From: Methylocystis rosea
Lineage (GTDB): Bacteria > Pseudomonadota > Alphaproteobacteria > Rhizobiales > Beijerinckiaceae
Assembly (NCBI RefSeq): GCF_003855495.1
Contig: NZ_CP034087.1
Coordinates: 186,001-250,000, forward strand
Direction of reading: 5' to 3'
DNA length: 64,000 nucleotides
The notes beneath the pieces were generated by a model. That model was not told where the DNA came from. It worked only from the letters and a program-made list of their open reading frames with translations, and searched no databases. Below are positions 1-64,000 of this stretch, piece by piece (within the stretch, counting starts at the first letter, position 1; every line of letters starts with the position of its first letter). The position numbers and the translations under genes are program-made.

Positions 1-746
1 AACGCGTCCCACATGCCGACAAAGAATTGCGAGCCCGACCAGACGAGCACGGGAACCGATGCCACGCCAAGCAGCGCCCAGACGATACGCCGAGTGTCGC
101 TGCCCGCCGGCATCCACTCACGCAAACCTGGAATCAGATCGGGATAGCTCAGCGCCATAACCGGCGCCGATACGATCGCCGCGAACCAGAACTTGTGCAT
201 GAGCGTGACATATTCCTGTTCACGCGCGATTTGTTCTGGATCGGCTCCCGTTTCAACGGCGGCCTTTATGTCCTGGGACCGTTGCTCGGCGACCCTGTGG
301 CCGGAAGCTTCGATCGCCGCACGGATTGCGTTGAAATCGGTCTTTTGCGGGTCATATTCGATATCGACGGCGCTTGCGCCGAGATTGGCCGCAGCAGCGA
401 TGACGCCCGGCGTCCCCTTCAGGGCGGACTCGACGCGGGTCACGCAGGAGGCGCAATGCATTTGTGCTACAAAAACGCGAATTTTCGCGGCGCCCGGCAC
501 GTAGCCGGCGCCGCGGATGGCCCTTGCGAGATCGGCGATATTTACGCGATTCGCGTCATAGTCGATCGCCGCGATCTTGCTCGCGAGGTTCACTCGCGCC
601 GATACGACTCCCTTTATTTCCTTGAGCGCCTTTTCGATCGCGGGAGGGCAGTGGGCGCAGGTCATGCCGCCCACAGTCAATTCTATGTGCTCACGTCGAG
701 CAGCCGTGGACAATGCGCCAGTTGTCGGTAGCGTGGTGTCGATCAT
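1..746 (-). CDS. Copper-translocating P1B-type ATPase, N-terminal part (cut by window edge)
   Basis: The gene runs off the left edge; 248 codons are visible. Two ferredoxin-like heavy-metal-associated domains are seen: GMTCAHC at residues 27-33 and MHCASC with Cys98 and Cys101. After them come about 35 linker residues and the first two membrane segments (about 187-202 and 220-238). This order is that of CopA/ActP Cu(I) exporters, which pump Cu(I) from the cytoplasm using ATP. The CPC and DKTGT motifs lie outside the window, so metal choice rests on the HMA motifs and the copper neighbours. The start ATG at 746 gives a short hydrophilic lead before the first HMA domain. It is followed on the same strand by no visible gene, and the DUF411 gene lies upstream. 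Confidence 0.9.
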   Translation of the reverse strand, partial: MIDTTLPTTGALSTAARREHIELTVGGMTCAHCPPAIEKALKEIKGVVSARVNLASKIAAIDYDANRVNIADLARAIRGAGYVPGAAKIRVFVAQMHCASCVTRVESALKGTPGVIAAAANLGASAVDIEYDPQKTDFNAIRAAIEASGHRVAEQRSQDIKAAVETGADPEQIAREQEYVTLMHKFWFAAIVSAPVMALSYPDLIPGLREWMPAGSDTRRIVWALLGVASVPVLVWSGSQFFVGMWDA

Positions 747-801
747 GGCCAACCCCGTCGTCTATATCCCCGGGTGTCTTCCTCTTGCGCTCGCGCAGTC
801 C

Positions 802-1242
802 TCATGGATAGTGCGCGAACACCTCAGTCGAACCGTCGCGTTTCAGGAGCAGCACGTTGTAAGATTCGGCCGCACCATGCTCCATGCCTGGCGAACCCGT
901 AGGCATTCCAGGAACGCTCAGCCCGATCGCGTCGGGCCGCTCCGCCAGCAGCCGCTTTATTTCGCTCGCCGGCACGTGACCCTCGATCGTGTAGCCTTCC
1001 ACAATGGCGGTGTGGCAAGAGGCGAGTTCGGGCGTTATGCCGTGCTCCTTCTTGATCTTGGAGACATCCCTCGTATCGATCATCGTGACCTTCATGCCCG
1101 CATCTTCGAGACGCTTCGCCCATAGGTGACAACATCCACAGGATGGCGAGCGCCATGCGGTGATGTCTTGGGCAAGGGCCGCAAGCGGCGCAATAAGGCC
1201 AAGGGCGAAGACGATGGCCAAACTTGTTTTCGATTTTGACAT
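802..1242 (-). CDS. DUF411 secreted metal-associated protein
   Basis: The product is 146 residues with a clear signal peptide (about residues 1-23, ending ALAALAQ) and then a DUF411 domain. Near the mature N-terminus is the SPSCGCCHLW motif, a likely metal or thiol site, and the protein continues with the conserved CHTA and HVPASEIKRLL segments typical of the family. DUF411 proteins are usually found beside copper-resistance genes, but their exact role is not established. The start at 1242 is chosen because a GGAG sequence sits just upstream and the signal peptide begins there; the frame stays open upstream with no coding character. It is probably periplasmic and co-transcribed with the neighbouring minus-strand copper genes. 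Confidence 0.88.
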   Translation of the reverse strand: MSKSKTSLAIVFALGLIAPLAALAQDITAWRSPSCGCCHLWAKRLEDAGMKVTMIDTRDVSKIKKEHGITPELASCHTAIVEGYTIEGHVPASEIKRLLAERPDAIGLSVPGMPTGSPGMEHGAAESYNVLLLKRDGSTEVFAHYP

Positions 1243-1295
1243 GTCGGTCTCCCGGAAGGAGGACAAGCAGGCCGCGTGGACCTGCGCTCGTCGGT

Positions 1296-1418
1296 TCACT
1301 GGAACAGATATTTGATGAGCGCTATTATCGCGAGAATGAGAGCTATCAGGATCAAAATCCAGAAGAGTCCCATGCTCGACATGCCCCAACCGCTCATCAT
1401 CCCGTCCGATTCCATCAT
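1296..1418 (-). CDS. 40-residue single-pass membrane protein in the copper cluster
   Basis: This is a short frame read directly from the sequence: MMESDGMMSGWGMSS, then a strongly hydrophobic helix of about 22 residues (GLFWILILIALILAIIALI) and a KYLFQ tail. The N-terminus holds six methionines in 16 residues, which would suit soft-metal contact. It sits between the DUF411 gene and a CusF-like gene on the same strand, with a GGAAAA sequence before the ATG. Small membrane proteins of this build are common in copper and silver clusters but no function is known to me. Inference: a Met-rich accessory of the efflux system. The gene call rests on codon continuity, hydrophobicity and position only. 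Confidence 0.6.
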   Translation of the reverse strand: MMESDGMMSGWGMSSMGLFWILILIALILAIIALIKYLFQ

Positions 1419-1447
1419 GGGTAATTTTCCGTTTTGCAATCTTCCGC

Positions 1448-1810
1448 TCACTCCACGCGGCGAATTTCGTCGATGACATAGAGGCCTTTTGCATCGCGGC
1501 TCAGGGTGAACGTCACTTTAGCTCCCGGCGCCAAGCCCGTGAGGTCGATGCCGGGCGCGATGCCGAAAGCCATCGTCATGCCGGGCCAATTCAACGCGGC
1601 GATCGGCCCGTGCGTGATCAGGAGCTTGCGCTCGGTTGCATTGACGCCCTTGATGACGCCGTCGCCAGACGCCTTGTCTGCGGCTTGGGCGACGACGAGC
1701 CGTTGCGCGGATTCGACCGCGCCGACTTTTGTCGCGCAGAGCGTGGGGGCGATCGCCGAAGCAGCGAGAACCGCAACGAGTTTGACCCGGTGATGAGGAA
1801 GGTTCTGCAT
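1448..1810 (-). CDS. CusF-like periplasmic copper-binding protein
   Basis: A 120-residue protein with an N-terminal signal sequence (about residues 1-31) and a C-terminal OB-fold domain of the CusF type. The family signature is visible as GVIKGVNATERKLLITHGP, then the WPGMTMAFG segment that contains the Trp and Met ligands of CusF, and the closing YVIDEIRRVE strand. CusF hands Cu(I)/Ag(I) to the CusB adaptor and CusA pump in the periplasm. A GAGAGAA sequence precedes the ATG. Two CusF-like genes flank the cus genes here (the other ends at 8593), and this one keeps the better set of metal ligands. Confidence 0.88.
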   Translation of the reverse strand: MQNLPHHRVKLVAVLAASAIAPTLCATKVGAVESAQRLVVAQAADKASGDGVIKGVNATERKLLITHGPIAALNWPGMTMAFGIAPGIDLTGLAPGAKVTFTLSRDAKGLYVIDEIRRVE

Positions 1811-1904
1811 TATTTCTCTCCTTGGTGAACATCATTCCGCGCTTTGAAACGCGGATCGAATGGCCAGCGTCTTCGACAACCATGCTGTTTCATCGTCGCG
1901 CGGC

Positions 1905-2097
1905 GGGCCAAAGGGCTTGATCAGCATATAGATCGAAGGATGACGACAAGCGTCAGAACCGTCGAACGCGCCATCCCGCCAATCATCGAAACGGCGATAC
2001 GCTGCATGATTTCTGATCCGGCGCCTGCGCCCCAGACGATCGGCGCGAGCCCCGCCATGCTGACGCCGACCGTTTCGGCGCATATATAACGGCGCTC
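1905..2097 (-). pseudogene. Relic of a second cusA C-terminus
   Basis: Read on the minus strand, about 55 codons match the end of the intact cusA located just upstream: MAGLAPIVWGAGAGSEIMQR, then MIGGMARSTVLTLVV. After LTLVVI one base is missing relative to the intact gene (the ATTCCGGCGATCTATGCG stretch), which puts a stop after RSIC. The wider frame 1832-2221 is not a real protein. The segment is best explained as the remains of a duplicated cusA or of a recombination event in the copper cluster. Confidence 0.8.
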
Positions 2098-2242
2098 TGA
2101 GACCTTTCATGGCGCAGGGCCGCTTTCCTATAAGAAACGGCCCCAGAAAAAGCCCCGGTCGGGCCGTTCCTATATAGCTGAAAGGGATTACGATATGGGC
2201 GGCTTCATGTTGAACATGCATTCAATCACGAGGCCTCCCCCG

Positions 2243-2455
2243 TCAGCGGCAGACCCACACCCATTGTCCCTGATGGAGATGCCAGCACACATTATGCCTG
2301 TGTTGACCCGGGGTGCTCCAATCGCGATGCCCGTGGCGGCTATGCCCGCCGGGGACCATTCCGTGAATCTGCGGATCTTGCCCCTGCATCTCTTGGGCCA
2401 TTGCGGGGACGGATAGGGCCAGCATCGTCGCTAAGGCAATAGAGAGTTTAAGCAT
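2243..2455 (-). CDS. Small His-rich secreted protein
   Basis: A 70-residue product with a textbook signal peptide (MLKLSIALATMLALSVPAMA, cleavage before Q/E) and a mature part of about 49 residues with eight histidines, two cysteines and several Trp near the C-terminus (ending GQWVWVCR). A strong AGGAGG ribosome site lies 8 bases before the ATG. It stands directly downstream of cusA on the same strand. His-rich periplasmic peptides of this sort can bind Cu or Ag, as SilE-like proteins do, but no similarity to SilE is visible. Function is inferred from composition and neighbours. Confidence 0.72.
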   Translation of the reverse strand: MLKLSIALATMLALSVPAMAQEMQGQDPQIHGMVPGGHSRHGHRDWSTPGQHRHNVCWHLHQGQWVWVCR

Positions 2456-2491
2456 TGGTCTTTCCTCCTGTGAAGATTGTTGTGCATTGTT

Positions 2492-5400
2492 CTATGGAGC
2501 TGCGTGAATAGTTCCGTCCAACTCCTGTTTGACCTCGCCTTTTTCAGACAAGCCAAACCCCTTGATCAGCGCATAGATCGCCGGAATGACAACGAGCGTC
2601 AGAGCCGTCGAAGACACCATCCCGCCAATCATCGGAACGGCGATGCGCTGCATAACTTCTGATCCTGCGCCCGTGCTCCAGAGGATCGGCACGAGCCCGG
2701 CCATGATCGCGACGACCGTCATCATCTTCGGCCGCACGCGTTCGACCGCGCCGAGCATAATCGCTTCTCGTAAATCGGCGCGAGTGAAGCTTTTCCCTTT
2801 GGCTGCGCGTTTGACCGCGACCTCGCGCATCGCCGCATCGAGATAGATCAGCATCACGACGCCGGTCTCGGCGGCGACGCCAGCAAGCGCGATGAAGCCG
2901 ACCGCCACTGCGACGGACATGTTGAAGTTCAGGAACCACATCAGCCACACGCCGCCGACCAACGCGAAGGGCAGCGACAGCATGACAATCAAAGTTTCGG
3001 TCAAACGGCGGAAATTCAGGTAGAGCAACAGGAAGATGATGAGTAGCGTCAGGGGCACGACCAGCCGCATGCGCGCCTGTGCACGCTCCAGATATTCGAA
3101 TTGGCCGCTCCAAACGACATAAGCGCCTGGCGGGAACTCAATCGTGTCGACGACCGCCTGGCGCGCTTCTTCGACAAAGCCGCCGAGATCGCGGTCCCGA
3201 ATATCGACGAAGATGTAGACCGCGAGCTGGCCATTCTCGGTGCGAATCGAGGTCGGGCCACGAACGAGTTCGACCCTCGCTACCTCGCCGAGCGGAACCG
3301 TCCCGCCGCCGGGTAAGGGAATCAGCACTTCGCTGGCGATCGCTCTCGGATTGGAGCGGAAGTCGCGCGGATAGCGGATGTTGACGCCGTAGCGTTCGCG
3401 TCCTTCAACCGTTGTTGTGACGGTCTCGCCGCCGAGCGCCGTGGCGATTGTCGCTTGCAGGTCGCCGATCATGAGGCCGTAACGCGCGAGCGCAGCGCGA
3501 TCCGGCGCGATGTCGAGGTAGTAGCCGCCCATGACGCGTTCGGCGTAGGCGGAAGAAGCGCCAGGAACGTGTTTCACCACAGTTTCAACCTGCCGCGCCA
3601 AGTTCTCGATTTGCGCAAGATCGCGGCCGAAAATCTTGACGCCGATTGGCGTCCTGATTCCGGTCGCCAGCATGTCAATTCTGTTTCGGATCGGCATGGT
3701 CCAGGCGTTCGATACGCCGGGAAATTGCAACGCCGCATCCAATTCCGCAGTGAGCTTGTCGATCGTCATTCCAGGACGCCATTGATCCTTTGGCTTCAAC
3801 TGGATGACGGTCTCGAACATTTCGAGCGGCGCCGGGTCGGTCGCGGTGGAAGCGCGCCCAGCCTTGCCATAGGCGGACTGAACCTCGGGGAAGGATTTGA
3901 TGATGCGGTCTTGCGTTTGCAGGAGTTCGGCGGCCTTGGTGACCGAGAGCCCCGGCAGAGTCGTCGGCATGTAAAGGAGCGCGCCCTCATTGAGAGCGGG
4001 CATGAATTCGCTACCAAGCTGGCGCGCCGGAATGATGGTCAGCGCGAGCGCTCCCAACGCCAGCAGAATAGTGGCGACCTTCGCTTTGAGCACCAGACGT
4101 ATGATCGGTCGATAGAGCCAGATGAGGGCGCGATTGATCGGGTTTCTGGCCTCGGGAACGATTTTTCCGCGCACGAAGACGACCATCAGCGCCGGCACGA
4201 GCGTCACGGAAAGAAGCGCCGCCGCCGCCATAGCGAAAGTCTTGGTGAAGGCAAGCGGGCTGAACAGGCGCCCCTCTTGCGCTTCGAGCGTGAAGATCGG
4301 CAAGAAAGAAACCGTAATAATCAACAGACTAAAGAACAGGGCGGGGCCGACTTCTGTTGCAGCGTCGATCAGTATCTCGATGCGCCGCTTATCCGGATGT
4401 GCGCGCTCCAGACGCTTGTGTGCGTTCTCGATCATGACGATGGCGGCGTCGACCATTGCGCCGATCGCGATGGCGATGCCGCCCAAACTCATGATGTTCG
4501 AGCCGAGTCCCAGCGCCTTCATCGCGGCGAAGGCCATCAAAATGCCGACCGGCAACATGATGATCGCGACGAGCGCGCTACGCACATGCAAGAGGAACGC
4601 AACACAGACGAGCGCGACAATGATGCTTTCCTCGATGAGCGTACTCTTTAGTGTTTCGATGGCAGCATGAATAAGCTGTGAGCGATCGTAAACCGAGACG
4701 ATCTCGACGCCTTTCGGTAGGCCTGTCGCCATCTGCGCGAGGGTGGACTTGACATTGTCGATCACTGTGAGCGCATTGGCGCCATAACGTTGCAGTGCGA
4801 TGCCACTCGCGACCTCGCCCTCGCCATTGAGTTCCGTGATGCCACGTCGTTCGTCGGGACCGAGTTCGATGCGTGCGACGTCCTTTAGGAGAAGCGGCGT
4901 GCCGCTTTCAACGCGCAGAACAATGCTTTCCAGGTCGCTCACGCCGCGTAGATAGCCGCGTCCGCGCACGATAAATTCGAACTCGGACAATTCAACCGTG
5001 CGGCCGCCAACATCGGCGTTGCTCGCTCGAATGACGTCGCGCACTTTCGACAGCGGAATGCCGAGCGCGCGCAGTCGGTTAGGATCGACAACGACATTAT
5101 ACTGCTTGACGAAGCCGCCGACGCTCGCGATCTCGGCGACGCCTTCGGCCTTGGCGAGGCCGTAGCGGATCGTCCAATCCTGGATCGAGCGCAATTCGGC
5201 GAGCGTCATATCCTTGGCGATGAGCGCATATTGATAGACCCAGCCAACGCCCGTCGCATCGGGACCAAGAACAGGCGTCACGCCCGCCGGCAATCTCTTA
5301 CTCGCCGCGCTCAAATATTCGAGGACGCGGGAGCGCGCCCAGTAAATATCGACGCCATCGTCGAAGATGACGTAGACGAAGGATACGCCAAAAAACGAAA

Positions 5401-5653
5401 ATCCGCGCACGACTTTGGAACGCGGAACGGTCAGCATCGAACTGGTGAGCGGATAAGTGACTTGGTCCTCGACGACTTGCGGCGCTTGGCCCGGATATTC
5501 CGTATAGACGATCGCTTGCACATCGGAGAGATCGGGAATGGCGTCGAGTGGCAGCGTGCGCAAGGCATAGACGCCCCCTGCGACCGCGAAGGCTGTGCCG
5601 ACGAAAATGAGCACAAGGTTGCGCGCCGACCATGCGATGAGGCGGGCGATCAC
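2492..5653 (-). CDS. cusA: CusA-type Cu(I)/Ag(I) RND efflux pump
   Basis: A full-length RND pump of 1053 residues. The three methionines that move Cu(I) through E. coli CusA (M573, M623, M672) are present with a constant offset: M562 in YMPTT, M612 in LEMFETV and M661 in RIDML. The fourth helix carries AIGAMVDAAIVMIENAHK (about 397-413), the pattern of the HME4 (Cu/Ag) class, with the proton-relay Asp at 402. The pump takes metal from the periplasm, CusF and CusB and drives it outward with protons. Its start overlaps the cusB stop by 4 bases, so the two genes are translationally coupled. The C-terminus is duplicated as a relic at 1905-2097. Confidence 0.96.
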   Translation of the reverse strand: MIARLIAWSARNLVLIFVGTAFAVAGGVYALRTLPLDAIPDLSDVQAIVYTEYPGQAPQVVEDQVTYPLTSSMLTVPRSKVVRGFSFFGVSFVYVIFDDGVDIYWARSRVLEYLSAASKRLPAGVTPVLGPDATGVGWVYQYALIAKDMTLAELRSIQDWTIRYGLAKAEGVAEIASVGGFVKQYNVVVDPNRLRALGIPLSKVRDVIRASNADVGGRTVELSEFEFIVRGRGYLRGVSDLESIVLRVESGTPLLLKDVARIELGPDERRGITELNGEGEVASGIALQRYGANALTVIDNVKSTLAQMATGLPKGVEIVSVYDRSQLIHAAIETLKSTLIEESIIVALVCVAFLLHVRSALVAIIMLPVGILMAFAAMKALGLGSNIMSLGGIAIAIGAMVDAAIVMIENAHKRLERAHPDKRRIEILIDAATEVGPALFFSLLIITVSFLPIFTLEAQEGRLFSPLAFTKTFAMAAAALLSVTLVPALMVVFVRGKIVPEARNPINRALIWLYRPIIRLVLKAKVATILLALGALALTIIPARQLGSEFMPALNEGALLYMPTTLPGLSVTKAAELLQTQDRIIKSFPEVQSAYGKAGRASTATDPAPLEMFETVIQLKPKDQWRPGMTIDKLTAELDAALQFPGVSNAWTMPIRNRIDMLATGIRTPIGVKIFGRDLAQIENLARQVETVVKHVPGASSAYAERVMGGYYLDIAPDRAALARYGLMIGDLQATIATALGGETVTTTVEGRERYGVNIRYPRDFRSNPRAIASEVLIPLPGGGTVPLGEVARVELVRGPTSIRTENGQLAVYIFVDIRDRDLGGFVEEARQAVVDTIEFPPGAYVVWSGQFEYLERAQARMRLVVPLTLLIIFLLLYLNFRRLTETLIVMLSLPFALVGGVWLMWFLNFNMSVAVAVGFIALAGVAAETGVVMLIYLDAAMREVAVKRAAKGKSFTRADLREAIMLGAVERVRPKMMTVVAIMAGLVPILWSTGAGSEVMQRIAVPMIGGMVSSTALTLVVIPAIYALIKGFGLSEKGEVKQELDGTIHAAP

Positions 5654-7071
5654 TTGCCAGCCTCCCCTTGATCGAGAGCTCGCAACGCCGCCTTCAAATT
5701 GCTTTCGGCGTCGATAAGGAAGTTCGCGGCCGTGACGACGCGTTCGTTTTCATTTACGCCGCTCTTGATTTCGACGAAGCCTTCGCCGCGTCGGCCGATT
5801 TTGACTTCGCGCGGCTCGAAACGCCCTTCGCCCTTGTCGACAATCGCCACTTGCCGCTTGCCCGTGTCGATGACCGCGCTTTCGGGGACAGTAAGCGCCT
5901 TCTCGTTGCCGCCGGCGGCGATGTCGACGTCGGCATACATATCTCCCCGCAGCAGTCCGTCGGGGTTTGGCAGTTCGATCCTGACACGCGCCGTGCGCGT
6001 CTCCATATTGAGATGGGGATAAATCAGCGCGACCTGCCCCTTGAAGGTTCGATCTGGGTAGGCCCTTGGTCGGACGTCGACCTTTTGTCCGGGGGCAACC
6101 AAAGCGATGTCGCGCTCGGCGATGTCAGCCAACACCCAGACCACCGAATGGTCGACGATGCGAAATAGCGCGTCGCCGGGCGCGGCGCGCATGCCGTTGA
6201 GCGCGGTCCGCTCGAAGATGTGTCCGTCCTGCGGCGCCCGCCATAGAATATGATGCGGGACGCCACGCGCGCGCGCTATCGCTGCAATAGCATCGTCATC
6301 AAGACCGAGGTTGCGGAGTCGGAGCCTCGCAGCCTCAATGCCCGCCGCCTCGATTGCTTCGCCCCGTCGCGTCTTCAGGACGGCGACATATTCGGCCGCC
6401 GCGCTTGAAACATTGGGGCCATAGATGCGCATGAGCGGCTGGCCCTTGCGGACGTAATCGCCTTCCACGAACTTCTCGACCGATTCGATGAAGCCCTCGA
6501 AGCGCAGGGAGACGATCGAGATACGGCGCGGGTCGAACTCGATCCTGCCCGTCGCGCGAACAGGGACGCTCAGCGTCCGACGTTCGACCGGTTCGGAACG
6601 AACCCCTGTCTTTTGCAACTTGCCGGGGCTGATTGTGATGGTCGAACTATCTTCGGATTCGTCCTCATAGACGGGAATGTAATCCATTCCCATCGAATCC
6701 TTCTTTGGAACGGGCGAGGTGTCGGGCAGGCCCATCGGATTGCGATAGAAGCGCACGCGCCGCTCTCCGCTCGCGGCAGATGCGACTGGCGGCTTGTCTT
6801 CGAAGCTCACATCTTCGCTCGCGCGCACTGGCAGGTAATCCTTGCCAGCCGATGTCTTTTTGGGCGTGAGCGAATAAGCCCGGCGACTGTCGGGATCGCG
6901 GTAGTAAATGATCGGGCCTGCCGTTGCAGGCGCCTTGTCCGAGACGTTAGGCCTCGCATCGTCCCGGGTTCCTGAGGGCGTGACCCATTTGAAACGTCCT
7001 TCGACCAACCAAGCGACGGCGGCCGCGACGACCGCAAAGCCGAACAGAAGAATGACGTAACGCCGCGTCAT
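5650..7071 (-). CDS. cusB: CusB-type periplasmic adaptor with two heavy-metal-binding repeats
   Basis: A 473-residue membrane-fusion protein. It has an N-terminal membrane anchor (about 5-22), then two tandem YHS-like heavy-metal-binding domains (about 56-82 and 108-135, the latter with NPMGLPD and KKDSMGMDYIPVY). The lipoyl, coiled-coil and beta-barrel parts of CusB follow (ITISPGKLQKTGV onward). E. coli CusB lacks the tandem N-terminal repeats, but many proteobacterial homologues carry one or two. It would bridge CusA to an outer-membrane channel and accept Cu(I)/Ag(I). Its stop overlaps the cusA start and its start overlaps the stop of the upstream cusC-like gene (4 bases each), so this is one operon. 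Confidence 0.95.
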   Translation of the reverse strand: MTRRYVILLFGFAVVAAAVAWLVEGRFKWVTPSGTRDDARPNVSDKAPATAGPIIYYRDPDSRRAYSLTPKKTSAGKDYLPVRASEDVSFEDKPPVASAASGERRVRFYRNPMGLPDTSPVPKKDSMGMDYIPVYEDESEDSSTITISPGKLQKTGVRSEPVERRTLSVPVRATGRIEFDPRRISIVSLRFEGFIESVEKFVEGDYVRKGQPLMRIYGPNVSSAAAEYVAVLKTRRGEAIEAAGIEAARLRLRNLGLDDDAIAAIARARGVPHHILWRAPQDGHIFERTALNGMRAAPGDALFRIVDHSVVWVLADIAERDIALVAPGQKVDVRPRAYPDRTFKGQVALIYPHLNMETRTARVRIELPNPDGLLRGDMYADVDIAAGGNEKALTVPESAVIDTGKRQVAIVDKGEGRFEPREVKIGRRGEGFVEIKSGVNENERVVTAANFLIDAESNLKAALRALDQGEAGK

Positions 7072-7961
7072 AGAGAGCCTCCAGCCAAACGTTCAAGCTC
7101 GGCGTATCGGGCTTGCTCTTCGACTTTGAGCTTGAGGATTTCGACTTCGATCGCGCGCAGTCGCCGCTCGGCTTCCAGAGACGTCGCCAAATCGGCGGTT
7201 CCAGCCGCAAAAACACTTCGCGCCATTTCTACCGACGGGCGCGCCGGATTGAGCTGGCGTTGTTCGACGATGCGGATCGCCTTGCGTGCCGCCTCCAGCG
7301 CGAACCACGTTTCGGCGGCATCGCCATCAACGCGGATTCGAATGGCGTCGTACCGCATCTGCCCGGCGCCGAGTCGCGAACTGGCAGCGCGCTGTTCGGC
7401 AGCCTTCGCCTCATATTGCAGCGAGACTTTAAAGCCAAGCATGAATTGCCCGGCGTTGTCGCCGGTGGGACGCTGCACAAAGGTCGCGCCAACGGTGACG
7501 TTTGGGTAGCAGGTTAGGTCCGTAAGCTCCTTTCGTTCCGGTGGTCGCGCGGCAGTCTTGACGCGGGAGATTAAGTCTGTGTCGACGACGCGACTCTGAT
7601 GCCTCGCGGCCTCGGCGTCGGCCTCGGCGACGCCGCGCTCCAGATCGCGCTCGCCCCAGAACTTAAATTCCTTTTCGACGCCGATCCAAGGTTGGCCGAC
7701 GCCGCGTCCATTCACGTCCCATGCTTGCAGCGTTACCGTCGGATCGGCCAGCACGCCAACTGCGCCCACTTTTTGCGCGGCCGCGTTGGCAGCCAGCGCA
7801 GACCCCGCCAATTCGCTGCTAAGCTGTCGCGCCAACGCGCCAACGCTGTCGACGTTCACGCCGGGAACTTCGCACTCCTTCGCCGCGATCGGAACTGTCC
7901 ACGGCAAGTCCATGACCGGTCCAATCGCGGCGAGGCGGCCAAGGCGTCGAACTACTCTCAT
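7068..7961 (-). CDS. CusC/TolC-family outer-membrane factor, internally shortened
   Basis: About 297 residues from ATG 7961, which overlaps the stop of the preceding gene as ATGA; a longer frame upstream is not needed. The N-terminal part (DPTVTLQAWDVNGRG, EKEFKFWGERDLERG) and the C-terminal part (YPNVTVGATFVQRPTGDNAG, then the last helical repeat) match TolC-type channels. Such proteins usually have about 420-480 residues. Here RVKTA runs straight into RPPERK, so roughly 100 residues of the first repeat appear to be missing. A trimeric channel would probably not form. No lipoprotein signal is evident. The Cus pump may instead use another channel, such as the one at 37502-38908. Confidence 0.72.
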   Translation of the reverse strand: MRVVRRLGRLAAIGPVMDLPWTVPIAAKECEVPGVNVDSVGALARQLSSELAGSALAANAAAQKVGAVGVLADPTVTLQAWDVNGRGVGQPWIGVEKEFKFWGERDLERGVAEADAEAARHQSRVVDTDLISRVKTAARPPERKELTDLTCYPNVTVGATFVQRPTGDNAGQFMLGFKVSLQYEAKAAEQRAASSRLGAGQMRYDAIRIRVDGDAAETWFALEAARKAIRIVEQRQLNPARPSVEMARSVFAAGTADLATSLEAERRLRAIEVEILKLKVEEQARYAELERLAGGSL

Positions 7962-8365
7962 GGCGCCGCCTTTAAGACGAGCCGATTTTCGAGCGTACCG
8001 GTCTCGCCCTGGACTTTCGCCGCCAGCGAAACTCTCCACTTCCCCTCCATCGACAGATCGAGCTTGAAGCGATAGACGCCAAGTTCCGCGCTCGGCAGAG
8101 GCTCGATGCTGGCCGTCATCATCTCCATGCCGTCGGGCGCCATGTCGAGCCGCGTCGCGAAAATCACCGCGCCAGGAACAAGCTTGCCGTCTGGCTTGTG
8201 AATAAGGCGCACCGAGACGATTGCGTCACCCTTCTTGATGCCCTTTTCGATAAGCGTGAATTCGTAATCCTTGATGTCGGCTTGCGCCATTGGGACGCCG
8301 CCAAGCATTAAGGCGAGAGCAGTCAGGGCGACGACAGGGACGTGAGGCGAGTTCACAAACGGCAT
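7958..8365 (-). CDS. FixH/YtkA-like secreted protein of the copper operon
   Basis: A 135-residue product with a signal peptide (about residues 1-28, ending PMAQA) and one immunoglobulin-like beta domain of the FixH/YtkA type. Recognisable parts are the GDAIVSVRLIHKPDGKLVPG strand pair, the Met-rich RLDMAPDGMEMM and the closing MEGKWRVSLAAKVQGETG. Proteins like this are often found next to Cus-type genes and are thought to bind or deliver metal in the periplasm; this role is unproven. The stop overlaps the start of the cusC-like gene. The start at 8365 is chosen for the signal peptide; no strong ribosome site is seen. Confidence 0.8.
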   Translation of the reverse strand: MPFVNSPHVPVVALTALALMLGGVPMAQADIKDYEFTLIEKGIKKGDAIVSVRLIHKPDGKLVPGAVIFATRLDMAPDGMEMMTASIEPLPSAELGVYRFKLDLSMEGKWRVSLAAKVQGETGTLENRLVLKAAP

Positions 8366-8592
8366 GAGGTCAACACAAGCCTTTCCTTGGCTCTTGGTCT
8401 CTCCGAACGCGCAAGCGCGCCAATAATGATGGGGGAACGCGAGTAAAACGCTGTTGGGCGCGCCAGGGCCAGCGATGATCACCGACCGTGATCCGGAGCA
8501 CGACAAGCGTCGGAAGCGTCGCTCAAACGCTTTTTTCGCTGGTAAGCTGCCTGTAATCGACCACAATCACGACCGCCTCAGCACGCCGAAAC

Positions 8593-9054
8593 TCACCATT
8601 TCATGCGGAAGTTGACGACTCTCACTACGCCGCGGCGATGCTCGCACTGGATATCGAGTTCATCGCCCTCGTGGAGCGACGCGAGAGAGGCAGCATCTGC
8701 TACAGGGATGTTTTGTATCGTCATCGCCGGCATCCGGATCTGCGGAATGGCCCCATGTGAAACCGTGATGCGACTCGCGGGAAGATCGACTTTCCGGACA
8801 ACGACGCGTACCCACGGCGCTCCCTCGGAGTTCGCTTGGGTTGGCTGCTGGTTGGCGATACGTTTGTACCAATCGACGCATGAAGACGGCGGTCGCCAAT
8901 GGCGAATGCCGCGCGTAGCCTCCGTCGGGCTCAGCGTCACAAAGCATCCACCATGATTTGACCCTTGTTCCTGTGCGAGGCCGGTTAGTGTCGTCGCCGC
9001 CAGGGCGGCGCCCGCGAGCGCCAAAGGTTTCAGGACCTTCATCATCGGTTTCAC
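8593..9054 (-). CDS. Second CusF-like copper-binding protein with extended N-terminus
   Basis: A 153-residue protein with a signal peptide (about 1-28), a Cys-containing mature N-terminal region (GGCFVTLSPTEATRGIRHW, then SCVDWYKR) and a C-terminal CusF-like OB fold (VRKVDLPASRITVSHGAIP, MPAMTIQNIP, VVRVVNFRMKW). The N-terminal extension of about 60 residues is not part of CusF. It is the first gene of the cus operon on this strand, 230 bases upstream of the FixH-like start. Function is likely periplasmic Cu(I) or Ag(I) binding. The strand equivalent to the CusF Trp/Met site reads RMPAMTI, so one Trp ligand seems absent. Confidence 0.8.
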   Translation of the reverse strand: MKPMMKVLKPLALAGAALAATTLTGLAQEQGSNHGGCFVTLSPTEATRGIRHWRPPSSCVDWYKRIANQQPTQANSEGAPWVRVVVRKVDLPASRITVSHGAIPQIRMPAMTIQNIPVADAASLASLHEGDELDIQCEHRRGVVRVVNFRMKW

Positions 9055-9432
9055 TCCTCTTAAACTCGGCTTTTCAGGCGACGTCGCTCGCCTGAGCCCT
9101 AAAGGCAGAGCGTGCGTGGGCGGAACGCGTGGACCAATAGTGCGCGCTGATAATTGGCAACGCCACTAATAATAGAGACGTAAGTTCGAGTATGGAACGA
9201 GTCAATGGCGTCAAACAAAAATAATTACATAGTATTATGTAAAGTACATCGCGCGCAGATACTCATTCTCCTGACGCGTATTATTGCGCAGACAGCATGA
9301 ATTAGACGGCTTGTGATCTTTGGGTCGGGGCTGTCCACAACGCGTCCCAGCTCGCGCGCCGCTTGGCGGGACGCGCCAACGGGTGGCGTCCGACGTCCGG
9401 GCGTCGCGCTACTGCGGCCGACTATTGCGGCG
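9055..9432. other. Intergenic region upstream of the cus operon
   Basis: No gene is seen here. The stretch 9160-9260 is clearly richer in A and T than its surroundings and contains a perfect inverted repeat (listed separately). It lies between the cus operon start at 9054 and the end of the small secreted-protein gene at 9433, so it probably holds the cus promoter reading leftward. No convincing -35/-10 pair could be fixed by eye. Confidence 0.5.
9225..9242. promoter_or_regulatory. Inverted repeat TTACATA-N4-TATGTAA, candidate cus operator
   Basis: Two perfect 7-base arms separated by GTAT lie in an AT-rich patch about 170 bases upstream of the first cus-operon gene. The symmetry suits a dimeric regulator such as a CopR/CusR-type response regulator. 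No regulator gene is adjacent, so the assignment is an inference from position and symmetry. Confidence 0.4.
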
Positions 9433-9780
9433 TTAGGCGATTGGAGGCCGAAGGTCCGGCGGGCCGGAAAGGCCGCAGCGCTCATGGTCGTCACGCGGCG
9501 TCAATGGCGATGCACACGTCGCAATTATCGAAGTAATAACGGTTTCGTGCGGCGGCAGGATGGTTTGCGTCAGCCCGCACGTCAGCGTCGCGCAGCCGAG
9601 AGCGCCAGCGTCGTCACCATTCATGCTTTCGAGGCAATCATCCATATTCATCATGCCAACCATGCCATCACACTGGTGGGTGGCTTTGGACGCCCAAGCG
9701 CCGCTCATGCCGCTAGTCAATACGGCCAGCAAGGCGAGGAGGATGATAAATGATTGCGCCCGATGAGACATGTTCGCCAA
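9433..9780 (-). CDS. Small secreted Cys/Met-containing hypothetical protein
   Basis: A 115-residue product with a signal peptide (residues about 1-30, ending SGAWAS) and a mature part with a Met/Cys cluster (CDGMVGMMNMDDCLESM) and further cysteines (LGCATLTCGLTQTILPP). The C-terminal GLSGPPDLRPP is shared, as I recall it, by a family of small exported proteins found near metal-resistance loci in alphaproteobacteria. A second possible start is the Met four residues in. It lies upstream of the cus operon on the same strand, and metal binding is a reasonable guess from the residues only. Confidence 0.68.
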   Translation of the reverse strand: MANMSHRAQSFIILLALLAVLTSGMSGAWASKATHQCDGMVGMMNMDDCLESMNGDDAGALGCATLTCGLTQTILPPHETVITSIIATCASPLTPRDDHERCGLSGPPDLRPPIA

Positions 9781-9900
9781 CTCTTAGAGAGTGAGAGGAT
9801 ATAATCCGAGCCGCGTCCCGATTCAACCCGAGCCCATCGTTCTTGCCGCGTCGCGCATTTTCGACTCGAATTTGGCGGGCCGGTGAAATTTAAGGGCGAT

Positions 9901-9917
9901 CGCCTAAATTTTAGGCG
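9901..9917. promoter_or_regulatory. 17-base perfect palindrome upstream of ppk2
   Basis: CGCCTAAA-T-TTTAGGCG forms a perfect inverted repeat with a one-base centre, about 50 bases before the ppk2 start and between two divergent genes. A centre this short cannot form a normal hairpin, so a protein-binding operator is more likely than a terminator. No regulator is adjacent. Confidence 0.4.
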
Positions 9918-9965
9918 ACGTCCTGTTGCGGCTCCTCGTTTGGCTCGGCCAAAGGGACAATTCGC

Positions 9966-10742
9966 ATGACTGAGAATAATACTTCGGGAAACGACGCATA
10001 CCGAAAGGCGTTGCACAAGGCGCAGGTGGAGCTCGTCAAATTCCACAAGCACGTCATCGAAAACGATCGCAAGATACTGGTCATTTTGGAAGGCCGGGAC
10101 GCGGCCGGCAAAGACGGGACGGCCAAGCGCATCACCGAGCATCTCAGTCCGCGCGAATCGCGAATCGTCGCGCTCGGCAAGCCCTCAGACCAAGATCGAA
10201 AATCCTGGTATTTTCAACGCTATGTGCCACATTTGCCGAGTAGCGGCGAGATCGTGATCTTCAACCGCAGCTGGTACAATCGTGCTGGCGTCGAACGTGT
10301 CATGGGCTTCTGCACGAATGAAGAATATGAGCAGTTCGTGCACACAGTGCCGATATATGAGCAATTGCTCGTCCATTGCGGCGTCACGATCATCAAATAT
10401 TATCTCGACATCAGCCGTGACGAACAGGAAAGGCGGCTCAAGCGCCGACGAGAAGACCCGTTGCGCCAGTGGAAAATTAGTCCCGTCGATGAAAAGGCGC
10501 TAAGCCACTGGAAGGATTATTCGCAAGCGCGCAACGAGATGCTCCTGAGAACGCACAGCGTGTTCGCCCCTTGGACGCTTGTGAAAGCCGACGACAAAAA
10601 ATCCGCGCGTCTTAATATCATTCGCGATCTCTTATCGCGCTGTGAATACGCCGGCAAAGGCGGCCATGGCGAATTTCCTGATCCCAATCAAGTCTTTCTC
10701 TTCGATGAGCTTCTCCTGACAAAAGGCGTGATTACATCCTGA
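9966..10742 (+). CDS. ppk2: Polyphosphate kinase 2
   Basis: A 258-residue PPK2 protein, which moves phosphate between polyphosphate and nucleotides in the cytoplasm. The Walker A loop GRDAAGKDG spans residues 43-51, and the lid-region helices and DISRDEQERRLKRRREDP are typical. The Walker B segment reads VIFNRSWYNR (97-106), with Asn100 where many single-domain members have Asp. FNRS variants are known in the wider family, so loss of activity cannot be concluded. An AAAGGGA ribosome site precedes the ATG. A decayed second copy lies at 29260-29618. Neighbouring stress and glucan genes suggest an energy-reserve role. Confidence 0.93.
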   Translation: MTENNTSGNDAYRKALHKAQVELVKFHKHVIENDRKILVILEGRDAAGKDGTAKRITEHLSPRESRIVALGKPSDQDRKSWYFQRYVPHLPSSGEIVIFNRSWYNRAGVERVMGFCTNEEYEQFVHTVPIYEQLLVHCGVTIIKYYLDISRDEQERRLKRRREDPLRQWKISPVDEKALSHWKDYSQARNEMLLRTHSVFAPWTLVKADDKKSARLNIIRDLLSRCEYAGKGGHGEFPDPNQVFLFDELLLTKGVITS

Positions 10743-10808
10743 GATAACTCCGGCCGCCTGGCTGTCGTCGCGCATCTCGCGCGACATGGCGATTTTGGCG
10801 CGCTGAGT

Positions 10809-12728
10809 TCATTCGGCCAGAGGGCTGACATGGGCTTCTGTCTTCGCGCAACCATCAAACGATGGCGCTATCGTTCGCGTCGCCAATGACGAGGCCCTTT
10901 GCGCCTGCCAACATTTGTGCGCCTTCTGACCAACCATCCGCTGCTGCGGAAGTCTTGTTGCTATTGCAAACGGCGTTTCAAAAATGGCGGCGAAGCTCAT
11001 TTCTTCCATTTGATCACGCCAGACGCGCGCAGTTTCGAATATTTGCGAGACCTGCGCGATAGCCGCCCGTTCTCGAACTATGAAGTCGCTGTTATCGGCC
11101 ACGGGATGGCGATGATCTCGGATCGCCTCAGCCAGCAGTTCGATTCCGCGCATCATCGGGCAGAACCGCTCCGACAGCAGATACCGACTTGTGCGCATAG
11201 GATGGATCCAGTGTAGAATGTTTGCAGTCCAAGGATTTGAAAGCGCCTGCACCCACGGGCTAATGACGGCGGCATAGATCGAATCGGCGATCTCCGAGAC
11301 GGCGCGAACGTGTTCGAAGGCCTTTACCGGATGGGCGAATTTCAAGGCGGAGACCTCGCGTGGTTCGAACCGGACCGAATAGTTCGGCTTATGGCAATCC
11401 CGCTGGCCCGTTGGATTGTCGATTTTCATTTCATAGAGCCCCGGCGCCAGCGCTTCGATGTCTGCGAGGCTTTCCAGGATCGCGCGATGCTCGAACCGCG
11501 CGACTGACGCCGAGACGAAAATGCCGAGATGTCCAACGTGCGGATTGATGAGATAGACGATCCGCTGCCCAGCGCGTTTAAGATCGTCCGTGTCCTCATA
11601 TACAGCGGGGATCCAGCCGAGCGCCTGATGCGGCGGCGTGATATTATCGCCATAGGAGGCGAAGATCACCAAGGGGTTCCGGATCTTACGTAGATCGGCG
11701 AAGCAGCCTTCGCAGATCCGAAACAAGCCCTGTTCGAGTTGATTGCCGATGAACAAGTTCTCGACGATGGCAAGAATCTCCTCGCGACTCAAGCTATGAA
11801 AGCCGCTCCACCAGCGTTCGAAATCAAGAAAGCGCTCGCGCTCGGTGTCAATGTGGGTGAAGAGCCGCGCGTATTTGTCCCAGAGCGCGTTTCCGGGATT
11901 CAACGTCTCGAAGTTCTGTGCGAGCCAGGCGCCATCGAAGCGCCCGTTGCCCAGATCGGCAAATAGATGCGCGAGCCATGCGCCGCCAAGTAGGCCACCA
12001 GCGAGTCGCGCCGGGTTGACGCCCGATTCCCCTGACCAATAGGACAGCGGCGATCCATTAAGAACAGCGGGTCCAACGAGGCCCTGGCAGTCGGCCGCAA
12101 GCAAGGCGATCGCCCAGCCGGCCTGGCAATTGCCGTAGAGCACCGGTCGTTTGCCGGGATGGCGCCTCGCGACCTGTTCGACGAAGCGCCGCAGCGCGTG
12201 CAGCACGTCGGCGAGGGTCTGGCCGTCGCAAGGCTCGGGAAAGAAGATCACGAAATAAACCGGATGCCCTTCGAGCAGCGCCATTCCCACTTCGGACTCG
12301 CGCTTGAATCCGCCGATGCCTGGCCCGTGGCCAGCGCGTGGGTCGACAATTATGACGGGAGCCTTTTCCTCATTGACGCAGTCGCTTGCGCGACAACCCT
12401 GTGCCTCGGTGATGCGCAGCAGCGCGTAATTGGCCGGTTTCTCGAAAGCGCGCGCGTCGAGGAGCAGCTCCCATTTGAAGTCGAGGAGGGCCGGCAGGCC
12501 AAGCCGTTCGTGTTCGAGCAGATTGTCTGCGCGCTGGCGCAACGTGTCCCAAAAGAGAATACCCCGTTCGATAACATCACACTGGTAGGCAAGGAAACTG
12601 GCGAACGAATCGCTTTTCGCTTCAGCCGAGGCCGCCGAAATGACGCTCACGCCGCCGCCCGCTTGCGCGAGGGAAGAGAGCGAGCTCTCACCTGGGCTCT
12701 CGTCGCCGACCTTGTTGGTGGAAGCCAT
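10809..12728 (-). CDS. DUF3141 alpha/beta-hydrolase protein (PHB-synthase-like)
   Basis: A 639-residue DUF3141 protein. The hydrolase core shows a nucleophile elbow GNCQAGWA with Cys as likely nucleophile, as in polyhydroxyalkanoate synthases. Also seen are PVIIVDPRAGHGPGIGGFK and the NPHVGHLGIFVS segment holding the candidate catalytic His. Family members are usually somewhat longer. The last 35 residues here (from about RLPQQRMVG) do not look like the normal tail, so the end may be frame-shifted. DUF3141 genes often lie near phosphate acetyltransferase, PEP synthase or ppk genes in alphaproteobacteria, which fits this region. The substrate is unknown. An AAAGGA site precedes ATG 12728. Confidence 0.85.
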   Translation of the reverse strand: MASTNKVGDESPGESSLSSLAQAGGGVSVISAASAEAKSDSFASFLAYQCDVIERGILFWDTLRQRADNLLEHERLGLPALLDFKWELLLDARAFEKPANYALLRITEAQGCRASDCVNEEKAPVIIVDPRAGHGPGIGGFKRESEVGMALLEGHPVYFVIFFPEPCDGQTLADVLHALRRFVEQVARRHPGKRPVLYGNCQAGWAIALLAADCQGLVGPAVLNGSPLSYWSGESGVNPARLAGGLLGGAWLAHLFADLGNGRFDGAWLAQNFETLNPGNALWDKYARLFTHIDTERERFLDFERWWSGFHSLSREEILAIVENLFIGNQLEQGLFRICEGCFADLRKIRNPLVIFASYGDNITPPHQALGWIPAVYEDTDDLKRAGQRIVYLINPHVGHLGIFVSASVARFEHRAILESLADIEALAPGLYEMKIDNPTGQRDCHKPNYSVRFEPREVSALKFAHPVKAFEHVRAVSEIADSIYAAVISPWVQALSNPWTANILHWIHPMRTSRYLLSERFCPMMRGIELLAEAIRDHRHPVADNSDFIVRERAAIAQVSQIFETARVWRDQMEEMSFAAIFETPFAIATRLPQQRMVGQKAHKCWQAQRASSLATRTIAPSFDGCAKTEAHVSPLAE

Positions 12729-12784
12729 TGCCGTGATCCTTTAAGAACCGCGTCCGCCAAGGCGGAACAGCTCAAAGCTGATTT

Positions 12785-13341
12785 TCAAGGTTGGCGGAAT
12801 CCGTTTTCGGACAGTTTGCCAACAAAAGCCTGCATGTTGCCCATGCGGACCCCGTAGGGGGATCTCCGAACCGTTCGAGTGAGTCCTGTTCGTTGCGCGC
12901 CAGACGCGCGCAACTTTAAATCATCACGGGCGACATAACGAGTCGGGATCAAGCGGTATTCGCGAAACTGCCCGATCTCAGGATCGAGACGACCGAGCAG
13001 GTTGCCCATCTGCCTAGTGTACCAGATCGCCCTATCGCTCGTTGCGAGAGAAACGTACGGGAGCGAGCCGGAGGTTGGCACGCGCGCCATTCCTTGAAGG
13101 CGACATGAATGTCGTGAACAACGACGCCTGCGATCGAAGCGTCGCTTTGGAAGCTGTTTCCAGTCGGCGAAACAACGCTCATTGCGACCGCGAGGGTCAC
13201 CAATAACTCGTTTCTTGCGGAACATCGGCATTTTTTCTTCTCGAGGCCTGTCCGCGCATGCTCTTCCCCGTTTGCCGCAGGCGTGGCCGGAGGTGCAGCA
13301 AGGGTTAAGGCGGCCATGGCGGAAGCCGCGGCATAGCGCAT
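12785..13341 (-). pseudogene. Decayed secreted beta-propeller gene (Vgb / streptogramin-lyase-like)
   Basis: A signal peptide (MRYAAASAMAALTLAAPPAT) begins at 13341. The frame then reaches HDIHVAFKEW. A frameshift near 13080-13090 is needed to continue into VPTSGSLPYVSLATSDRAIW, YTRQMGNLLGRLDPEIGQF and later NMQAFVGKL. These are blade motifs of the Vgb-type propeller, in which W-Y/F-T and G-x-L-D-P repeat. The remaining blades are absent and the two frames overlap. The gene is a truncated, frameshifted remnant. Confidence 0.65.
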
Positions 13342-13358
13342 GCCGTGGAGCCGTGCGC

Positions 13359-13622
13359 CTAATGTACTTTCCGGACGATCATGAAAGGATCGGTGTCGGG
13401 CGATTTGACGCGCCATTGGTAACCGGCGAATAGACCATCAGCCGACAGTTTGCTTTGCGCATTATGCTTAAGAAGCTCGACGCCTCTCTGCAGAGCCACG
13501 ATGAGCGCGCCGTCGATTTGCGCGTCCGTCCCAGAGAGTTGACACGGGGCAGTTGCGTCCGGACGGGAACCTCCAATTGCGATGGCGCCGTCGGACTGCG
13601 ACCTGATGCTGAACACCTTCAT
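13359..13622 (-). CDS. Hypothetical protein, possibly the second half of a split gene
   Basis: An 87-residue frame (starts MKVFSIRSQSDG, ends DPFMIVRKVH) that I do not recognise. Its ATG overlaps the stop of the upstream frame as ATGA. Taken together, the two frames look like one roughly 170-residue protein, with the upstream part ending in poor-quality sequence (NRRSSRLAK) and this part beginning abruptly with a beta-rich stretch. Either the two are coupled genes or a frameshift split one gene. It has no signal peptide or membrane helix. Confidence 0.5.
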   Translation of the reverse strand: MKVFSIRSQSDGAIAIGGSRPDATAPCQLSGTDAQIDGALIVALQRGVELLKHNAQSKLSADGLFAGYQWRVKSPDTDPFMIVRKVH

Positions 13623-13873
13623 TTCGCGAGACGGGAAGAACGACGATTCCCCCTGGCGCGAGAGCGCTCCAAGATAACCGCATAGCGCCCCCGGCCCACA
13701 TAGTCAGCTTTTCGAAAACCCTTATGACGCAACTGAACGGCGGCGTCATTGAGTTGCGCTTCCATGTGCGCGTCCGGGCACCCCCGTTCTGCCTGTATCA
13801 GCGCAGGCACGAATATTAGGACGCCATCGTAAGAATAGGTGTAACTTCCATCGGCGTGAATTTCGACCCGCAT
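13619..13873 (-). CDS. Hypothetical protein, possibly the first half of a split gene
   Basis: An 84-residue frame from ATG 13873, starting MRVEIHADGSYTYSYDG and containing HKGFRKADYVGRGRYAVILE. The family is not one I can name, but the regular beta-strand pattern and lack of rare codons suggest a genuine protein. The longer upstream frame to 13957 looks non-coding. It overlaps the next gene by 4 bases (see that entry for the possible frameshift). Confidence 0.5.
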   Translation of the reverse strand: MRVEIHADGSYTYSYDGVLIFVPALIQAERGCPDAHMEAQLNDAAVQLRHKGFRKADYVGRGRYAVILERSRARGNRRSSRLAK

Positions 13874-14139
13874 CGAATTGCTCCGGGGCGAGCGTTCGAA
13901 AGAAGTTGCGCCTTTCAACCCCCGTACTCGTTTAACCCTATTTAGGGCCATATCCACTGGGGAGACGGTCGAACGTGCCCGAACTGTTCTGAGCTTGAGC
14001 TACAGGTCGGCCAGAGCGCACCTCATGGGGAAGCGAGATAACAATCCTCGTTTTGTCCGTCGCGCCGTGATCCACACATTGCCGAGCCGTGTGTTTCAGA
14101 GTGGATAGAAATATAGAGACGGGCAGGGGATTCGCTGCG

Positions 14140-14400
14140 CATCTAGGGGGCCGCCTTCGAACTCAAGGCCGACAGGCCGGTTCCACCGACCAGAACAATG
14201 TTGCGTTATTGGCGATGAAGGAGCCGCCAGCCAGATCGCGCACCAGTCCCAAGTCGATCGGCGTGTCCTCGAATGCAAAGTCGTCGACATCCTAGCCAAA
14301 GGGCATCTTGGCGACAGTCATATCGGATTGAGCGCGCCTGCTTCACCGATATCTCCGCCTTGAGGTGATCGCCGACGAGGCGTTGCGGCTCATGTTTTCA
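14140..14400 (-). pseudogene. Relic of istB (IS21-family ATP-binding helper)
   Basis: Three minus-strand frames must be joined. Together they read EPQRLVGDHLKAEISVKQARS, then DVDDFAFEDTPIDLGLVRDL and AGGSFIAN, then NIVLVGGTG, the start of the Walker A loop. This is the middle of IstB, the ATPase partner of IS21 transposase. Stops and frameshifts interrupt it, the ATPase core after GGTG is lost, and no istA or terminal repeats are recognisable nearby. It marks an old IS21-type insertion. Confidence 0.7.
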
Positions 14401-14401
14401 T

Positions 14402-14764
14402 ATGAGCGCCGTAACGAGCGTCTCGGCGCCCCCCGCCGCTGACGATGACGCGGCGCGCGAGGCTTGGCTTGGCGAGTTGTCAAAGGTCTGCGAGACCGCA
14501 AGGAGGTCTGCAGCATCCATCGCCGCCGACCGAGAGAGCGACCGCACGCACACCGAGGTCCAGGCTTGGCTCAGGCGCTTGGTTAGCCGCCAACGATCGC
14601 GGCCGTATCCATAACGGAGGACAAACGGGCGCGCCGAATGCTTAGAGTGGCTTCCTGTTTCAATAAAAAACGCCCCCAGCGCGGACTCGATCCGTCTCAT
14701 TGCCATCTTGTGGATCGATAGGGACCGCACCCGCGTGGTGGCGGCGTTCGAGGTAGAGCGGCCG
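14402..14764 (+). pseudogene. Decayed nuclease-like gene fragment (AAFEVE motif)
   Basis: Plus-strand frames 14402-14614 and 14645-14764 join as REAWLGELSKVCETARRSAA, HTEVQAWLRRL, ANDRGRIHNG, then ADSIRLIAILWIDRDR and VVAAFEVE. This is a pattern I know from proteins annotated as PD-(D/E)XK-like, where FEVEHTTSIYSG would follow. Here the sequence leaves the family right after FEVE and there are at least two frame changes. Family recognition is from memory and should be checked by search. Confidence 0.45.
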
Positions 14765-15577
14765 GCTGCGCGATCATCCATCGGGAGAAAGTTTCGGGGC
14801 AAAAGCGGATTGCAAGGATTTGGGGAGGCTTCTCAAGTTCCGTGCTTCCGGCGACGCTGCAGTGGTGACCAGGATCGAACGCCCGCTCGACTTTTCGAGT
14901 CGTTCGCGATCGTCAAACGCATCGTGAGAGTGGGGACAGTCCTGGAGCTTTGCCGAACCATGGACGGACACCTCCATAAGCGCGGACCGCGGATGATCGG
15001 CGTGCTAGGCGGCCTGGCCGGGGTGGAGCCTGACTTGATCCGGAATTTCCCGGCCCAGCCGGTCCGACCTCGGGGCATGTTCAGACCCGTGCATGCGCTA
15101 GCGAAGGGCGGGCGTGGGCAAGGGGCGCGGCCAGCGCGTGGGGTGACCGGCGAAGATGACCCTCGCGCAGAGACAGGTGTGAGTGCCGGACGCGAGCAGA
15201 GGAGGGATCCACGGCCGATCCTGACCGCTTCTGGGGGCAGTGCCGACGCATCTACAGGGCCGCCGCCAATGGTCGAGGCTGTGCGGCAGCCGAACAAGCG
15301 CACACCGGCCTGGCCGAGTTCGTGCGCCGCAAGGCCTTCGAGTCGACCGCAGCCGCAGTTCCCAGTCGGCCCGACCCACTTAGCAGTCAGGCTTCTCGGC
15401 CGGCTCGCTCTCAAGAAGGAATTTCAGGGAAAGAGGACGCTACATCCCCCCGCGCCCGATGAAACGCAATAACAGGGAACAATATATCCGATTCCGGGAA
15501 GCCTCTCTCACGAACTCACACATCATTTTTGCCAGAGGGCGAGGTCGCGTCGGAGACGGAGGTCCTTGGGTGCACCG
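14765..15577. other. Region without a recognisable gene
   Basis: Long open frames exist on both strands (for instance plus 14708-15472 and minus 14833-15414) because the stretch is very rich in G and C. Their translations are low-complexity mixtures of Arg, Pro, Ala and Gly with no domain that I can name. Given the IstB and nuclease relics next to it, this is probably degraded mobile or host DNA. Confidence 0.5.
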
Positions 15578-16003
15578 ATGATCGCCACGTATTTGGAAGC
15601 TCATCGACGATTGAATCACCTTCTTGGATTCTTCTTCGTTAGCTGCGCTGTAGGGATTCTCCTTGGCATCATCCATCGCAATTGGTGGTTTGCTGCTGCT
15701 TGGTTGGTGGCGGGGTCCATAGGCGGTGTGATTAGAGTCTCGGTGAGCCAGAGCGCGGTCACTCCCAGCACCCCCCAAAACCACGAGTTTGCCAATGAGC
15801 TTGCCGACCAACGTGCATTCACCGGCAAATTTCTGAAGTTCACCAGCCTACTCGCGGCGACTGTACTGGCAGCTGGATTCGCACTTGGCAATCCGTGGTG
15901 GGGCAACCTGCTCGCCGCCGTTATTACATGGTTCGCAAGCATGTTCGGCATACCGCTGCTATGCGCCCCTCGAAAAAATGGAGAGAGGGACATAGTCGAA
16001 TAG
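15578..16003 (+). CDS. Four-helix membrane protein of unknown function
   Basis: A 141-residue product from ATG 15578; a TTG at 15566 in the same frame is closer to the GGAGG at 15558-15562 and could be the real start. Four hydrophobic segments are visible: HLLGFFFVSCAVGILLGII, WWFAAAWLVAGSIGGVI, FTSLLAATVLAAGFALG and NLLAAVITWFASMFGIPLL. A polar loop of about 40 residues separates helices 2 and 3. No family is recognised. It stands alone between decayed segments. Confidence 0.6.
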   Translation: MIATYLEAHRRLNHLLGFFFVSCAVGILLGIIHRNWWFAAAWLVAGSIGGVIRVSVSQSAVTPSTPQNHEFANELADQRAFTGKFLKFTSLLAATVLAAGFALGNPWWGNLLAAVITWFASMFGIPLLCAPRKNGERDIVE

Positions 16004-16039
16004 CAATCTTTGCAGCTGACCGAAAATATTGATGCAAGC

Positions 16040-16225
16040 TTCTGAAGGCCCGCAAACGTCTCCCGACCCCCCGGAGGTTCAAGGGGCCCCCGACGCGCCC
16101 CGCGCGAATGTCTTGGGCCGCGTCGTCGCCGAGGGTGGGCCCGGGAATGGCATGTCCAGTGTCGCCATGTTGAGTTGGCCAATTTTTTCTTCGAGCGTCA
16201 TAGCTACAAGAAGCGAATCGAATGA
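16040..16225 (-). pseudogene. Relic of a GH3 beta-glucosidase N-terminus
   Basis: The minus strand reads SLLVAMTLEEKIGQLNMATL, the start of BglX-type GH3 enzymes. After a frame change it reads GPTLGDDAAQDIRAGRVGGP followed by LNL, the next conserved segment of the same family. The frame then degenerates and nothing of the catalytic domain remains. It lies beside GH144, GH15 and GH94 genes, so an ancestral glucan-degradation locus probably had a GH3 enzyme here. Confidence 0.7.
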
Positions 16226-16551
16226 GGGTCATCGTGGCGCTCAGAGCGGCGACCCTCGCGGCGGAAGCGTGGAAGGACCCGTCTTGATGACTAAAATCCG
16301 CAGTATATTTCACGGGAGCATAGCCGATTTTCACGATGAGGTGGTCGCGATGCGATTCCGCGTGATCCGAAACGACTCCGCTAGATCGCGTCCAGCCAAG
16401 CTTGAGATTCCGAACGCCGCCGAAGACGCTAAACGCCAGATTCCCTGACGCCCCGGTTCATCCGGTTAGGAGATGCCTTCCCGCGATCGATCTTGCCGAT
16501 CAAGGACGTAAGTGATGCTATAATTCAGCTTAGCAAAAAGGGCGAGATTCG
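16226..16551. other. Gap upstream of the ABC exporter gene
   Basis: No gene is seen. A TATAAT hexamer lies at 16519-16524, 27 bases before the start codon of the ABC gene, with TTGCCG at 16493-16498 as a possible but over-spaced (20-base) -35 element. The promoter suggestion is weak. Confidence 0.3.
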
Positions 16552-18378
16552 ATGGTGGAGCAGGCCGACACGACGTGTCAAACCGTCGCCGAACGGCGAA
16601 CGGGAGGCGACGAATTCGCGCCGCAACTGAAAATGCTTTTGGAGGCGTTCTACGTTTCGCGCGACCGCGCCATGCTGCTTTGGCTCGGCGTGGGTCTTGT
16701 CGCCGTGGTCGCTGCGACCGCTTATGGACAGATCATGCTCAACGCCTGGAACCAACCGTTTTACGATGCTCTCTCCCGCAAAGATCTTCCGGCCTTCGGC
16801 TTCCAACTTATCGTTTTCGCCTATATCGCAGGCGCTCTGTTGATCCTGAACGTGGCCCAGACGTGGCTCAACCAGATGACGAAGATGAAATTGCGGGAAG
16901 CGCTGACACGGGACCTTTTCGCGCAATGGCTCGCGCCCAAACGCGCTTTTCTCCTCGCCGGCGCTAAGGAAGTCGGAGAGAATCCGGACCAGCGCATCCA
17001 TGCGGACGCCCAGCATCTGGCCGAACTTTCCACTGATCTGGGCGTTGGGCTCGTCCAAGCGACGCTACTCTTAGCGAGCTTCATCGGCGTTCTGTGGATT
17101 CTGTCGGCGGGCGTGGTGTTCGAGTTCCAGGGAAAAAGCTTCGCTATTCCCGGTTATATGGTCTGGTGCGCGCTTCTCTATGCGGGCGCGGGATCATGGG
17201 CGAGTTGGCGCGTAGGCCGACCGCTGATCGCCCTTAACGGCGAACGTTATGCCCGCGAGTCCGATCTGCGCTTCGGCCTTGTTCACGTCAATGAGCATAG
17301 CGACGCGATCGCCGTCTACCGCGGCGAGGCAGAAGCGAGCGATCGGCTGCATCGAGAGCTTGATCGCCTTCTCCTCATTTTGCGTCGGCTCGTCGGCGCA
17401 ACGACGGGCCTGACTTGGATCACGGCCGGCTATGGATGGTTCACGATCGTCGCGCCGATCGTCGTGGCGGCGCCCGCTTACTTCGCGGGGGATCTTTCTT
17501 TTGGCGGGTTGCTCATGGCCGTTGGCGCGTTCAATCAAGTACAGCAGTCGCTACGGTGGTTCGTCGATAATTTCGGCGTGATTGCGGATTGGCGCGCGAC
17601 GCTCTTTCGTGTCGGCGGCTTTCGCCAGGCATTGATCGAAATGGACAAGCTCGGTGACGAGGCGAGCCGTATCGAACTCGTTACGACATCGGATGACAAG
17701 CTCCGCCTGGATGACTTTGGCGTCATTTCTCCCTCGGGGTGTACCATGTTGAATGAACCGCATGTCGAGATCCCGCCGGGAGATCGTGTCTTGATCGTCG
17801 GCGAGCCCGGTTCAGGAAAAACGACTCTTTTCTGCGCGATGGCGGGCTTATGGCCATGGGGAAGCGGCAGGATCTGCCTGCCGCCGGCGCAGAGCGTCAT
17901 GTTCATGCCCAAGCGCCCTTATATACCTGATGGCGCCCTGCGCAGCGCACTCGCTTATCCGAATCCGCCACGCAGCTTCTCGGATCAGGAGTTCATCGCA
18001 GCTTTAACGAAAATGGGCCTGTCACATCTATCGCGCTGGCTCGATCGTGTCGCGCGATGGGACAGGGAACTGAGCGAGCCGGAACAACAAAGTCTCGCTT
18101 TCGCGCGCGTTTTGCTTCACAAGCCGCGTTGGGTCTTTGTCGACGAGGCGATCGAGTCTCTTGCTCCGCAGGCGCGCAAAACGCTTTTCAACATCTTCGA
18201 GCAGGAATGGGCGGCAACAACCCTCGTTCACATCAGCGGACCGCAGGCTAAGGACGAGTTCTATACGCGTGTTCTTTATTTGACCATGAATCCTCAAGGT
18301 CAGCGACTAAGGGCTCCCTGCGTGCCGTGTGATCCAGAAGCCCGAAGGCGAAGAGCCGTCCTTGCAGATAAACAATAA
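16552..18378 (+). CDS. SbmA/BacA/YddA-type ABC exporter (fused membrane and ATPase domains)
   Basis: A 608-residue half-transporter. The membrane domain (ABC_membrane_2 type) covers about residues 40-360 and contains the family marker NAWNQPFYDALSRKDLPAF. The ATPase domain carries Walker A GEPGSGKTT at 417-425 and Walker B WVFVDEAIESL. The signature is unusual: ELSEPEQQSLAF where LSLGEQQRLAF is normal, so Pro replaces Gly in the ABC signature. The catalytic Glu after Walker B is kept. Relatives move peptides, B12 or very-long-chain acids across the inner membrane. An AGGGCGAG site precedes the ATG. It is followed at 42 bases by the glucanase gene. Confidence 0.9.
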   Translation: MVEQADTTCQTVAERRTGGDEFAPQLKMLLEAFYVSRDRAMLLWLGVGLVAVVAATAYGQIMLNAWNQPFYDALSRKDLPAFGFQLIVFAYIAGALLILNVAQTWLNQMTKMKLREALTRDLFAQWLAPKRAFLLAGAKEVGENPDQRIHADAQHLAELSTDLGVGLVQATLLLASFIGVLWILSAGVVFEFQGKSFAIPGYMVWCALLYAGAGSWASWRVGRPLIALNGERYARESDLRFGLVHVNEHSDAIAVYRGEAEASDRLHRELDRLLLILRRLVGATTGLTWITAGYGWFTIVAPIVVAAPAYFAGDLSFGGLLMAVGAFNQVQQSLRWFVDNFGVIADWRATLFRVGGFRQALIEMDKLGDEASRIELVTTSDDKLRLDDFGVISPSGCTMLNEPHVEIPPGDRVLIVGEPGSGKTTLFCAMAGLWPWGSGRICLPPAQSVMFMPKRPYIPDGALRSALAYPNPPRSFSDQEFIAALTKMGLSHLSRWLDRVARWDRELSEPEQQSLAFARVLLHKPRWVFVDEAIESLAPQARKTLFNIFEQEWAATTLVHISGPQAKDEFYTRVLYLTMNPQGQRLRAPCVPCDPEARRRRAVLADKQ

Positions 18379-18420
18379 GTAAACCCGCATGGCGCCCATG
18401 CCCCCTAGGATCGTTCGCCG

Positions 18421-19830
18421 ATGACAATCGCTCAAAACGACCGGATCATCTCCCAACAAAGGCCGGTCCTATCGGATGCGGCGCTGCTTGATCTCGTGCA
18501 GCGGCAAACGTTCCTCTATTTTTGGGAGGGCGCGCATCCCGCGAGCGGCCTTGCGCGCGATCACATCAGCCTCCTTGAAGAGCCACAGGATGATTGCGTC
18601 GCGATCGGAGGTTCCGGCTTTGGCGTCATGGCCATCATCGCCGCGACGGAAAGGGGATGGCTCACTCGGGATGAAGCTCTGACGCGTCTTGCGCTCATGC
18701 TCAATCTCCTGGAACGCGCGCCCTGCTATCACGGTCATTTTCCGCACTTCATGAATGACCGAACCGGCGCCTGTTGCGCGCCCAGAGCCGGAGTGTCGTG
18801 CTACAGCTGCGGCGGCGCCGGCGGCGCGACCATACCCTTCAGTCGGAAGGACGACGGCGGCGATATCGTCGAGACCGCGCTTTTGTTTCAGGGCTTGTTG
18901 TGCGCGCGACAATATTTCGATCGCGATACGTCCGCCGAGAAAAGCCTGCGCGACCGCATCACCTGCCTGTGGCTCGATGTGGAATGGAACTGGCACGTCC
19001 GCGAAGGACATAGCGTGCTGACTTGGCATTGGAGCCCCAACAACGGCTTCAGCCTTGCTCATGAAATCCGCGGCTGGAACGAATGCCTATTGACTTATGT
19101 CCTTGCCGCCGCCTCGCCGCGCTCTCCAATGGACTCGTCAGTCTATCACGACGGCTGGGCGCAGAGCCGGAGCTTTTTGAACGGCCATTTTTATTACGAC
19201 ATCGAATTGCCGCTCGGCCCTCCTTATGGCGGGCCCTTGTTCTTTTGCCATTATTCCTTCTGCGGCCTCGATCCGCGTGGGCTCGAGGATGTCTACGCCA
19301 ACTACTGGCGACAGAATACGCATCATGTGCGAATCAATATTGAACATTGCATCCGCAATCCCGGGAATCACAAGGGATATGGACCATCCTGCTGGGGCCT
19401 CACGGCGAGCGACGATCCGGGGGGTTACTACGTTCACGCGCCGGGAGACGATAAATGCGCTCGTGCGTGCGCGAGCGGGCACGTTAGTGTGCAATGTTGC
19501 AAGCGGCATGCGCCGGATGAGGACAATGGCGTGATTGCGCCGACCGCGGCATTGTCGAGCTTCCCATATGCGCCGGAAGCGGCGCTTCGCGCCATGCGGC
19601 ATTTTTACGATAAGCTCGGCGACAGGCTTTGGGGTCGTTTTGGTTTTACCGATGCGTTCAGCGAGGACGCCGATTGGTTCTCCCATACCTATCTTGCAAT
19701 CGACCAGGGACCTATTGTCGCGATGATCGAAAACCACCGCACGGGTCTGTTGTGGAATCTTTTCATGAAGGATCCCGATGTGCAGGTTGGATTGCGTCGG
19801 CTCGGATTTCAAAGCCCGCATCTCAAATAG
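18421..19830 (+). CDS. GH144-type glucanase (glucoamylase-family, PF10091) with two Cys-rich insertions
   Basis: A 469-residue protein of the family annotated as glucoamylase-like, whose characterised members (GH144) are endo-beta-1,2-glucanases. Typical segments are TFLYFWEGAHPASGLARD, TIPFSRKDDGGDIVETALL, LTWHWSPNNGF, ITPTAAL-like IAPTAALSSFPYAPEAALR and TYLAIDQGPIVAMIENHRTG. Two insertions that I do not know from the family each bring four Cys: C118, C119, C127, C130 and C346, C350, C359, C360. They may be disulfide-linked or bind metal. No signal peptide is seen, which suggests a cytoplasmic role. It is followed by a decayed GH15 gene. Confidence 0.87.
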   Translation: MTIAQNDRIISQQRPVLSDAALLDLVQRQTFLYFWEGAHPASGLARDHISLLEEPQDDCVAIGGSGFGVMAIIAATERGWLTRDEALTRLALMLNLLERAPCYHGHFPHFMNDRTGACCAPRAGVSCYSCGGAGGATIPFSRKDDGGDIVETALLFQGLLCARQYFDRDTSAEKSLRDRITCLWLDVEWNWHVREGHSVLTWHWSPNNGFSLAHEIRGWNECLLTYVLAAASPRSPMDSSVYHDGWAQSRSFLNGHFYYDIELPLGPPYGGPLFFCHYSFCGLDPRGLEDVYANYWRQNTHHVRINIEHCIRNPGNHKGYGPSCWGLTASDDPGGYYVHAPGDDKCARACASGHVSVQCCKRHAPDEDNGVIAPTAALSSFPYAPEAALRAMRHFYDKLGDRLWGRFGFTDAFSEDADWFSHTYLAIDQGPIVAMIENHRTGLLWNLFMKDPDVQVGLRRLGFQSPHLK

Positions 19831-19875
19831 GACCCCCGCAGGGAGCTGTAAAAGCCAGCGGTCAAAGAAAATGCG

Positions 19876-21332
19876 ATGAGCGGCAATGCGGGCACACTTT
19901 TGGAATGGATGGAGCGGCAATATCTGCTCTCCGCCGCCGCCATGCTCAGGGCGGTTTCAGCAACCGAACTCGTCAAAGTTCGCCGTCATTTTGGGCAGAC
20001 CATTCGGCCAGCGCCTGGATCCGTCCTGGCCTCTCCCGAGCTCGCTTCTTACGATCCAAATCCGGACTATTTTTTCCATTGGGTGTGCGATTCAGCGATC
20101 GTCATTGACGCTTTACGCGTATTGCTCGCGGAGCAGACGCTGGGGTCAGATGCAACTCGTTATCTCGTCGATTTTGTCAATTTTAGCCTTGGCCTTTGCC
20201 AGCTCGATGGCCGCGCTTTTTTGCGTCGTGGGGATTATCGCCGAGCGATTGATCCCGCTTTCCTCCCTCACGCGCGCAGCGACCGTGATCTTAGTCAAGT
20301 CTATGGGGACCGCGTCCTTGGCGAAGCGCGTTACAATCCGGACGGGACGCTCGACATTCTCAATTGGGCTCGTCCGCAAAATGATGGGCAAGCGTTGCGC
20401 GCACTCGCCGTCTTGCGCTTTTACCAGTTCGACGCGTTTCGTGAGCGTGCGGACGAAATGTTGGTCAAGGCGCTGCTCCGATGCGACCTCGACTATACGA
20501 GAGCCCTGTTTCGATCTTTGGGAAGAAGTTTCTAGTCATCATTATCACACGCGCCTCGTGCAATATGCAGCGCTTGCCGATGGGGTCGGCATGGATGGAG
20601 GCGGCTGGCGACGTGACGCGTGCGCAAGCCTATCGCGCGGCTGCGCAAGAAATCCGTCAGCGTCTCGACGCCCATTTCGATCCTGATGAAGGCGTTTATG
20701 TCTGCCGCTTCGCCAACGCGGCGGATAGGCCGAGCGCCGCGCCTGCGAGGCGACTCGACATGGCTGTGCCTCTTGGCGTGATTCATGCGGCGCGGGCGGA
20801 GGGGCCTCACAGCGTCCTCGATCCGAAGGCGCTTGCCACGCTGGCGCGGCTCGAGGAGTTTTTTGAGAAAAAGTATCCCATCAACCAGGAGCGTGCGTCA
20901 GATTGCGCTCCTGCTATGGGACGCTATGCCCATGATTCATATTGCAGCGGCGGAGCCTATTATTTTTCGACGTTCGGAGCGGCACAGTTTTACTTTCGCT
21001 TCGCGGAGGCAATCGGCAGAGGGGCAATGATTCCGGTTTCGGCAGGAAACCGGACCTTGTTGGCGGATATGCTCGGCGAGCCTCGCGCGGCGCTCGCGGC
21101 TGCGTCGGTCGAACCACCGTTCAGAGAAAGGCTCTTCAAAGCGTTTCTCGCTCGCGGCGATATGTTCATGGCCATGGTGCGGGCGCATACGCCGGCCTCG
21201 GGAGAATTGTCCGAGCAATTCGATCAGACGACTGGCGCGCAAACGTCCGCGAAGAACTTAGCCTGGAGCTATGCTGCTTTTGTCGCTGCGTTTGCGAGCA
21301 GGAGAGCGGCCCGTCGTCTGATGGCGTGCTGA
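19876..21332 (+). pseudogene. GH15 glucoamylase-like gene with two frameshifts
   Basis: The N-terminal half (frame from 19876) reads VRRHFGQTIRPAPGSVLASP and YDPNPDYFFHWVCDSAIVID, the catalytic (alpha/alpha)6-barrel start of GH15. That frame stops at 20535. The family sequence continues in a second frame (REPCFDLWEEVSSHHYHTRL, VQYAALADG, from about 20498) and then in a third (AWMEAAGDVTRAQAYRAAAQ onward, ending 21332). Two shifts, near 20495 and 20583, are therefore needed, and some residues between DLDYT and REPCF are missing. The gene is most likely inactive unless the reads are in error. Confidence 0.82.
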
Positions 21333-21394
21333 TGTCGCGCAAGCTCGGCGAGGGGTGTCAAGACACCCGAATAGGCGCCGCGCGCCGTGGAGCG

Positions 21395-22618
21395 TCAGCG
21401 GTCTTGCCGCAGCGGCCAGCGCCCGACCGCCAAGGCGCCCCTGGTGAGCTCCTCGGCGACGGACTCGAGATGGCAAAGCTCATCCGCAACAATCGCCGTG
21501 ATCTCGTTCCCCAACTCGCTCGCCCGACCGGAACCGCGCACGGATACCTCGATCGCCTGAGGCTGATCCACAGGACTGCCTATTTGGCTAACGATCAGGC
21601 ATTGCGCTTCGGCAATGTCCGCCACGTCCTCTATCAGACGCTGCGCAATCAGACCGGCGGCGATGTTATATAGCTTGCCGACATGCGTCAGGGGATTCTT
21701 CCCGGCCACGGACTCCATGGTCATCGGCCTGAATGGAGTAATGAGTCCGTTGATGCGGTTGCCGCGGCCGGCTTCCCCATCATCGCCTGCCTCGGCCGAG
21801 GTTCCTGTGACGGTCAGATAAATGCTGCAGGCGGTTGGGTTGTCGGCCGCGTTTACCTCAAGACTGATGTTCTCGACTCCATGCTCCTTTGCGATCTGAC
21901 GCGCAACGGCGGCAATCATTCTTTTGATGTCCAAGTAGTCCGCAAGGCTATGCACGAAGTGATCGATGATCGCACAGGCGATCGTAAGATGGATATGCTC
22001 ACCCTGCCGAATGCCCATTACCTTGATGTCTCTCCCAATCTCCTGATGGCGACCCTGTGCCATAGCGCCGAGATGCGCCTCGACGGCGTAGACTATTGTC
22101 TCGAGACGGCTCAGCGGCGCATAACCCACACCACAGGAGGTATCGTTGGCTAGACGCGCCCGTCCGGATCGCCGCGCGAAGAGGTCGGTCAAGTCGGCTG
22201 ACCCAGGCCGTACCAAATTACGCACTTTGATGTCCCGCCCCGTATCAATGGTGGGGAGATGTTTGGCGAACCATTCGGCGGCAACTTGATGCGCCAGATC
22301 TTCGATAGGCAGATCCTTTCCTTGGAAAGACCCCGTCGCCCTTCCAGCGACGAAGAGCTCGATAGGGCGCGAGATCTCACCGCCGCCAAACCGTGGCGAA
22401 GACGCGCCACCGGCGAGCAACGCTTTGTCGACATTGTGGTGAAGCACCTTGCCGCATTCCAAGAGATAGAGGCGCGATAGCGCTAAACTCATCTGTTCGG
22501 CAATTTCATCGCAGATTGTATCCGGATGACCCAGGCCCTTTCGCTCGACGATCTCAAAGTCAAGTAAGTCCCCGCTCGGGTGATCGAGGTCGCGAATGAA
22601 GAGGCGCTCAGGCGTCAC
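21395..22618 (-). CDS. Archaeal-type S-adenosylmethionine synthetase
   Basis: A 407-residue protein of the archaeal-type AdoMet synthetase family (PF01941), unrelated in length and motif layout to bacterial MetK. Seen are GLGHPDTICDEIAEQ near the N-terminus, GDDGEAGRGNRINGLITPFR and MTMESVAGKNPLTHVGKLYN. It makes S-adenosylmethionine from ATP and methionine. The start is a GTG with GAGGAAA upstream. It is scattered among bacteria, usually as a second copy beside metK, and is often next to stress genes. A methyltransferase gene starts 650 bases away on the other strand. Confidence 0.9.
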   Translation of the reverse strand: MTPERLFIRDLDHPSGDLLDFEIVERKGLGHPDTICDEIAEQMSLALSRLYLLECGKVLHHNVDKALLAGGASSPRFGGGEISRPIELFVAGRATGSFQGKDLPIEDLAHQVAAEWFAKHLPTIDTGRDIKVRNLVRPGSADLTDLFARRSGRARLANDTSCGVGYAPLSRLETIVYAVEAHLGAMAQGRHQEIGRDIKVMGIRQGEHIHLTIACAIIDHFVHSLADYLDIKRMIAAVARQIAKEHGVENISLEVNAADNPTACSIYLTVTGTSAEAGDDGEAGRGNRINGLITPFRPMTMESVAGKNPLTHVGKLYNIAAGLIAQRLIEDVADIAEAQCLIVSQIGSPVDQPQAIEVSVRGSGRASELGNEITAIVADELCHLESVAEELTRGALAVGRWPLRQDR

Positions 22619-23269
22619 GAGGTCGGTTTCCTCTTCCCTATCGCTGAGGCATGAAAGCCCGCGAAAGGTTCGTAGCCGCCATTAGCGCTGCAGGCTTGGA
22701 ACGCACGGTGGCGCACTCGATTTCACATCATGCCCATCGGTAGGTCCATGGGACCGAAGACAATGCTAACCGCGATCCTCTTTTCATCTATATTGAGCAC
22801 ATTGTCACATTATATAGCTTGTTGAGCTAAGCAAGCGTCTGCCGCGCCACTCTGCGCTGAAGAAGCGCCAATCGAGCACATCCCACCGCATGGGGTGTAG
22901 ACACCACACTTATCATGACGGCGATTCTCGGCGGCACGAGGTTATGCTGCCGAATAAGCGTCGACCGTCGAGATCATAGCGGTGCAGTCCAGTTACAAGG
23001 GCCACTTTTTCTACTTCCGCTCGCCGGATCGGGTGAAGTTTGACTGATCGCCAGCGCCCCGTGTGGACCGGATGGCCGGTTCGACACAAGCTAGAGAGCA
23101 CAGTCATGAAAGCCATCGATAAGCCAGGCTGCCGTGAGTGGGCGCGTAGCCCTCGATTGTCCAGGAACCCGATCGTCGCTGCCGGCATTCATTAAGCCCC
23201 TTTTGTATGATAGCGAGATTGGGCCGCTGAAACTGGAGCAGGTTTTCAAAACGGGATGGGGCGAACGAC
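22619..23269. other. Long divergent intergenic region
   Basis: No gene is recognised. Short frames on both strands have no family features. The stretch separates the leftward AdoMet synthetase from the rightward methyltransferase and must hold at least one promoter. An AT-rich patch lies at about 22780-22830. Confidence 0.45.
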
Positions 23270-24127
23270 ATGCGGAGAACATCGATACGCGATCACGCCT
23301 GGCTCTACCCGATACTATCCTTGGTGCTCGCCGTCGGCATTCTGCTCGCTTTCGGACTCACCTGGTGGCATGCATTGGCCGTTACGGCGCTGCTTGGATG
23401 TCCGCTCGTCGTGTTGTGGGGCCTGATTTTCAGTTGGTCCCAACCCGAGCCCGGAAGTGAGCTAGCGCCGGAGACCGATGGCGTGACCATCGAGTGGATT
23501 GCGCCCTTTTACGACCGTTTGTGCACGTTGCTCGGGTTGGGCCGCGCCTTCCGGAGGCAAATTCTCGAGGTGGCTGCCCTAAAGGCGGGCGAGCGCGTCC
23601 TCGATGCCGGTTGCGGAACCGGCGTATGGACCCGTCTTGCCGCCGAGGCGGTCGGCTCTTCGGGTCAAGTCATCGGCTTCGACCCTGGTCCGACGATGAT
23701 CGCGATCGCTCGCCGTAATGCCGCCCGGGAGGGAAGCCGGGCGACCTTCGAGTTGGCCGCTGTCGAGGAGCTTCCTTTCGAGGACGCCAGCTTCGACGCG
23801 GCGCTATTGAGCTTAGTCCTCCATCACCTGCCGGCCGAAGTGAAGCGAAGCGGTCTCAAGGAAATCGGCCGTGTCCTTCGGCCGGGCGGGCGGTTGATCG
23901 TGGTTGACTTAGACCAATCTAACAGCGTGCTGTCGCGGATCGTTTTGTGGCCGCTGTCGCATATAGGGAGCTCGGCTGACACCTTCGATGGAAAGATACC
24001 GATCTATCTGCGCGAGGCTGGGTTAAAACCCGTCACCGTCGAGGGGCAGTGGCGAAAGTCGTTGACCTTTTGGCGGGCAATGAAGCCTCTGTCGTCCATC
24101 GCCTCCGTGGAAACGCCTTTCAAGTGA
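23270..24127 (+). CDS. Membrane-anchored class I SAM-dependent methyltransferase
   Basis: A 285-residue protein. Two hydrophobic helices lie at the N-terminus (about 11-28 and 33-53), followed by a UbiE-like Rossmann domain. Motif I is VLDAGCGTGVWTRLA, then the acidic residue in QVIGFDPGP, EELPFEDASFDAALLSLVLH and GRVLRPGGRLIVVDLDQ. The substrate may be a lipid or quinone because the enzyme is membrane-tethered, but nothing in the sequence fixes it. The ATG is preceded by GGGGCGA. The AdoMet synthetase upstream on the other strand could supply its co-substrate. Confidence 0.85.
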   Translation: MRRTSIRDHAWLYPILSLVLAVGILLAFGLTWWHALAVTALLGCPLVVLWGLIFSWSQPEPGSELAPETDGVTIEWIAPFYDRLCTLLGLGRAFRRQILEVAALKAGERVLDAGCGTGVWTRLAAEAVGSSGQVIGFDPGPTMIAIARRNAAREGSRATFELAAVEELPFEDASFDAALLSLVLHHLPAEVKRSGLKEIGRVLRPGGRLIVVDLDQSNSVLSRIVLWPLSHIGSSADTFDGKIPIYLREAGLKPVTVEGQWRKSLTFWRAMKPLSSIASVETPFK

Positions 24128-24513
24128 ACTGACCGAGATCGACTCGTCGAAGACACCGCTTGCACGAAGGGAGTGAATGGCAAGCGCCGCCTGATCTGAA
24201 AATGCATTTTTCGCGGACGACTAGCGAGTTTTAGCCGAAGCTCCTCCGGCAAGGCCGCAGCTAGGTGCTCCAGCGCGCCGATGACGACGTCAAGGTCCGG
24301 CGTGCCCAAATTGACGCCCACCCTCGCGCAAATTCGCGTTCTTGCCTCGGCGTCGACGAGCGCCGGTAAGAAAAAATCGGAAATTTGGGGAAATTAGTGA
24401 CCGCTCTTTTTTTGCGGCCAAACGGCCCGTGATGTCGGCATTGAAGTCAGACGCGAATCGGGAGCGAATTTCAACGTGGGCGGTCTACGTCGTAACATCG
24501 AAGGAGTTCCGGC
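24128..24513. other. Gap between methyltransferase and DUF2190 gene
   Basis: No gene can be supported. A minus-strand frame (24004-24321) overlaps the methyltransferase gene and has no family features. The last 20 bases contain the AAGGAG ribosome site of the next gene. Confidence 0.4.
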
Positions 24514-24849
24514 ATGGCAGAGAACTACGCCCAAGAGGGCGATGCCATCATCGTCCCGTCTCCCGCTGGCGGTGTCAAACGCGGCGAGTTCGTTCTTGTG
24601 GGCAAGCTCGGGGGCGTCGCGGTGCACGCGGCTGACGAGGGCGAGGAAGTCGAAATCGCGCTCGAAGGTTGCTTCGATTTCCCAAAGACGAGCGACGCTC
24701 TCTCACTTGGCGCTCCCGCTTATTGGGACGCGGGCGCGAAGAAAATCACTGCGACAGCGCAAGGCAACACCCGGATCGGCGTAGCGATTGGTGCCGCTTC
24801 GAGCGAATCAGAGGAAGTGCGCGTCCGTCTCGACGGTCATATCTCGTAA
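24514..24849 (+). CDS. DUF2190 protein (phage capsid-decoration type)
   Basis: A 111-residue protein of the DUF2190 family, small beta-rich proteins that decorate phage capsids. Visible features are GDAIIVPSPAGGVKRGEFV, LGAPAYWDAGAKKITATAQG and NTRIGVAIGAA. A strong AAGGAG lies 7 bases before the ATG. No other phage gene (portal, major capsid, terminase, integrase) is seen nearby, so this is a stranded prophage gene or one taken over by the host. Confidence 0.85.
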   Translation: MAENYAQEGDAIIVPSPAGGVKRGEFVLVGKLGGVAVHAADEGEEVEIALEGCFDFPKTSDALSLGAPAYWDAGAKKITATAQGNTRIGVAIGAASSESEEVRVRLDGHIS

Positions 24850-25414
24850 ATCACAGTATGCCTTGCGGTAGCTCCCGGCGCGATCCGCGCCTCGAACACT
24901 CGAAGCGACGCGGGGCGCAAAGGGAACTGAGCATTCCGGCGCGCCGAAGGTGTAAACTCGTGCACTACCAATTCAGATTTAACCGAAAAGCGCCGCTACC
25001 GGCGACGGCTTCCGCAGTCGATCAGACAATTCGGCGACCATTCTGTCGAACGTCTCAATCAGATTGTCGCTGGACGAGCTTTCTCGATCGAAGCTTGACC
25101 TCGACCAAAAACGACGAACGGCCGCCGCGACATCTTTATGCAGTACGAGCTTGTTTTTGTCACAACGGAAATGGGTTCGACAAATGCGCCAAAGGACAAC
25201 AGCAGGAAGCAAAGATGCAAGCGCAATTCATTGTTTCTTTTGCTGCGCGCTCCACGGCCTCGAAATTTATGCGACTGGTGCATAACGTTTATGAGGTGGA
25301 TGCCGCGGCGCAATAGTCGGTCACGGAGCGGCGGCGTAAAACCTGGCCACTTTTGAGCTTCCCGCTTTCGCCATGACATTGGCCCGGCGGATCTCGATGA
25401 TCAGACCCTGACGC
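24850..25414. other. Region without a recognisable gene
   Basis: Several short frames exist on both strands with no consistent family match. The tract separates the phage-type gene from the dehydrogenase gene. It may be decayed phage DNA, which I cannot show. Confidence 0.4.
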
Positions 25415-26437
25415 TTAGTTCATGCGCGATGGCGATCTGCTAACGATGTTCTGCGGATGGCCCTCGAGGAAGGCGCGGATATTTGCGACCGTGGTCTCGA
25501 CTATTCGGCCTACGGCTTCCCTTGTATTGAAAGCGCTATGCGGAGTGACGATTACATTTGGCATCCGAAGCAGTACATGATCCGCCACGAGATCGCGCAG
25601 GTCGTGCTGATTGCAGAAGATCGAACAGATAAGTTCGGCCTCCTCGCGGATCAAAGGCTCGTCGGGCAAGACGTCGAGTCCGGCGCCAGCCACCTTGCCC
25701 GAGCGGAGCGCTTGGATCAGCGCAAGAGAATCGATCAGGCTTCCGCGCGCCGTGTTGACGATGATGACGCCGTTCTTCATCCGCGCGAACGTTTGGGCCG
25801 AGAGCAGATGATAAGTCGCGGGTGTCGCCGGAGCGTGGAACGTGATCACGTCCGAGTGCGTGAGCAGCTCATCAAAGGTCGCGTAGCGGAATCCGAGATG
25901 TTCGGCGAGCTGCGAATCGGTCGTCACGTCGTAAGCGAGCACGTTCATTCCGAATCCTTTGGCGATGCGGATCACGTGGCGGCCAATGCTTCCTGCGCCA
26001 ACGATGCCGATCGTCTTGCTCGCGAGATCGAAGCCTTGCAGGCCTTCAGGCGAGAATCGGCCGGAACGCGCGCGTTCCACGGCCTCTAAGAGGCGATGGC
26101 TGAGAGCAAGCAGCAGCGCGAAAACGTGCTCGGCAACCGTGTTTTCGCCGTAACTTGGGACGTTGCAGACCGTGATTCCACGCTCCGCGCAATAGGCCAT
26201 GTCAATGTGATCGTATCCGGTCGATCGAGTCGAGATCAGCTTCAGGGATGGGAGCTGTTCGAGGATCCCGCGGCTGAGCTCCGAATAGATGAATGTTGAA
26301 ATCAATTCTGCATCCAAGAAGCCATGCACATTGGCGGCGCCGAGCGGCTCCGCGACGAGCCGCAGTTCAGCGGCGGAGGCCAAGCTACTGAATGCTGCTC
26401 GTTCGCGCGATTCGGCTTCGAAGATCACGATTTTCAT
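25415..26437 (-). CDS. NAD-dependent D-2-hydroxyacid dehydrogenase
   Basis: A 340-residue enzyme of the D-lactate/D-2-hydroxyacid dehydrogenase family, which reduces 2-keto acids with NADH. The NAD loop GAGSIGRHVI covers 147-156. The catalytic triad is placed at R231 (NTARGS), E260 (DVLPDEP) and H300 (VTPHSAF). The substrate loop STRSTGYDHIDM and SYGENTVAEHVFALLL are also typical. A GGGGGCGGAA site precedes the ATG. It lies downstream of the PEP synthase gene on the same strand (167 bases), so the pair may share pyruvate/lactate metabolism. Confidence 0.92.
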   Translation of the reverse strand: MKIVIFEAESRERAAFSSLASAAELRLVAEPLGAANVHGFLDAELISTFIYSELSRGILEQLPSLKLISTRSTGYDHIDMAYCAERGITVCNVPSYGENTVAEHVFALLLALSHRLLEAVERARSGRFSPEGLQGFDLASKTIGIVGAGSIGRHVIRIAKGFGMNVLAYDVTTDSQLAEHLGFRYATFDELLTHSDVITFHAPATPATYHLLSAQTFARMKNGVIIVNTARGSLIDSLALIQALRSGKVAGAGLDVLPDEPLIREEAELICSIFCNQHDLRDLVADHVLLRMPNVIVTPHSAFNTREAVGRIVETTVANIRAFLEGHPQNIVSRSPSRMN

Positions 26438-26603
26438 GTTCCGCCCCCTTTATCGTGACAGCTGAGAGACGCGGCGATTGAGATCGTCTCGCGAACCGCG
26501 AAAAACCCCGGCTTCACTTTCGTCGCCTTGTCGACATTCGCGCGTCAACGCTCCGTCAGTTCATTGACAGGGCCAATAGGATTCAGCCTTCGGTCCATAA
26601 CGC

Positions 26604-29009
26604 CTAACTGATCTTCATCTCTAACTCTGCGTCCTCCGCCGCCGCCACGTGGCGCTTCACCGCAATAAAACTGTCCGGCGTGACCGACATGGAGTCGATT
26701 CCACATGCGACGAGAAACTCGGCGAACTCGGGATGGTCGCTGGGCGCTTGTCCGCATAGCCCGACCTTTGCGCCGGCCTTGCGGGCTTCGACAATGACCG
26801 TTTGAATCATCCATTTCACCGCCTCATCCTGCTCGTCGAAGAGATTTGCCAAATCTGTCGAATCGCGGTCGACGCCGAGCGTGAGTTGGGTCAGGTCGTT
26901 GCTGCCGATCGAGAAGCCGTCAAAACGCTCGGCGAAGGCTTTCGCCAAGATCACGTTGGAAGGGATTTCGCACATCACATAGACCTGAAGGCCGTCGTCG
27001 CCACGCTTCAAACCATTGGCCGCCATGACCTCGAGGACGCGGTCGGCTTCCTTCGTTGAACGGCAGAAGGGAATCATCACGACGACATTCTTGAATCCCA
27101 TCTGCTCCCGCACGCGGCGGATGGCGCGGCATTCGAGCGCGAACCCCTCACGGTAGCGCGGAGAATAATAGCGGGAGGCGCCGCGAAAGCCGAGCATCGG
27201 ATTTTCTTCCTTAGGCTCGAACTCGCCGCCGCCGATCAGATTGGCGTATTCGTTGGTTTTGAGGTCGCTCATCCGCACAATCACGGGAGCCGGATGGCGC
27301 GAGGCTGCGATGCGCGCGAGCGCCTGGGCGAGCCGATCCACAAAATATTCGGTCTTATCGTCATATCCGGCGGTCAATTGCGCGATGCTTCTTTTGGCGT
27401 CTTCGTTCTTCAGCGTGTCGAAATGGACAAGGGCCATCGGATGAATCTTGATGTGGTTGTTGATGACGAACTCCATGCGCGCCAGCCCGACGCCATCGGC
27501 AGGTATGCGCCACCAGCGAAACGCCGCCGCTGGATCGGCAAGATTGAGCATGATCTTCGTGTGCGTCGTTGGTATAGCGGCGAGGTCGAGACCTTCGGTT
27601 TCATAATCGGCCACGCCTTCATAGACGAATCCCTGATCGCCCTCTGCGCAGGACACGGTTACGACCTGTTCATCATGCAGGACATGGGTCGCGTCGCCGG
27701 CCCCGACAATCGCCGGCAGACCAAGCTCGCGACTGACGATGGCCGCATGCGACGTCCGACCGCCGTGATCGGTAATGATGGCTGCGGCCCGTTTCATGAT
27801 CGGCACCCAATCCGGATCGGTCGTTTGCGTGACCAGAATGGCGCCGTCTACGAAGCGCGCGATGTCGCGAGCGCTTTCGATCACGCAAACCTTGCCCGCC
27901 ACCACGGCGTCGCCGATGGCGAGTCCTGAAACGATCTTTCGGCCTTTGTTCTTGATCCGATAGGTCATCAGGGCGCTCGCTTCGCGTCGCGACTGCACCG
28001 TTTCAGGGCGCGCCTGCACGATGAAAAGTTCGCCGGTCTCGCCGTCCTTGGCCCATTCCATGTCCATGGGTTGGCCGTAATGGTTCTCGATGACGCAGGC
28101 CCAGCGCGACAAGGTCAGGATATCCTGGTCGCTGAGGACAAAGGCGGCGCGTTCGGCCTTGGAGGTCGGAACGTTGCGCGTCGGAAGGTCGCCGTCGCTG
28201 GCGTAGATCATCTTGACGGCCTTGTCGCCGCGCTTTTTCTCGACGATCGGCGACAGCGCGGAGTCGGAGAGGAACGGCTTGAACGTCAGATATTCGTCGG
28301 GGTCGACGGCGCCCTGAACGACATTCTCGCCAAGACCCCAGGCCGCATTGATCAAAACCACCTGGTCGAAGCCGGTTTCAGTGTCGATCGAAAACATCAC
28401 GCCCGCGCCGCCCATGTCGGAACGCGCCATGCTCTGAACCCCGACCGAAAGCGCGACCTTCATATGGTCAAACCCTTTCGCTTTGCGGTAGCTGATCGCG
28501 CGGTCGGTGAAGAGCGAGGCGTAACAGCGCCGGCAGGCGTCGAGCATGGCCTGTTCTCCCCGAATGTTGAGATAGGTCTCTTGTTGCCCCGCGAAACTGG
28601 CGTCGGGAAGATCCTCCGCCGTCGCGCTCGAGCGGACGGCGACGTCGGCTTCCGCCTTGCCCATGCGTCGGCAGAGGTCGCGGTAGGCGCTCGTGATCGC
28701 AACAGCCATTTCGGGCGACCAACTGCCGCGCAAGACGGCGCGGCGGATGGTTTGGCCTGCTTCGGCAAGAGATAGGCGGCCCGCTTCGAGTTCGGCGAGC
28801 GTCTCGGCTATGACAGCCCTCAATCCGTTGCTGTCGATGAAGCGCCAATAGGCGTCAGCCGTCGTCGCAAACCCGGGCGGGACCTTGACGCCCTTTGCGG
28901 CGAGATTGGCGACCATTTCGCCAAGCGAGGCGTTCTTGCCGCCAACGCGCGCAACGTCGTGACGCGTAATCTCTTCGAACCATACGACGTGTTGGGCGTC
29001 AGCAGCCAT
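26604..29009 (-). CDS. ppsA: Phosphoenolpyruvate synthase
   Basis: An 801-residue enzyme with full domain order: N-terminal ATP-grasp nucleotide domain (GGKNASLGEMVANL, VRSSATAEDLPDASFAGQQE), the phosphohistidine domain with GGRTSHAAI (catalytic His421), and the C-terminal PEP/pyruvate barrel (RMSDLKTNEYANLIGG, GSNDLTQLTLGVDRDS, GLCGQAPSDHPEF with the active-site Cys). It converts pyruvate, ATP and water to PEP, AMP and phosphate for gluconeogenesis. A GGAGG site precedes ATG 29009. It lies between the dehydrogenase gene and a ppk2 relic. Confidence 0.96.
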   Translation of the reverse strand: MAADAQHVVWFEEITRHDVARVGGKNASLGEMVANLAAKGVKVPPGFATTADAYWRFIDSNGLRAVIAETLAELEAGRLSLAEAGQTIRRAVLRGSWSPEMAVAITSAYRDLCRRMGKAEADVAVRSSATAEDLPDASFAGQQETYLNIRGEQAMLDACRRCYASLFTDRAISYRKAKGFDHMKVALSVGVQSMARSDMGGAGVMFSIDTETGFDQVVLINAAWGLGENVVQGAVDPDEYLTFKPFLSDSALSPIVEKKRGDKAVKMIYASDGDLPTRNVPTSKAERAAFVLSDQDILTLSRWACVIENHYGQPMDMEWAKDGETGELFIVQARPETVQSRREASALMTYRIKNKGRKIVSGLAIGDAVVAGKVCVIESARDIARFVDGAILVTQTTDPDWVPIMKRAAAIITDHGGRTSHAAIVSRELGLPAIVGAGDATHVLHDEQVVTVSCAEGDQGFVYEGVADYETEGLDLAAIPTTHTKIMLNLADPAAAFRWWRIPADGVGLARMEFVINNHIKIHPMALVHFDTLKNEDAKRSIAQLTAGYDDKTEYFVDRLAQALARIAASRHPAPVIVRMSDLKTNEYANLIGGGEFEPKEENPMLGFRGASRYYSPRYREGFALECRAIRRVREQMGFKNVVVMIPFCRSTKEADRVLEVMAANGLKRGDDGLQVYVMCEIPSNVILAKAFAERFDGFSIGSNDLTQLTLGVDRDSTDLANLFDEQDEAVKWMIQTVIVEARKAGAKVGLCGQAPSDHPEFAEFLVACGIDSMSVTPDSFIAVKRHVAAAEDAELEMKIS

Positions 29010-29259
29010 TGGGTCCTCCCGCTCGAAGGTTGTGCGCTCTCTGACTTCGTCAGGGCCTATTCGATATCAGAGCATATTGGCCGCAGATCATCACCTCTGC
29101 GCAAATCAAAACGTTGCGTGGGCGCTTTGCCGATAGACTCATCGCCGGACGCGGCCGTCGCCCGAAGTATTACTCCCAGCGGCCGGCGCGGCCGGGGAGT
29201 TCCTCCATATCGAGCTGTCATCTGCTCATTTCGGGCGCTCTTCCGACGAAATTTCCGGT

Positions 29260-29618
29260 TCAGACAGAGATCATGCGGTTTCGGATATATGTTTCCTCAT
29301 ATTGGAAAACGATTTGGGGATTTACCAGAAGCGCCGCCGCATCCTTATCGCAGTAATGCAATAGCGACAGCAGATCCTTGATTAGGTTCAAACGCGCCAA
29401 CCGCTTTACGTCGGCCCCTACAACAGTCCAAGGCGTGACTGGATTGTGCGTACGCGCGAACATCTCATTTCGCGCGACGCTGTAGCCGTCCCAGTGCTTG
29501 ATGGCTTATGCGTCGATCGGACTCACTTTCCATTGCTTGAGCGGATCTTCGCGGCGGTCTTTCAGTCGTTTCTTTTGTTGATCGCGACTGATATCAAGAT
29601 AGTATTTGAGAAGCTTTT
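29260..29618 (-). pseudogene. Truncated polyphosphate kinase 2 relic
   Basis: Minus-strand codons read LLKYYLDISRDQQKKRLKDR, EDPLKQWKVSPIDA, then a TAA stop, then AIKHWDGYSVARNEMFARTH and NPVTPWTVVGADVKRLARLN, ending RNRMISV. This is the C-terminal half of PPK2 with one in-frame stop and no N-terminal half (the Walker A and B parts are gone). It is a different paralogue from the intact gene at 9966, to which it shows only moderate resemblance. Confidence 0.85.
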
Positions 29619-29722
29619 AACGACCCCCGCGACCCGCGCCGACGAAGCTTGAAATGCCCGAATACGCCTTCCTTGGCGATGCCAGAATCAAGGTCGGTTT
29701 AAAAAGGGCCGAATAAAAAAAG

Positions 29723-32700
29723 GTGCCGCATTTGCCGACAGAGAGCTTGAGAACCCCGCGTCAAGACGATCTCGGTCTCTTGCGAATTGCAAACGAGCTT
29801 GGGTTCTCGATCAGCGTCCTGCCCAACAGCGCGATCTTCGCTATGCGGCATGGGCGGAACATGATCAACCGGTCGCTCGCCTCGCCCATCGCCGGCGGAA
29901 TGACGCGTCTTTATCTGCGCCTCGGCGGCCTCGAACCGATGCTTTTGCCCGTCATCGGCCCCGACGCTCGATGCCGCATCGGCATGGCGTCCGATCGTTT
30001 TGCTTGGGAGGGCAAGACGTCCGCCATACGCCACCGGGTCACACTTTGGTTGCATCCCAGCGTGAACTTATGGCTCTGGCGGGTCGAACTCATCAACGGG
30101 CGCCGCCGCGGGACGCTGCCTTGCGATGTCGTGTTCATTCAGGATCTCGGTCTTGGCGAAGAGAGCTTCTTAATGAGTAACGAAGCCTACGCATGCCAAT
30201 ATCTCGATCACTATGTCGCTCGGCACCCGCGTATGCATCATATCCTGATGAGTCGGCAAAACCTATCGCAAAATGGCATGCATCCTTGGGTCGCGCATGG
30301 CTGTGTTGAAGGCGCCACCGGCTTCGCAACCGATTATCGGCAGCTTATGGGCCCCGCTTACCGCGATGCCTATCGACTCGACTATCCTTTTGGGACGAGC
30401 CTGCCGTCGTATCGACTACAGCATGAGACAGCGTGCGCGGCTTTGCAGTCTCAAGCAATAACGCTGCAGCCGGATACGACCGGGGCTTGGACGTTTTTCG
30501 GTCTTTACACATCCGATCATCCGGCAGCGTCGACAGATGCCGACCTTGCGCTGATAGACGAAGTCGAGCGCGCCAGCAAAGAATGGGCGCCGTGTACGAT
30601 TCCCCTGTCTACCCCGGAACGGAGCCTTCTTCAGGAAGCGCCCTCGGTCGTCGCCGATTCCTTGGACGAGACGACGATAGAGGCGCGCTATCCGCGGCGC
30701 ACGCACATCGAGCGGGCGGGTGGTCAGATTCTGTCTTTTTTCACGCCAGGAGAAATCTACAGCCGTCATATTGTTTTGCGCGACAAAGAACGCCTTATTT
30801 TGCGCCGGCACGGAGCATTGTTGCGCAGCGGAAAAGAGATGTTGCCCAACGAGGCTACGTTGTGCGTGACCTGCTGGATGCATGGCGTGTTCGGCGCGCA
30901 GCTCACTGTCGGCAATACGTCCTTTCACCAGCTCTTTTCTGTCTCTCGCGACCCTTACAATATCACTCGTGGCAGCGGGCTGCGCATGCTCATGGACACA
31001 GGCGATGGATGGCGGTTGCTGACGGTTCCGTCGGTGTTCGAGATAGGCCTCAACGACTGCCGCTGGGTCTATAAGGTTGGCGACAGAACCATTATAATCT
31101 CAGCGATTGTTTCTGGAGACGAACCCGTCGTGCAGTGGCGCGTCACCGTTGAAGGCGAACGATGCCGCTTCCTCGTTTTTGGCCATCTCACCCTCGGTGA
31201 GAACGAATTCGCCCATGCCGGCTGGGTAGAGATCGATGCTCCACAAAAGCGATTGACCTATCGGCCGGATCTCGATGGTCAGTGGGGCCAACGTTATCCG
31301 CAGGCCGTCTATCACCTAGTGACAAGCACGCCTGAGAGCGTCGAGATCGTGGGCGCCGATGAGCTGCTTTATGCTGACGGCAAGCGCCGCGCTGGTGGTT
31401 TCGCCTCACTCCGGACATGCCTGACGAACGAATTCGTCTTCGCTGTGGTCGGTTCAATGAGCGATGCGAAGCGAGCGGAGGTGCTGGCGGCCAAATACAC
31501 TCACGGCGTCGACGATGCGGCGATGCTAGCACATTCGGTTCGCTATTGGCGCAATGTCACCCGCGGCATACGCATCAAGAGCTCGAGCGCCGACGCTGAT
31601 GCCGAGGCTATCGACACGATGTTCCCGTGGCTGGCGCACAATGCGATTGTGCATCTCACGGTTCCACACGGCCTTGAACAATATATGGGCGCCGCTTGGG
31701 GAACCCGCGACGTGTGCCAAGGCCCCATGGAATTGCTTCTGTCGCTGGAGCACGACGAGGCAGCCAAGGCCATTCTTCGTATCATTTTTGCCCAGCAGTA
31801 CGAGAAACGAGGCGACTGGCCCCAATGGTTCATGCTGGAGCCTTACTCCGCCGTGCAGGACAGGCAGGCGCATGGCGACGTCATCATCTGGCCGCTGAAG
31901 GCCTTGTGCGACTACTTGGAAGCGACCGGCGATTTCGGTTTCCTCGACGAACCCGTCGCCTGGCGGCGCGAGGATAACCTGGAGAAGACAGCCCATGCCA
32001 ATCTGATCGCGACCCACGTCGACACGCTGATCGCGACCGTGCGCCAGCGTTTCATCGCCGGCACATGTCTAATCCGCTATGGCAGCGGGGACTGGAACGA
32101 TTCTCTTCAGCCGGTCAACCCGTCAGCCCGTGACTGGATGGTGAGCAGCTGGACCGTGGCGCTTCTGTATCAGCAACTTCGTCGGTACTCCGAAATTCTG
32201 CGTCGTTCTGGGCGTTTCGACAAGGCTAAAGAGCAGGACTCCCTTGCCTCCGCGATGCGCGAGGACTTCAATCATTTTCTCATTCGTGATGGCGCAGTGG
32301 CCGGCTACGGCGTGTTCAGGCCCGAGGGCGGCTTGCCCGAACTGCTGCTTCACCCAAGCGACAACCAGACTGGCGTTTCCTATTCCCTGCTTCCCATGAC
32401 GCAGGCCATCGTCGGGGGTCTTTTCACGCCGGAACAGGCGGGCCACCACCTCGGCCTCATCCAAAAGCATCTTGCGTTTTCCGACGGCGTGCGCCTGATG
32501 GACAAGCCAATCGCTTATCATGGCGGGCCGGAAAGGATTTTCCAACGAGCCGAATCGGCCGCGTTCTTTGGCCGCGAAATCGGGCTCATGTACGTGCACT
32601 CGCATCTGCGCCATGCAGAAGCCATGGCCGCGCTCGGCGAATCCCAAGCGCTTTGGGACGCCCTTATCGTCGTCAATCCCATTGCCGTCACGGATCGGCT

Positions 32701-33013
32701 CGCCCATGCATCGTTGCGGCAGCGCAACGCCTACTTCAGCAGCAGCGATGCCGCATTCCGGGATCGGTATCAGTCCAGCGCAGAATGGGAACGGGTCAAA
32801 ACCGGCGCCATCGCGGTCGATGGTGGTTGGCGTATTTATTCAAGCGGACCTGGTCTCTACATAAGTATGCTCATCCGACATGTATTCGGTGTCCACCGGC
32901 AGTTCGGCAAGCGGATCGTCGAGCCGTGCTTGCTGGTATCGCAGAAGGGCTTGAGGGCGAACTGGCCTTCAACAATTTCTCTGGATCACCCGCCGACAGT
33001 TCTGCCTCGCTGA
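29723..33013 (+). CDS. GH94 phosphorylase of the 1,2-beta-oligoglucan type, C-terminus frameshifted
   Basis: A 1096-residue GH94 protein, close in length to 1,2-beta-oligoglucan phosphorylases (about 1100), which split beta-1,2-glucans with phosphate to give glucose 1-phosphate. Seen are the barrel motifs WGTRDVCQGPMELLLS, EKRGDWPQWFMLEPY, YGSGDWNDSLQP (general acid in GDWND, about residue 793) and LMDKPIAYHGGPERIFQRAE. Translation starts at GTG 29723, and no signal peptide is seen. A base seems missing near 32926: the true tail VLAGIAEGLEGELAFNNFSG lies in the next frame, so the last 30 residues read here are wrong. Activity may be kept since only the terminal sheet is affected. Confidence 0.85.
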   Translation: MPHLPTESLRTPRQDDLGLLRIANELGFSISVLPNSAIFAMRHGRNMINRSLASPIAGGMTRLYLRLGGLEPMLLPVIGPDARCRIGMASDRFAWEGKTSAIRHRVTLWLHPSVNLWLWRVELINGRRRGTLPCDVVFIQDLGLGEESFLMSNEAYACQYLDHYVARHPRMHHILMSRQNLSQNGMHPWVAHGCVEGATGFATDYRQLMGPAYRDAYRLDYPFGTSLPSYRLQHETACAALQSQAITLQPDTTGAWTFFGLYTSDHPAASTDADLALIDEVERASKEWAPCTIPLSTPERSLLQEAPSVVADSLDETTIEARYPRRTHIERAGGQILSFFTPGEIYSRHIVLRDKERLILRRHGALLRSGKEMLPNEATLCVTCWMHGVFGAQLTVGNTSFHQLFSVSRDPYNITRGSGLRMLMDTGDGWRLLTVPSVFEIGLNDCRWVYKVGDRTIIISAIVSGDEPVVQWRVTVEGERCRFLVFGHLTLGENEFAHAGWVEIDAPQKRLTYRPDLDGQWGQRYPQAVYHLVTSTPESVEIVGADELLYADGKRRAGGFASLRTCLTNEFVFAVVGSMSDAKRAEVLAAKYTHGVDDAAMLAHSVRYWRNVTRGIRIKSSSADADAEAIDTMFPWLAHNAIVHLTVPHGLEQYMGAAWGTRDVCQGPMELLLSLEHDEAAKAILRIIFAQQYEKRGDWPQWFMLEPYSAVQDRQAHGDVIIWPLKALCDYLEATGDFGFLDEPVAWRREDNLEKTAHANLIATHVDTLIATVRQRFIAGTCLIRYGSGDWNDSLQPVNPSARDWMVSSWTVALLYQQLRRYSEILRRSGRFDKAKEQDSLASAMREDFNHFLIRDGAVAGYGVFRPEGGLPELLLHPSDNQTGVSYSLLPMTQAIVGGLFTPEQAGHHLGLIQKHLAFSDGVRLMDKPIAYHGGPERIFQRAESAAFFGREIGLMYVHSHLRHAEAMAALGESQALWDALIVVNPIAVTDRLAHASLRQRNAYFSSSDAAFRDRYQSSAEWERVKTGAIAVDGGWRIYSSGPGLYISMLIRHVFGVHRQFGKRIVEPCLLVSQKGLRANWPSTISLDHPPTVLPR

Positions 33014-33235
33014 GTGAGGCTAGGTTCTCGTGCATGCCGTGCATGAGGTCGCCGCTCTCACCGCTAGCGAGCGGGAGGGGTGCGACAAGTAAGGCGTCCA
33101 GCCGCTTGAGGACGTTGAACAGACGCTCTGCCAAGCGCAGGCCAAGATTACACAGCTGGCAATGCCGCCTGCGGCGCGCCTCTCTCCGCCAAGAGGGGCC
33201 GTACATCAAAAAGAGCATTCTCATCATTCTTGTAT

Positions 33236-33254
33236 TTGCTGTATATTGCAGCAA
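33236..33254. promoter_or_regulatory. Inverted repeat before the Phd-like gene, candidate autoregulatory operator
   Basis: TTGCTG-TATATTG-CAGCAA, with perfect 6-base arms, lies 20 bases before the ATG of the Phd-like antitoxin relic. Phd/YefM antitoxins bind palindromes at this place to repress their own operon, so the site is a likely remnant operator. An AGAGG ribosome site follows at 33260-33264. Confidence 0.45.
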
Positions 33255-33273
33255 TCATAAGAGGCCACCACCA

Positions 33274-33524
33274 ATGCCCCAATTTTCAACAAGCGACCTG
33301 TCGCTAAATCCGGCGACCTCCTCGCCGAGGCATTGCGCCAACCGGTGACGATCACCCAGCGGAACAAGCGTCGCCTCGTGCTCTTGAGCATCGAAGATTA
33401 CCAGCGCCTCAAAAGGGGCGCTGATCCACGCCAGGCTCACACACTCGACACCATGCCTGACGACCTTTTCGAAGGCGCGAAAGCGGCTCTTGACCCTTAC
33501 GAGCAACAAACAGAAACGCCATAA
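33274..33524 (+). pseudogene. Phd/YefM-like antitoxin with a frameshift
   Basis: The start reads MPQFSTSDLS. One base then appears lost near 33302-33305, because the family sequence continues in another frame as AKSGDLLAEALRQPVTITQR and NKRRLVLLSIEDYQRLK, ending at 33524. Phd proteins are small DNA-binding antitoxins with exactly this layout. A restart from TTG 33333 could give a 63-residue fragment without the DNA-binding N-terminus. Confidence 0.75.
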
Positions 33525-33538
33525 GCTACGACGACCTC

Positions 33539-33746
33539 ATGACTGGCACCGTCATTCGGTACCCGTGTCGGCGCGCGAGGCTGACGTAAGCGAGACCGAA
33601 GGCCGCAAGGCGCGCCCCCCGCTGTTGGCTTTCGCATCCCGCGACCCGACACCGACGATATTCTGATATTGCTCCCGATCACCACCAAGGAGCCAGTGCG
33701 GTCGCGGTTTTTCGCGGAAATACCGCGCTCTGACCAAGCCGTTTGA
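33539..33746 (+). pseudogene. PemK/MazF-like toxin relic
   Basis: Starting 15 bases after the antitoxin, the frame reads MTGTVIRYPCRRAREADVSE and TEGRKARP, then shifts frame to continue as DDILILLPITTKEPVRSRFF and AEIPRSDQAV before a stop. I know the start and the LLPITTKEP segment from small growth-inhibitor proteins paired with Phd-type antitoxins. It is frameshifted and cut short, so it is inactive. Confidence 0.6.
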
Positions 33747-33794
33747 CCAATCAAAGAAGGGAACATCAAGGCGTTGAACACCTGCGCGCGGCGC

Positions 33795-34112
33795 TCATTG
33801 CGCCGTCAGGCGAAATCGCGCATCCAACCATCGCCAAGGGCTGCAGCTGATCTTCACCCAGCGGCCGAGCAGAAGACTGGGCGCCGTCCCCAGTTCTGGG
33901 CAGCCCGGATAGGCCATCGCCGCCGCGAGGACATGGGTCGCGCCGAGCCAACCTGCGACGATAGCCAGCGCGATCCAGGCTGACGACGGTAACGCCAATG
34001 CCAGCGAGAGTAGCGCGACTCCAACGATCAATCGCGCCCAGCGCTGCGCGGCGTTCAGCGGACGCCAGTCGGCAGAGCTGTCGACGCAACAGGGCGCCAT
34101 GCGTTCTTTCAT
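33795..34112 (-). CDS. Small membrane protein of the mer operon (DUF2892/YgaP-like)
   Basis: A 105-residue protein with two adjacent hydrophobic helices (RLIVGVALLSLALALP and WIALAIVAGWLGATHVLAAAMA), a Cys pair at the N-terminus (PCCVDSS) and Cys residues after the helices (YPGCPEL, KISCSPW). The two-helix layout followed by a CP motif resembles the DUF2892 domain. It begins 3 bases after the merA stop, so it belongs to the mer operon, and the Cys pairs could bind Hg(II). A second Met (MAPCC) could also be the start. Confidence 0.75.
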   Translation of the reverse strand: MKERMAPCCVDSSADWRPLNAAQRWARLIVGVALLSLALALPSSAWIALAIVAGWLGATHVLAAAMAYPGCPELGTAPSLLLGRWVKISCSPWRWLDARFRLTAQ

Positions 34113-34115
34113 CGC

Positions 34116-35957
<1,842 letters not shown>

Positions 35958-36236
35958 TCACTTCTTCAGTTCGGAAGGATAACCGGCCCCTTCGGTCGCC
36001 TTAGTGAGCGCTTCGACGTTTGTTTTCGCGTCGTCGTAGGTCACCACCGCTTCCTTCTTCTCGTAGCTCACTTCGGCTGATTGCACGCCCTCGACCTTGC
36101 TCAACGCCTTCTTGACCGTGATCGGGCAGGCGGCGCAGGTCATGTTAGCCACTGACAAAGTGACCGTCTTCGTTGCGGCAAAGGCCGACATGCTGAAAAC
36201 GGCGGCCATAGCGATGACTGCGGCGAGCTTTTTCAT
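35958..36236 (-). CDS. merP: Periplasmic mercury-binding protein MerP
   Basis: A 92-residue protein with a signal peptide (MKKLAAVIAMAAVFSMSAFA) and one HMA fold holding the Hg(II)-binding pair C34-AA-C37 in NMTCAACPITVKKAL. It catches Hg(II) in the periplasm and passes it to MerT. It lies between merT and merA on the same strand, with an AGAGGACC sequence before the ATG. Confidence 0.97.
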   Translation of the reverse strand: MKKLAAVIAMAAVFSMSAFAATKTVTLSVANMTCAACPITVKKALSKVEGVQSAEVSYEKKEAVVTYDDAKTNVEALTKATEGAGYPSELKK

Positions 36237-36251
36237 GTTCGGGGTCCTCTT

Positions 36252-36659
36252 TCAGTAGAACAGCGGAAGCGCATAGGGGAAGACGGTCGACGCCCCGATC
36301 AGCGCCGCGATGCCCCAGAAGATCATTTTGTAGGCCGACCTCACCCGCGGCGCGGCGCAGGCCTCTCCTGGTTTGCAGGCTGCGGCGGGGCGATAGATTC
36401 GACGCCAGGCGAAGAACAGCGCGACGAACGCCGCGCTAAGGAACAGCGGCCGAAATGGCTCGAACACTTTAAAATTGCCGAGCCAGGCGCCGCTGAATCC
36501 GAGGCTCACCAGCACCAGCGGCCCAAGGCAGCAGGCCGACGCCAGGATGGCGGCGACGCCGCCGGCGGCCAGCGCCTTGCGGCCGGACGCTCGATCTGCC
36601 GCCCGTTGGCCGGATGCTGATCGGTCGGATGCTGTCTCGGACATGATCTGTTCGGACAT
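36252..36659 (-). CDS. merT: Mercury transport protein MerT
   Basis: A 135-residue inner-membrane protein from ATG 36659, chosen because GAGGAAAACC precedes it; the longer frame upstream is non-coding. It shows the three-helix plan of MerT: helix 1 with the Cys pair C43-C44 (LASACCLGPLVLVSLG), helix 2 (PLFLSAAFVALFFAW), a cytoplasmic loop with C95 and C101 (ACKPGEAC) and helix 3. It carries Hg(II) from MerP inward to MerA. A Ser/Ala/Arg-rich lead of about 25 residues is longer than usual. Confidence 0.96.
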   Translation of the reverse strand: MSEQIMSETASDRSASGQRAADRASGRKALAAGGVAAILASACCLGPLVLVSLGFSGAWLGNFKVFEPFRPLFLSAAFVALFFAWRRIYRPAAACKPGEACAAPRVRSAYKMIFWGIAALIGASTVFPYALPLFY

Positions 36660-36714
36660 GGAGGTTTTCCTCGTTTCGTTCCGGAAGCCCCTTCGGGTTT
36701 GGCCCGCGCCAACC

Positions 36715-36846
36715 TCAGGCGCGAACCCAACGTATGAAAAGGAAAAACAGGGCGGCAATGCCTGCCGTCGCCGCGAGCCCCATCGGCGTCATCGCCATCT
36801 GGATGAGACCAAGACCTTCGCCGTCACACATTGCCGCTACCCCCAT
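36715..36846 (-). CDS. Possible 43-residue membrane peptide, first frame of the mer operon
   Basis: An ATG 32 bases after the predicted mer transcription start opens a frame that reads MGVAAMCDGEGLGLIQMAMT, then one hydrophobic helix (PMGLAATAGIAALFFLFI) and RWVRA. It lies between the mer promoter and merT. It has several internal Met codons and no strong ribosome site. It may be a small Hg-related membrane protein or chance. Confidence 0.4.
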   Translation of the reverse strand: MGVAAMCDGEGLGLIQMAMTPMGLAATAGIAALFFLFIRWVRA

Positions 36847-36884
36847 CGTGTTGCTTGCCAGCGCCGTTCGGCCGGAGTAATCAG

Positions 36885-36915
36885 ACCCTAGGGCCTGTAG
36901 CCGCTACAGGGTCAA
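36885..36915 (-). promoter_or_regulatory. MerR-type promoter of the mer operon
   Basis: Read on the minus strand, TTGACC (36915-36910) and TAGGGT (36890-36885) are separated by exactly 19 bases, the over-long spacer that MerR-family activators untwist. The spacer holds the dyad CCTGTAGC-G-GCTACAGG at 36893-36909. The -10 differs from the classical mer TAAGGT at one base. The site lies between the divergent merR and merT genes. Confidence 0.85.
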
Positions 36916-36947
36916 GAGGATTTTTAGCGAGCGCGAGGAGGCCCGAC

Positions 36948-37370
36948 ATGAAGCAAAAGGATGGGCTCTCGATTGGCGAATTGTCGAAGCAAAGCGGCGT
37001 CAACATCGAGACGATCCGCTACTACGAGAAGATCGGGGTCATGCCGGTAACCGGCCGCAGCGCCGGCGGCTATCGCATCTACGGCGCGGATCACCTCAAA
37101 CGGCTGAGCTTCGTGCGACGCAGTCGGCAACTCGGATTCAGTCTCGACGAAATCCGCGGCCTGCTCCGCCTTGTCGACGGGCACGCTTACACATGCGCGG
37201 AAGTTCGCGCACTGACGTTGAGCCACGTTGCGGAGATTCGGCGGAAGATTAAGGATTTGAGACGACTCGAACGGGTGATGGCGGAGATGGCGGCGCAATG
37301 CAGCGGAGAACGCGTGCCTGAATGCCCTGTCGTCGATGCTCTCTTCGATGCGTCGTACGCATTTGGTTGA
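36948..37370 (+). CDS. merR: Mercury-responsive regulator MerR
   Basis: A 140-residue MerR-family regulator from ATG 36948 with GAGGAGG before it. It has a winged helix-turn-helix (LSIGELSKQSGVNIETIRYY), a long dimer helix and three cysteines at C83, C118 and C126, the positions of the Hg(II) ligands of MerR (C82, C117, C126 in Tn501). The last two are one residue closer than in Tn501 MerR. The Cys at 83 argues against CueR, which has Ser there. It activates the divergent mer operon. Confidence 0.94.
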   Translation: MKQKDGLSIGELSKQSGVNIETIRYYEKIGVMPVTGRSAGGYRIYGADHLKRLSFVRRSRQLGFSLDEIRGLLRLVDGHAYTCAEVRALTLSHVAEIRRKIKDLRRLERVMAEMAAQCSGERVPECPVVDALFDASYAFG

Positions 37371-37501
37371 TCAACGGCCTGAATCTGCCTCTTGGGCCGC
37401 CACGCAAGGTGGCGCCGGACATTTTGTTAGACGCGGCGGCGCAGCGCTTCGGGCTCGCCAAATGTCTGCTAGGTGTAGTTGAGCCATTTCTCTCCTTCGG
37501 C

Positions 37502-38908
37502 CTATCGACCGCTAGGCGTTTGCGCGCCGCCCCACAAATCCTTCACTTGTTCGAAATGGAGAGAAGGATCGTAATTCGTCGCATTGAGGTTCAAATTGCG
37601 AGTCGACAGGCGTCCGATCGCCGCGAGCACGGCGTAAGAGGCGATGACGCGGTCGCGTTGCGCGAGGATGAGGCCGATGCGCGCATTGAGCAGCTCCTGC
37701 TGCGCGTTAAGAATGTCGAGCGTCGTCCGTTGGCCCGCCTTCGCTTCCTCGCGCACGCCATAGAGCGCGCGCTCGGCCGCGGCGATCTGCGTTTGCGCCG
37801 ACGCGATCTGAGTCTTCGCCGCTTGCAGAGCGCCCCAGTTGGCGCGCACCAGCGCCAGAACCTCGGCGCGCGCCACATCGGCGTCGAGCCGGCGTTGTCC
37901 GGCGGTTTCCTTGGCCTGCCGCACGCGCGAGGAAGTGACGCCGCCTTCGTAAAGGGGCACATTCAAACGACCGCCGACCCTCGCGCCGATGTTGCGGTTG
38001 CCGATTCCAGTGAAATCCGTCTGCGTGAAAATATCGCCGACGATGGACAATCTCGGCAAGAATTCGGCCTCCAGCGCCTTGATGTCGAGATCGGCGGCGT
38101 CGGCGTCATGCAGCGCGGCGAGGATGAAGGGATGTTCGCCGAGTGCGATGCGCTCCGCCTCTTCGCGCGTTTTCGGCAAACGCCTGTCGATGGGCGCGCC
38201 GGGCGCGAGCTTCGTCGGCCCGACGCCGATTGTCCGGCGATAGACGCCGATGCTCGCGTCGAGCGTCGCGCGCGCGGCGCTCGCGAGCGATTTGCCGCCG
38301 GCGAGCCGCGCTTCGGCCTGGGATATGTCGGTGAGCGTGATCTGTCCGGCGAGATAGCGTTCGTGCGTCTGGCGCAATTGTTCGGCTAGAACGGCGACAT
38401 TGTTTTCCTGCAATTTCAGCACGGCCGTGTCGCGCAACACATTCATATAGGCGGAAACGGCGTCGAAGAGCACGCGCTGCTCGGTAAGGCGCAGCCGCTC
38501 ACGGCCGGCGAAGACGCCTGACTCCGCCGCGCGCGTCTGGTTTTGCGTCCTGAAGCCGTCGAAGATCGGCTGCTCAACCGAAAGAATCGCGCTGCGCGGT
38601 GCGCTGGCGCCCGATTGAATGCTCTTCGAATGGTCTGTCTTGGTGGGATCGTCTAAATAGACGTCGCGTTGCTGCGTAATGAGGCGATTTCTCTGCGCGC
38701 CGATATAGGCGTCGGCCGAAACGCGCGGCCGCAGGCCGGCTTGCGCCTGCGGCACGGTTTCGTCGATCGCCCGCAGCTGCGCCCGGCTGGCGTTGAGGAC
38801 CGGACTAGCCCCGTAAGCGCGGCGCATCGCGCCCGTCAGCGTTTCGGCGCAGGACGCAGAGTTCGCAAGGATGCAGATGAAAACTAAGGTGCTGCCGCGC
38901 GCGCTCAC
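37502..38908 (-). CDS. TolC-family outer-membrane efflux channel (czcC position)
   Basis: A 468-residue TolC-type protein with a signal peptide (about 1-21) and two TolC repeats: AMRRAYGASPVLNASRAQLR and GEHPFILAALHDADAADLDI mark their starts. The beta-strand segments (SAILSVEQPIFDGFRTQNQT, ARVGGRLNVPLYEGGVTSSR) are present. It starts with GTG, 3 bases after the czcA stop, so the order is czcB-czcA-channel. It closely resembles TolC itself rather than typical CzcC. It is the only full-length outer-membrane factor in the window and could also serve the Cus pump. Confidence 0.93.
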   Translation of the reverse strand: MSARGSTLVFICILANSASCAETLTGAMRRAYGASPVLNASRAQLRAIDETVPQAQAGLRPRVSADAYIGAQRNRLITQQRDVYLDDPTKTDHSKSIQSGASAPRSAILSVEQPIFDGFRTQNQTRAAESGVFAGRERLRLTEQRVLFDAVSAYMNVLRDTAVLKLQENNVAVLAEQLRQTHERYLAGQITLTDISQAEARLAGGKSLASAARATLDASIGVYRRTIGVGPTKLAPGAPIDRRLPKTREEAERIALGEHPFILAALHDADAADLDIKALEAEFLPRLSIVGDIFTQTDFTGIGNRNIGARVGGRLNVPLYEGGVTSSRVRQAKETAGQRRLDADVARAEVLALVRANWGALQAAKTQIASAQTQIAAAERALYGVREEAKAGQRTTLDILNAQQELLNARIGLILAQRDRVIASYAVLAAIGRLSTRNLNLNATNYDPSLHFEQVKDLWGGAQTPSGR

Positions 38909-38911
38909 GTC

Positions 38912-41900
38912 CTAGCCCCCGCCTTGTTCCGCCGTTGGCGAAGGGGAACCGCCGAACAGCGTGTAAAGCGCCGGCAGCACCATTAGCGTGAGTAGCGTGG
39001 CGCTGATGAGGCCGCCGATGACCACTGTCGCGATCGGCCTTTGCACTTCCGCGCCGGTGCTGGTCGCGAGCGCCATCGGAACGAAGCCGAGCGAGGCGAC
39101 AAGCGCGGTCATCGCCACGGGACGCAGCCGTGTCATGGCGCCTTGAAAGATCGCCTGACGCTCGGGAATGCCACTCATGATGAGCTGCTGAATGTAAGTG
39201 CGCATGACGAGGCCGTTGAGCACCGCGACGCCGGAGAGGGCGATGAACCCGACGGCGGCCGATACCGACATCGGCATGCCGCGCAGCCACAGCGCGGCGA
39301 CGCCGCCCGAGAGTCCCAGCGGCACGGCGGAAAACACCAGCAGCGCGTCGCGCGCGCTGCCGAGCGCCGAATAGAGCAGCAAGAAGATCATGAAGAAACA
39401 CACCGGCACGACGAGCATCAGACGCGCGCGCGCGGCCATCAGATTTTCGAACTGCCCGCCCCAGGTGATCCAATAGCCCGGCGGAATCGCAACCTTCGCC
39501 TCGACCTTCGCCTGCGCCTCGGCGACGACCGAGGCGATGTCGCGCCCGCGCACATTGGCGCTCACCACGACCCGGCGCTTGCCATTCTCGCGCGAAATCT
39601 GGTTCTGCCCCTCGACGATCGAAAATCTCGCGACCTGCTTGAGTTGAATCACGGGACCGGGCGTGGCGCTGCTCGAGGGCAGCGACACCGGAAGGGTCTC
39701 GAGCGCTCCCGTATCTTCGCGCAAATTATCGCCCAGTCGCACGAAAATCGGAAATCGGCGGTCACCCTCGAATATGACGCCCGCCCGCTGGCCGCCGATC
39801 GCCGCGCCGATCACATCCTGCACTGAGGCGAGGGAGAGGCCCAGCCGCGCGATGGCGCCCTTGTCGATCTTGATATCGAGCAGCGGCAGGCCTTCGACCT
39901 GCTCCACCTTCACGTCCTCTGCGCCGGGCACGCCCCGCAGGATGGCGGCGATGTGATTGGCGGCCTTGAGCATCTTGTCGAAGTCTTCGCCGAACACTTT
40001 GACGGCGACGTCGCCGCGCACGCCGGCGAGCAACTCATTGAACCGAACCTGAATCGGTTGACTGAAATCATAAACATTGCCGGCAAGCCGATCGACCTGC
40101 CGCTGAATGGCGCTAATAAAGGCCGGCTTCGGCAAATATGGATCGGACCATTCGCTCCGAGGTTTGAGCATAATGAAAGTGTCGGCCAAATTGGGCGGCA
40201 TCGGATCGGTCGCCACGTCGGAGGTTCCGGTCTTGGAAAAGACATAAGCGACTTCGGGGACCGCGCGAACGACGTTCTCCACCTGGGACTGCATGGCCTG
40301 GGACTGGGTCAGGGACGCACTCGGAATGCGATTGGCTTGCATGAGAATGTTCTGCTCGTCGAGCGTCGGAATGAACTCCTCGCCCAAACTCATGAACAGC
40401 AGGATTGCGAGCGCGAACACGCCGGCTCCGATCGCGATCGTCTTCGCCGGAGCGTCCATCGCCCACATGAGCAAAGGCCGATAGATGCGCTTCATCGCTG
40501 CGATGATCGCGTTCTCCTTTTCCTGCACGGGGCTCGAAATAAAAATCGCGACCATCGCCGGAAAGAAAGTGAGCGAAAGAACGAACTCCGACGCCAGGGC
40601 GATGATGACCGTCATCGCCATGGGGTGGAACATTTTGCCCTCGACTCCCGTGAAGGTGAGCACCGGGACATAGACCAGGATGATGATCGCCTGGCCGTAG
40701 ACCGTGGGCTTTCGCATCTCGACGGCGGATTCGACAATCGTGCTCAGCCGCTCCTCTTGCGACAAATCGCGGCCGAGGAAATGCCGGCGCTCGGCGAGAT
40801 GGCGCAGGCAGTTCTCGACGACGATGATCGCGCCGTCGGCGATGAGACCGAAGTCGAGGGCGCCGAGACTCATCAGATTGGCGCTGATCTTGCCGTAGAG
40901 CATGCCGATCGCCAGCAGCAGCATGGTGACGGGAATGACCAGCGCCGTGATGAACGCCGCGCGGAAATTGCCGAGCAGCAGGAAAAGCACGAGAATGACC
41001 AAAGCCGCGCCTTCGGAAAGATTCTTGGCGACGGTCCTGATCGTCGCGTCGACCAAGACCGTGCGGTTGAGCACGGTGCGCGCTTCGACCCCCGACGGCA
41101 ATGATTTGGAGATCTCCTTCATCTTCTGGTCGACTGCGGCCGACACTGTGCGGCTGTTGGCGCCGATCAGCATGAACGCGGTGCCGGTGACGACTTCTTC
41201 GCCGTTCATGCTGGCGCTGCCCATGCGCAATTCGCGGCCGACGCCGACCGTGGCGATCTCGCCGATCTTCACCGGCACGCCGCTGCGCGTCGTCGCCACC
41301 ACATTGCGGATGTCGTCGATCGTCTCCAGCCGCCCGCCGCTTCTGACGACGAGCCCATCGCCATTGCGTTCAACATAGCCGGCGCCGCGGCTGACATTGT
41401 TGCTCTCGATGACGGCGGCAAGGTTGCCGAAGGAGAGGCCGAGCGCCATGAGCTTCGCGGGGTCGGGCTGCACATGATATTGCTTGACATAGCCGCCGAG
41501 CGAGTCGACGCCGGCGACGCCCGGGACAGTGCGCAGTTGCGGCCTGATGATCCAGTCCTGCACCGTGCGCAGATAGGCGGTTTTTTCCAGGTCGGTGCGC
41601 AGCAACGCGCCCTCGGGCGTCAGATAGCTTCCGTCCTGCTGCCAGCCCGGCTCGCCGTCCAGCGGCGCAACGCCGCCGCTGTTTTCCTTATAGCGAACGA
41701 TCCACATATAGATTTCGGAGAGGCCAGTGGCGATCGGCCCCATGCGGACCTCGACCCGCGGCGGAAAATCCTCCTTCACCTGCGTCAGCCGCTCATTGAT
41801 CTGCTGCCGCGCGAAATAAATGTCGATCCCGTCGCTGAACACCGCCGTCACCTGTGCAAAGCCGTTGCGCGACAGGGAGCGGGTATATTCGAGCCCGGGA

Positions 41901-42127
41901 ATGCCGGCGAGCGCGTTCTCGATCGGATAGGCGACCTGTTTCTCCATCTCAATGGGGGAAAGCGCCGGCGCCAGCGCGTTGACCTGTACCTGAACGTTGG
42001 TGATGTCGGGGACGGCGTCGATCGGTAGACGCGTCATGGACCATGCGCCGAACGCGCCGGCCAAGGCCACGAGCAGCACGATCAGCCAGCGCTGATGGAC
42101 CGAAAAGGCGATGATCCGCTTCATCAT
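38912..42127 (-). CDS. czcA: CzcA-type RND heavy-metal efflux pump
   Basis: A 1071-residue RND pump. The proton-relay helix reads ALDFGLIADGAIIVVENC with DFGLIADGA at 425-433, the HME1/HME2 pattern of Zn/Co/Cd pumps, with Asp and Glu in place of the CusA type. The three CusA methionines are not present at the equivalent sites. An insertion (residues about 146-180, GGVAPLDGEPGWQQDGSYLT) is found in the periplasmic porter region, as in other CnrA/CzcA-like proteins. It exports divalent metal with protons. The gene is 12 bases after czcB and 3 bases before the channel gene. Confidence 0.94.
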   Translation of the reverse strand: MMKRIIAFSVHQRWLIVLLVALAGAFGAWSMTRLPIDAVPDITNVQVQVNALAPALSPIEMEKQVAYPIENALAGIPGLEYTRSLSRNGFAQVTAVFSDGIDIYFARQQINERLTQVKEDFPPRVEVRMGPIATGLSEIYMWIVRYKENSGGVAPLDGEPGWQQDGSYLTPEGALLRTDLEKTAYLRTVQDWIIRPQLRTVPGVAGVDSLGGYVKQYHVQPDPAKLMALGLSFGNLAAVIESNNVSRGAGYVERNGDGLVVRSGGRLETIDDIRNVVATTRSGVPVKIGEIATVGVGRELRMGSASMNGEEVVTGTAFMLIGANSRTVSAAVDQKMKEISKSLPSGVEARTVLNRTVLVDATIRTVAKNLSEGAALVILVLFLLLGNFRAAFITALVIPVTMLLLAIGMLYGKISANLMSLGALDFGLIADGAIIVVENCLRHLAERRHFLGRDLSQEERLSTIVESAVEMRKPTVYGQAIIILVYVPVLTFTGVEGKMFHPMAMTVIIALASEFVLSLTFFPAMVAIFISSPVQEKENAIIAAMKRIYRPLLMWAMDAPAKTIAIGAGVFALAILLFMSLGEEFIPTLDEQNILMQANRIPSASLTQSQAMQSQVENVVRAVPEVAYVFSKTGTSDVATDPMPPNLADTFIMLKPRSEWSDPYLPKPAFISAIQRQVDRLAGNVYDFSQPIQVRFNELLAGVRGDVAVKVFGEDFDKMLKAANHIAAILRGVPGAEDVKVEQVEGLPLLDIKIDKGAIARLGLSLASVQDVIGAAIGGQRAGVIFEGDRRFPIFVRLGDNLREDTGALETLPVSLPSSSATPGPVIQLKQVARFSIVEGQNQISRENGKRRVVVSANVRGRDIASVVAEAQAKVEAKVAIPPGYWITWGGQFENLMAARARLMLVVPVCFFMIFLLLYSALGSARDALLVFSAVPLGLSGGVAALWLRGMPMSVSAAVGFIALSGVAVLNGLVMRTYIQQLIMSGIPERQAIFQGAMTRLRPVAMTALVASLGFVPMALATSTGAEVQRPIATVVIGGLISATLLTLMVLPALYTLFGGSPSPTAEQGGG

Positions 42128-42139
42128 GGGCCGGCGCCT

Positions 42140-43423
42140 TCATTCCTCGGGAATATTGCTCTTAGCTGCCTCGGCCTTGAGCACGAATGTGTTGGACACG
42201 GCGATTGCCTCGCCCGGCGATAATCCCGCCGTCACCTCGGCCGACACGTCGTCGGTCGCACCAATGACGATCTTCCGTTTCACAAAGCCGTTTGGCGCGC
42301 GCACGAAGACGGTCGGCTCATTGTCAATCATCTGCATCGCCGCGCGCGGAATTCTGACCTTCACTGGCGTGCGCGCCAGCGCGATCTCGGCGTTGAGCAG
42401 AACGCCCGGATGCAGGGCGAAATCGGGATTGCCGAAACTGGCGATCACATGACCTGAGCGCGTCTCTTGCGTGATTATGGCGTTGACGACGACGACCTTC
42501 CCCTCGAAGACGCGCTCGTCCGGCGTTTTCACCAGGACGAGCTGCCCTTCGCGTATGGCGGCGAGATCACTGATCGGAACGGAAATATCCGCCTGCACGA
42601 CCGAGAGATCTGAGAGCACATAGAGCTCCTTCGCCTGCCCCTCGCCGCCCACCGGCTGACCCAGGCTGACGAGTCGCTCGATGACGCGGCCGGCGATCGG
42701 CGCGCGGATTTCTTTGCGCCGCAGGCTGGAGATCGGCTGTGAGGGAAGATCGGTGATTTCCGATTCGGAAAGATCGAGCGCGGCGAGCTTTTGCCGTGCG
42801 AGATCGAGGCGCAGCTTCGCCTCGGCGAAGCTCGTCTTCGCCTTCAGAAACAGTTGTTCGGCGGTGATCTTCTTTTCGAACAGGCCTTTCTCGCGCAGGA
42901 AGAGCTGGTTCTGCAAATCATATTGCACGGCGGCGGCGAGATAGCCGCTTTTGGCGTCGGCCACCTCGCGGCTGTCGACAACGGCGATCACCTCGTTCAA
43001 CGCGACATTGTCGCCGAGCCTCTTGCGCAATTCGGCGATTGTGCCCGCCACCTTCGCGGCGACGCGGCCGATTCGGTCGGGATCCGGCGTCATGGAAGCG
43101 GGAGCCACAAGGCGTTTCGTGAGCGTTCCAGGACCGGCCGGCGCCGTTTCGATCTTGGCCGCTTCGATCTGCTCAAGTGTAAGCTTGACGAGGCCCTCAG
43201 CGCTCTGTTGCTCCGCCGGTTGCACGACTTCTGTCTTGGACGAGAACAAGAATCGCAGTGGCGCCGATATTTGCGGGAACCATGAACCGATCACCGCGCT
43301 TGCAACGATGATAATAACGAGCAGGAAACTGCGAGACGACAGTTTCGCAGTGCTTTTCCGCAGACGCGTGGCGAAGGCGTCGGACTGGGGCCCCGTAGCC
43401 CCATCGCTGTTTGGTTTTGTCAT
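42140..43423 (-). CDS. czcB: CzcB-type periplasmic adaptor
   Basis: A 427-residue membrane-fusion protein from ATG 43423 (GGGG lies 8 bases upstream; an ATG 6 bases earlier is less well placed). One membrane segment (FLLVIIIVASAVIGSWFP) is followed by the beta-barrel, lipoyl and coiled-coil modules: VAAKVAGTIAELRKRLGDNV, the helical hairpin at AKSGYLAAAVQYDLQNQLFL, and RKEIRAPIAGRVIERLVSLG. It links czcA with the outer-membrane channel. No His-rich metal domain is present, unlike C. metallidurans CzcB. Confidence 0.92.
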   Translation of the reverse strand: MTKPNSDGATGPQSDAFATRLRKSTAKLSSRSFLLVIIIVASAVIGSWFPQISAPLRFLFSSKTEVVQPAEQQSAEGLVKLTLEQIEAAKIETAPAGPGTLTKRLVAPASMTPDPDRIGRVAAKVAGTIAELRKRLGDNVALNEVIAVVDSREVADAKSGYLAAAVQYDLQNQLFLREKGLFEKKITAEQLFLKAKTSFAEAKLRLDLARQKLAALDLSESEITDLPSQPISSLRRKEIRAPIAGRVIERLVSLGQPVGGEGQAKELYVLSDLSVVQADISVPISDLAAIREGQLVLVKTPDERVFEGKVVVVNAIITQETRSGHVIASFGNPDFALHPGVLLNAEIALARTPVKVRIPRAAMQMIDNEPTVFVRAPNGFVKRKIVIGATDDVSAEVTAGLSPGEAIAVSNTFVLKAEAAKSNIPEE

Positions 43424-43849
43424 GTGCATGTCCCCAACCTGCGTTGATGAGAAAGCAAAGGGGGTTGAGTAATTTGAGAGAGCGTCGGCGTCAGCCGGAA
43501 AATGCCGATGCGCCGAAGCCCGAACAATCCTCATGCGATATGCAAGTCTTGCGCGGGTCATATCCTAAGTCGTCCATTCTGGCCTTGATCGCGGCCTCAG
43601 GTAGTCATTTGTGCGCGCCGCATCACCGCAAGGACCATTTTACTGGGGACGATTTTCACCGACGAGTGCACACTAGTCAGCGCCGAACGTCGCGATAAAG
43701 CCCAATATTTTCAGGGTGTGGAGCATTGTTGTAATCTTCCGTTGATCGGGCAGCCCAAAATATCCAGGGCGACGGGGCGACCGTAACAACCCGCGCCTGT
43801 CGATTTGCTATCCGAGCTTGTTAGCGATTTGACAGCAACAGTCGCGGAT
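43424..43849. other. Divergent control region between czcB and the PepSY/two-component genes
   Basis: No gene is supported. The region must drive czcB leftward and the regulator operon rightward. It holds a pair of imperfect 20-base repeats (listed separately). Confidence 0.5.
43699..43771. promoter_or_regulatory. Two imperfect 20-base repeats, candidate response-regulator sites
   Basis: AGCCCAATATTTTCAGGGTG at 43699-43718 and AGCCCAAAATATCCAGGGCG at 43752-43771 agree at 16 of 20 positions, and each is itself a loose GCCC...GGG(C) inverted repeat. They are 53 bases apart, close to five helical turns, so a regulator could bind both on one DNA face. They lie between czcB and the regulator operon, and the response regulator at 44191 is the obvious candidate. 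Confidence 0.45.
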
Positions 43850-44191
43850 ATGTCGCCCATGCGTAAAATATTTCGAGGAACGTCTGTCGGCGTGGTCTTC
43901 GCGCTTTCCGCGAGCCTTGCCGCGAGCGTCACGTTCGGCAATGAGGTCGGCGAGCGCCGCGATGACCACGACATCGCGCTCGGGGCGCTCGAGCGTGGCG
44001 AAATTTTGCCGCTGGAAACCGTGCTGTCCGAGGTGCGCAAGACAATTCATGGCGAAATCGTCGGTATTGAACTGGAGCGAGAGCGCGAAACTTGGCTATA
44101 CCAAATCAAGATCATTGCGCCTGGAAATTCCATGATCGAGGTACATGTCGACGCACGAACAGCCAAGGTTCTCGAAACCAGAGGCAAATAA
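43850..44191 (+). CDS. PepSY-domain secreted protein upstream of the response regulator
   Basis: About 113 residues from ATG 43850 (ATG 43859 is also possible). A signal peptide (FRGTSVGVVFALSASLAASVTFG) precedes a PepSY domain: ILPLETVLSEVRKTIHGEIV, then GIELERERETWLYQIKIIAP and EVHVDARTAKVLETRGK. Its TAA stop and the regulator ATG overlap as TAATG, so it is co-translated with the two-component system. PepSY proteins of this type often precede PhoP-like regulators and may act as periplasmic sensors or inhibitors. Confidence 0.85.
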   Translation: MSPMRKIFRGTSVGVVFALSASLAASVTFGNEVGERRDDHDIALGALERGEILPLETVLSEVRKTIHGEIVGIELERERETWLYQIKIIAPGNSMIEVHVDARTAKVLETRGK

Positions 44192-44853
44192 TGCGTATTC
44201 TGCTGGTGGAAGATGACGATAGGATCGCCCGCAACGTTGAGGAGGCGCTCACCGATGCAGGCTATTTGGTCGACCGCGAATGCGATGGAGAAGAAGCTTG
44301 GTTCAAAGGCGACACCGAGGATTACGCGGCGGTCATTCTCGATCTCGGCCTACCCCGCATAGATGGCCTCACGATATTGAAGAGATGGCGCGCCAACGGC
44401 CGCGCCATGCCCATCCTCATCCTCACCTCGCGAGACACCTGGATGGAAAGGGTGGAAGGCATCAATTGCGGCGCCGACGATTATTTGCCCAAACCTTTCA
44501 AAATGGAGGAAGTGCTGGCGCGTCTTCGCGCCATTGTGCGTCGATCGGCCGGACTTTCCGTGCCGATCATTACGATTGGCGCTTTGAGCCTCGACACCCG
44601 GCAAATGCGAGTGACGCGCGACGGCGCACATCTCAATCTCACTCCGCAAGAATATCGGCTGCTTAGTTATTTGATGCACCATTCCGGCCGAGTCGTGCCG
44701 CATTCCGAGCTCCTAGAACAACTCTTTTCTCATGATTTTGACAAGGACAGCAACGCAATCGAAGTTCTTATTGGGCGCGTACGCAAGAAAATTGGCCTCG
44801 ACTGTATCGAGACACGCCGCGGCTTCGGCTACTTCATTGGCAGGGACGAATGA
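44191..44853 (+). CDS. OmpR/PhoP-family response regulator
   Basis: A 220-residue regulator with a receiver domain (acidic pocket VEDDD near the start, phosphate-accepting Asp in VILDLGLPRIDG, Lys in YLPKPF) and a winged-helix DNA domain (LNLTPQEYRLLSYLMHHSGR, GRVRKKIG, IETRRGFGYFI). It starts at the overlap with the PepSY stop, and its own stop overlaps the kinase start as ATGA. It likely controls this operon, the divergent czc genes and perhaps the P-type ATPase block downstream. Confidence 0.92.
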   Translation: MRILLVEDDDRIARNVEEALTDAGYLVDRECDGEEAWFKGDTEDYAAVILDLGLPRIDGLTILKRWRANGRAMPILILTSRDTWMERVEGINCGADDYLPKPFKMEEVLARLRAIVRRSAGLSVPIITIGALSLDTRQMRVTRDGAHLNLTPQEYRLLSYLMHHSGRVVPHSELLEQLFSHDFDKDSNAIEVLIGRVRKKIGLDCIETRRGFGYFIGRDE

Positions 44854-46247
44854 GGGCCAAGTCCTTACGTTTGCGCCTGTTTGTTGCGGCGGCCATATCG
44901 CTGATCATCGCTCTTTTTGTTGCCGGGACGGGGCTGGTTAGCGTCTTTGAGCGTTACGTGGTCCGTCGCGTCGGGATCGAACTCGATACTTATATTCGAC
45001 AGCTTGCCGCAAACGTTTCTGTAAATCCCGACGGATCGCTTCAGCTCAATCGACCGTTGGCCGATCCGCGCTTTGATCAGCCGTTGAGCGGCCTCTATTG
45101 GCAAATCGTTGACGACGCCAGCGGCGTCAAGCTGCGGTCGCGCTCGCTGTGGGATCACGTCATCGACCTCCCCCAGGATGTCTTGGAGCCTGGGATCGTA
45201 CACCATCACGATTTGCCCGGACCGAGCGGGGAAACGCTGTTTGTCAGCGAGCGCCGGGTGATTTACACGGTTGCCGGCGTAACGCGGCGGCTACGGATGA
45301 CGGCGGCGCTTGATCGCAAAGAAATCATCGCAGCCCGAAGCGAGTTCGCCGGCGACGTCGGCCTATCTCTCGCAATCCTGGCCGTGGTTCTGTTGCTTGC
45401 AGCGTGGGGACAGATTGCTATTGGGCTTAGACCGCTGGAAGCTCTCCGTCGAAGCGTAAACGCCGTTCGTGCGGGGGAGCAGAAGGCTATCGCAGTCGAT
45501 GAGCCGGAAGAAATCATGCCTCTCGTCGCCGAAGTCAATTCTCTTCTCGATGCCAAAGCCAAGGCCATCGAAACCGCAAAAGCCCGCGCCGCCGATTTGG
45601 CGCATGGCCTCAAGACGCCGCTGACAGTCTTAGCGACAGACGCGGAAAGGTTGCGGCGAAAAGGCGAAACAGAGATCGCCGACGAACTGCAAGACCTCGC
45701 ATTCGGCATGCGTCGCCTCATCAACCATGAGCTTTCCAGGGCGCGCTTGCAATCTGCCCCCGGGATGGCAAAGGAAGGGATTGCAATCCGCAACGTAATC
45801 GAAAGCATAATCAGGACGCTCTCGCGCAGCCCGAAGGGATCGAGGATCTCTTGGCGCGTCGAGGTCTCGACGGAAGCAGTTGCCTACATTTCCCCAGAGG
45901 ACGCGACCGAGCTGCTTGGCGTTCTCCTGGACAATGCCGTCAAATGGTCGAACATGGAAGTTCGCATCGCCGCGCAAGGCGAGAACGGCTTGCGCATCGT
46001 CATCGAAGACGACGGTCCTGGGGTTTCTCCAGATCAGATCGAGAAACTCGGGCAGCGTGGCGTCAGGCTCGATGAAGCCACCGAAGGTTGGGGGCTCGGC
46101 CTCTCCATCGCCGCCGATATCGTCGAAGCCTACGGAGGTCAGATGGATTTTGGAGTTCGCGCGCCACACGGGTTTCAAGTGACGGTCCTTTTGCCAGGGC
46201 TCGCAAAAAAAATTTCAAAAATGTCTCGAGGCAGTGAGCGCGACTGA
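44850..46247 (+). CDS. Sensor histidine kinase
   Basis: A 465-residue kinase: helix 1 (about 10-29), a periplasmic sensor of about 130 residues with a His pair cluster (GIVHHHDLPG), helix 2 (LSLAILAVVLLLAAWGQIAI), a HAMP-like linker, the phosphorylation site DLAHGLKTPLTVLATDAERL and an ATPase domain with LLDNAVKW (N box), EDDGPGVSPDQ and RLDEATEGWGLGLSI. It pairs with the regulator upstream (4-base overlap). The HHH motif might bind metal; that is a guess. Confidence 0.92.
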   Translation: MRAKSLRLRLFVAAAISLIIALFVAGTGLVSVFERYVVRRVGIELDTYIRQLAANVSVNPDGSLQLNRPLADPRFDQPLSGLYWQIVDDASGVKLRSRSLWDHVIDLPQDVLEPGIVHHHDLPGPSGETLFVSERRVIYTVAGVTRRLRMTAALDRKEIIAARSEFAGDVGLSLAILAVVLLLAAWGQIAIGLRPLEALRRSVNAVRAGEQKAIAVDEPEEIMPLVAEVNSLLDAKAKAIETAKARAADLAHGLKTPLTVLATDAERLRRKGETEIADELQDLAFGMRRLINHELSRARLQSAPGMAKEGIAIRNVIESIIRTLSRSPKGSRISWRVEVSTEAVAYISPEDATELLGVLLDNAVKWSNMEVRIAAQGENGLRIVIEDDGPGVSPDQIEKLGQRGVRLDEATEGWGLGLSIAADIVEAYGGQMDFGVRAPHGFQVTVLLPGLAKKISKMSRGSERD

Positions 46248-46517
46248 ATCGGGGGGTATGAAACACGTATTACGTATTAGCCGAACGCGCGATATTGGAG
46301 CCTACCTCGGGTTTGACCGAGAAAACCGATCGGCCGACACCGATATCGGCATGGGCACCAAGGCAGAAGCGCGTCAAAAGGCACAAGAATCGAGAGCGCC
46401 GTTTTACTTCGGAGCGCGTCGAGAAGCGCGTTTAGGACGACGACGGCCAGCTTACGCGATGAGGCCAAGCAAAGGCAACGGGTCGAGCATACGTCTTCAA
46501 TTGAGCAGGATAGGCTA
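46248..46517. other. Gap between the sensor kinase and the TPR-ATPase gene
   Basis: A 94-codon frame (46234-46518) is open but its translation is Arg/Gly-rich with no family features, so I do not call it. ACGTATT occurs twice in a row at 46265-46278. The AGGA ribosome site of the next gene is at 46507-46510. Confidence 0.4.
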
Positions 46518-49500
46518 GTGGATAACCGCTGCGGCTCCCGAAATTTTTTCTCATTTTCGACGAAGTCTGTGATGTTTCCGCCAACTTCATTGGTCTTGGC
46601 CGTATTCTTCTGGGCTTCGCTCGGCGGGCCTACTTTTGCAGGAAGCGATCTCTCGGCGGCGTGCCGCGCCGCCGAGATCGAGACGCGGATTGCCAAGTGC
46701 ACCGAAATTATTGCGCATGGAAAGCGGGAGACAAAGCGAAATCAGCTCTTCGCCTATATCAGTCGGGCGGCCGCTTATCGAGCTAAAGGCGATTTCGACC
46801 GTGCCCTCGCCGATCTCGACAAGGCGCTGCGGCTCAGCCCGAAATCGGCTCCCGCCCTTTTGGAACGTGGATCGATTTATCATGATCGAGGCGATTTTGA
46901 TCGCGCCATCGCCGATTACAGCGCGGCGATCTCAGCGCAGCCCAAATCCGCAACGGCCTTCTTTGGCCGGGCCGAATCTTACCGTGCGAAGAACAACCTT
47001 GACAGCGCCATTGCCGATTACGACGTCGTGCTGCAGCTCGATAAAAACCTGGCGATGGCTCACAGCGGCCGCGCGAACGCCTATCGATACAAGGGTGACC
47101 TAGACAGGGCGCTAGCCGACTTTGACGCAGCGCTGACGCTCGATCCAAAATCCGCCCCCACGCACGTCTTGCGCGGCGCCATCTATCATTCCAAGGGCAA
47201 TCTCGACCGAGCTATTGCGGACTTCGACAAAGCCATTGAGCTCGACCCGCGCTATACGAGCGCCTTCGTAGAGCGGGCAAACGCCTTTCGGGGCAAGCAC
47301 GAGCTCGAGCGCGCGAAACAAGACCTCGAAGCCGCGTTAAAACTCAACCCTCGACTCGGCCCAGCAAAAGTCGCGCTCGACGAGCTGAATAGACTTCTAG
47401 CCGCAGGCGGCGCCCATCCAGGCGATGCAACTCCCCCGGCTCCCGCTCCCGCAGCGCCTCCAATCGCAAGACGTCTGATCCTGGTTGCCGCAGGCCTCGC
47501 TCTGATGGCCTTCGTCGTCGGGGGCTTTTGGTTTAAAGGCGCGAGGGGCAACCGTGTAGAGTCAGCGAGCAAGGAACCCTCTCACGCCGGGCGGCGCACT
47601 TTCAAGGTCACAGCTTTGGATTGCGCCGAGGAGGTGGCGGTTCTGCGCCGGGAGGTAGGTCCGGTGGTCGGGGGAGAGGAACATCTCGCGTTCGATGTGT
47701 TGAACGGCCGCATGATTGTGCTGGACACCGCCCTGCCAATCTCGCCCGACACGATCATCAACGCCGTTCGCCGCACAGGCATGACCGCCGACGAGTGGCG
47801 TCTCGAAGGCCGGGAGCCCTCCGACGCCAGCGACCGGCGCCGCCGTCAGCAAGTCTGGTTCACGAGCCTCAGTGGATTGTTCGTAGCAGCCGGATTCGTC
47901 ATTCACATATGGCTCGCCGGCGGTTTTGGCGAAGCGCTGAGGCTTCTGGGGGGCCATGACGGAAAGTCCATGCCATTGCCAGAAGCGGCTGCCTACGCGC
48001 TGGCGGTCATCTTCGGCGTGCGGTTCGTTATTGTCAAAGCGTGGTATGCGGCGCTTGGCTTGCGACCTGATATGAACCTCTTGATGGTGATCGCCGTGGC
48101 CGGCGCTGTCGCCATCGGCGAATGGTTTGAAGCGGCGACCGTGGCGTTCTTGTTCGCACTCTCGCTGACATTGGAAAGCTGGAGCGTCGCGCGGGCGCGC
48201 CACGCCATTTCCGCCCTTCTCGATCTTGCGCCGCCCACGGTCCGGCTCTTGCGTTCAGATGGATCGGAAGCGGACGCGCCAGCGGCGGAAATTCGGCCGG
48301 GCGAACGCTTCGTCGTTCGTGCCGGCGAACGTATTGCGCTCGACGGCCGTGTAGTGATGGGCGTCAGCGCCGTAAATCAGGCGCCGATCACTGGTGAAAG
48401 CGTGCCTGTGGAGAAGGAACCGGGCGCCGAAGTCTTTGCCGGCACGATAAATGGTGACGGCGCGCTAACGGTGGAAGCGACACGCACGGCCGAGGACACC
48501 ATGCTCGCCCGCATTATCCGCATGGTGGAAGAGGCGCATGCTCGGCGCGCTCCCTCGGAGCAATGGGTGGAACAATTTGCCCGCGTTTACACGCCGTCGG
48601 TCATGGCGTTCGCGCTCGTCGTTTTTCTCGGGCCGCCGCTGGCGTTCGGGGGAGCATGGGATGATTGGTTCTATCGCGCGCTTGTCCTGCTGGTGATCGC
48701 CTGTCCCTGCGCCTTAGTGATCTCCACGCCCGTGTCCATTGTCGCGGCGCTCGCTTCGTCGGCTCGTGCCGGCGTGCTGGTCAAGGGCGGGGCCTATCTC
48801 GAGCTCCCCGCCCGGCTGAAAGCGATAGCCATGGACAAGACAGGAACGATCACGCGCGGCGAGCCGGAGGTCGTCCGTGTGGTGCCGTTCGGAACGCATA
48901 CGGACGCTGAATTGTTGGCGCGTGCGGCGGCGCTCGAGGCCCGTTCCACGCACCCGCTGGCGCGCGCCATTTTGCACAAGGCGCAAGAGCGGATGGACGT
49001 CATCGCGCCAGCGACGGAAGTCCAGGCGCTCAAAGGAAAGGGCCTGACAGGTATGTTTGACGGCGAGCCGTTCTGGCTCGGCTCCCATCGTTATGTCGTC
49101 GAGCGCGGCCAGGATACGCCCCAGTCTGCAGAACTGGCGGAAGCATTGGAGGGGGATGGCAACACCGTGATCGTTGTCGGCAATGCGAGGCATGTCTGCG
49201 GACTCATCGCCGTGGCCGACACAATTCGGCCCGAGGCGGGCGAAATGGTCCGGCAGCTGCATGCCGCCGGCATCTTGCATATCGTCATGCTAACGGGAGA
49301 CAACCGGGTCACCGCCGAAGCTATTGCGCGTGAAGTTGGCGTCGACGAGGTATATGCGGAATTGTTGCCAGAGGACAAAGTTAAGAAGATTGACGAACTG
49401 GTAGGACGTTATGGCGTCGTCGCAATGGTTGGCGATGGCGTAAATGATGCGCCGGCGCTAGCACGCGCCAGTCTCGGCATCGCCATGGGCGCGATTGGCT

Positions 49501-49781
49501 CCGACGCCGCGATCGAAACAGCCGACGTCGCGCTGATGACTGACGACATCTCGAAGTTGCCCTGGCTGGTTCGTCACGCGAAGCGGACACTTGCTATTAT
49601 CCGGCAGAACATTGCCTTCTCGCTCGGCGTCAAGGCGCTCTTCATGGCGCTCACTTTCGCCGGCTTGGCCACCCTTTGGGGCGCCATCGCCGCCGACGTC
49701 GGCGCGTCGCTAGTGGTCATCGCCAACGCGCTGCGGCTCTTGCGGCCGGCTCGTGTCCGTGACGCAGGCTCACGTCCGTGA
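46518..49781 (+). CDS. TPR-P1B-ATPase fusion, Zn/Cd/Pb exporter type
   Basis: A 1087-residue fusion starting at GTG 46518 (AGGA 7 bases upstream). Order: signal anchor (about 22-42); a TPR domain of six repeats (about 73-285) led by two Cys in the pattern AACRAAEIETRIAKCTEII; a Pro/Ala linker; an extra membrane helix (320-339); an HMA-like domain without CxxC (C369 in TALDCAEEV); then a complete P1B pump with CPC at 729-731, phosphorylated Asp773 (DKTGT), STHPLAR, GDGVND, Lys1039 and Asp1060. The last two match ZntA K693 and D714, so Zn/Cd/Pb is the likely cargo. The N-terminal extra helix would put the TPRs in the periplasm. I know of no such pump. Confidence 0.93.
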   Translation: MDNRCGSRNFFSFSTKSVMFPPTSLVLAVFFWASLGGPTFAGSDLSAACRAAEIETRIAKCTEIIAHGKRETKRNQLFAYISRAAAYRAKGDFDRALADLDKALRLSPKSAPALLERGSIYHDRGDFDRAIADYSAAISAQPKSATAFFGRAESYRAKNNLDSAIADYDVVLQLDKNLAMAHSGRANAYRYKGDLDRALADFDAALTLDPKSAPTHVLRGAIYHSKGNLDRAIADFDKAIELDPRYTSAFVERANAFRGKHELERAKQDLEAALKLNPRLGPAKVALDELNRLLAAGGAHPGDATPPAPAPAAPPIARRLILVAAGLALMAFVVGGFWFKGARGNRVESASKEPSHAGRRTFKVTALDCAEEVAVLRREVGPVVGGEEHLAFDVLNGRMIVLDTALPISPDTIINAVRRTGMTADEWRLEGREPSDASDRRRRQQVWFTSLSGLFVAAGFVIHIWLAGGFGEALRLLGGHDGKSMPLPEAAAYALAVIFGVRFVIVKAWYAALGLRPDMNLLMVIAVAGAVAIGEWFEAATVAFLFALSLTLESWSVARARHAISALLDLAPPTVRLLRSDGSEADAPAAEIRPGERFVVRAGERIALDGRVVMGVSAVNQAPITGESVPVEKEPGAEVFAGTINGDGALTVEATRTAEDTMLARIIRMVEEAHARRAPSEQWVEQFARVYTPSVMAFALVVFLGPPLAFGGAWDDWFYRALVLLVIACPCALVISTPVSIVAALASSARAGVLVKGGAYLELPARLKAIAMDKTGTITRGEPEVVRVVPFGTHTDAELLARAAALEARSTHPLARAILHKAQERMDVIAPATEVQALKGKGLTGMFDGEPFWLGSHRYVVERGQDTPQSAELAEALEGDGNTVIVVGNARHVCGLIAVADTIRPEAGEMVRQLHAAGILHIVMLTGDNRVTAEAIAREVGVDEVYAELLPEDKVKKIDELVGRYGVVAMVGDGVNDAPALARASLGIAMGAIGSDAAIETADVALMTDDISKLPWLVRHAKRTLAIIRQNIAFSLGVKALFMALTFAGLATLWGAIAADVGASLVVIANALRLLRPARVRDAGSRP

Positions 49782-49854
49782 GGTTTGCAGCTTGCCACAT
49801 GCAGCGTCATGGCGCCGCCCCGAAGCCCTCTTATCGAACTCGAAAAGGATAGTC

Positions 49855-50772
49855 ATGGAGGCGGGACATACGCACAGAGCGGCAATGCCATCGGGAAGCG
49901 CCGCGGGGCGGCATAAACGAGCGCTCGTCAGCGCTCTCGCTCTCGCCGTGCCGTTCATGGCGGTCGAGGTGATTGGCAGTTTGTGGACCGGCAGCCTCGC
50001 GCTGCTCGCGGATGCGGCGCATATGCTGACCGATGCTGGCGGCTTGGCTCTTGCGCTATTCGCCATTCGCTTTGCCGAACGTCCGGCGACGCCTCAGAAC
50101 ACTTATGGCTACGTCCGGATGGAGGTTTTATCAGCCCTTACAAACGCCGTGGTCCTCTTGCTGCTGACCACCTACATTTTATACGAAGCTTATCAGCGTT
50201 TCCTGAACCCCCCTGAAATTCTAGGCGCCCCAATGCTAGGAGTGGCCGTTGTCGGCCTTGCGGTCAATTTAATTAGCATGAAGCTCCTTTCCGCCGGCTC
50301 GTCGGAAAGCCTCAACGTAAAAGGGGCATATTTTGAAGTCCTGAGCGACATGCTTGGTTCGCTCGGAGTCATTATCGCCGCGGTGATTGTCATGTTTACG
50401 GGCTGGCCTCTAGCCGATCCAATCATCGGAGCGGGCATTGGGCTCTTCATCATTCCCCGCACCTGGATCTTGTTGAAACAGGCGGTCCATATTTTGATGG
50501 AGGGCACGCCGCCTAATGTCGACATTGCGCTGCTTGAGCGAAAGCTCGTGGAAATTGCAGGCGTCACCGCCGTCCACGATCTGCATGTCTGGACGATCAC
50601 CTCCGGCATAGACGCGATGAGCTGTCATCTCGTAGTGACTGACATGGCGCAGGCAAGAGCGGTGCTTCTCGCGGCCAGCAGCGCGATGAAGAACGAATTT
50701 CGCATAACGCACGCGACGATCCAAATCGAGGATCAGCCTCTGCAAGAGGCCGAAGGCGAATTGAAGCTGTAG
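49855..50772 (+). CDS. czcD: CDF-family Zn/Co/Cd exporter CzcD-like
   Basis: A 305-residue cation diffusion facilitator from ATG 49855 (AAAAGGA upstream); the longer frame overlapping the previous gene is not used. Six helices are visible. The helix-2 site is ALLADAAHMLTDAGGL (His and Asp ligands), and helix 5 reads YFEVLSDMLGSLGV, where CzcD-type members have an acidic residue in place of the His of ZitB. The C-terminal ferredoxin-like domain has DLHVWTITSGIDAMSCHL. Metal leaves the cytoplasm in exchange for protons. It lies 73 bases after the TPR-P1B gene, in the same direction. Confidence 0.93.
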   Translation: MEAGHTHRAAMPSGSAAGRHKRALVSALALAVPFMAVEVIGSLWTGSLALLADAAHMLTDAGGLALALFAIRFAERPATPQNTYGYVRMEVLSALTNAVVLLLLTTYILYEAYQRFLNPPEILGAPMLGVAVVGLAVNLISMKLLSAGSSESLNVKGAYFEVLSDMLGSLGVIIAAVIVMFTGWPLADPIIGAGIGLFIIPRTWILLKQAVHILMEGTPPNVDIALLERKLVEIAGVTAVHDLHVWTITSGIDAMSCHLVVTDMAQARAVLLAASSAMKNEFRITHATIQIEDQPLQEAEGELKL

Positions 50773-50895
50773 AAGAAACGACATTTCGCCGGCAATGGTC
50801 GGGCAAGCTTCGCGCGCGCTTATGGGCAGCTTGTGTTGGCGCCGCCGACCCCAAGACTGCGGAATAGGCGCATCTACATCATCAAGAATCAAGAG

Positions 50896-51117
50896 GTGCG
50901 GCGCTCGACGACCTGTTGTAAAACAGTCACCACCTTAACAATTCATTACCGGCGATGGCTTTCCGCTCGCAATACGGCTCTTGTCAGCATTGCTGGAATT
51001 GTGCAACTCGCTCTGACGCTTTTTCGGGCCCCCTGGGCAAATGTTGCTGTCAACCTATTCGATGTATTTCTGGCTTTTTCGGCAGCCTTCATCGTCATCA
51101 AGGACGCGAGGGATTGA
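50896..51117 (+). CDS. Small two-helix membrane protein
   Basis: A frame ending at 51117 with two hydrophobic helices (TALVSIAGIVQLALTLF and ANVAVNLFDVFLAFSAAFIVI) and a KDARD tail. The start is not clear: GTG 50896 gives 73 residues and an upstream start at 50833 gives 94, neither with a good ribosome site. It sits between czcD and the TPR-MgtA gene. No family is recognised. The hydrophobic pattern supports a real protein. Confidence 0.5.
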   Translation: MRRSTTCCKTVTTLTIHYRRWLSARNTALVSIAGIVQLALTLFRAPWANVAVNLFDVFLAFSAAFIVIKDARD

Positions 51118-51367
51118 GTTCGCTTGGGAAAAGCCATCGGGAGCTAGCTTCGCCGATATCCGAGGGAGCGTCGGCTTAATAGTAAGATTGGGATGTCTAC
51201 TGCGCGGACGGAATGCAATGAGCCATCTTGACCAGAAAGCGTATCCGCACCCGGCGGTCAAAGAGATCCGCGGGCGCTGCTTGTCATCAAGATTGTTGCG
51301 GCGAGCGGTTGAACCAAGCGCCGCGCTTAACGCACAAGAGACCGATGCGCATTTTAGGAACACTGAA

Positions 51368-54300
51368 ATGCTGCGGCTCTCAACCTCTCTTTCGTTCGCT
51401 ATGCGTACGTCATTCGCCATCCTGGTTTATCTATTGGTTTCCGCGATCAGCGTCGGCTTCTTTAGCGAAACAGCTTTTGCCAGAGCCGACGACTGGACAG
51501 AGTGTTTCGGCGTCAATCTTGACGCGCGGATCATCGGCTGCACGCGAATCATCGCTCGCGCGAGCAGGGAAAGCAAACGGCATAAGGTTGAGGCATACAT
51601 CAATCGCGGCGCAGCCTATCGCGCTAAGGGCAACTTTGATCGCGCCCTCGCTGATCTCGACCGCGCCCTGCAACTCGATCCAAAGGCGGTGGCTACGCTG
51701 ACGGAGCGTGCGTCCATTTATCACGCGACAGGCGACTTAAAGCGGTCTATTTCGGAATACGACAAAGCGCTATCGATCGACAAAAATTTGGCGATCGCCT
51801 TTCTCGGTCGCGCCGAGGTATATCGTGAGAAGGGCGATCTGCAAAAGGCGCGCCTCGATTTCGACGAAGCTGTTCGACTCGATCCAAACTCGGCCTTAGC
51901 ACGCCTTGAACGGGGCGATCTTTATCGGGCGCAGGGGGATTTCGATCCGGCGATCGCCGACTACAACGAGGCCATAAAGATTGACCCACGCTCAGCAAGC
52001 GCTCTCCTGGGTCGGGGGAAGACCTATCGTGGCAAGGATGATCTTGATCACGCCCGGCAGGATTTCGATTCCGCGCTGAAGGTCGACCCAAACCTTACCG
52101 ACGCGAAAGATGCGCTCGACGAAATAAGCCAACTCATCGCAAAACGAATTGCGCCCCCCGTCGCCGCGCCCATTTCGACCGCTCCTCCGCCGGTCGCTCG
52201 ACGGCTTGGGCCAAGTCCGTCGTTGCTCGCGTTTCTGGCAGCGACGACGTTGATTGGATTGATTGCGATCGCGATTATGCACTTCCGGCAGGTCAGAAAG
52301 GCTCGTCGTTTCACGGCTGCTCAGCCCACCAGCGCACGCGACGAATATCTTGCGACAATCAGTCGGCTCCAACCTGAGGAAGTCTACGCAAAGACGGAAT
52401 CCCATCTTGAAGGCCTATCCCAGGCGGCGGCCGACGAGCGCCTACAGAAATTTGGTCCCAATCTCGTCGCTCGCGAAGCCAAACCAACTGTCGTCCAAGA
52501 ATTGTGGAACCGCGCTAAGAATCCGCTCAACGCGTTGCTGCTGACGCTGGCGACCGTTTCCTATTTTTTGGGGGACATTCGCGCCGCCATCGTCATCGCC
52601 TCGATGGTGGTGCTTGCGATCGCGACCGCCTTTATCCAGGAACACAGATCGAATGAAGCGGCGGCGCAGCTGCGGGCGATGGTTCATACCACCGCGAGCG
52701 TTAGACGAGCTCCGGGCGAAAGGGACAACCCCTTCTCGGAAATCCCGATCGAGAAACTCGTGCCCGGCGATATTGTGCGGTTGTCCGCTGGCGACATCAT
52801 TCCCGGCGATCTGCGTCTCCTCGAATCCAAGGATCTTTTCGTCAACCAGGCGGCGCTTACCGGCGAGGCAATGCCGGCCGAAAAGCATGCGCAAGCGAGC
52901 AAGGAGGATCACGACGATCCGTTCGATTTGTTGAACCTGTGCTTTATGGGCGCCAATGTCGTATCGGGTTTTGCGGTAGGCGTAATTCTTCGAACAGGTC
53001 CAAGAACGTTTTTTGGCCAGCTCGCTCATCAGATCGCTGGGCAACGCGTTCCGACCGCATTCGATCAAGGCGTCAACAGATTCACCTGGTTGATGATTTG
53101 CTTTATTCTGGTGATGGTTCCAACCGTCTTTCTCATAAATGGCCTGACAAAACACGATTGGCTGGAAGCGCTTCTCTTCGCGGTGGCGGTCGCCGTCGGC
53201 CTTACGCCGGAGATGCTGCCCATGATCGTGACGGTGAATCTCGCCAAAGGCGCTATCGCCATGTCGCACAAAAAGGTGATCGTGAAGCGCCTCAACGCCA
53301 TCCAGAATTTCGGCGCTATGGATGTTCTATGCACCGACAAAACCGGGACGTTGACCCAGGACCGCATTATATTGAAGCGTCATCTTGATATTTACGGGAA
53401 TGACTCCGACCGCGTTCTGGAATTCGCTTATCTCAACAGCCATTTCCAATCCGGGCTGAAAAACCTTCTCGACATTGCCGTGCTTGAGCATGCGGAAATT
53501 GAGGAACGTCTGCGTCCCCAACATAGTTTTACGAAGATCGATGAGATCCCATTCGATTTTGAGCGCCGTCGGCTTTCGGTCGTCGTGCAGCGTGACGATG
53601 GTCAGCACCTCTTGATCTGCAAGGGCGCAGTCGAGGAAATTTTCGCCGCCGCAACGCGCTTTGAGACCGCCAACGCCTGCGGCGCGCTCGACCCATCGCA
53701 TCTCGAGGCCGCAAAACGCGAAACAGCCGAACTCAACGCCGACGGATTCCGCGTCGTCGCCGTCGCCTACAAGGAGATGCCGCCAACGCAAATTGTCTAC
53801 ACAGTCGCCGACGAGAATGATCTGACGCTACTCGGCTATATTGCCTTTCTCGACCCGCCGAAGGAGAGCGCGGCGGAAGCGATCGCGGATCTCGCCAGGG
53901 CGGGCGTTTCCGTCAAGATTCTCACCGGTGACAATGAGATTATCACCCGCAAGATATGCAAGGACGTCGGCCTCAAAGTCGATCGCATCGTGCTCGGGTC
54001 GGAGGTCGAACTCATGAGCGACGAAGCGTTATCGAAGGTCGCCAAAACGACGATCGTCTTCGCGAAAATGTCGCCGCCGCAGAAAGCCAAAGTGATCGAA
54101 GCCCTGCACCGCGGCGGACATGTCGTCGGCTATCTTGGCGACGGCATCAACGACGGGCCAGCGTTGAAAACCGCCGATGTCGGCATTTCCGTTGATACTG
54201 CCGTCGACATCGCCAAGGAATCGGCGGACATCATCCTGCTCGAAAAAAATCTCCTTGTCCTTGACGAAGGAGTCATGGAGGGCCGCCGAACCTTTGCGAA

Positions 54301-54907
54301 TATCACGAAATACATCAAGATGGGCGCGAGCTCCAATTTCGGAAACATGTTTAGCGTGCTTGGAGCGAGCATATTCCTGCCGTTTCTTCCGATGGCGCCT
54401 ATCCAGGTTCTGACCAACAATCTGCTCTATGACTTTTCGCAAACGACAATACCGACCGACAACGTCGACGAGGAATATCTGGCGTCGCCGCGAAAATGGG
54501 ACATCAGCAACATTTTCAAATTCATGCTGTTTATCGGCCCGATCAGCTCCATATTCGACTATGTCACCTACGGAGTAATGATTTTTGTTTTCAATGCCTG
54601 GAATAATCCGCCACTGTTCCAAACCGGATGGTTTGTCGAGTCCCTTCTGACGCAAACGCTGATCATCCACATCATCAGGACCGCACGAATCCCATTCGTG
54701 CAGAGCCGCGCGAGCGCGGCGCTCATCACGACGACTATCGTCATCTGTGCTGTCGGGATTCTCCTGCCTTTTACCTGGGTAGGATCGGTGCTCGGCTTCA
54801 CGCCGCTGCCCGCGCTCTACTGGCCGCTGGTCGCAGCCACGCTGCTGACATACGCGGTGCTCACCCATCTTGTGAAAGTTTGGTTCATAGGCAGATGGGG
54901 GATTTGA
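51368..54907 (+). CDS. TPR-MgtA fusion, P3B magnesium-type ATPase with periplasmic TPR domain
   Basis: A 1179-residue fusion from ATG 51368 (AGGA 8 bases upstream; ATG 51218 is an alternative). Order: signal anchor (FAILVYLLVSAISVGFF), a Cys pair in CFGVNLDARIIGCTRII, five TPRs (from AYINRGAAYRAKGNFDRALA to FDSALKVDPN), Pro-rich linker, extra helix SLLAFLAATTLIGLIAIAIM followed by basic RKARR, then a complete MgtA-type pump: LTGEAMPAEK, VGLTPEMLPMIVT, phosphorylated Asp657 (CTDKTGTLTQD), GDGINDGPAL. MgtA brings Mg2+ inward using ATP. The TPR part is a close cousin of that on the P1B pump. This fusion is unknown to me. Confidence 0.93.
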   Translation: MLRLSTSLSFAMRTSFAILVYLLVSAISVGFFSETAFARADDWTECFGVNLDARIIGCTRIIARASRESKRHKVEAYINRGAAYRAKGNFDRALADLDRALQLDPKAVATLTERASIYHATGDLKRSISEYDKALSIDKNLAIAFLGRAEVYREKGDLQKARLDFDEAVRLDPNSALARLERGDLYRAQGDFDPAIADYNEAIKIDPRSASALLGRGKTYRGKDDLDHARQDFDSALKVDPNLTDAKDALDEISQLIAKRIAPPVAAPISTAPPPVARRLGPSPSLLAFLAATTLIGLIAIAIMHFRQVRKARRFTAAQPTSARDEYLATISRLQPEEVYAKTESHLEGLSQAAADERLQKFGPNLVAREAKPTVVQELWNRAKNPLNALLLTLATVSYFLGDIRAAIVIASMVVLAIATAFIQEHRSNEAAAQLRAMVHTTASVRRAPGERDNPFSEIPIEKLVPGDIVRLSAGDIIPGDLRLLESKDLFVNQAALTGEAMPAEKHAQASKEDHDDPFDLLNLCFMGANVVSGFAVGVILRTGPRTFFGQLAHQIAGQRVPTAFDQGVNRFTWLMICFILVMVPTVFLINGLTKHDWLEALLFAVAVAVGLTPEMLPMIVTVNLAKGAIAMSHKKVIVKRLNAIQNFGAMDVLCTDKTGTLTQDRIILKRHLDIYGNDSDRVLEFAYLNSHFQSGLKNLLDIAVLEHAEIEERLRPQHSFTKIDEIPFDFERRRLSVVVQRDDGQHLLICKGAVEEIFAAATRFETANACGALDPSHLEAAKRETAELNADGFRVVAVAYKEMPPTQIVYTVADENDLTLLGYIAFLDPPKESAAEAIADLARAGVSVKILTGDNEIITRKICKDVGLKVDRIVLGSEVELMSDEALSKVAKTTIVFAKMSPPQKAKVIEALHRGGHVVGYLGDGINDGPALKTADVGISVDTAVDIAKESADIILLEKNLLVLDEGVMEGRRTFANITKYIKMGASSNFGNMFSVLGASIFLPFLPMAPIQVLTNNLLYDFSQTTIPTDNVDEEYLASPRKWDISNIFKFMLFIGPISSIFDYVTYGVMIFVFNAWNNPPLFQTGWFVESLLTQTLIIHIIRTARIPFVQSRASAALITTTIVICAVGILLPFTWVGSVLGFTPLPALYWPLVAATLLTYAVLTHLVKVWFIGRWGI

Positions 54908-54924
54908 GCCTTTTGGAGGAGCAA

Positions 54925-55200
54925 ATGCGTGCGGGCGATGATCATTCCACCGCCACGCTGGTTCGCTTGGCCTTTCGCTTCGCGATCGTACTTCTTTTCG
55001 CGATCGCTTGGCGCGGGGAGTCGCCAGCGCGGGCCGCAGGAGCCCTCTGTTTTGTCCTGGCGGTTGGATGTGTGGGAATGGCTCTCGTATCAGGAGAGAA
55101 ACCTAAGGGCCATGGTCTCAACCGCTGGCATGAGGGAATGTTCTTGACCAGCCTCGGATTGGCGCTGATTTTTGCATTCGGCTCCCGCACTGCGTCATGA
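54925..55200 (+). CDS. Small three-helix membrane protein after the TPR-MgtA gene
   Basis: A 91-residue protein starting 15 bases after the pump stop, with a strong GGAGGAG ribosome site. Helices are RLAFRFAIVLLFAIAW, AAGALCFVLAVGCVGMALVSG and MFLTSLGLALIFAF, with a basic loop KPKGHGLNRWHEG between helices 2 and 3. No family is recognised. Position suggests a subunit or regulator of the pump. Confidence 0.72.
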   Translation: MRAGDDHSTATLVRLAFRFAIVLLFAIAWRGESPARAAGALCFVLAVGCVGMALVSGEKPKGHGLNRWHEGMFLTSLGLALIFAFGSRTAS

Positions 55201-55287
55201 AGCGCGCGGTTCAATTTACTATGTCTGTGGCGCTGTTGTCCGACGGCCATCCAAACCGGCGCAGCGCGCCCGAAAATCCGGACATAT

Positions 55288-55350
55288 GCGGAAAGCGAGA
55301 GGGCGTTCGAACTCGCCTATCTGAATAGCTACTTCGAAACCGGCTTCACG
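55288..55350 (+). pseudogene. Fragment of another mgtA-like gene
   Basis: The codons read AESERAFELAYLNSYFETGF. This aligns with DSDRVLEFAYLNSHFQSGLK of the intact TPR-MgtA pump about 2 kb upstream. About 20 codons remain between two unrelated stretches. It differs enough to be an older paralogue, not a recent copy. Confidence 0.7.
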
Positions 55351-55574
55351 CGATCTAAGACCGAGTCTTGGAGTGCGTGACTCGCGCGGCGCTCGAAAGA
55401 TGGCCCACGAGCGCGCCGGCTTATATACGGCTTGAACGTCGCCGCTTCCACTGCACCAATAGTTTTGTTCTGTTGAACGTTCCGCAACATAGCTCCAATC
55501 TCTCCAGCCCGGCGATGGTGATTAGCCACAGCAGCGGCAGGTTTCCGGCGCAACAATTGGTGAATCCTCAAATT

Positions 55575-58500
55575 ATGAGTTTCATGGACGCTAATGGCCT
55601 TACCTCGCAGGATGCGGAACGACTTCTGTCGCAATTTGGCAGAAATGAAGTCGTCGAGCGCGAGAAGCCCTTCCCGCTCAAGATCGCCGCCGAGCTATGG
55701 CAGCCCGTTCCATGGATGCTTGAAGCCGCGATCATTTTGCAGATCGCCATTGGCGAGCGGCTGGAGGCCGCAGTCATCGCGGCGCTTCTGCTCTTTAACG
55801 TCGCGCTGAGCTATTTTCAGCAAGACAAAGCGCAGGCCGCGCTCTCCATTTTGAAGTCAAGGCTTTCCGTCCGGGCGACGGTGAAGCGCGACGGCGTCTG
55901 GAAGGAAATTCCCGCGCCGGAGCTTGTGCCGGGAGACATTGTGAAACTCGAGCTCGGGTCCCTCGTTCCTGCTGACGCGCGCATTATTGAAGGATCGGTC
56001 CTCCTCGATCAATCCATGCTAACTGGCGAGTCGGCGCCCGTAGAAGTCGGCGCCGGCGCGGTGGCCTACTCTGGCGCCATTGGGCGGCGAGGAGAAGCAG
56101 TCGCCGAGGTCGTCGCCACCGGCGCCCGGTCCTACTATGGCAAGACTGCGGAGCTCGTGAGAGTCGCTGGCGCGAAAAGCGCGCAACAGGAGGCCGTTCT
56201 CGGCGTCGTGCGCAATCTCGCGGTGTTCAACGGCGCCGTTACGGTGTTCCTGATCGCTTACGGACATAGTCTTTCGATGTCCCCGGGGCGTCTCGTCGCC
56301 CTGGCGCTGACGGCGGTGCTCGCGTCCATTCCCGTAGCCCTTCCCGCGACCTTCACACTCGCAGCCGCGCTTGGCGCGCAGGCGCTCGCCCGGAAAGGCG
56401 TGCTGCTCACAAGGCTCGACGCAGTGCATGAGGCGGCGATGGTCGACGTGGTCTGCGCGGACAAGACCGGCACGCTGACGTCCAACCAGCTCGGCGTCGC
56501 GGCAGTGAAATCGCTGTCGGAGGCGTTCGAGGAAGCGGACGTTCTTCGCCTCGCGGCGCTCGCAAGTTCCGCCGCCGGTTTCGATCCCGTAGACGCAGCC
56601 ATCCGCATCGCGGCCCCACAAAATGGCGTAAACAGCTTGCCGCCGCTGCAGGTCCGCAGCTTTACGCCATTCGATCCGGCGACGAAGCTCGCCGAGGCCA
56701 TCGTCGCGGATGAAGCAGGCAGGGAAAGCCGCATCGTTAAAGGGGCGCCCATTGCGGTCGGCCGACTGTCGCCTTTCGACTCCCGGGCCGAACAGGACAT
56801 CGACGTCCTGAGTCGTTCCGCCGGCCGCGTCATCGCCGTGGCCCTCGGTCCGCGTGGGGCTGAGAAGCTCGTGGGGCTGATTGCTCTGAGCGACCCGCCG
56901 CGGCCGGAATCGAAACCACTCATCGCCGCATTGCGGGCGGAGGGCGTAAAGACCGTCATGGTGACGGGCGACGCGGCGGCGACGGCTTCGTCGGTTGGCC
57001 ACGCCGTCGGTCTCACGGGCCCCGTATGTCCTGCGGCGAAAATTTCCGAGAATGCGAATCCCGAGGATTACGCCATTTACGCAAGCGTGTTTCCAGAAGA
57101 CAAATTCAAGTTGGTGCAAGCGTTCCAGCACCGGGGGCACATTGTCGGCATGTGCGGGGACGGCGCCAATGACGCACCAGCTCTGCGCCAAGCGCAGATG
57201 GGCGTCGCCGTCTCCACGGCGACGGACGTCGCGAAATCCGCCGCCAGCATTGTCCTCACCGAGCCCGGTCTCAAGGGAATCGTCGCGGCGATCGAGGAGG
57301 GGCGCGCCGCCTTTCAACGCATTCTGACCTATACATTGAATGCGCTCGTCAAGAAATTCCTGCTCGTCCCCTTTCTTGGCATCGGCCTGCTGGCGACGGG
57401 CCACGCGATTGTGACGCCGATGCAAATGGCGCTGCTGCTCATCACCGGCGACTTTCTGACCATGGCCATCGCCACGGACCGGGCGACGCCTTCCTCGCAA
57501 CCCGACGCCTGGCGGCTCGGCCCGATCACCGGCGCGGCAGGATCGTTTGCCTTTGCGGGGCTGCTGTTTCTTTCGGCGATCATGCTCGTCGGCGAGCGGG
57601 TGCTCGGCTTGAGCATCGACGAACTGCGCACCGTCGCCTTTCTTTCCCTCGTTTTTTTCGGTCAGGCGACCGTTTACATTCTGCGTGAGCGCCAGCGTCT
57701 TTGGAGCTCGGCCCCCTCCGGATGGCTGTTAGCCTCTTCGTCGTTCAATATCGCAATCGCCATTGTGCTGGCGCTCGCTGGATGGCTGATGGCGCCGCTG
57801 CCCGCCTGGATCGTCGGAGAATTGTTTCTCGCGACGCTCCTTTTCGCTTTCTTTCTCGATCTGCTGAAATCATTCGTTTTTGCAAGCGTCGGCTTCTTAG
57901 CCGGCGCCGAAGCCGAGGCGAAGCGCAAGCTTGCTCCCTGGATACTTCCCTCCGGCGCCACCGTCCTGATCGTGCTCGTCGCTGCAGCGGCGGGGCTCTG
58001 GCCTTTGCCATTTGGACCGCCGCAACACGTCGCGGAAAGCACGCGGCCTGCTCGCGCTGCGCAATTCGCGACCCTCCAAGGCAAAGTCGAGGCGGCGCGC
58101 GAGCGATTCGTCGTCGCGCAAAGCGAGGGAACGATCGGCGCGCTGAGGTGCCACGCGGGCGAAAGAGTTGAGGAAGGACAACTCTGCGCCATGATCGTTA
58201 GTGATCCCTATTGGCGCGCGTTTAAAAGGCTCGAAACTGCGGAGCGCAATCGCAACAATGAGGAACGGCTACTGACTTCACTGGGTTCTGGACGCGGCGG
58301 ACGTTATGCGCGCTCAACTGCGCTGCGGCGCAGGCTGCTGCTGGCCCGGGCGCACGAGCGGCAGGACGAAATTGAAAGGCTGCACGCAGCCTTGCGGGAA
58401 GAGGAGAAACGCGCGAAGCCGATCGAAATCCGCGCGCCGTTCGACGTAATCGTTATTGCAAGCTATGCATCGACCGGAAAAAGGATTGCGCCATTCGCGC

Positions 58501-58841
58501 CGCTGTTTCTCTTCACTCGGGAATCACCCGACGTCGCGGTTCAACTTGAAGCGCCGCAAGACGAGCTGAAGCGTTTCCGCGTGGGGGATGCGGCGAAAAT
58601 CGTCTCCGAAGCCGCTCCCGGCCGCGTTTTGAACGGCAAGATCGCGGAAATTATTGGCCGCGAAGCAGCCGGAGACGGCGCCTCGCTCTCGGGGCGAGTG
58701 ATCGTCGAAGCGCCAAAGAGCGACGGTAGCTTCAGCGTCGGCTCGACCGTTACGGCGAAGATCGAGATCGTGCGCGAAGACGCGCCCGCCGACGCCGCGA
58801 CGCCCCTTTTGCCGCGCTCAGGATCTAGAGGCCCGCAGTGA
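55575..58841 (+). CDS. P3A-type proton ATPase fused to a C-terminal HlyD-like adaptor domain
   Basis: About 1088 residues from ATG 55575; ATG 55515 or TTG 55368 would lengthen a non-conserved lead. The first 780 residues are a plasma-membrane H+-ATPase: MLTGESAPVE, SIPVALPATFTLAAALGAQA, phosphorylated Asp296 (CADKTGTLTSNQ), MVTGDAAATA, GDGANDAPALRQAQ. After the usual ten helices comes an 11th (GATVLIVLVAAAAGLWPLPF). A membrane-fusion domain follows: lipoyl half GALRCHAGERVEEGQLCAMI, helical hairpin, second half IEIRAPFDVIVIASYASTGK, then a beta barrel (PQDELKRFRVGDAAKIV). The added helix would put the adaptor in the periplasm. This combination is new to me. Confidence 0.93.
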   Translation: MSFMDANGLTSQDAERLLSQFGRNEVVEREKPFPLKIAAELWQPVPWMLEAAIILQIAIGERLEAAVIAALLLFNVALSYFQQDKAQAALSILKSRLSVRATVKRDGVWKEIPAPELVPGDIVKLELGSLVPADARIIEGSVLLDQSMLTGESAPVEVGAGAVAYSGAIGRRGEAVAEVVATGARSYYGKTAELVRVAGAKSAQQEAVLGVVRNLAVFNGAVTVFLIAYGHSLSMSPGRLVALALTAVLASIPVALPATFTLAAALGAQALARKGVLLTRLDAVHEAAMVDVVCADKTGTLTSNQLGVAAVKSLSEAFEEADVLRLAALASSAAGFDPVDAAIRIAAPQNGVNSLPPLQVRSFTPFDPATKLAEAIVADEAGRESRIVKGAPIAVGRLSPFDSRAEQDIDVLSRSAGRVIAVALGPRGAEKLVGLIALSDPPRPESKPLIAALRAEGVKTVMVTGDAAATASSVGHAVGLTGPVCPAAKISENANPEDYAIYASVFPEDKFKLVQAFQHRGHIVGMCGDGANDAPALRQAQMGVAVSTATDVAKSAASIVLTEPGLKGIVAAIEEGRAAFQRILTYTLNALVKKFLLVPFLGIGLLATGHAIVTPMQMALLLITGDFLTMAIATDRATPSSQPDAWRLGPITGAAGSFAFAGLLFLSAIMLVGERVLGLSIDELRTVAFLSLVFFGQATVYILRERQRLWSSAPSGWLLASSSFNIAIAIVLALAGWLMAPLPAWIVGELFLATLLFAFFLDLLKSFVFASVGFLAGAEAEAKRKLAPWILPSGATVLIVLVAAAAGLWPLPFGPPQHVAESTRPARAAQFATLQGKVEAARERFVVAQSEGTIGALRCHAGERVEEGQLCAMIVSDPYWRAFKRLETAERNRNNEERLLTSLGSGRGGRYARSTALRRRLLLARAHERQDEIERLHAALREEEKRAKPIEIRAPFDVIVIASYASTGKRIAPFAPLFLFTRESPDVAVQLEAPQDELKRFRVGDAAKIVSEAAPGRVLNGKIAEIIGREAAGDGASLSGRVIVEAPKSDGSFSVGSTVTAKIEIVREDAPADAATPLLPRSGSRGPQ

Positions 58842-58917
58842 AGAGCGAAAACGCTCACGCCAACAGCGATCGCCCAGCAAACGCTCTCGGCTGCCGTCTG
58901 CGCGACATGACCGCAGG

Positions 58918-59398
58918 TTGTACGGCCGGAACTGGAAATGGCGTTGGCGCGCAGCGATCGAATGGAAGCGGAACTGGTGGACGGCGCGAGCCGGCCTCTT
59001 CCAGCTTTCGGACGTACCCAACAGCGAGAAAATCGAATCCGTGTTGCTGCGCGAGTTTATGGGCGTCGCCGAATTCGAGGCGCGCTACGATCTCTTCGGG
59101 CGTCGTCAAATTTCTCGCCTTTGGCGACAATGGCTATCTCAATAAGGTCGACAATGTCGTCAATTTCGCTTTTCTGACGGGGAGTTTTCCGCCTGACATC
59201 ACGAACAACGCGCGGCGCAAGAGGGCCGTGAAGGTCGGCGGCGGCATCAATGTTCAACAGCAGCTCATGCCGAGTCTGGGCTTTTTCCTGCGCGCCAGCA
59301 TGTGCGACGGGCGTTACGAGACGGTCGATTACACCGAATTCGACCGCCGGCCGAGGCCCAAGGCCGCTACTACGCGCAAATCGGGGAGCCCGCCTTAA
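58918..59398 (+). pseudogene. OprB-like carbohydrate porin relic
   Basis: Two frames join near 59100: AIEWKRNWWTARAGLFQLSD, VPNSEKIESVLLREFMGVAE and FEARYDLFGRR, then GVVKFLAFGDNGYLNKVDNV, GGGINVQQQLMPSLGFFLRA and DGRYETVDYTEFDR. These are consecutive beta strands of OprB-family outer-membrane porins. The N-terminal half and the last strands are missing and there is a frameshift. It lies directly after the ATPase-adaptor fusion. Confidence 0.78.
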
Positions 59399-59452
59399 CG
59401 GCGTGATATGACTCACATAAAGCAAAGCGACCTCCCGCAAACGCGGGATACC

Positions 59453-60559
59453 TCAGCTTTCAGCCGCACGGCGAGAAAGAGCCTTATCGACCAGCGACGC
59501 CACGAAGTGTTGGATGAGGTTGTAAAAGATAATCGGCAGCATGACGCCGGGGTGATCGGATAGCGTCATAGACGCGAGCACGAGGCCCGCCCCATTGTTG
59601 TTCATGCCAAGGCCGAACATCAGCGACGCCGTGCCGGCGCGATCGGCCCCGAAGGCGCGCGACACCAGATAGCCGGCCCCGAACATCACGAAACACAACA
59701 GAATCACGACGATCAGCATAATCACGACGAAATCGGGATCGGTCTGAGACACAACGCCCGGCAGGCTGATCGAGGCGTTGGAATAATTGAGCAGCGCCAG
59801 AACGCCAAAATTGCACAGTTTCAGATAAGGCGAAATCAGCGCCGCGCGTTTTTCTCCCAAAATCCAACGCGTCAGCATGCCGAACAAGGAGGGCGAGATG
59901 ACCCATGCCGCCAGGAAGCCTCCAGCGCCGTTCGCCGCGAGTTCATGTAAATCTTCGGAATAGTCGCCCGTCGTTACAAAGCCGACAGAGTGAAGCACGA
60001 TCGGCGTGAGAACCGGGCTGCAGAGCGTGGTGAGCAGGATCAGACCCAGGCTCACTGCAAGATTGCCGTTGGCGTTTTGCGCCCAGGCGGTCGACGCTCC
60101 AGCGATCGGCATTGCCGCAACCAAGGCCAGTCCGGTAAGGATTTGCTGAGTCTCGTCCGAATTGTGCCAAAGCTTCATCGTGATGCTAACGCCGATGACG
60201 AAGGCGAGGGGCACGAAGAGATTTCCTAGCGCTCCGCCCAGAAGAAGGGACGGATTGCGCAGCAGACTGGCCAGTTCCCTTGTCCTCACACCCAAGCCCG
60301 CGTTAAACAACAAAAACGCAAGCATCGCGGGTGGCAACGAGAAGGTGATCTTTGTTCGCCATATATCAATGCTTCCTACCTCTATGCTACGTACGTGAAC
60401 TCCTAGACTTGGGTAAATCGCAGCTATAATGTATGATGTAATAATTACCCATATAAAATATTTATGAATTACATGTTGAGCCGTTGAAATTATGTGAGTT
60501 GAGCGGAATTGCTGTTTGTACACGAGAGCCGACCCCGGTTGTCTCAACAAGTTTCTCAC
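59453..60559 (-). CDS. BASS-family (bile acid:sodium symporter-like) transporter
   Basis: A 368-residue membrane protein with 8-10 hydrophobic helices and the BASS layout: PPAMLAFLLFNAGLGVRTRE, ALVAAMPIAGASTAWAQNAN and FGLGMNNNGAGLVLAS, the last two resembling the crossed-helix cation sites of the family. Substrate unknown; it may be an organic anion. The start is a GTG at 60559 without clear ribosome site. The DNA for the first 60 residues (about 60350-60500) is much richer in A and T than the rest, which suggests a patchwork origin. Confidence 0.82.
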   Translation of the reverse strand: MRNLLRQPGSALVYKQQFRSTHIISTAQHVIHKYFIWVIITSYIIAAIYPSLGVHVRSIEVGSIDIWRTKITFSLPPAMLAFLLFNAGLGVRTRELASLLRNPSLLLGGALGNLFVPLAFVIGVSITMKLWHNSDETQQILTGLALVAAMPIAGASTAWAQNANGNLAVSLGLILLTTLCSPVLTPIVLHSVGFVTTGDYSEDLHELAANGAGGFLAAWVISPSLFGMLTRWILGEKRAALISPYLKLCNFGVLALLNYSNASISLPGVVSQTDPDFVVIMLIVVILLCFVMFGAGYLVSRAFGADRAGTASLMFGLGMNNNGAGLVLASMTLSDHPGVMLPIIFYNLIQHFVASLVDKALSRRAAES

Positions 60560-60836
60560 GAAAAACAGGCGGCCTTGCGGCGGGCTTGTTTGCCTGTGAG
60601 ATTGTCAGTTTATGAAGGCCGCCCGCCTCCGTGCGCTTCGATGCAAAACCGAGGCGCACAGGCATTGAAAGTCGTCGTCGGGAGAATCTTGATGATCCGG
60701 AAGCCCGGCGCGACGTCCAGACCTTCGCTCAACGCGATCGTTTGAACGTCATTCATGCGGCGACCCTTTTGGAGTTGCGAACCCGATTCGAGTCAAAACT
60801 CGATCCGAGTCCGCATTTCGCTGCTTCGACGACGGC
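60560..60836. other. Gap between the BASS gene and the PepSY gene
   Basis: A 48-codon minus-strand frame beginning MNDVQTIALSEGLDVAPGFR lies here, with no family I can name. Longer plus-strand frames lack coding character. I see no firm gene. Confidence 0.35.
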
Positions 60837-61157
60837 TCAGTCCGGGTTCTTGCCTTCTCGGGCATTTTCCAAAACGCGCCCGGTGTTGGCGTCGACGCCG
60901 ACCTCCTGCGTAACATGGCCGTTCCGGATATCGAATGAATAGCGAAGGCCGCTGCCGCCGGCCTCGCGTTCCAGTTCTTCATCCGTAATCTTGCCCGGGT
61001 GCGCTCTCAGAGCGATCGCGCGAGCCTGGTCGATGCTTACTTTTGCGTCCTTGGCCAGTTTTTCGCCGGTGTAAGCCATTGCCGGCCAAGCGCATAAGAG
61101 AGCCAGGCTCACCACTCCGCAGCGGACGCCGTAGTGACCGAGATTCTTCATAACCAT
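60837..61157 (-). CDS. PepSY-domain secreted protein (second set)
   Basis: A 106-residue protein from ATG 61157 (GGAG 7 bases upstream). A signal peptide (about 1-27, ending PAMA) precedes one PepSY domain: VSIDQARAIALRAHPGKITD, EELEREAGGSGLRYSFDIRN, VTQEVGVDANTGRVLE. It follows a sensor kinase and regulator on the same strand, mirroring the PepSY-regulator-kinase set at 43.8-46.2 kb. Confidence 0.87.
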   Translation of the reverse strand: MVMKNLGHYGVRCGVVSLALLCAWPAMAYTGEKLAKDAKVSIDQARAIALRAHPGKITDEELEREAGGSGLRYSFDIRNGHVTQEVGVDANTGRVLENAREGKNPD

Positions 61158-61314
61158 TGAGTTTCTCCAATTGCCCCCCGCGCCTCGGAACCGCGATGTG
61201 GGACGACCGCATCGCGGTTTCGAGGGGGACATTGGACGGTCAGACTTAGGAGCGAATTAGCAACAAACGGCCGAGCGGTTCGGATCGACGCGCAACGTCC
61301 TGGACTTCAGAGGC

Positions 61315-62634
61315 TCATGTTTCATGTCGCCCGGCGGCCTGGGACAGCGCCACCCGCGCCCGCACGCCCCGTTGGCCATCGGTCCGGTTGCCGACATCCA
61401 CGGAAATTTCATTGCGTTCCGCGATCCGCCGCGCGATGGCCAAGCCGAGGCCCGTCCCTTCCGCGTCGGCGGGCGCGGCGCGAAAGAAGCGATCGAAAAT
61501 GCGCTCCTCGGCGCCTTGCGGAATCCCAGGGCCGGAGTCGACGATTTCGATAACGGCCTGTTCTCCGATGCGCCGCACGGAGACGTCCACCTTTCCCCCC
61601 GATGGCGTGTAACGCACCGCATTGTCGATCAGGTTCTCCAGGAGGACACGTAATTCCTCGGTTGGTCCAAGAAACAATGCCGGCTGCTGTTCGATTACGC
61701 CGAGGTCTACGCCTTTGCGCTCGGCGATTTCGACATGGTCGGCCACGCAGGCCAGCAGCAGCGGCGCAACCTCGACGGGTTCGTTAAGCCGAGGAGGCGG
61801 GGGCTCGTCGAGGCGCGCCAAACGCAGCAGCTGCTTCACAAGTCCGCTCGCCCTCTGGACGCCTTGCGCAATCGCCGCCTTGCGTTCCTCAAGCGCATCT
61901 GGCGACCCGGAGGCGAGCCCGTCGGCTTGTATCTGAATCGCCGCGAGCGGCGTGCGCAATTCATGCGCGGCGTCGGACAGAAATTGCTTTTGTTGCTCGA
62001 AGGCGGCGCGAAGGCGCGCGATGAGGCTGTTCATCCCCTCGACCAGAGGGACGACCTCCACGGGGATGCCGCGCAGCGAAATCGGCTCGGCCGCGCGGGC
62101 GCTGCGCTCGGCGAGTTCCTGCGCAAGGGCGTTCAGTCGTCCCAGAAGCCGGTTCATGGCCCAGCCGACGACGATCCATGAGAGTGGAATGACGATCAGG
62201 ATCGGCGCAGCGGCCCCAATGGCGGCGCTGCGCGCGATCTCTTCGCGCACCGAATTGCGCTGCGCGACCTGCACGGTTCTCGCGCCGTCGCTCGTCATGT
62301 AGACGCGCCAATGGTCGCCAGCGGCTGAAAGGTCCGTCAAACCTGGCTGAGACTGGCGGGGAATCTCGACGTTTGGCGGCGACGCATGGATTTTGCGGCC
62401 GACCGCGTCCCAAATGGTCACTGAGAACTCGTCTTCGGGATCTTGGTCGATAGGCGCCGCCGCGCTGCTCGAGATGCCTTCGCCGGCATTGAGCGCGATT
62501 TGGCGTAACTGACCGTCCAGGAATTCCGAAGCCTCGTCGTAGGCAAAACGATAGGCGATCAGCACGGCCGCCGTCCCTATCAGAGCCAAAAGAAGCGTCA
62601 TCCAGACGAGGGCGGCGCGGCGCAGCGAATTCAT
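61315..62634 (-). CDS. Sensor histidine kinase (second system)
   Basis: A 439-residue kinase with helix 1 (about 7-27), a periplasmic domain of about 110 residues, helix 2 (AAIGAAAPILIVIPLSWIVV), a HAMP-like segment, the phosphorylation site FLSDAAHELRTPLAAIQIQA and an ATPase domain (LIDNAVRYTPSGGKV, DSGPGIPQGAEERIFDRFFR, GTGLGLAIARRIAERN). It resembles QseC/TctE-type kinases. The start overlaps the regulator stop by 4 bases. Confidence 0.93.
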   Translation of the reverse strand: MNSLRRAALVWMTLLLALIGTAAVLIAYRFAYDEASEFLDGQLRQIALNAGEGISSSAAAPIDQDPEDEFSVTIWDAVGRKIHASPPNVEIPRQSQPGLTDLSAAGDHWRVYMTSDGARTVQVAQRNSVREEIARSAAIGAAAPILIVIPLSWIVVGWAMNRLLGRLNALAQELAERSARAAEPISLRGIPVEVVPLVEGMNSLIARLRAAFEQQKQFLSDAAHELRTPLAAIQIQADGLASGSPDALEERKAAIAQGVQRASGLVKQLLRLARLDEPPPPRLNEPVEVAPLLLACVADHVEIAERKGVDLGVIEQQPALFLGPTEELRVLLENLIDNAVRYTPSGGKVDVSVRRIGEQAVIEIVDSGPGIPQGAEERIFDRFFRAAPADAEGTGLGLAIARRIAERNEISVDVGNRTDGQRGVRARVALSQAAGRHET

Positions 62635-63296
62635 GGCCGCGCCTTGGGCGACATCCAGCCGGCGCCGCGCACATTGAAGATCACGTCCTTTCCGAACTTG
62701 TGGCGGATCGAGTGGATCAGCACGGCGACGGCATTGCTTTCGACTTCTTCCCCCCAGCCATAAATGCGTTCCTCGATCTGCGCCCGCGACAAAATGCGCC
62801 CCGGGCGCTCCATCAGGGCGTGCATTAATGCGTATTCGCGGGCTGGCAGCACCTGGACCACGTCGCGATATGACAACTCGTGCGTCTCGGCGTCGAGTTC
62901 AGTCTCGCCTGAGATCATACGGGATATTGCCCGGCCCTGATGCCGCCGCAGGACCGCGCGCATCCGTGCGAGCAGTTCACGAAGTTCGAAGGGCTTGGCG
63001 AGGTAATCATCCGCCCCGAGGTCGAGGCCGGACACCCGGTCGTCCACACTGTCGCGGGCTGTGATGACCAGAACGGGCGCATTCAGTCCGTTCCGCCGCG
63101 CGGATTTCAGAAGGTCGAGGCCCTCGGCGCCAGGCAAGCCAAGGTCGAGGAGCACGATGGAGTGCGCGCCGTCAGCTAAAGCGGCCGATGCGTCGGCGCC
63201 GTCGCGCACCCAGTCGACAGACATGCCTTCCGCGCCGAGGGCCTGCGACACCCCGCGTCCAATCATCGGGTCGTCTTCAACGAGTAGGACGCGCAT
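62631..63296 (-). CDS. OmpR/QseB-family response regulator (second system)
   Basis: A 221-residue regulator from ATG 63296 (MRVLLVEDDPMIGRG; the frame upstream is non-coding). The receiver has the acidic pocket, Asp in IVLLDLGLPGAEGLD and Lys in YLAKPFELREL. The DNA-binding winged helix reads LPAREYALMHALMERPGRIL and VAVLIHSIRHKFG, ending VRGAGWMSPKARP. It is the first gene of a leftward regulator-kinase-PepSY operon. Confidence 0.93.
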   Translation of the reverse strand: MRVLLVEDDPMIGRGVSQALGAEGMSVDWVRDGADASAALADGAHSIVLLDLGLPGAEGLDLLKSARRNGLNAPVLVITARDSVDDRVSGLDLGADDYLAKPFELRELLARMRAVLRRHQGRAISRMISGETELDAETHELSYRDVVQVLPAREYALMHALMERPGRILSRAQIEERIYGWGEEVESNAVAVLIHSIRHKFGKDVIFNVRGAGWMSPKARP

Positions 63297-63451
63297 TCGA
63301 ATGGGTCTCCCTGCCGGGCAGTTTCGTCGGGGAATGGGGCGAAGCGGAGATGTATCGGAGTGGAGTCTCACCGTTGATTAGCGCGGTAAGTTTCTGCCCC
63401 GACGTATTCGGGAGGGGTCACTACGTCGTGCCGATTTCACACCAATGGCTG
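63297..63451. other. Promoter gap of the second two-component operon
   Basis: No gene here. The region separates the regulator start from the end of the EamA gene, both on the minus strand, and should hold the regulator promoter. No clear box is visible. Confidence 0.35.
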
Positions 63452-63886
63452 CTAGCCCTTGTAAGCCACGAGGATCGCTCCGAACCCGATCAATGCGACC
63501 CCGAGCCAATTGGGGAGCGACAGTCGTTCGCCCAAAAACGCGACGCCAAATAACGCGACTAGAACAACGCTCAACTTGTCGATTGGCGCGACCCGCGCGG
63601 CGTCGCCGATCTTGAGCGCACGGAAGTAGCAAATCCACGAACCGCCAGTAGCGAGCCCGGAAAGCACGAGAAAAGCATAGCTCCGGCTGGAAACCGAGCC
63701 CAATGACTGCCATTGGCCCGTGGCGATCAAGATTGTCCCAAGCGCGCACAGAATGACGATTGTGCGGACAAATGTAGCGAAGTCAGAATTGACGTTCTCG
63801 ATGCCGATCTTCGCGAAGATCGCGGTTAGCGCAGCGAAAGTGGCCGATAGAATCGCCCATACCTGCCAAGACTGGAAAGGGTTCAT
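63452..63886 (-). CDS. EamA-family small membrane transporter
   Basis: A 144-residue, single-EamA-domain protein with five hydrophobic helices. Typical segments are WAILSATFAALTAIFAKIGI near the start, SFLVLSGLATGGSWICYFRA-like helix 3 (LVLSGLATGGSWICYFRALK), APIDKLSVVLVALFGVAFLG and the end GVALIGFGAILVAYKG. Family members move small metabolites or drugs, often as homodimers when they have one domain. Substrate unknown. It precedes the second two-component operon on the same strand. Confidence 0.9.
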   Translation of the reverse strand: MNPFQSWQVWAILSATFAALTAIFAKIGIENVNSDFATFVRTIVILCALGTILIATGQWQSLGSVSSRSYAFLVLSGLATGGSWICYFRALKIGDAARVAPIDKLSVVLVALFGVAFLGERLSLPNWLGVALIGFGAILVAYKG

Positions 63887-64000
63887 AGAGGCTTCTTACT
63901 ACAACAGCGGCACGGAAAGCAGAGCATCAATCCAGACAACGGCTGATGAGCGCGTAAAAAATCACGAAATTCGCACCGCGATTTTGCAGCCAAAATCGGG
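63887..64000. other. Right edge, no feature recognised
   Basis: About 110 bases upstream of the EamA gene. It may hold that gene's promoter. Nothing specific can be identified. Confidence 0.3.

Follow-up and report, generated by a model that had tools for sequence, protein, structure and literature searches.

Which role could an exporter adaptor play at the end of an ion pump? Members of this adaptor family are familiar as components of drug and protein exporters, and P-type ATPases count as self-contained pumps. In the 64,000-nucleotide stretch of Methylocystis rosea DNA analysed here (the window), one complete gene (55575..58841, forward strand, as for all features below) encodes a P3A-type ATPase, one transmembrane helix and a MacA-type adaptor module. 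An initial annotation had suggested an envelope-spanning complex powered by a P-type pump. We favour another role, in which the MacA-derived and predicted periplasmic module of this P3A-type pump would gather pumps into clusters or sort them within the envelope, as a tether and not as an exporter arm; we give this reading a probability of about 0.4.

Pump and adaptor in one reading frame

The open reading frame spans 55368..58841 in the ORF call, with likely starts at ATG 55575 (1088 aa) or GTG 55560 (1093 aa, the form held in the protein database as P0001). The profile search for a P-type ATPase and HlyD domains in one protein, which the annotation had proposed, matched both. Pfam places E1-E2_ATPase (residues 98-274, 2.5e-41), Hydrolase (290-540) and Cation_ATPase_N in a single frame and, in the C-terminal part of that same frame, HlyD_D23 (836-1026, 5.8e-12) and HlyD_3 (952-1044, 8.6e-05), both above their cut-offs; NCBIfam RND_mfp matches 827-1067 (1.4e-18) with 67 bits, below its cut-off of 94.9. 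The same fusion recurs in four more database proteins of nearly full length (1082-1099 aa) and in three shorter ones, with 49-62% identity in the adaptor half. A sequencing error is unlikely because these seven proteins share the fusion, and we rejected an artefact or frameshift, given that independent relatives have an identical pump-adaptor architecture. By sequence comparison, the fusion is confirmed as real.

The pump body (residues 1-771, 55575..57887) is P3A-type, or Pma1/AHA2-like, by Pfam and NCBIfam profiles, solved sequences and Foldseek, so the class proposed earlier stands. It holds the motifs required of a P-type ATPase: TGE at residue 150, the phosphorylation motif DKTGT (296-300, 56460..56474) and the GDGAND hinge motif (528-533, 57156..57173). 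Asp626 (57450..57452) lines up with the Asp that AHA2 and Pma1 have in TM6, to which we ascribe a proton-binding role. The best solved sequences are AHA2 (5ksd, 5.8e-107) and Pma1, the same two proteins lead the fold matches, and the ten pump helices given in the annotation are consistent with this P3A fold. The ion moved is predicted to be the proton. The best family, ATPase-IIIA_H (TIGR01647), scores 567.7 bits, below the curated cut-off of 615.5, and for this reason we call the pump P3A-type and not an equivalog. It thus resembles AHA2, Pma1 and the TIGR01647 proton ATPases in top matches, phosphorylation motif and TM6 Asp, but differs from them in that score and in the added helix and adaptor module. 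Among the matches listed, the nearest plasmid-borne relative is from Methylocella tundrae (57.5%, covering 68% of the query); it stops where the pump ends.

A MacA-derived module

The adaptor module (residues 830-1065, 58062..58769) is delimited by profiles, model and fold matches. The AlphaFold model of the whole protein, of modest confidence (pLDDT 66.7), shows a helix, strands, two long helices (877-902 and 912-945) and further strands; modelled alone, the module reaches pLDDT 86.4, with MacA as its top Foldseek and VIA match. The adaptor fold of split lipoyl, hairpin and barrel is thus predicted to be complete, and the two lipoyl halves, coiled-coil hairpin and barrel segment of the annotation are upheld by the Pfam matches and the models. 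By profile the module also matches MacA structures (4dk0, 2e-46; 9qgy, 1.5e-44; 3fpp, 2.3e-43), and ZneB and CusB are among the solved relatives.

A C-x11-C pair, Cys859 to Cys871 (58149..58187), sits in the first lipoyl half, is common to ATPase-fused modules and invariant in the aligned sets; a disulfide between the two residues is predicted. The pair is also found in MacA-like adaptors adjoining MacB-like genes (5/5 solo Cys-pair adaptors), which argues for descent of the module from MacA. Our tree recovers one group of 40 Cys-pair rows (88/99); within it, next to the solo MacA-like rows, lies a subclade of the 35 fused rows (83/93), in which the host types are mixed. Deep nodes have support below 95. 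Pair and tree show descent from MacA-type adaptors with the Cys pair and, at this level of support, one origin. The module shares fold, domain order and profile similarity with MacA of MacAB-TolC; unlike MacA, it sits on the C-terminus of a P-type ATPase and has no MacB. The RND pump adaptors (AcrA, MexA, CusB) share the general adaptor fold but are mostly separate polypeptides, and the Cys pair is missing from the two in the window and from L079, L080, L197 and L198.

Other hosts and the added helix

The fusion was at first regarded as a single oddity. This does not hold: three further P-type ATPase-adaptor fusions, of the calcium-pump type, lie in the same genome and others in related genomes, and the module of the window gene is widespread. 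P3A hosts are the window protein, L057 and L070. P2A-type hosts (L009, L010, L011, L058, L060, L061, L063, L066, L068, L072, L078 and L199) have the same architecture and module family as the window protein but another pump class; 22 database proteins match this P2A kind of module at length. P1B heavy-metal ATPases, with or without hemerythrin, carry it at L059, L062, L064, L069 and L077. The remaining hosts are CyoD/COX4_pro, the quinol-oxidase subunit IV (8 loci, in cyo operons), an alternate F-type ATPase alpha subunit (L088), AHSA1 proteins (L085, L138 and L139), which are not pumps, and four-helix proteins (L083 and L204). Across the proteins compared, the module is shown on five unrelated kinds of host. 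The databases name the P2A fusions of Methylocystis 'HAD-IC family P-type ATPase' or 'magnesium-transporting ATPase (P-type)/multidrug resistance efflux pump'; beyond these names, the listings, abstracts and passages covered by our literature search held no publication describing a P-type ATPase-adaptor fusion.

Between pump and module lies a hydrophobic helix (residues 790-808, 57942..57998), also present in the AlphaFold model, with three K/R before it, on its N-terminal side, and none after. The eleventh helix claimed for this protein is therefore there, and its charges together with the single added crossing support the periplasmic C-terminus that the claim entailed; the window module is predicted to be periplasmic. 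One extra helix occurs in 12/12 non-CyoD hosts examined and in 0/6 CyoD hosts. By family knowledge, we take 11 of these 12 to have a cytoplasmic C-terminus, the remaining one being of unassigned topology. Hosts that end in the cytoplasm gain a helix and CyoD hosts do not, a pattern that implies selection for a periplasmic module.

Exporter arm, passenger or regulator

MacA works with MacB and TolC, and a periplasmic MacA-like module could retain that use. In such a tripartite exporter, driven by a P-type ATPase, a funnel of six fused modules would dock on an outer-membrane channel, and ions would leave the cell in a single step. The complete fold, hairpin included, and the ancestry agree with this, and so does copy number: Pma1, the best pump fold match, is hexameric in 7vh5/7vh6, the copy number of MacA in MacAB-TolC (5nik/5nil, 12 chains over two entries). 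The docking evidence mostly points the other way. According to the available passages of PMC3391258, the TolC-docking motif RLS reads R-x3-L-x6-S at the hairpin tip, with RLT as the form found in HlyD. It was not found at the hairpin of the window module (residues 877-945, 58203..58409), and a motif search confined to the hairpin region finds it in just two of the 65 ATPase-fused rows, the other 63 having lost it, against 29/43 adaptors without the Cys pair that have it. The 65 rows contain 61 distinct tails, and a few proteins, e.g., the window protein and P0001, appear twice. Because of this loss, an exporter is less likely than a clustering or sorting tail.

The loss is no proof of a new role, since 2/5 solo Cys-pair adaptors adjoining MacB have lost RLS too and some fused tips survive. 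RLS or RLT-like tips remain in L009, P0010 and the CyoD fusion L081, and also in three ATPase fragments (P0008, L090 and L137). The P2A fusion L009 keeps RLS exactly, with an outer-membrane efflux gene about 5 kb away, and P0008 and L090, broken relatives of the P3A fusion, keep an RLT-like tip, so TolC docking is possible for the P3A-fusion lineage. Against an exporter, the window copy has no MacA membrane-proximal domain, its module match stopping near residue 1067 of 1088 (the domain is kept in some relatives, L057 and L070). Of the 54 fused loci covered, three (L009, L067 and L081) have a channel gene, as counted by BLAST with three OEP queries over stretches mostly a few kb long; unlinked channels are possible. 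The two OEP genes of the window (7071-8039 and 37505-38908) both lie within RND operons. CyoD, ATPase alpha and AHSA1 bear the same module and have nothing to export. We consider an exporter rather unlikely, and the use proposed in the initial annotation is not borne out.

An unlikely alternative, to which we nonetheless give some weight, is that the module is a passenger: read-through from a pump gene into a copied macA gene would have created fusions of little functional value in themselves, which are tolerated and become reshuffled. The frequent loss of RLS fits this, as do the intermixed host types, the disruption of one P3A fusion next to a transposase-like ORF (L018/L090) and modules that lack the barrel (L071, L073, L074 and L075), which suggest weak constraint. 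But the Cys pair and the fold are retained across long divergence, the MacA helix is missing exactly where CyoD hosts need it missing, the module was captured by many pumps within one guild, and the 22 P2A-kind proteins match at length.

Metal-efflux adaptors bind metal, and a module like CusB or ZneB might tune the pump by binding the ion that is exported or by sensing redox with its Cys pair. The place of both proteins among the solved relatives, the many cation pumps among the hosts and the invariant pair speak for such a periplasmic regulator or ion-handling domain. The pair, on the other hand, was inherited from MacA-like adaptors adjoining MacB and not acquired with metal pumps, and neither CyoD nor AHSA1 transports metal; we regard this role as quite improbable.

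Distribution among methanotrophs

Among 199 family genomes, ATPase fusions occur in 17/20 with particulate methane monooxygenase (pMMO) and in 0/179 without it; in genus g40 the counts are 7/10 and 0/5. These large genome searches scored the best 8-12 candidates per genome. A strict association had to be softened in the own genus, where the fusion is absent from 3/31 pMMO-positive genomes and, from frames read, present in 4/8 pMMO-negative ones, drafts of 60-210 contigs. There, 12 frames from 10 genomes were read (12/12 with ATPase and Cys pair), plus the fusions of eight genomes, and 14 of the 32 fusion-positive genomes were counted from a frame of at least 1000 aa with a module match, itself unread. 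The large frames read from pMMO-negative genomes were RND-adaptor or plain adaptor proteins without the Cys pair (L079, L080, L197 and L198), many matches with frames under 700 aa being unread. Across the order (297 genomes, E<=1e-50), no frame of at least 1000 aa was found outside the own genome, a threshold at which weaker fused modules could be missed, and all 18 outside-family loci read were without the Cys pair. In the phylum sample, the family's cut-off was exceeded in one genome outside the own genus, G572, which has three copies; our guess is that it is probably an ammonia oxidiser.

The presence of pMMO is no more than a proxy for intracytoplasmic membranes. Methylocystis cells possess such membranes according to the available part of PMC12566213, contrary to that of PMC11237726, where type II methanotrophs are said to have none.

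A proposed tether for pumps

A tether fits all hosts, which an exporter does not, since these include CyoD, ATPase alpha and AHSA1. The extra C-terminal helix would place the MacA-derived module in the periplasm, where modules oligomerising as MacA does would bind pumps to one another or to an envelope partner that they share. The reason we propose lies in the two kinds of inner membrane of these methanotrophs, the cytoplasmic and the pMMO-bearing intracytoplasmic: ion pumps, the terminal oxidase and the F-type ATPase would have to be kept in one of them. We counted for the tether the host diversity, helix parity, single origin, RLS loss and pMMO distribution. Counted against it were the fusion's absence from some pMMO-positive genomes (3/20 in the family sample, 3/31 in the own genus) and its presence in half of the own-genus pMMO-negative ones, the AHSA1 hosts, the barrel-less modules, the surviving tips, the RLS loss in solo adaptors, the weak deep nodes and the statement on membranes in the passages of PMC11237726.

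With one adaptor lineage fused to several unrelated pump families of a single ecological guild, neither picture holds, that of adaptors as exporter parts or that of P-type ATPases as self-contained pumps. A wider proposal, fairly doubtful as it stands, is that in alphaproteobacterial methanotrophs a MacA adaptor became a periplasmic docking tail, transferable between proteins and placed on many primary ion-moving machines (P1B, P2A and P3A ATPases, quinol oxidase via CyoD and an alternate F-type ATPase via its alpha subunit). The tail would sort and cluster energy-converting pumps between cytoplasmic and intracytoplasmic membranes. The module offers a handle on how bacteria with internal membranes allocate their pumps, as it can be removed or moved and the pump tracked. 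If the docking-tail reading is true, it would be a new way of organising a bacterial membrane.

The fusion protein and its pump

The open frame at 55368..58841 (+ strand) encodes a protein of 1088 aa when read from the ATG at 55575; an alternative GTG at 55560 is the start of the database protein P0001. A P-type ATPase part (residues 1 to ~771; DKTGT begins at residue 296, GDGAND at 528) is followed by an additional helix (residues 790-808) and by the adaptor module, detected above the Pfam cut-off as HlyD_D23 (residues 836-1026) and below cut-off as RND_mfp (residues 827-1067, 1.4e-18). Judged by its sequence, the pump is P3A-type, because its top NCBIfam family is the plasma-membrane proton-efflux ATPase (IIIA; 567.7 bits, below the cut-off of 615.5), its closest solved sequences are AHA2 (5ksd, 5.8e-107) and then fungal Pma1 (~1e-97), with calcium pumps far weaker (~1e-65), and Asp626 aligns with the TM6 Asp of AHA2 and Pma1. 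In those pumps this Asp has a proton-binding role. We infer that the pump transports protons. The single frame joining a P3A ATPase, a further helix and an HlyD-like adaptor, as described in the initial annotation, is therefore borne out.

The ORF immediately after the fusion (58838-59398) matches no Pfam family, and its later part gives the impression of a porin remnant. At 51368-54907 (ORF from 51041), an MgtA-type ATPase is preceded by a signal-like N-terminal helix, some five TPRs and one more helix. P-type ATPases of the window thus bear two types of additional domain. Two genes upstream of it, a P-type ATPase (46518-49781, heavy-metal type by reading) has an N-terminal TPR region of the same kind. 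SBF-type transporters 56% identical to each other (59456-60559, - strand; L009:4646-5743, - strand) lie near different ATPase-adaptor fusions of this one genome. An SOGP-type glycoside phosphorylase of 1096 aa (29723-33013) has surroundings rich in metal- and drug-efflux genes.

One module on many hosts

The search for P-type ATPase and adaptor in one protein, suggested at the outset, yielded further fusions in this genome and across the family. In the genome itself (4.2 Mb, three contigs, the window on the 348-kb contig C2), three more P-type ATPases of 1201-1251 aa (L009, L010 and L011, the last with Cation_ATPase_C and HlyD_D23) have such a module at the C-terminus; they are 59-74% identical to one another, and their full-length identity to the window protein is 28-29%. 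Database relatives with an organism name are all Methylocystis, both for the P3A kind (P0005, P0008) and for the P2A kind (8 of 22 named), and scanning genomes brought in Methylocystis rosea, sp. L43, sp. H62, silviterrae and one Methylocystaceae MAG. In databases, the parts already have names ('HAD-IC family P-type ATPase', 'magnesium-transporting ATPase (P-type)/multidrug resistance efflux pump', 'RND family efflux transporter MFP subunit'); our literature searches found no description of the P-type ATPase-adaptor fusion itself. The main text of a 2026 adaptor review has no word starting 'P-type' or 'fused' (PMC13328181), and 'P-type' is absent from the part of a 2021 review that was word-searched (PMC8277102).

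We searched 199 Beijerinckiaceae genomes with the P3A module, the P2A module and a 27-row module alignment, and read the resulting loci. The hosts are P3A ATPases (window, L057 and L070, the latter two with 1068 and 964 bits, above the P3A cut-off), P1B heavy-metal ATPases (L059, L062, L064, L069, L077; hemerythrin is present in L062 and in L203 of identical layout) and P2A-type ATPases, either with Cation_ATPase_C (L058, L061, L063, L066, L068, L072, L078, L199) or assigned by NCBIfam (L060). Eight loci join the module directly to COX4_pro, i.e., CyoD, adjoining CyoB (L081, L082, L084, L089, L143, L202, L205, L206). An alternate F1F0 ATPase alpha subunit, one helix and the module form a single gene flanked by a- and gamma-subunit genes (L088:2233-4743; TIGR03324 877.7 bits, cut-off 750.5). 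AHSA1-domain proteins (L085, L138, L139) and small four-helix membrane proteins (L083, L204) complete the set. The ATPase-fused modules of L071, L073, L074 and L075 lack the barrel and end after the second lipoyl half. In an interrupted P3A fusion (L018/L090, genome G017), an ORF that is transposase-like by sequence immediately precedes the adaptor half.

All 65 ATPase rows (61 distinct tails) carry C-x11-C in the first lipoyl half, as do CyoD, AHSA1, alpha and four-helix rows; G36, C43, V49, G52, C55 and G207 are the only invariant columns of the 27-row alignment. The pair also occurs in five stand-alone adaptors (L086, L087, L127, L128, L129), each adjoined by a MacB-like gene (MacB_PCD, ABC_tran and FtsX beside L086; the other four neighbours are 67-76% identical to it). 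It is absent from the window's own RND adaptors, from the RND-adaptor frames L197 and L198, and from 18 outside-family loci read in an order search. In both L197 (G076) and L198 (G040), an RND pump, named by sequence, shares a single long frame with an adaptor. A 52-row tree unites the 40 rows that have the Cys pair (support 88/99) and, among them, the 35 fused rows (83/93), next to which stand the solo Cys-pair rows (96/88). Hosts of the P3A class take three positions and CyoD two. Four modules from genome G198, on a P3A pump, a P2A-type pump, a four-helix protein and CyoD, are placed near one another. Alignment and tree thus show a common origin for the modules on all hosts; deep supports, which bear on the order of events, are moderate.

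Placement of the module and TolC docking

Among 18 fused proteins with a definable host-domain end, exactly one helix separates host and module in 12/12 non-CyoD hosts (seven P-type pumps, the ATPase alpha, three AHSA1 proteins and one four-helix protein without known topology) and none in 6/6 CyoD hosts. The CyoD C-terminus is periplasmic in E. coli bo3. This parity is hardly a chance outcome, and by it the modules would be periplasmic. The periplasmic C-terminus implied by the initial annotation is accordingly favoured as a prediction; K/R counts before the helix equal or exceed those after it in 10 of the 12, but run contrary in L010 and L064.

The adaptor fold of the module is predicted, and an envelope-spanning exporter powered by the fused pump was one of the two readings originally proposed. 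TolC is bound by the hairpin-tip motif R-x3-L-x6-S (RLS) of MacA, AcrA and MexA, single changes in which alter activity; the HlyD form is RLT (PMC3391258). Counted within the hairpin, with S or T allowed at the last position, the motif is present in 29 of the 43 adaptors that lack the Cys pair vs. 2 of 65 ATPase-fused rows (L009, P0010; Fisher p 1.5e-13, the rows being related to each other), and it was not found in the window module. Outer-membrane efflux genes occur in 3 of the 54 fused loci examined (L009, L067, L081). Because the motif is mostly lost in fused rows and channel genes are rare, we have lowered the exporter reading and consider it unlikely. On the other hand, a T-form tip occurs in the half gene L137 and in two broken P3A-fusion relatives (P0008, L090), RLS is kept in one of eight CyoD rows (L081) and in three of five solo Cys-pair adaptors (lost in two), and L009 combines RLS with an outer-membrane efflux gene in its locus. 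Single members such as L009 might still act as exporters.

Association with methane oxidation and possible role

The pMMO marker PF02461 (AMO/pMMO subunit) is present in 20 of the 199 family genomes. Verified ATPase fusions with the Cys pair occur in 17 of these (missing in G105, G126 and G172) and, within reach of the module searches, in none of the 179 pMMO-negative genomes (Fisher 7e-22, kinship ignored). In genus g40, 7/10 pMMO-positive genomes have a fusion (six ATPase; G798 CyoD as far as read) vs. 0/5 negative ones. Within Methylocystis, counting module matches in frames of at least 1000 aa plus G151 and G177 as read, the figures are 28/31 and 4/8 (Fisher p 0.02). The frames of the four negatives (G809, G813, G816, G820) read as ATPase with Cys pair; these genomes are drafts of 60-210 contigs, and their pmo genes may be absent through assembly. 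Methylocella tundrae has unfused plasmid-borne relatives of the window and L062 pumps, and Methylocapsa polymorpha a P1B-hemerythrin-module ORF of 898 aa with the upstream ATPase part in another frame. Methylocella silvestris and Methyloferula oxidize methane by the soluble enzyme only (PMC5874634).

We favour, at a probability of roughly 40%, the module as a tail that clusters or sorts pumps: it would oligomerize or bind a common periplasmic partner. A passenger with little function of its own is a rather doubtful alternative, and a module that takes part in ion handling or regulation is improbable. In Methylocystis cells, intracytoplasmic membranes run parallel to the cytoplasmic one (PMC12566213), although another paper says that type II methanotrophs lack such membranes (PMC11237726), and in another methanotroph pMMO arrays are suggested to keep respiratory enzymes out of them (PMC9445010). 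A clustering or sorting tail that keeps the oxidase and the pumps together in a single membrane would agree with this picture.
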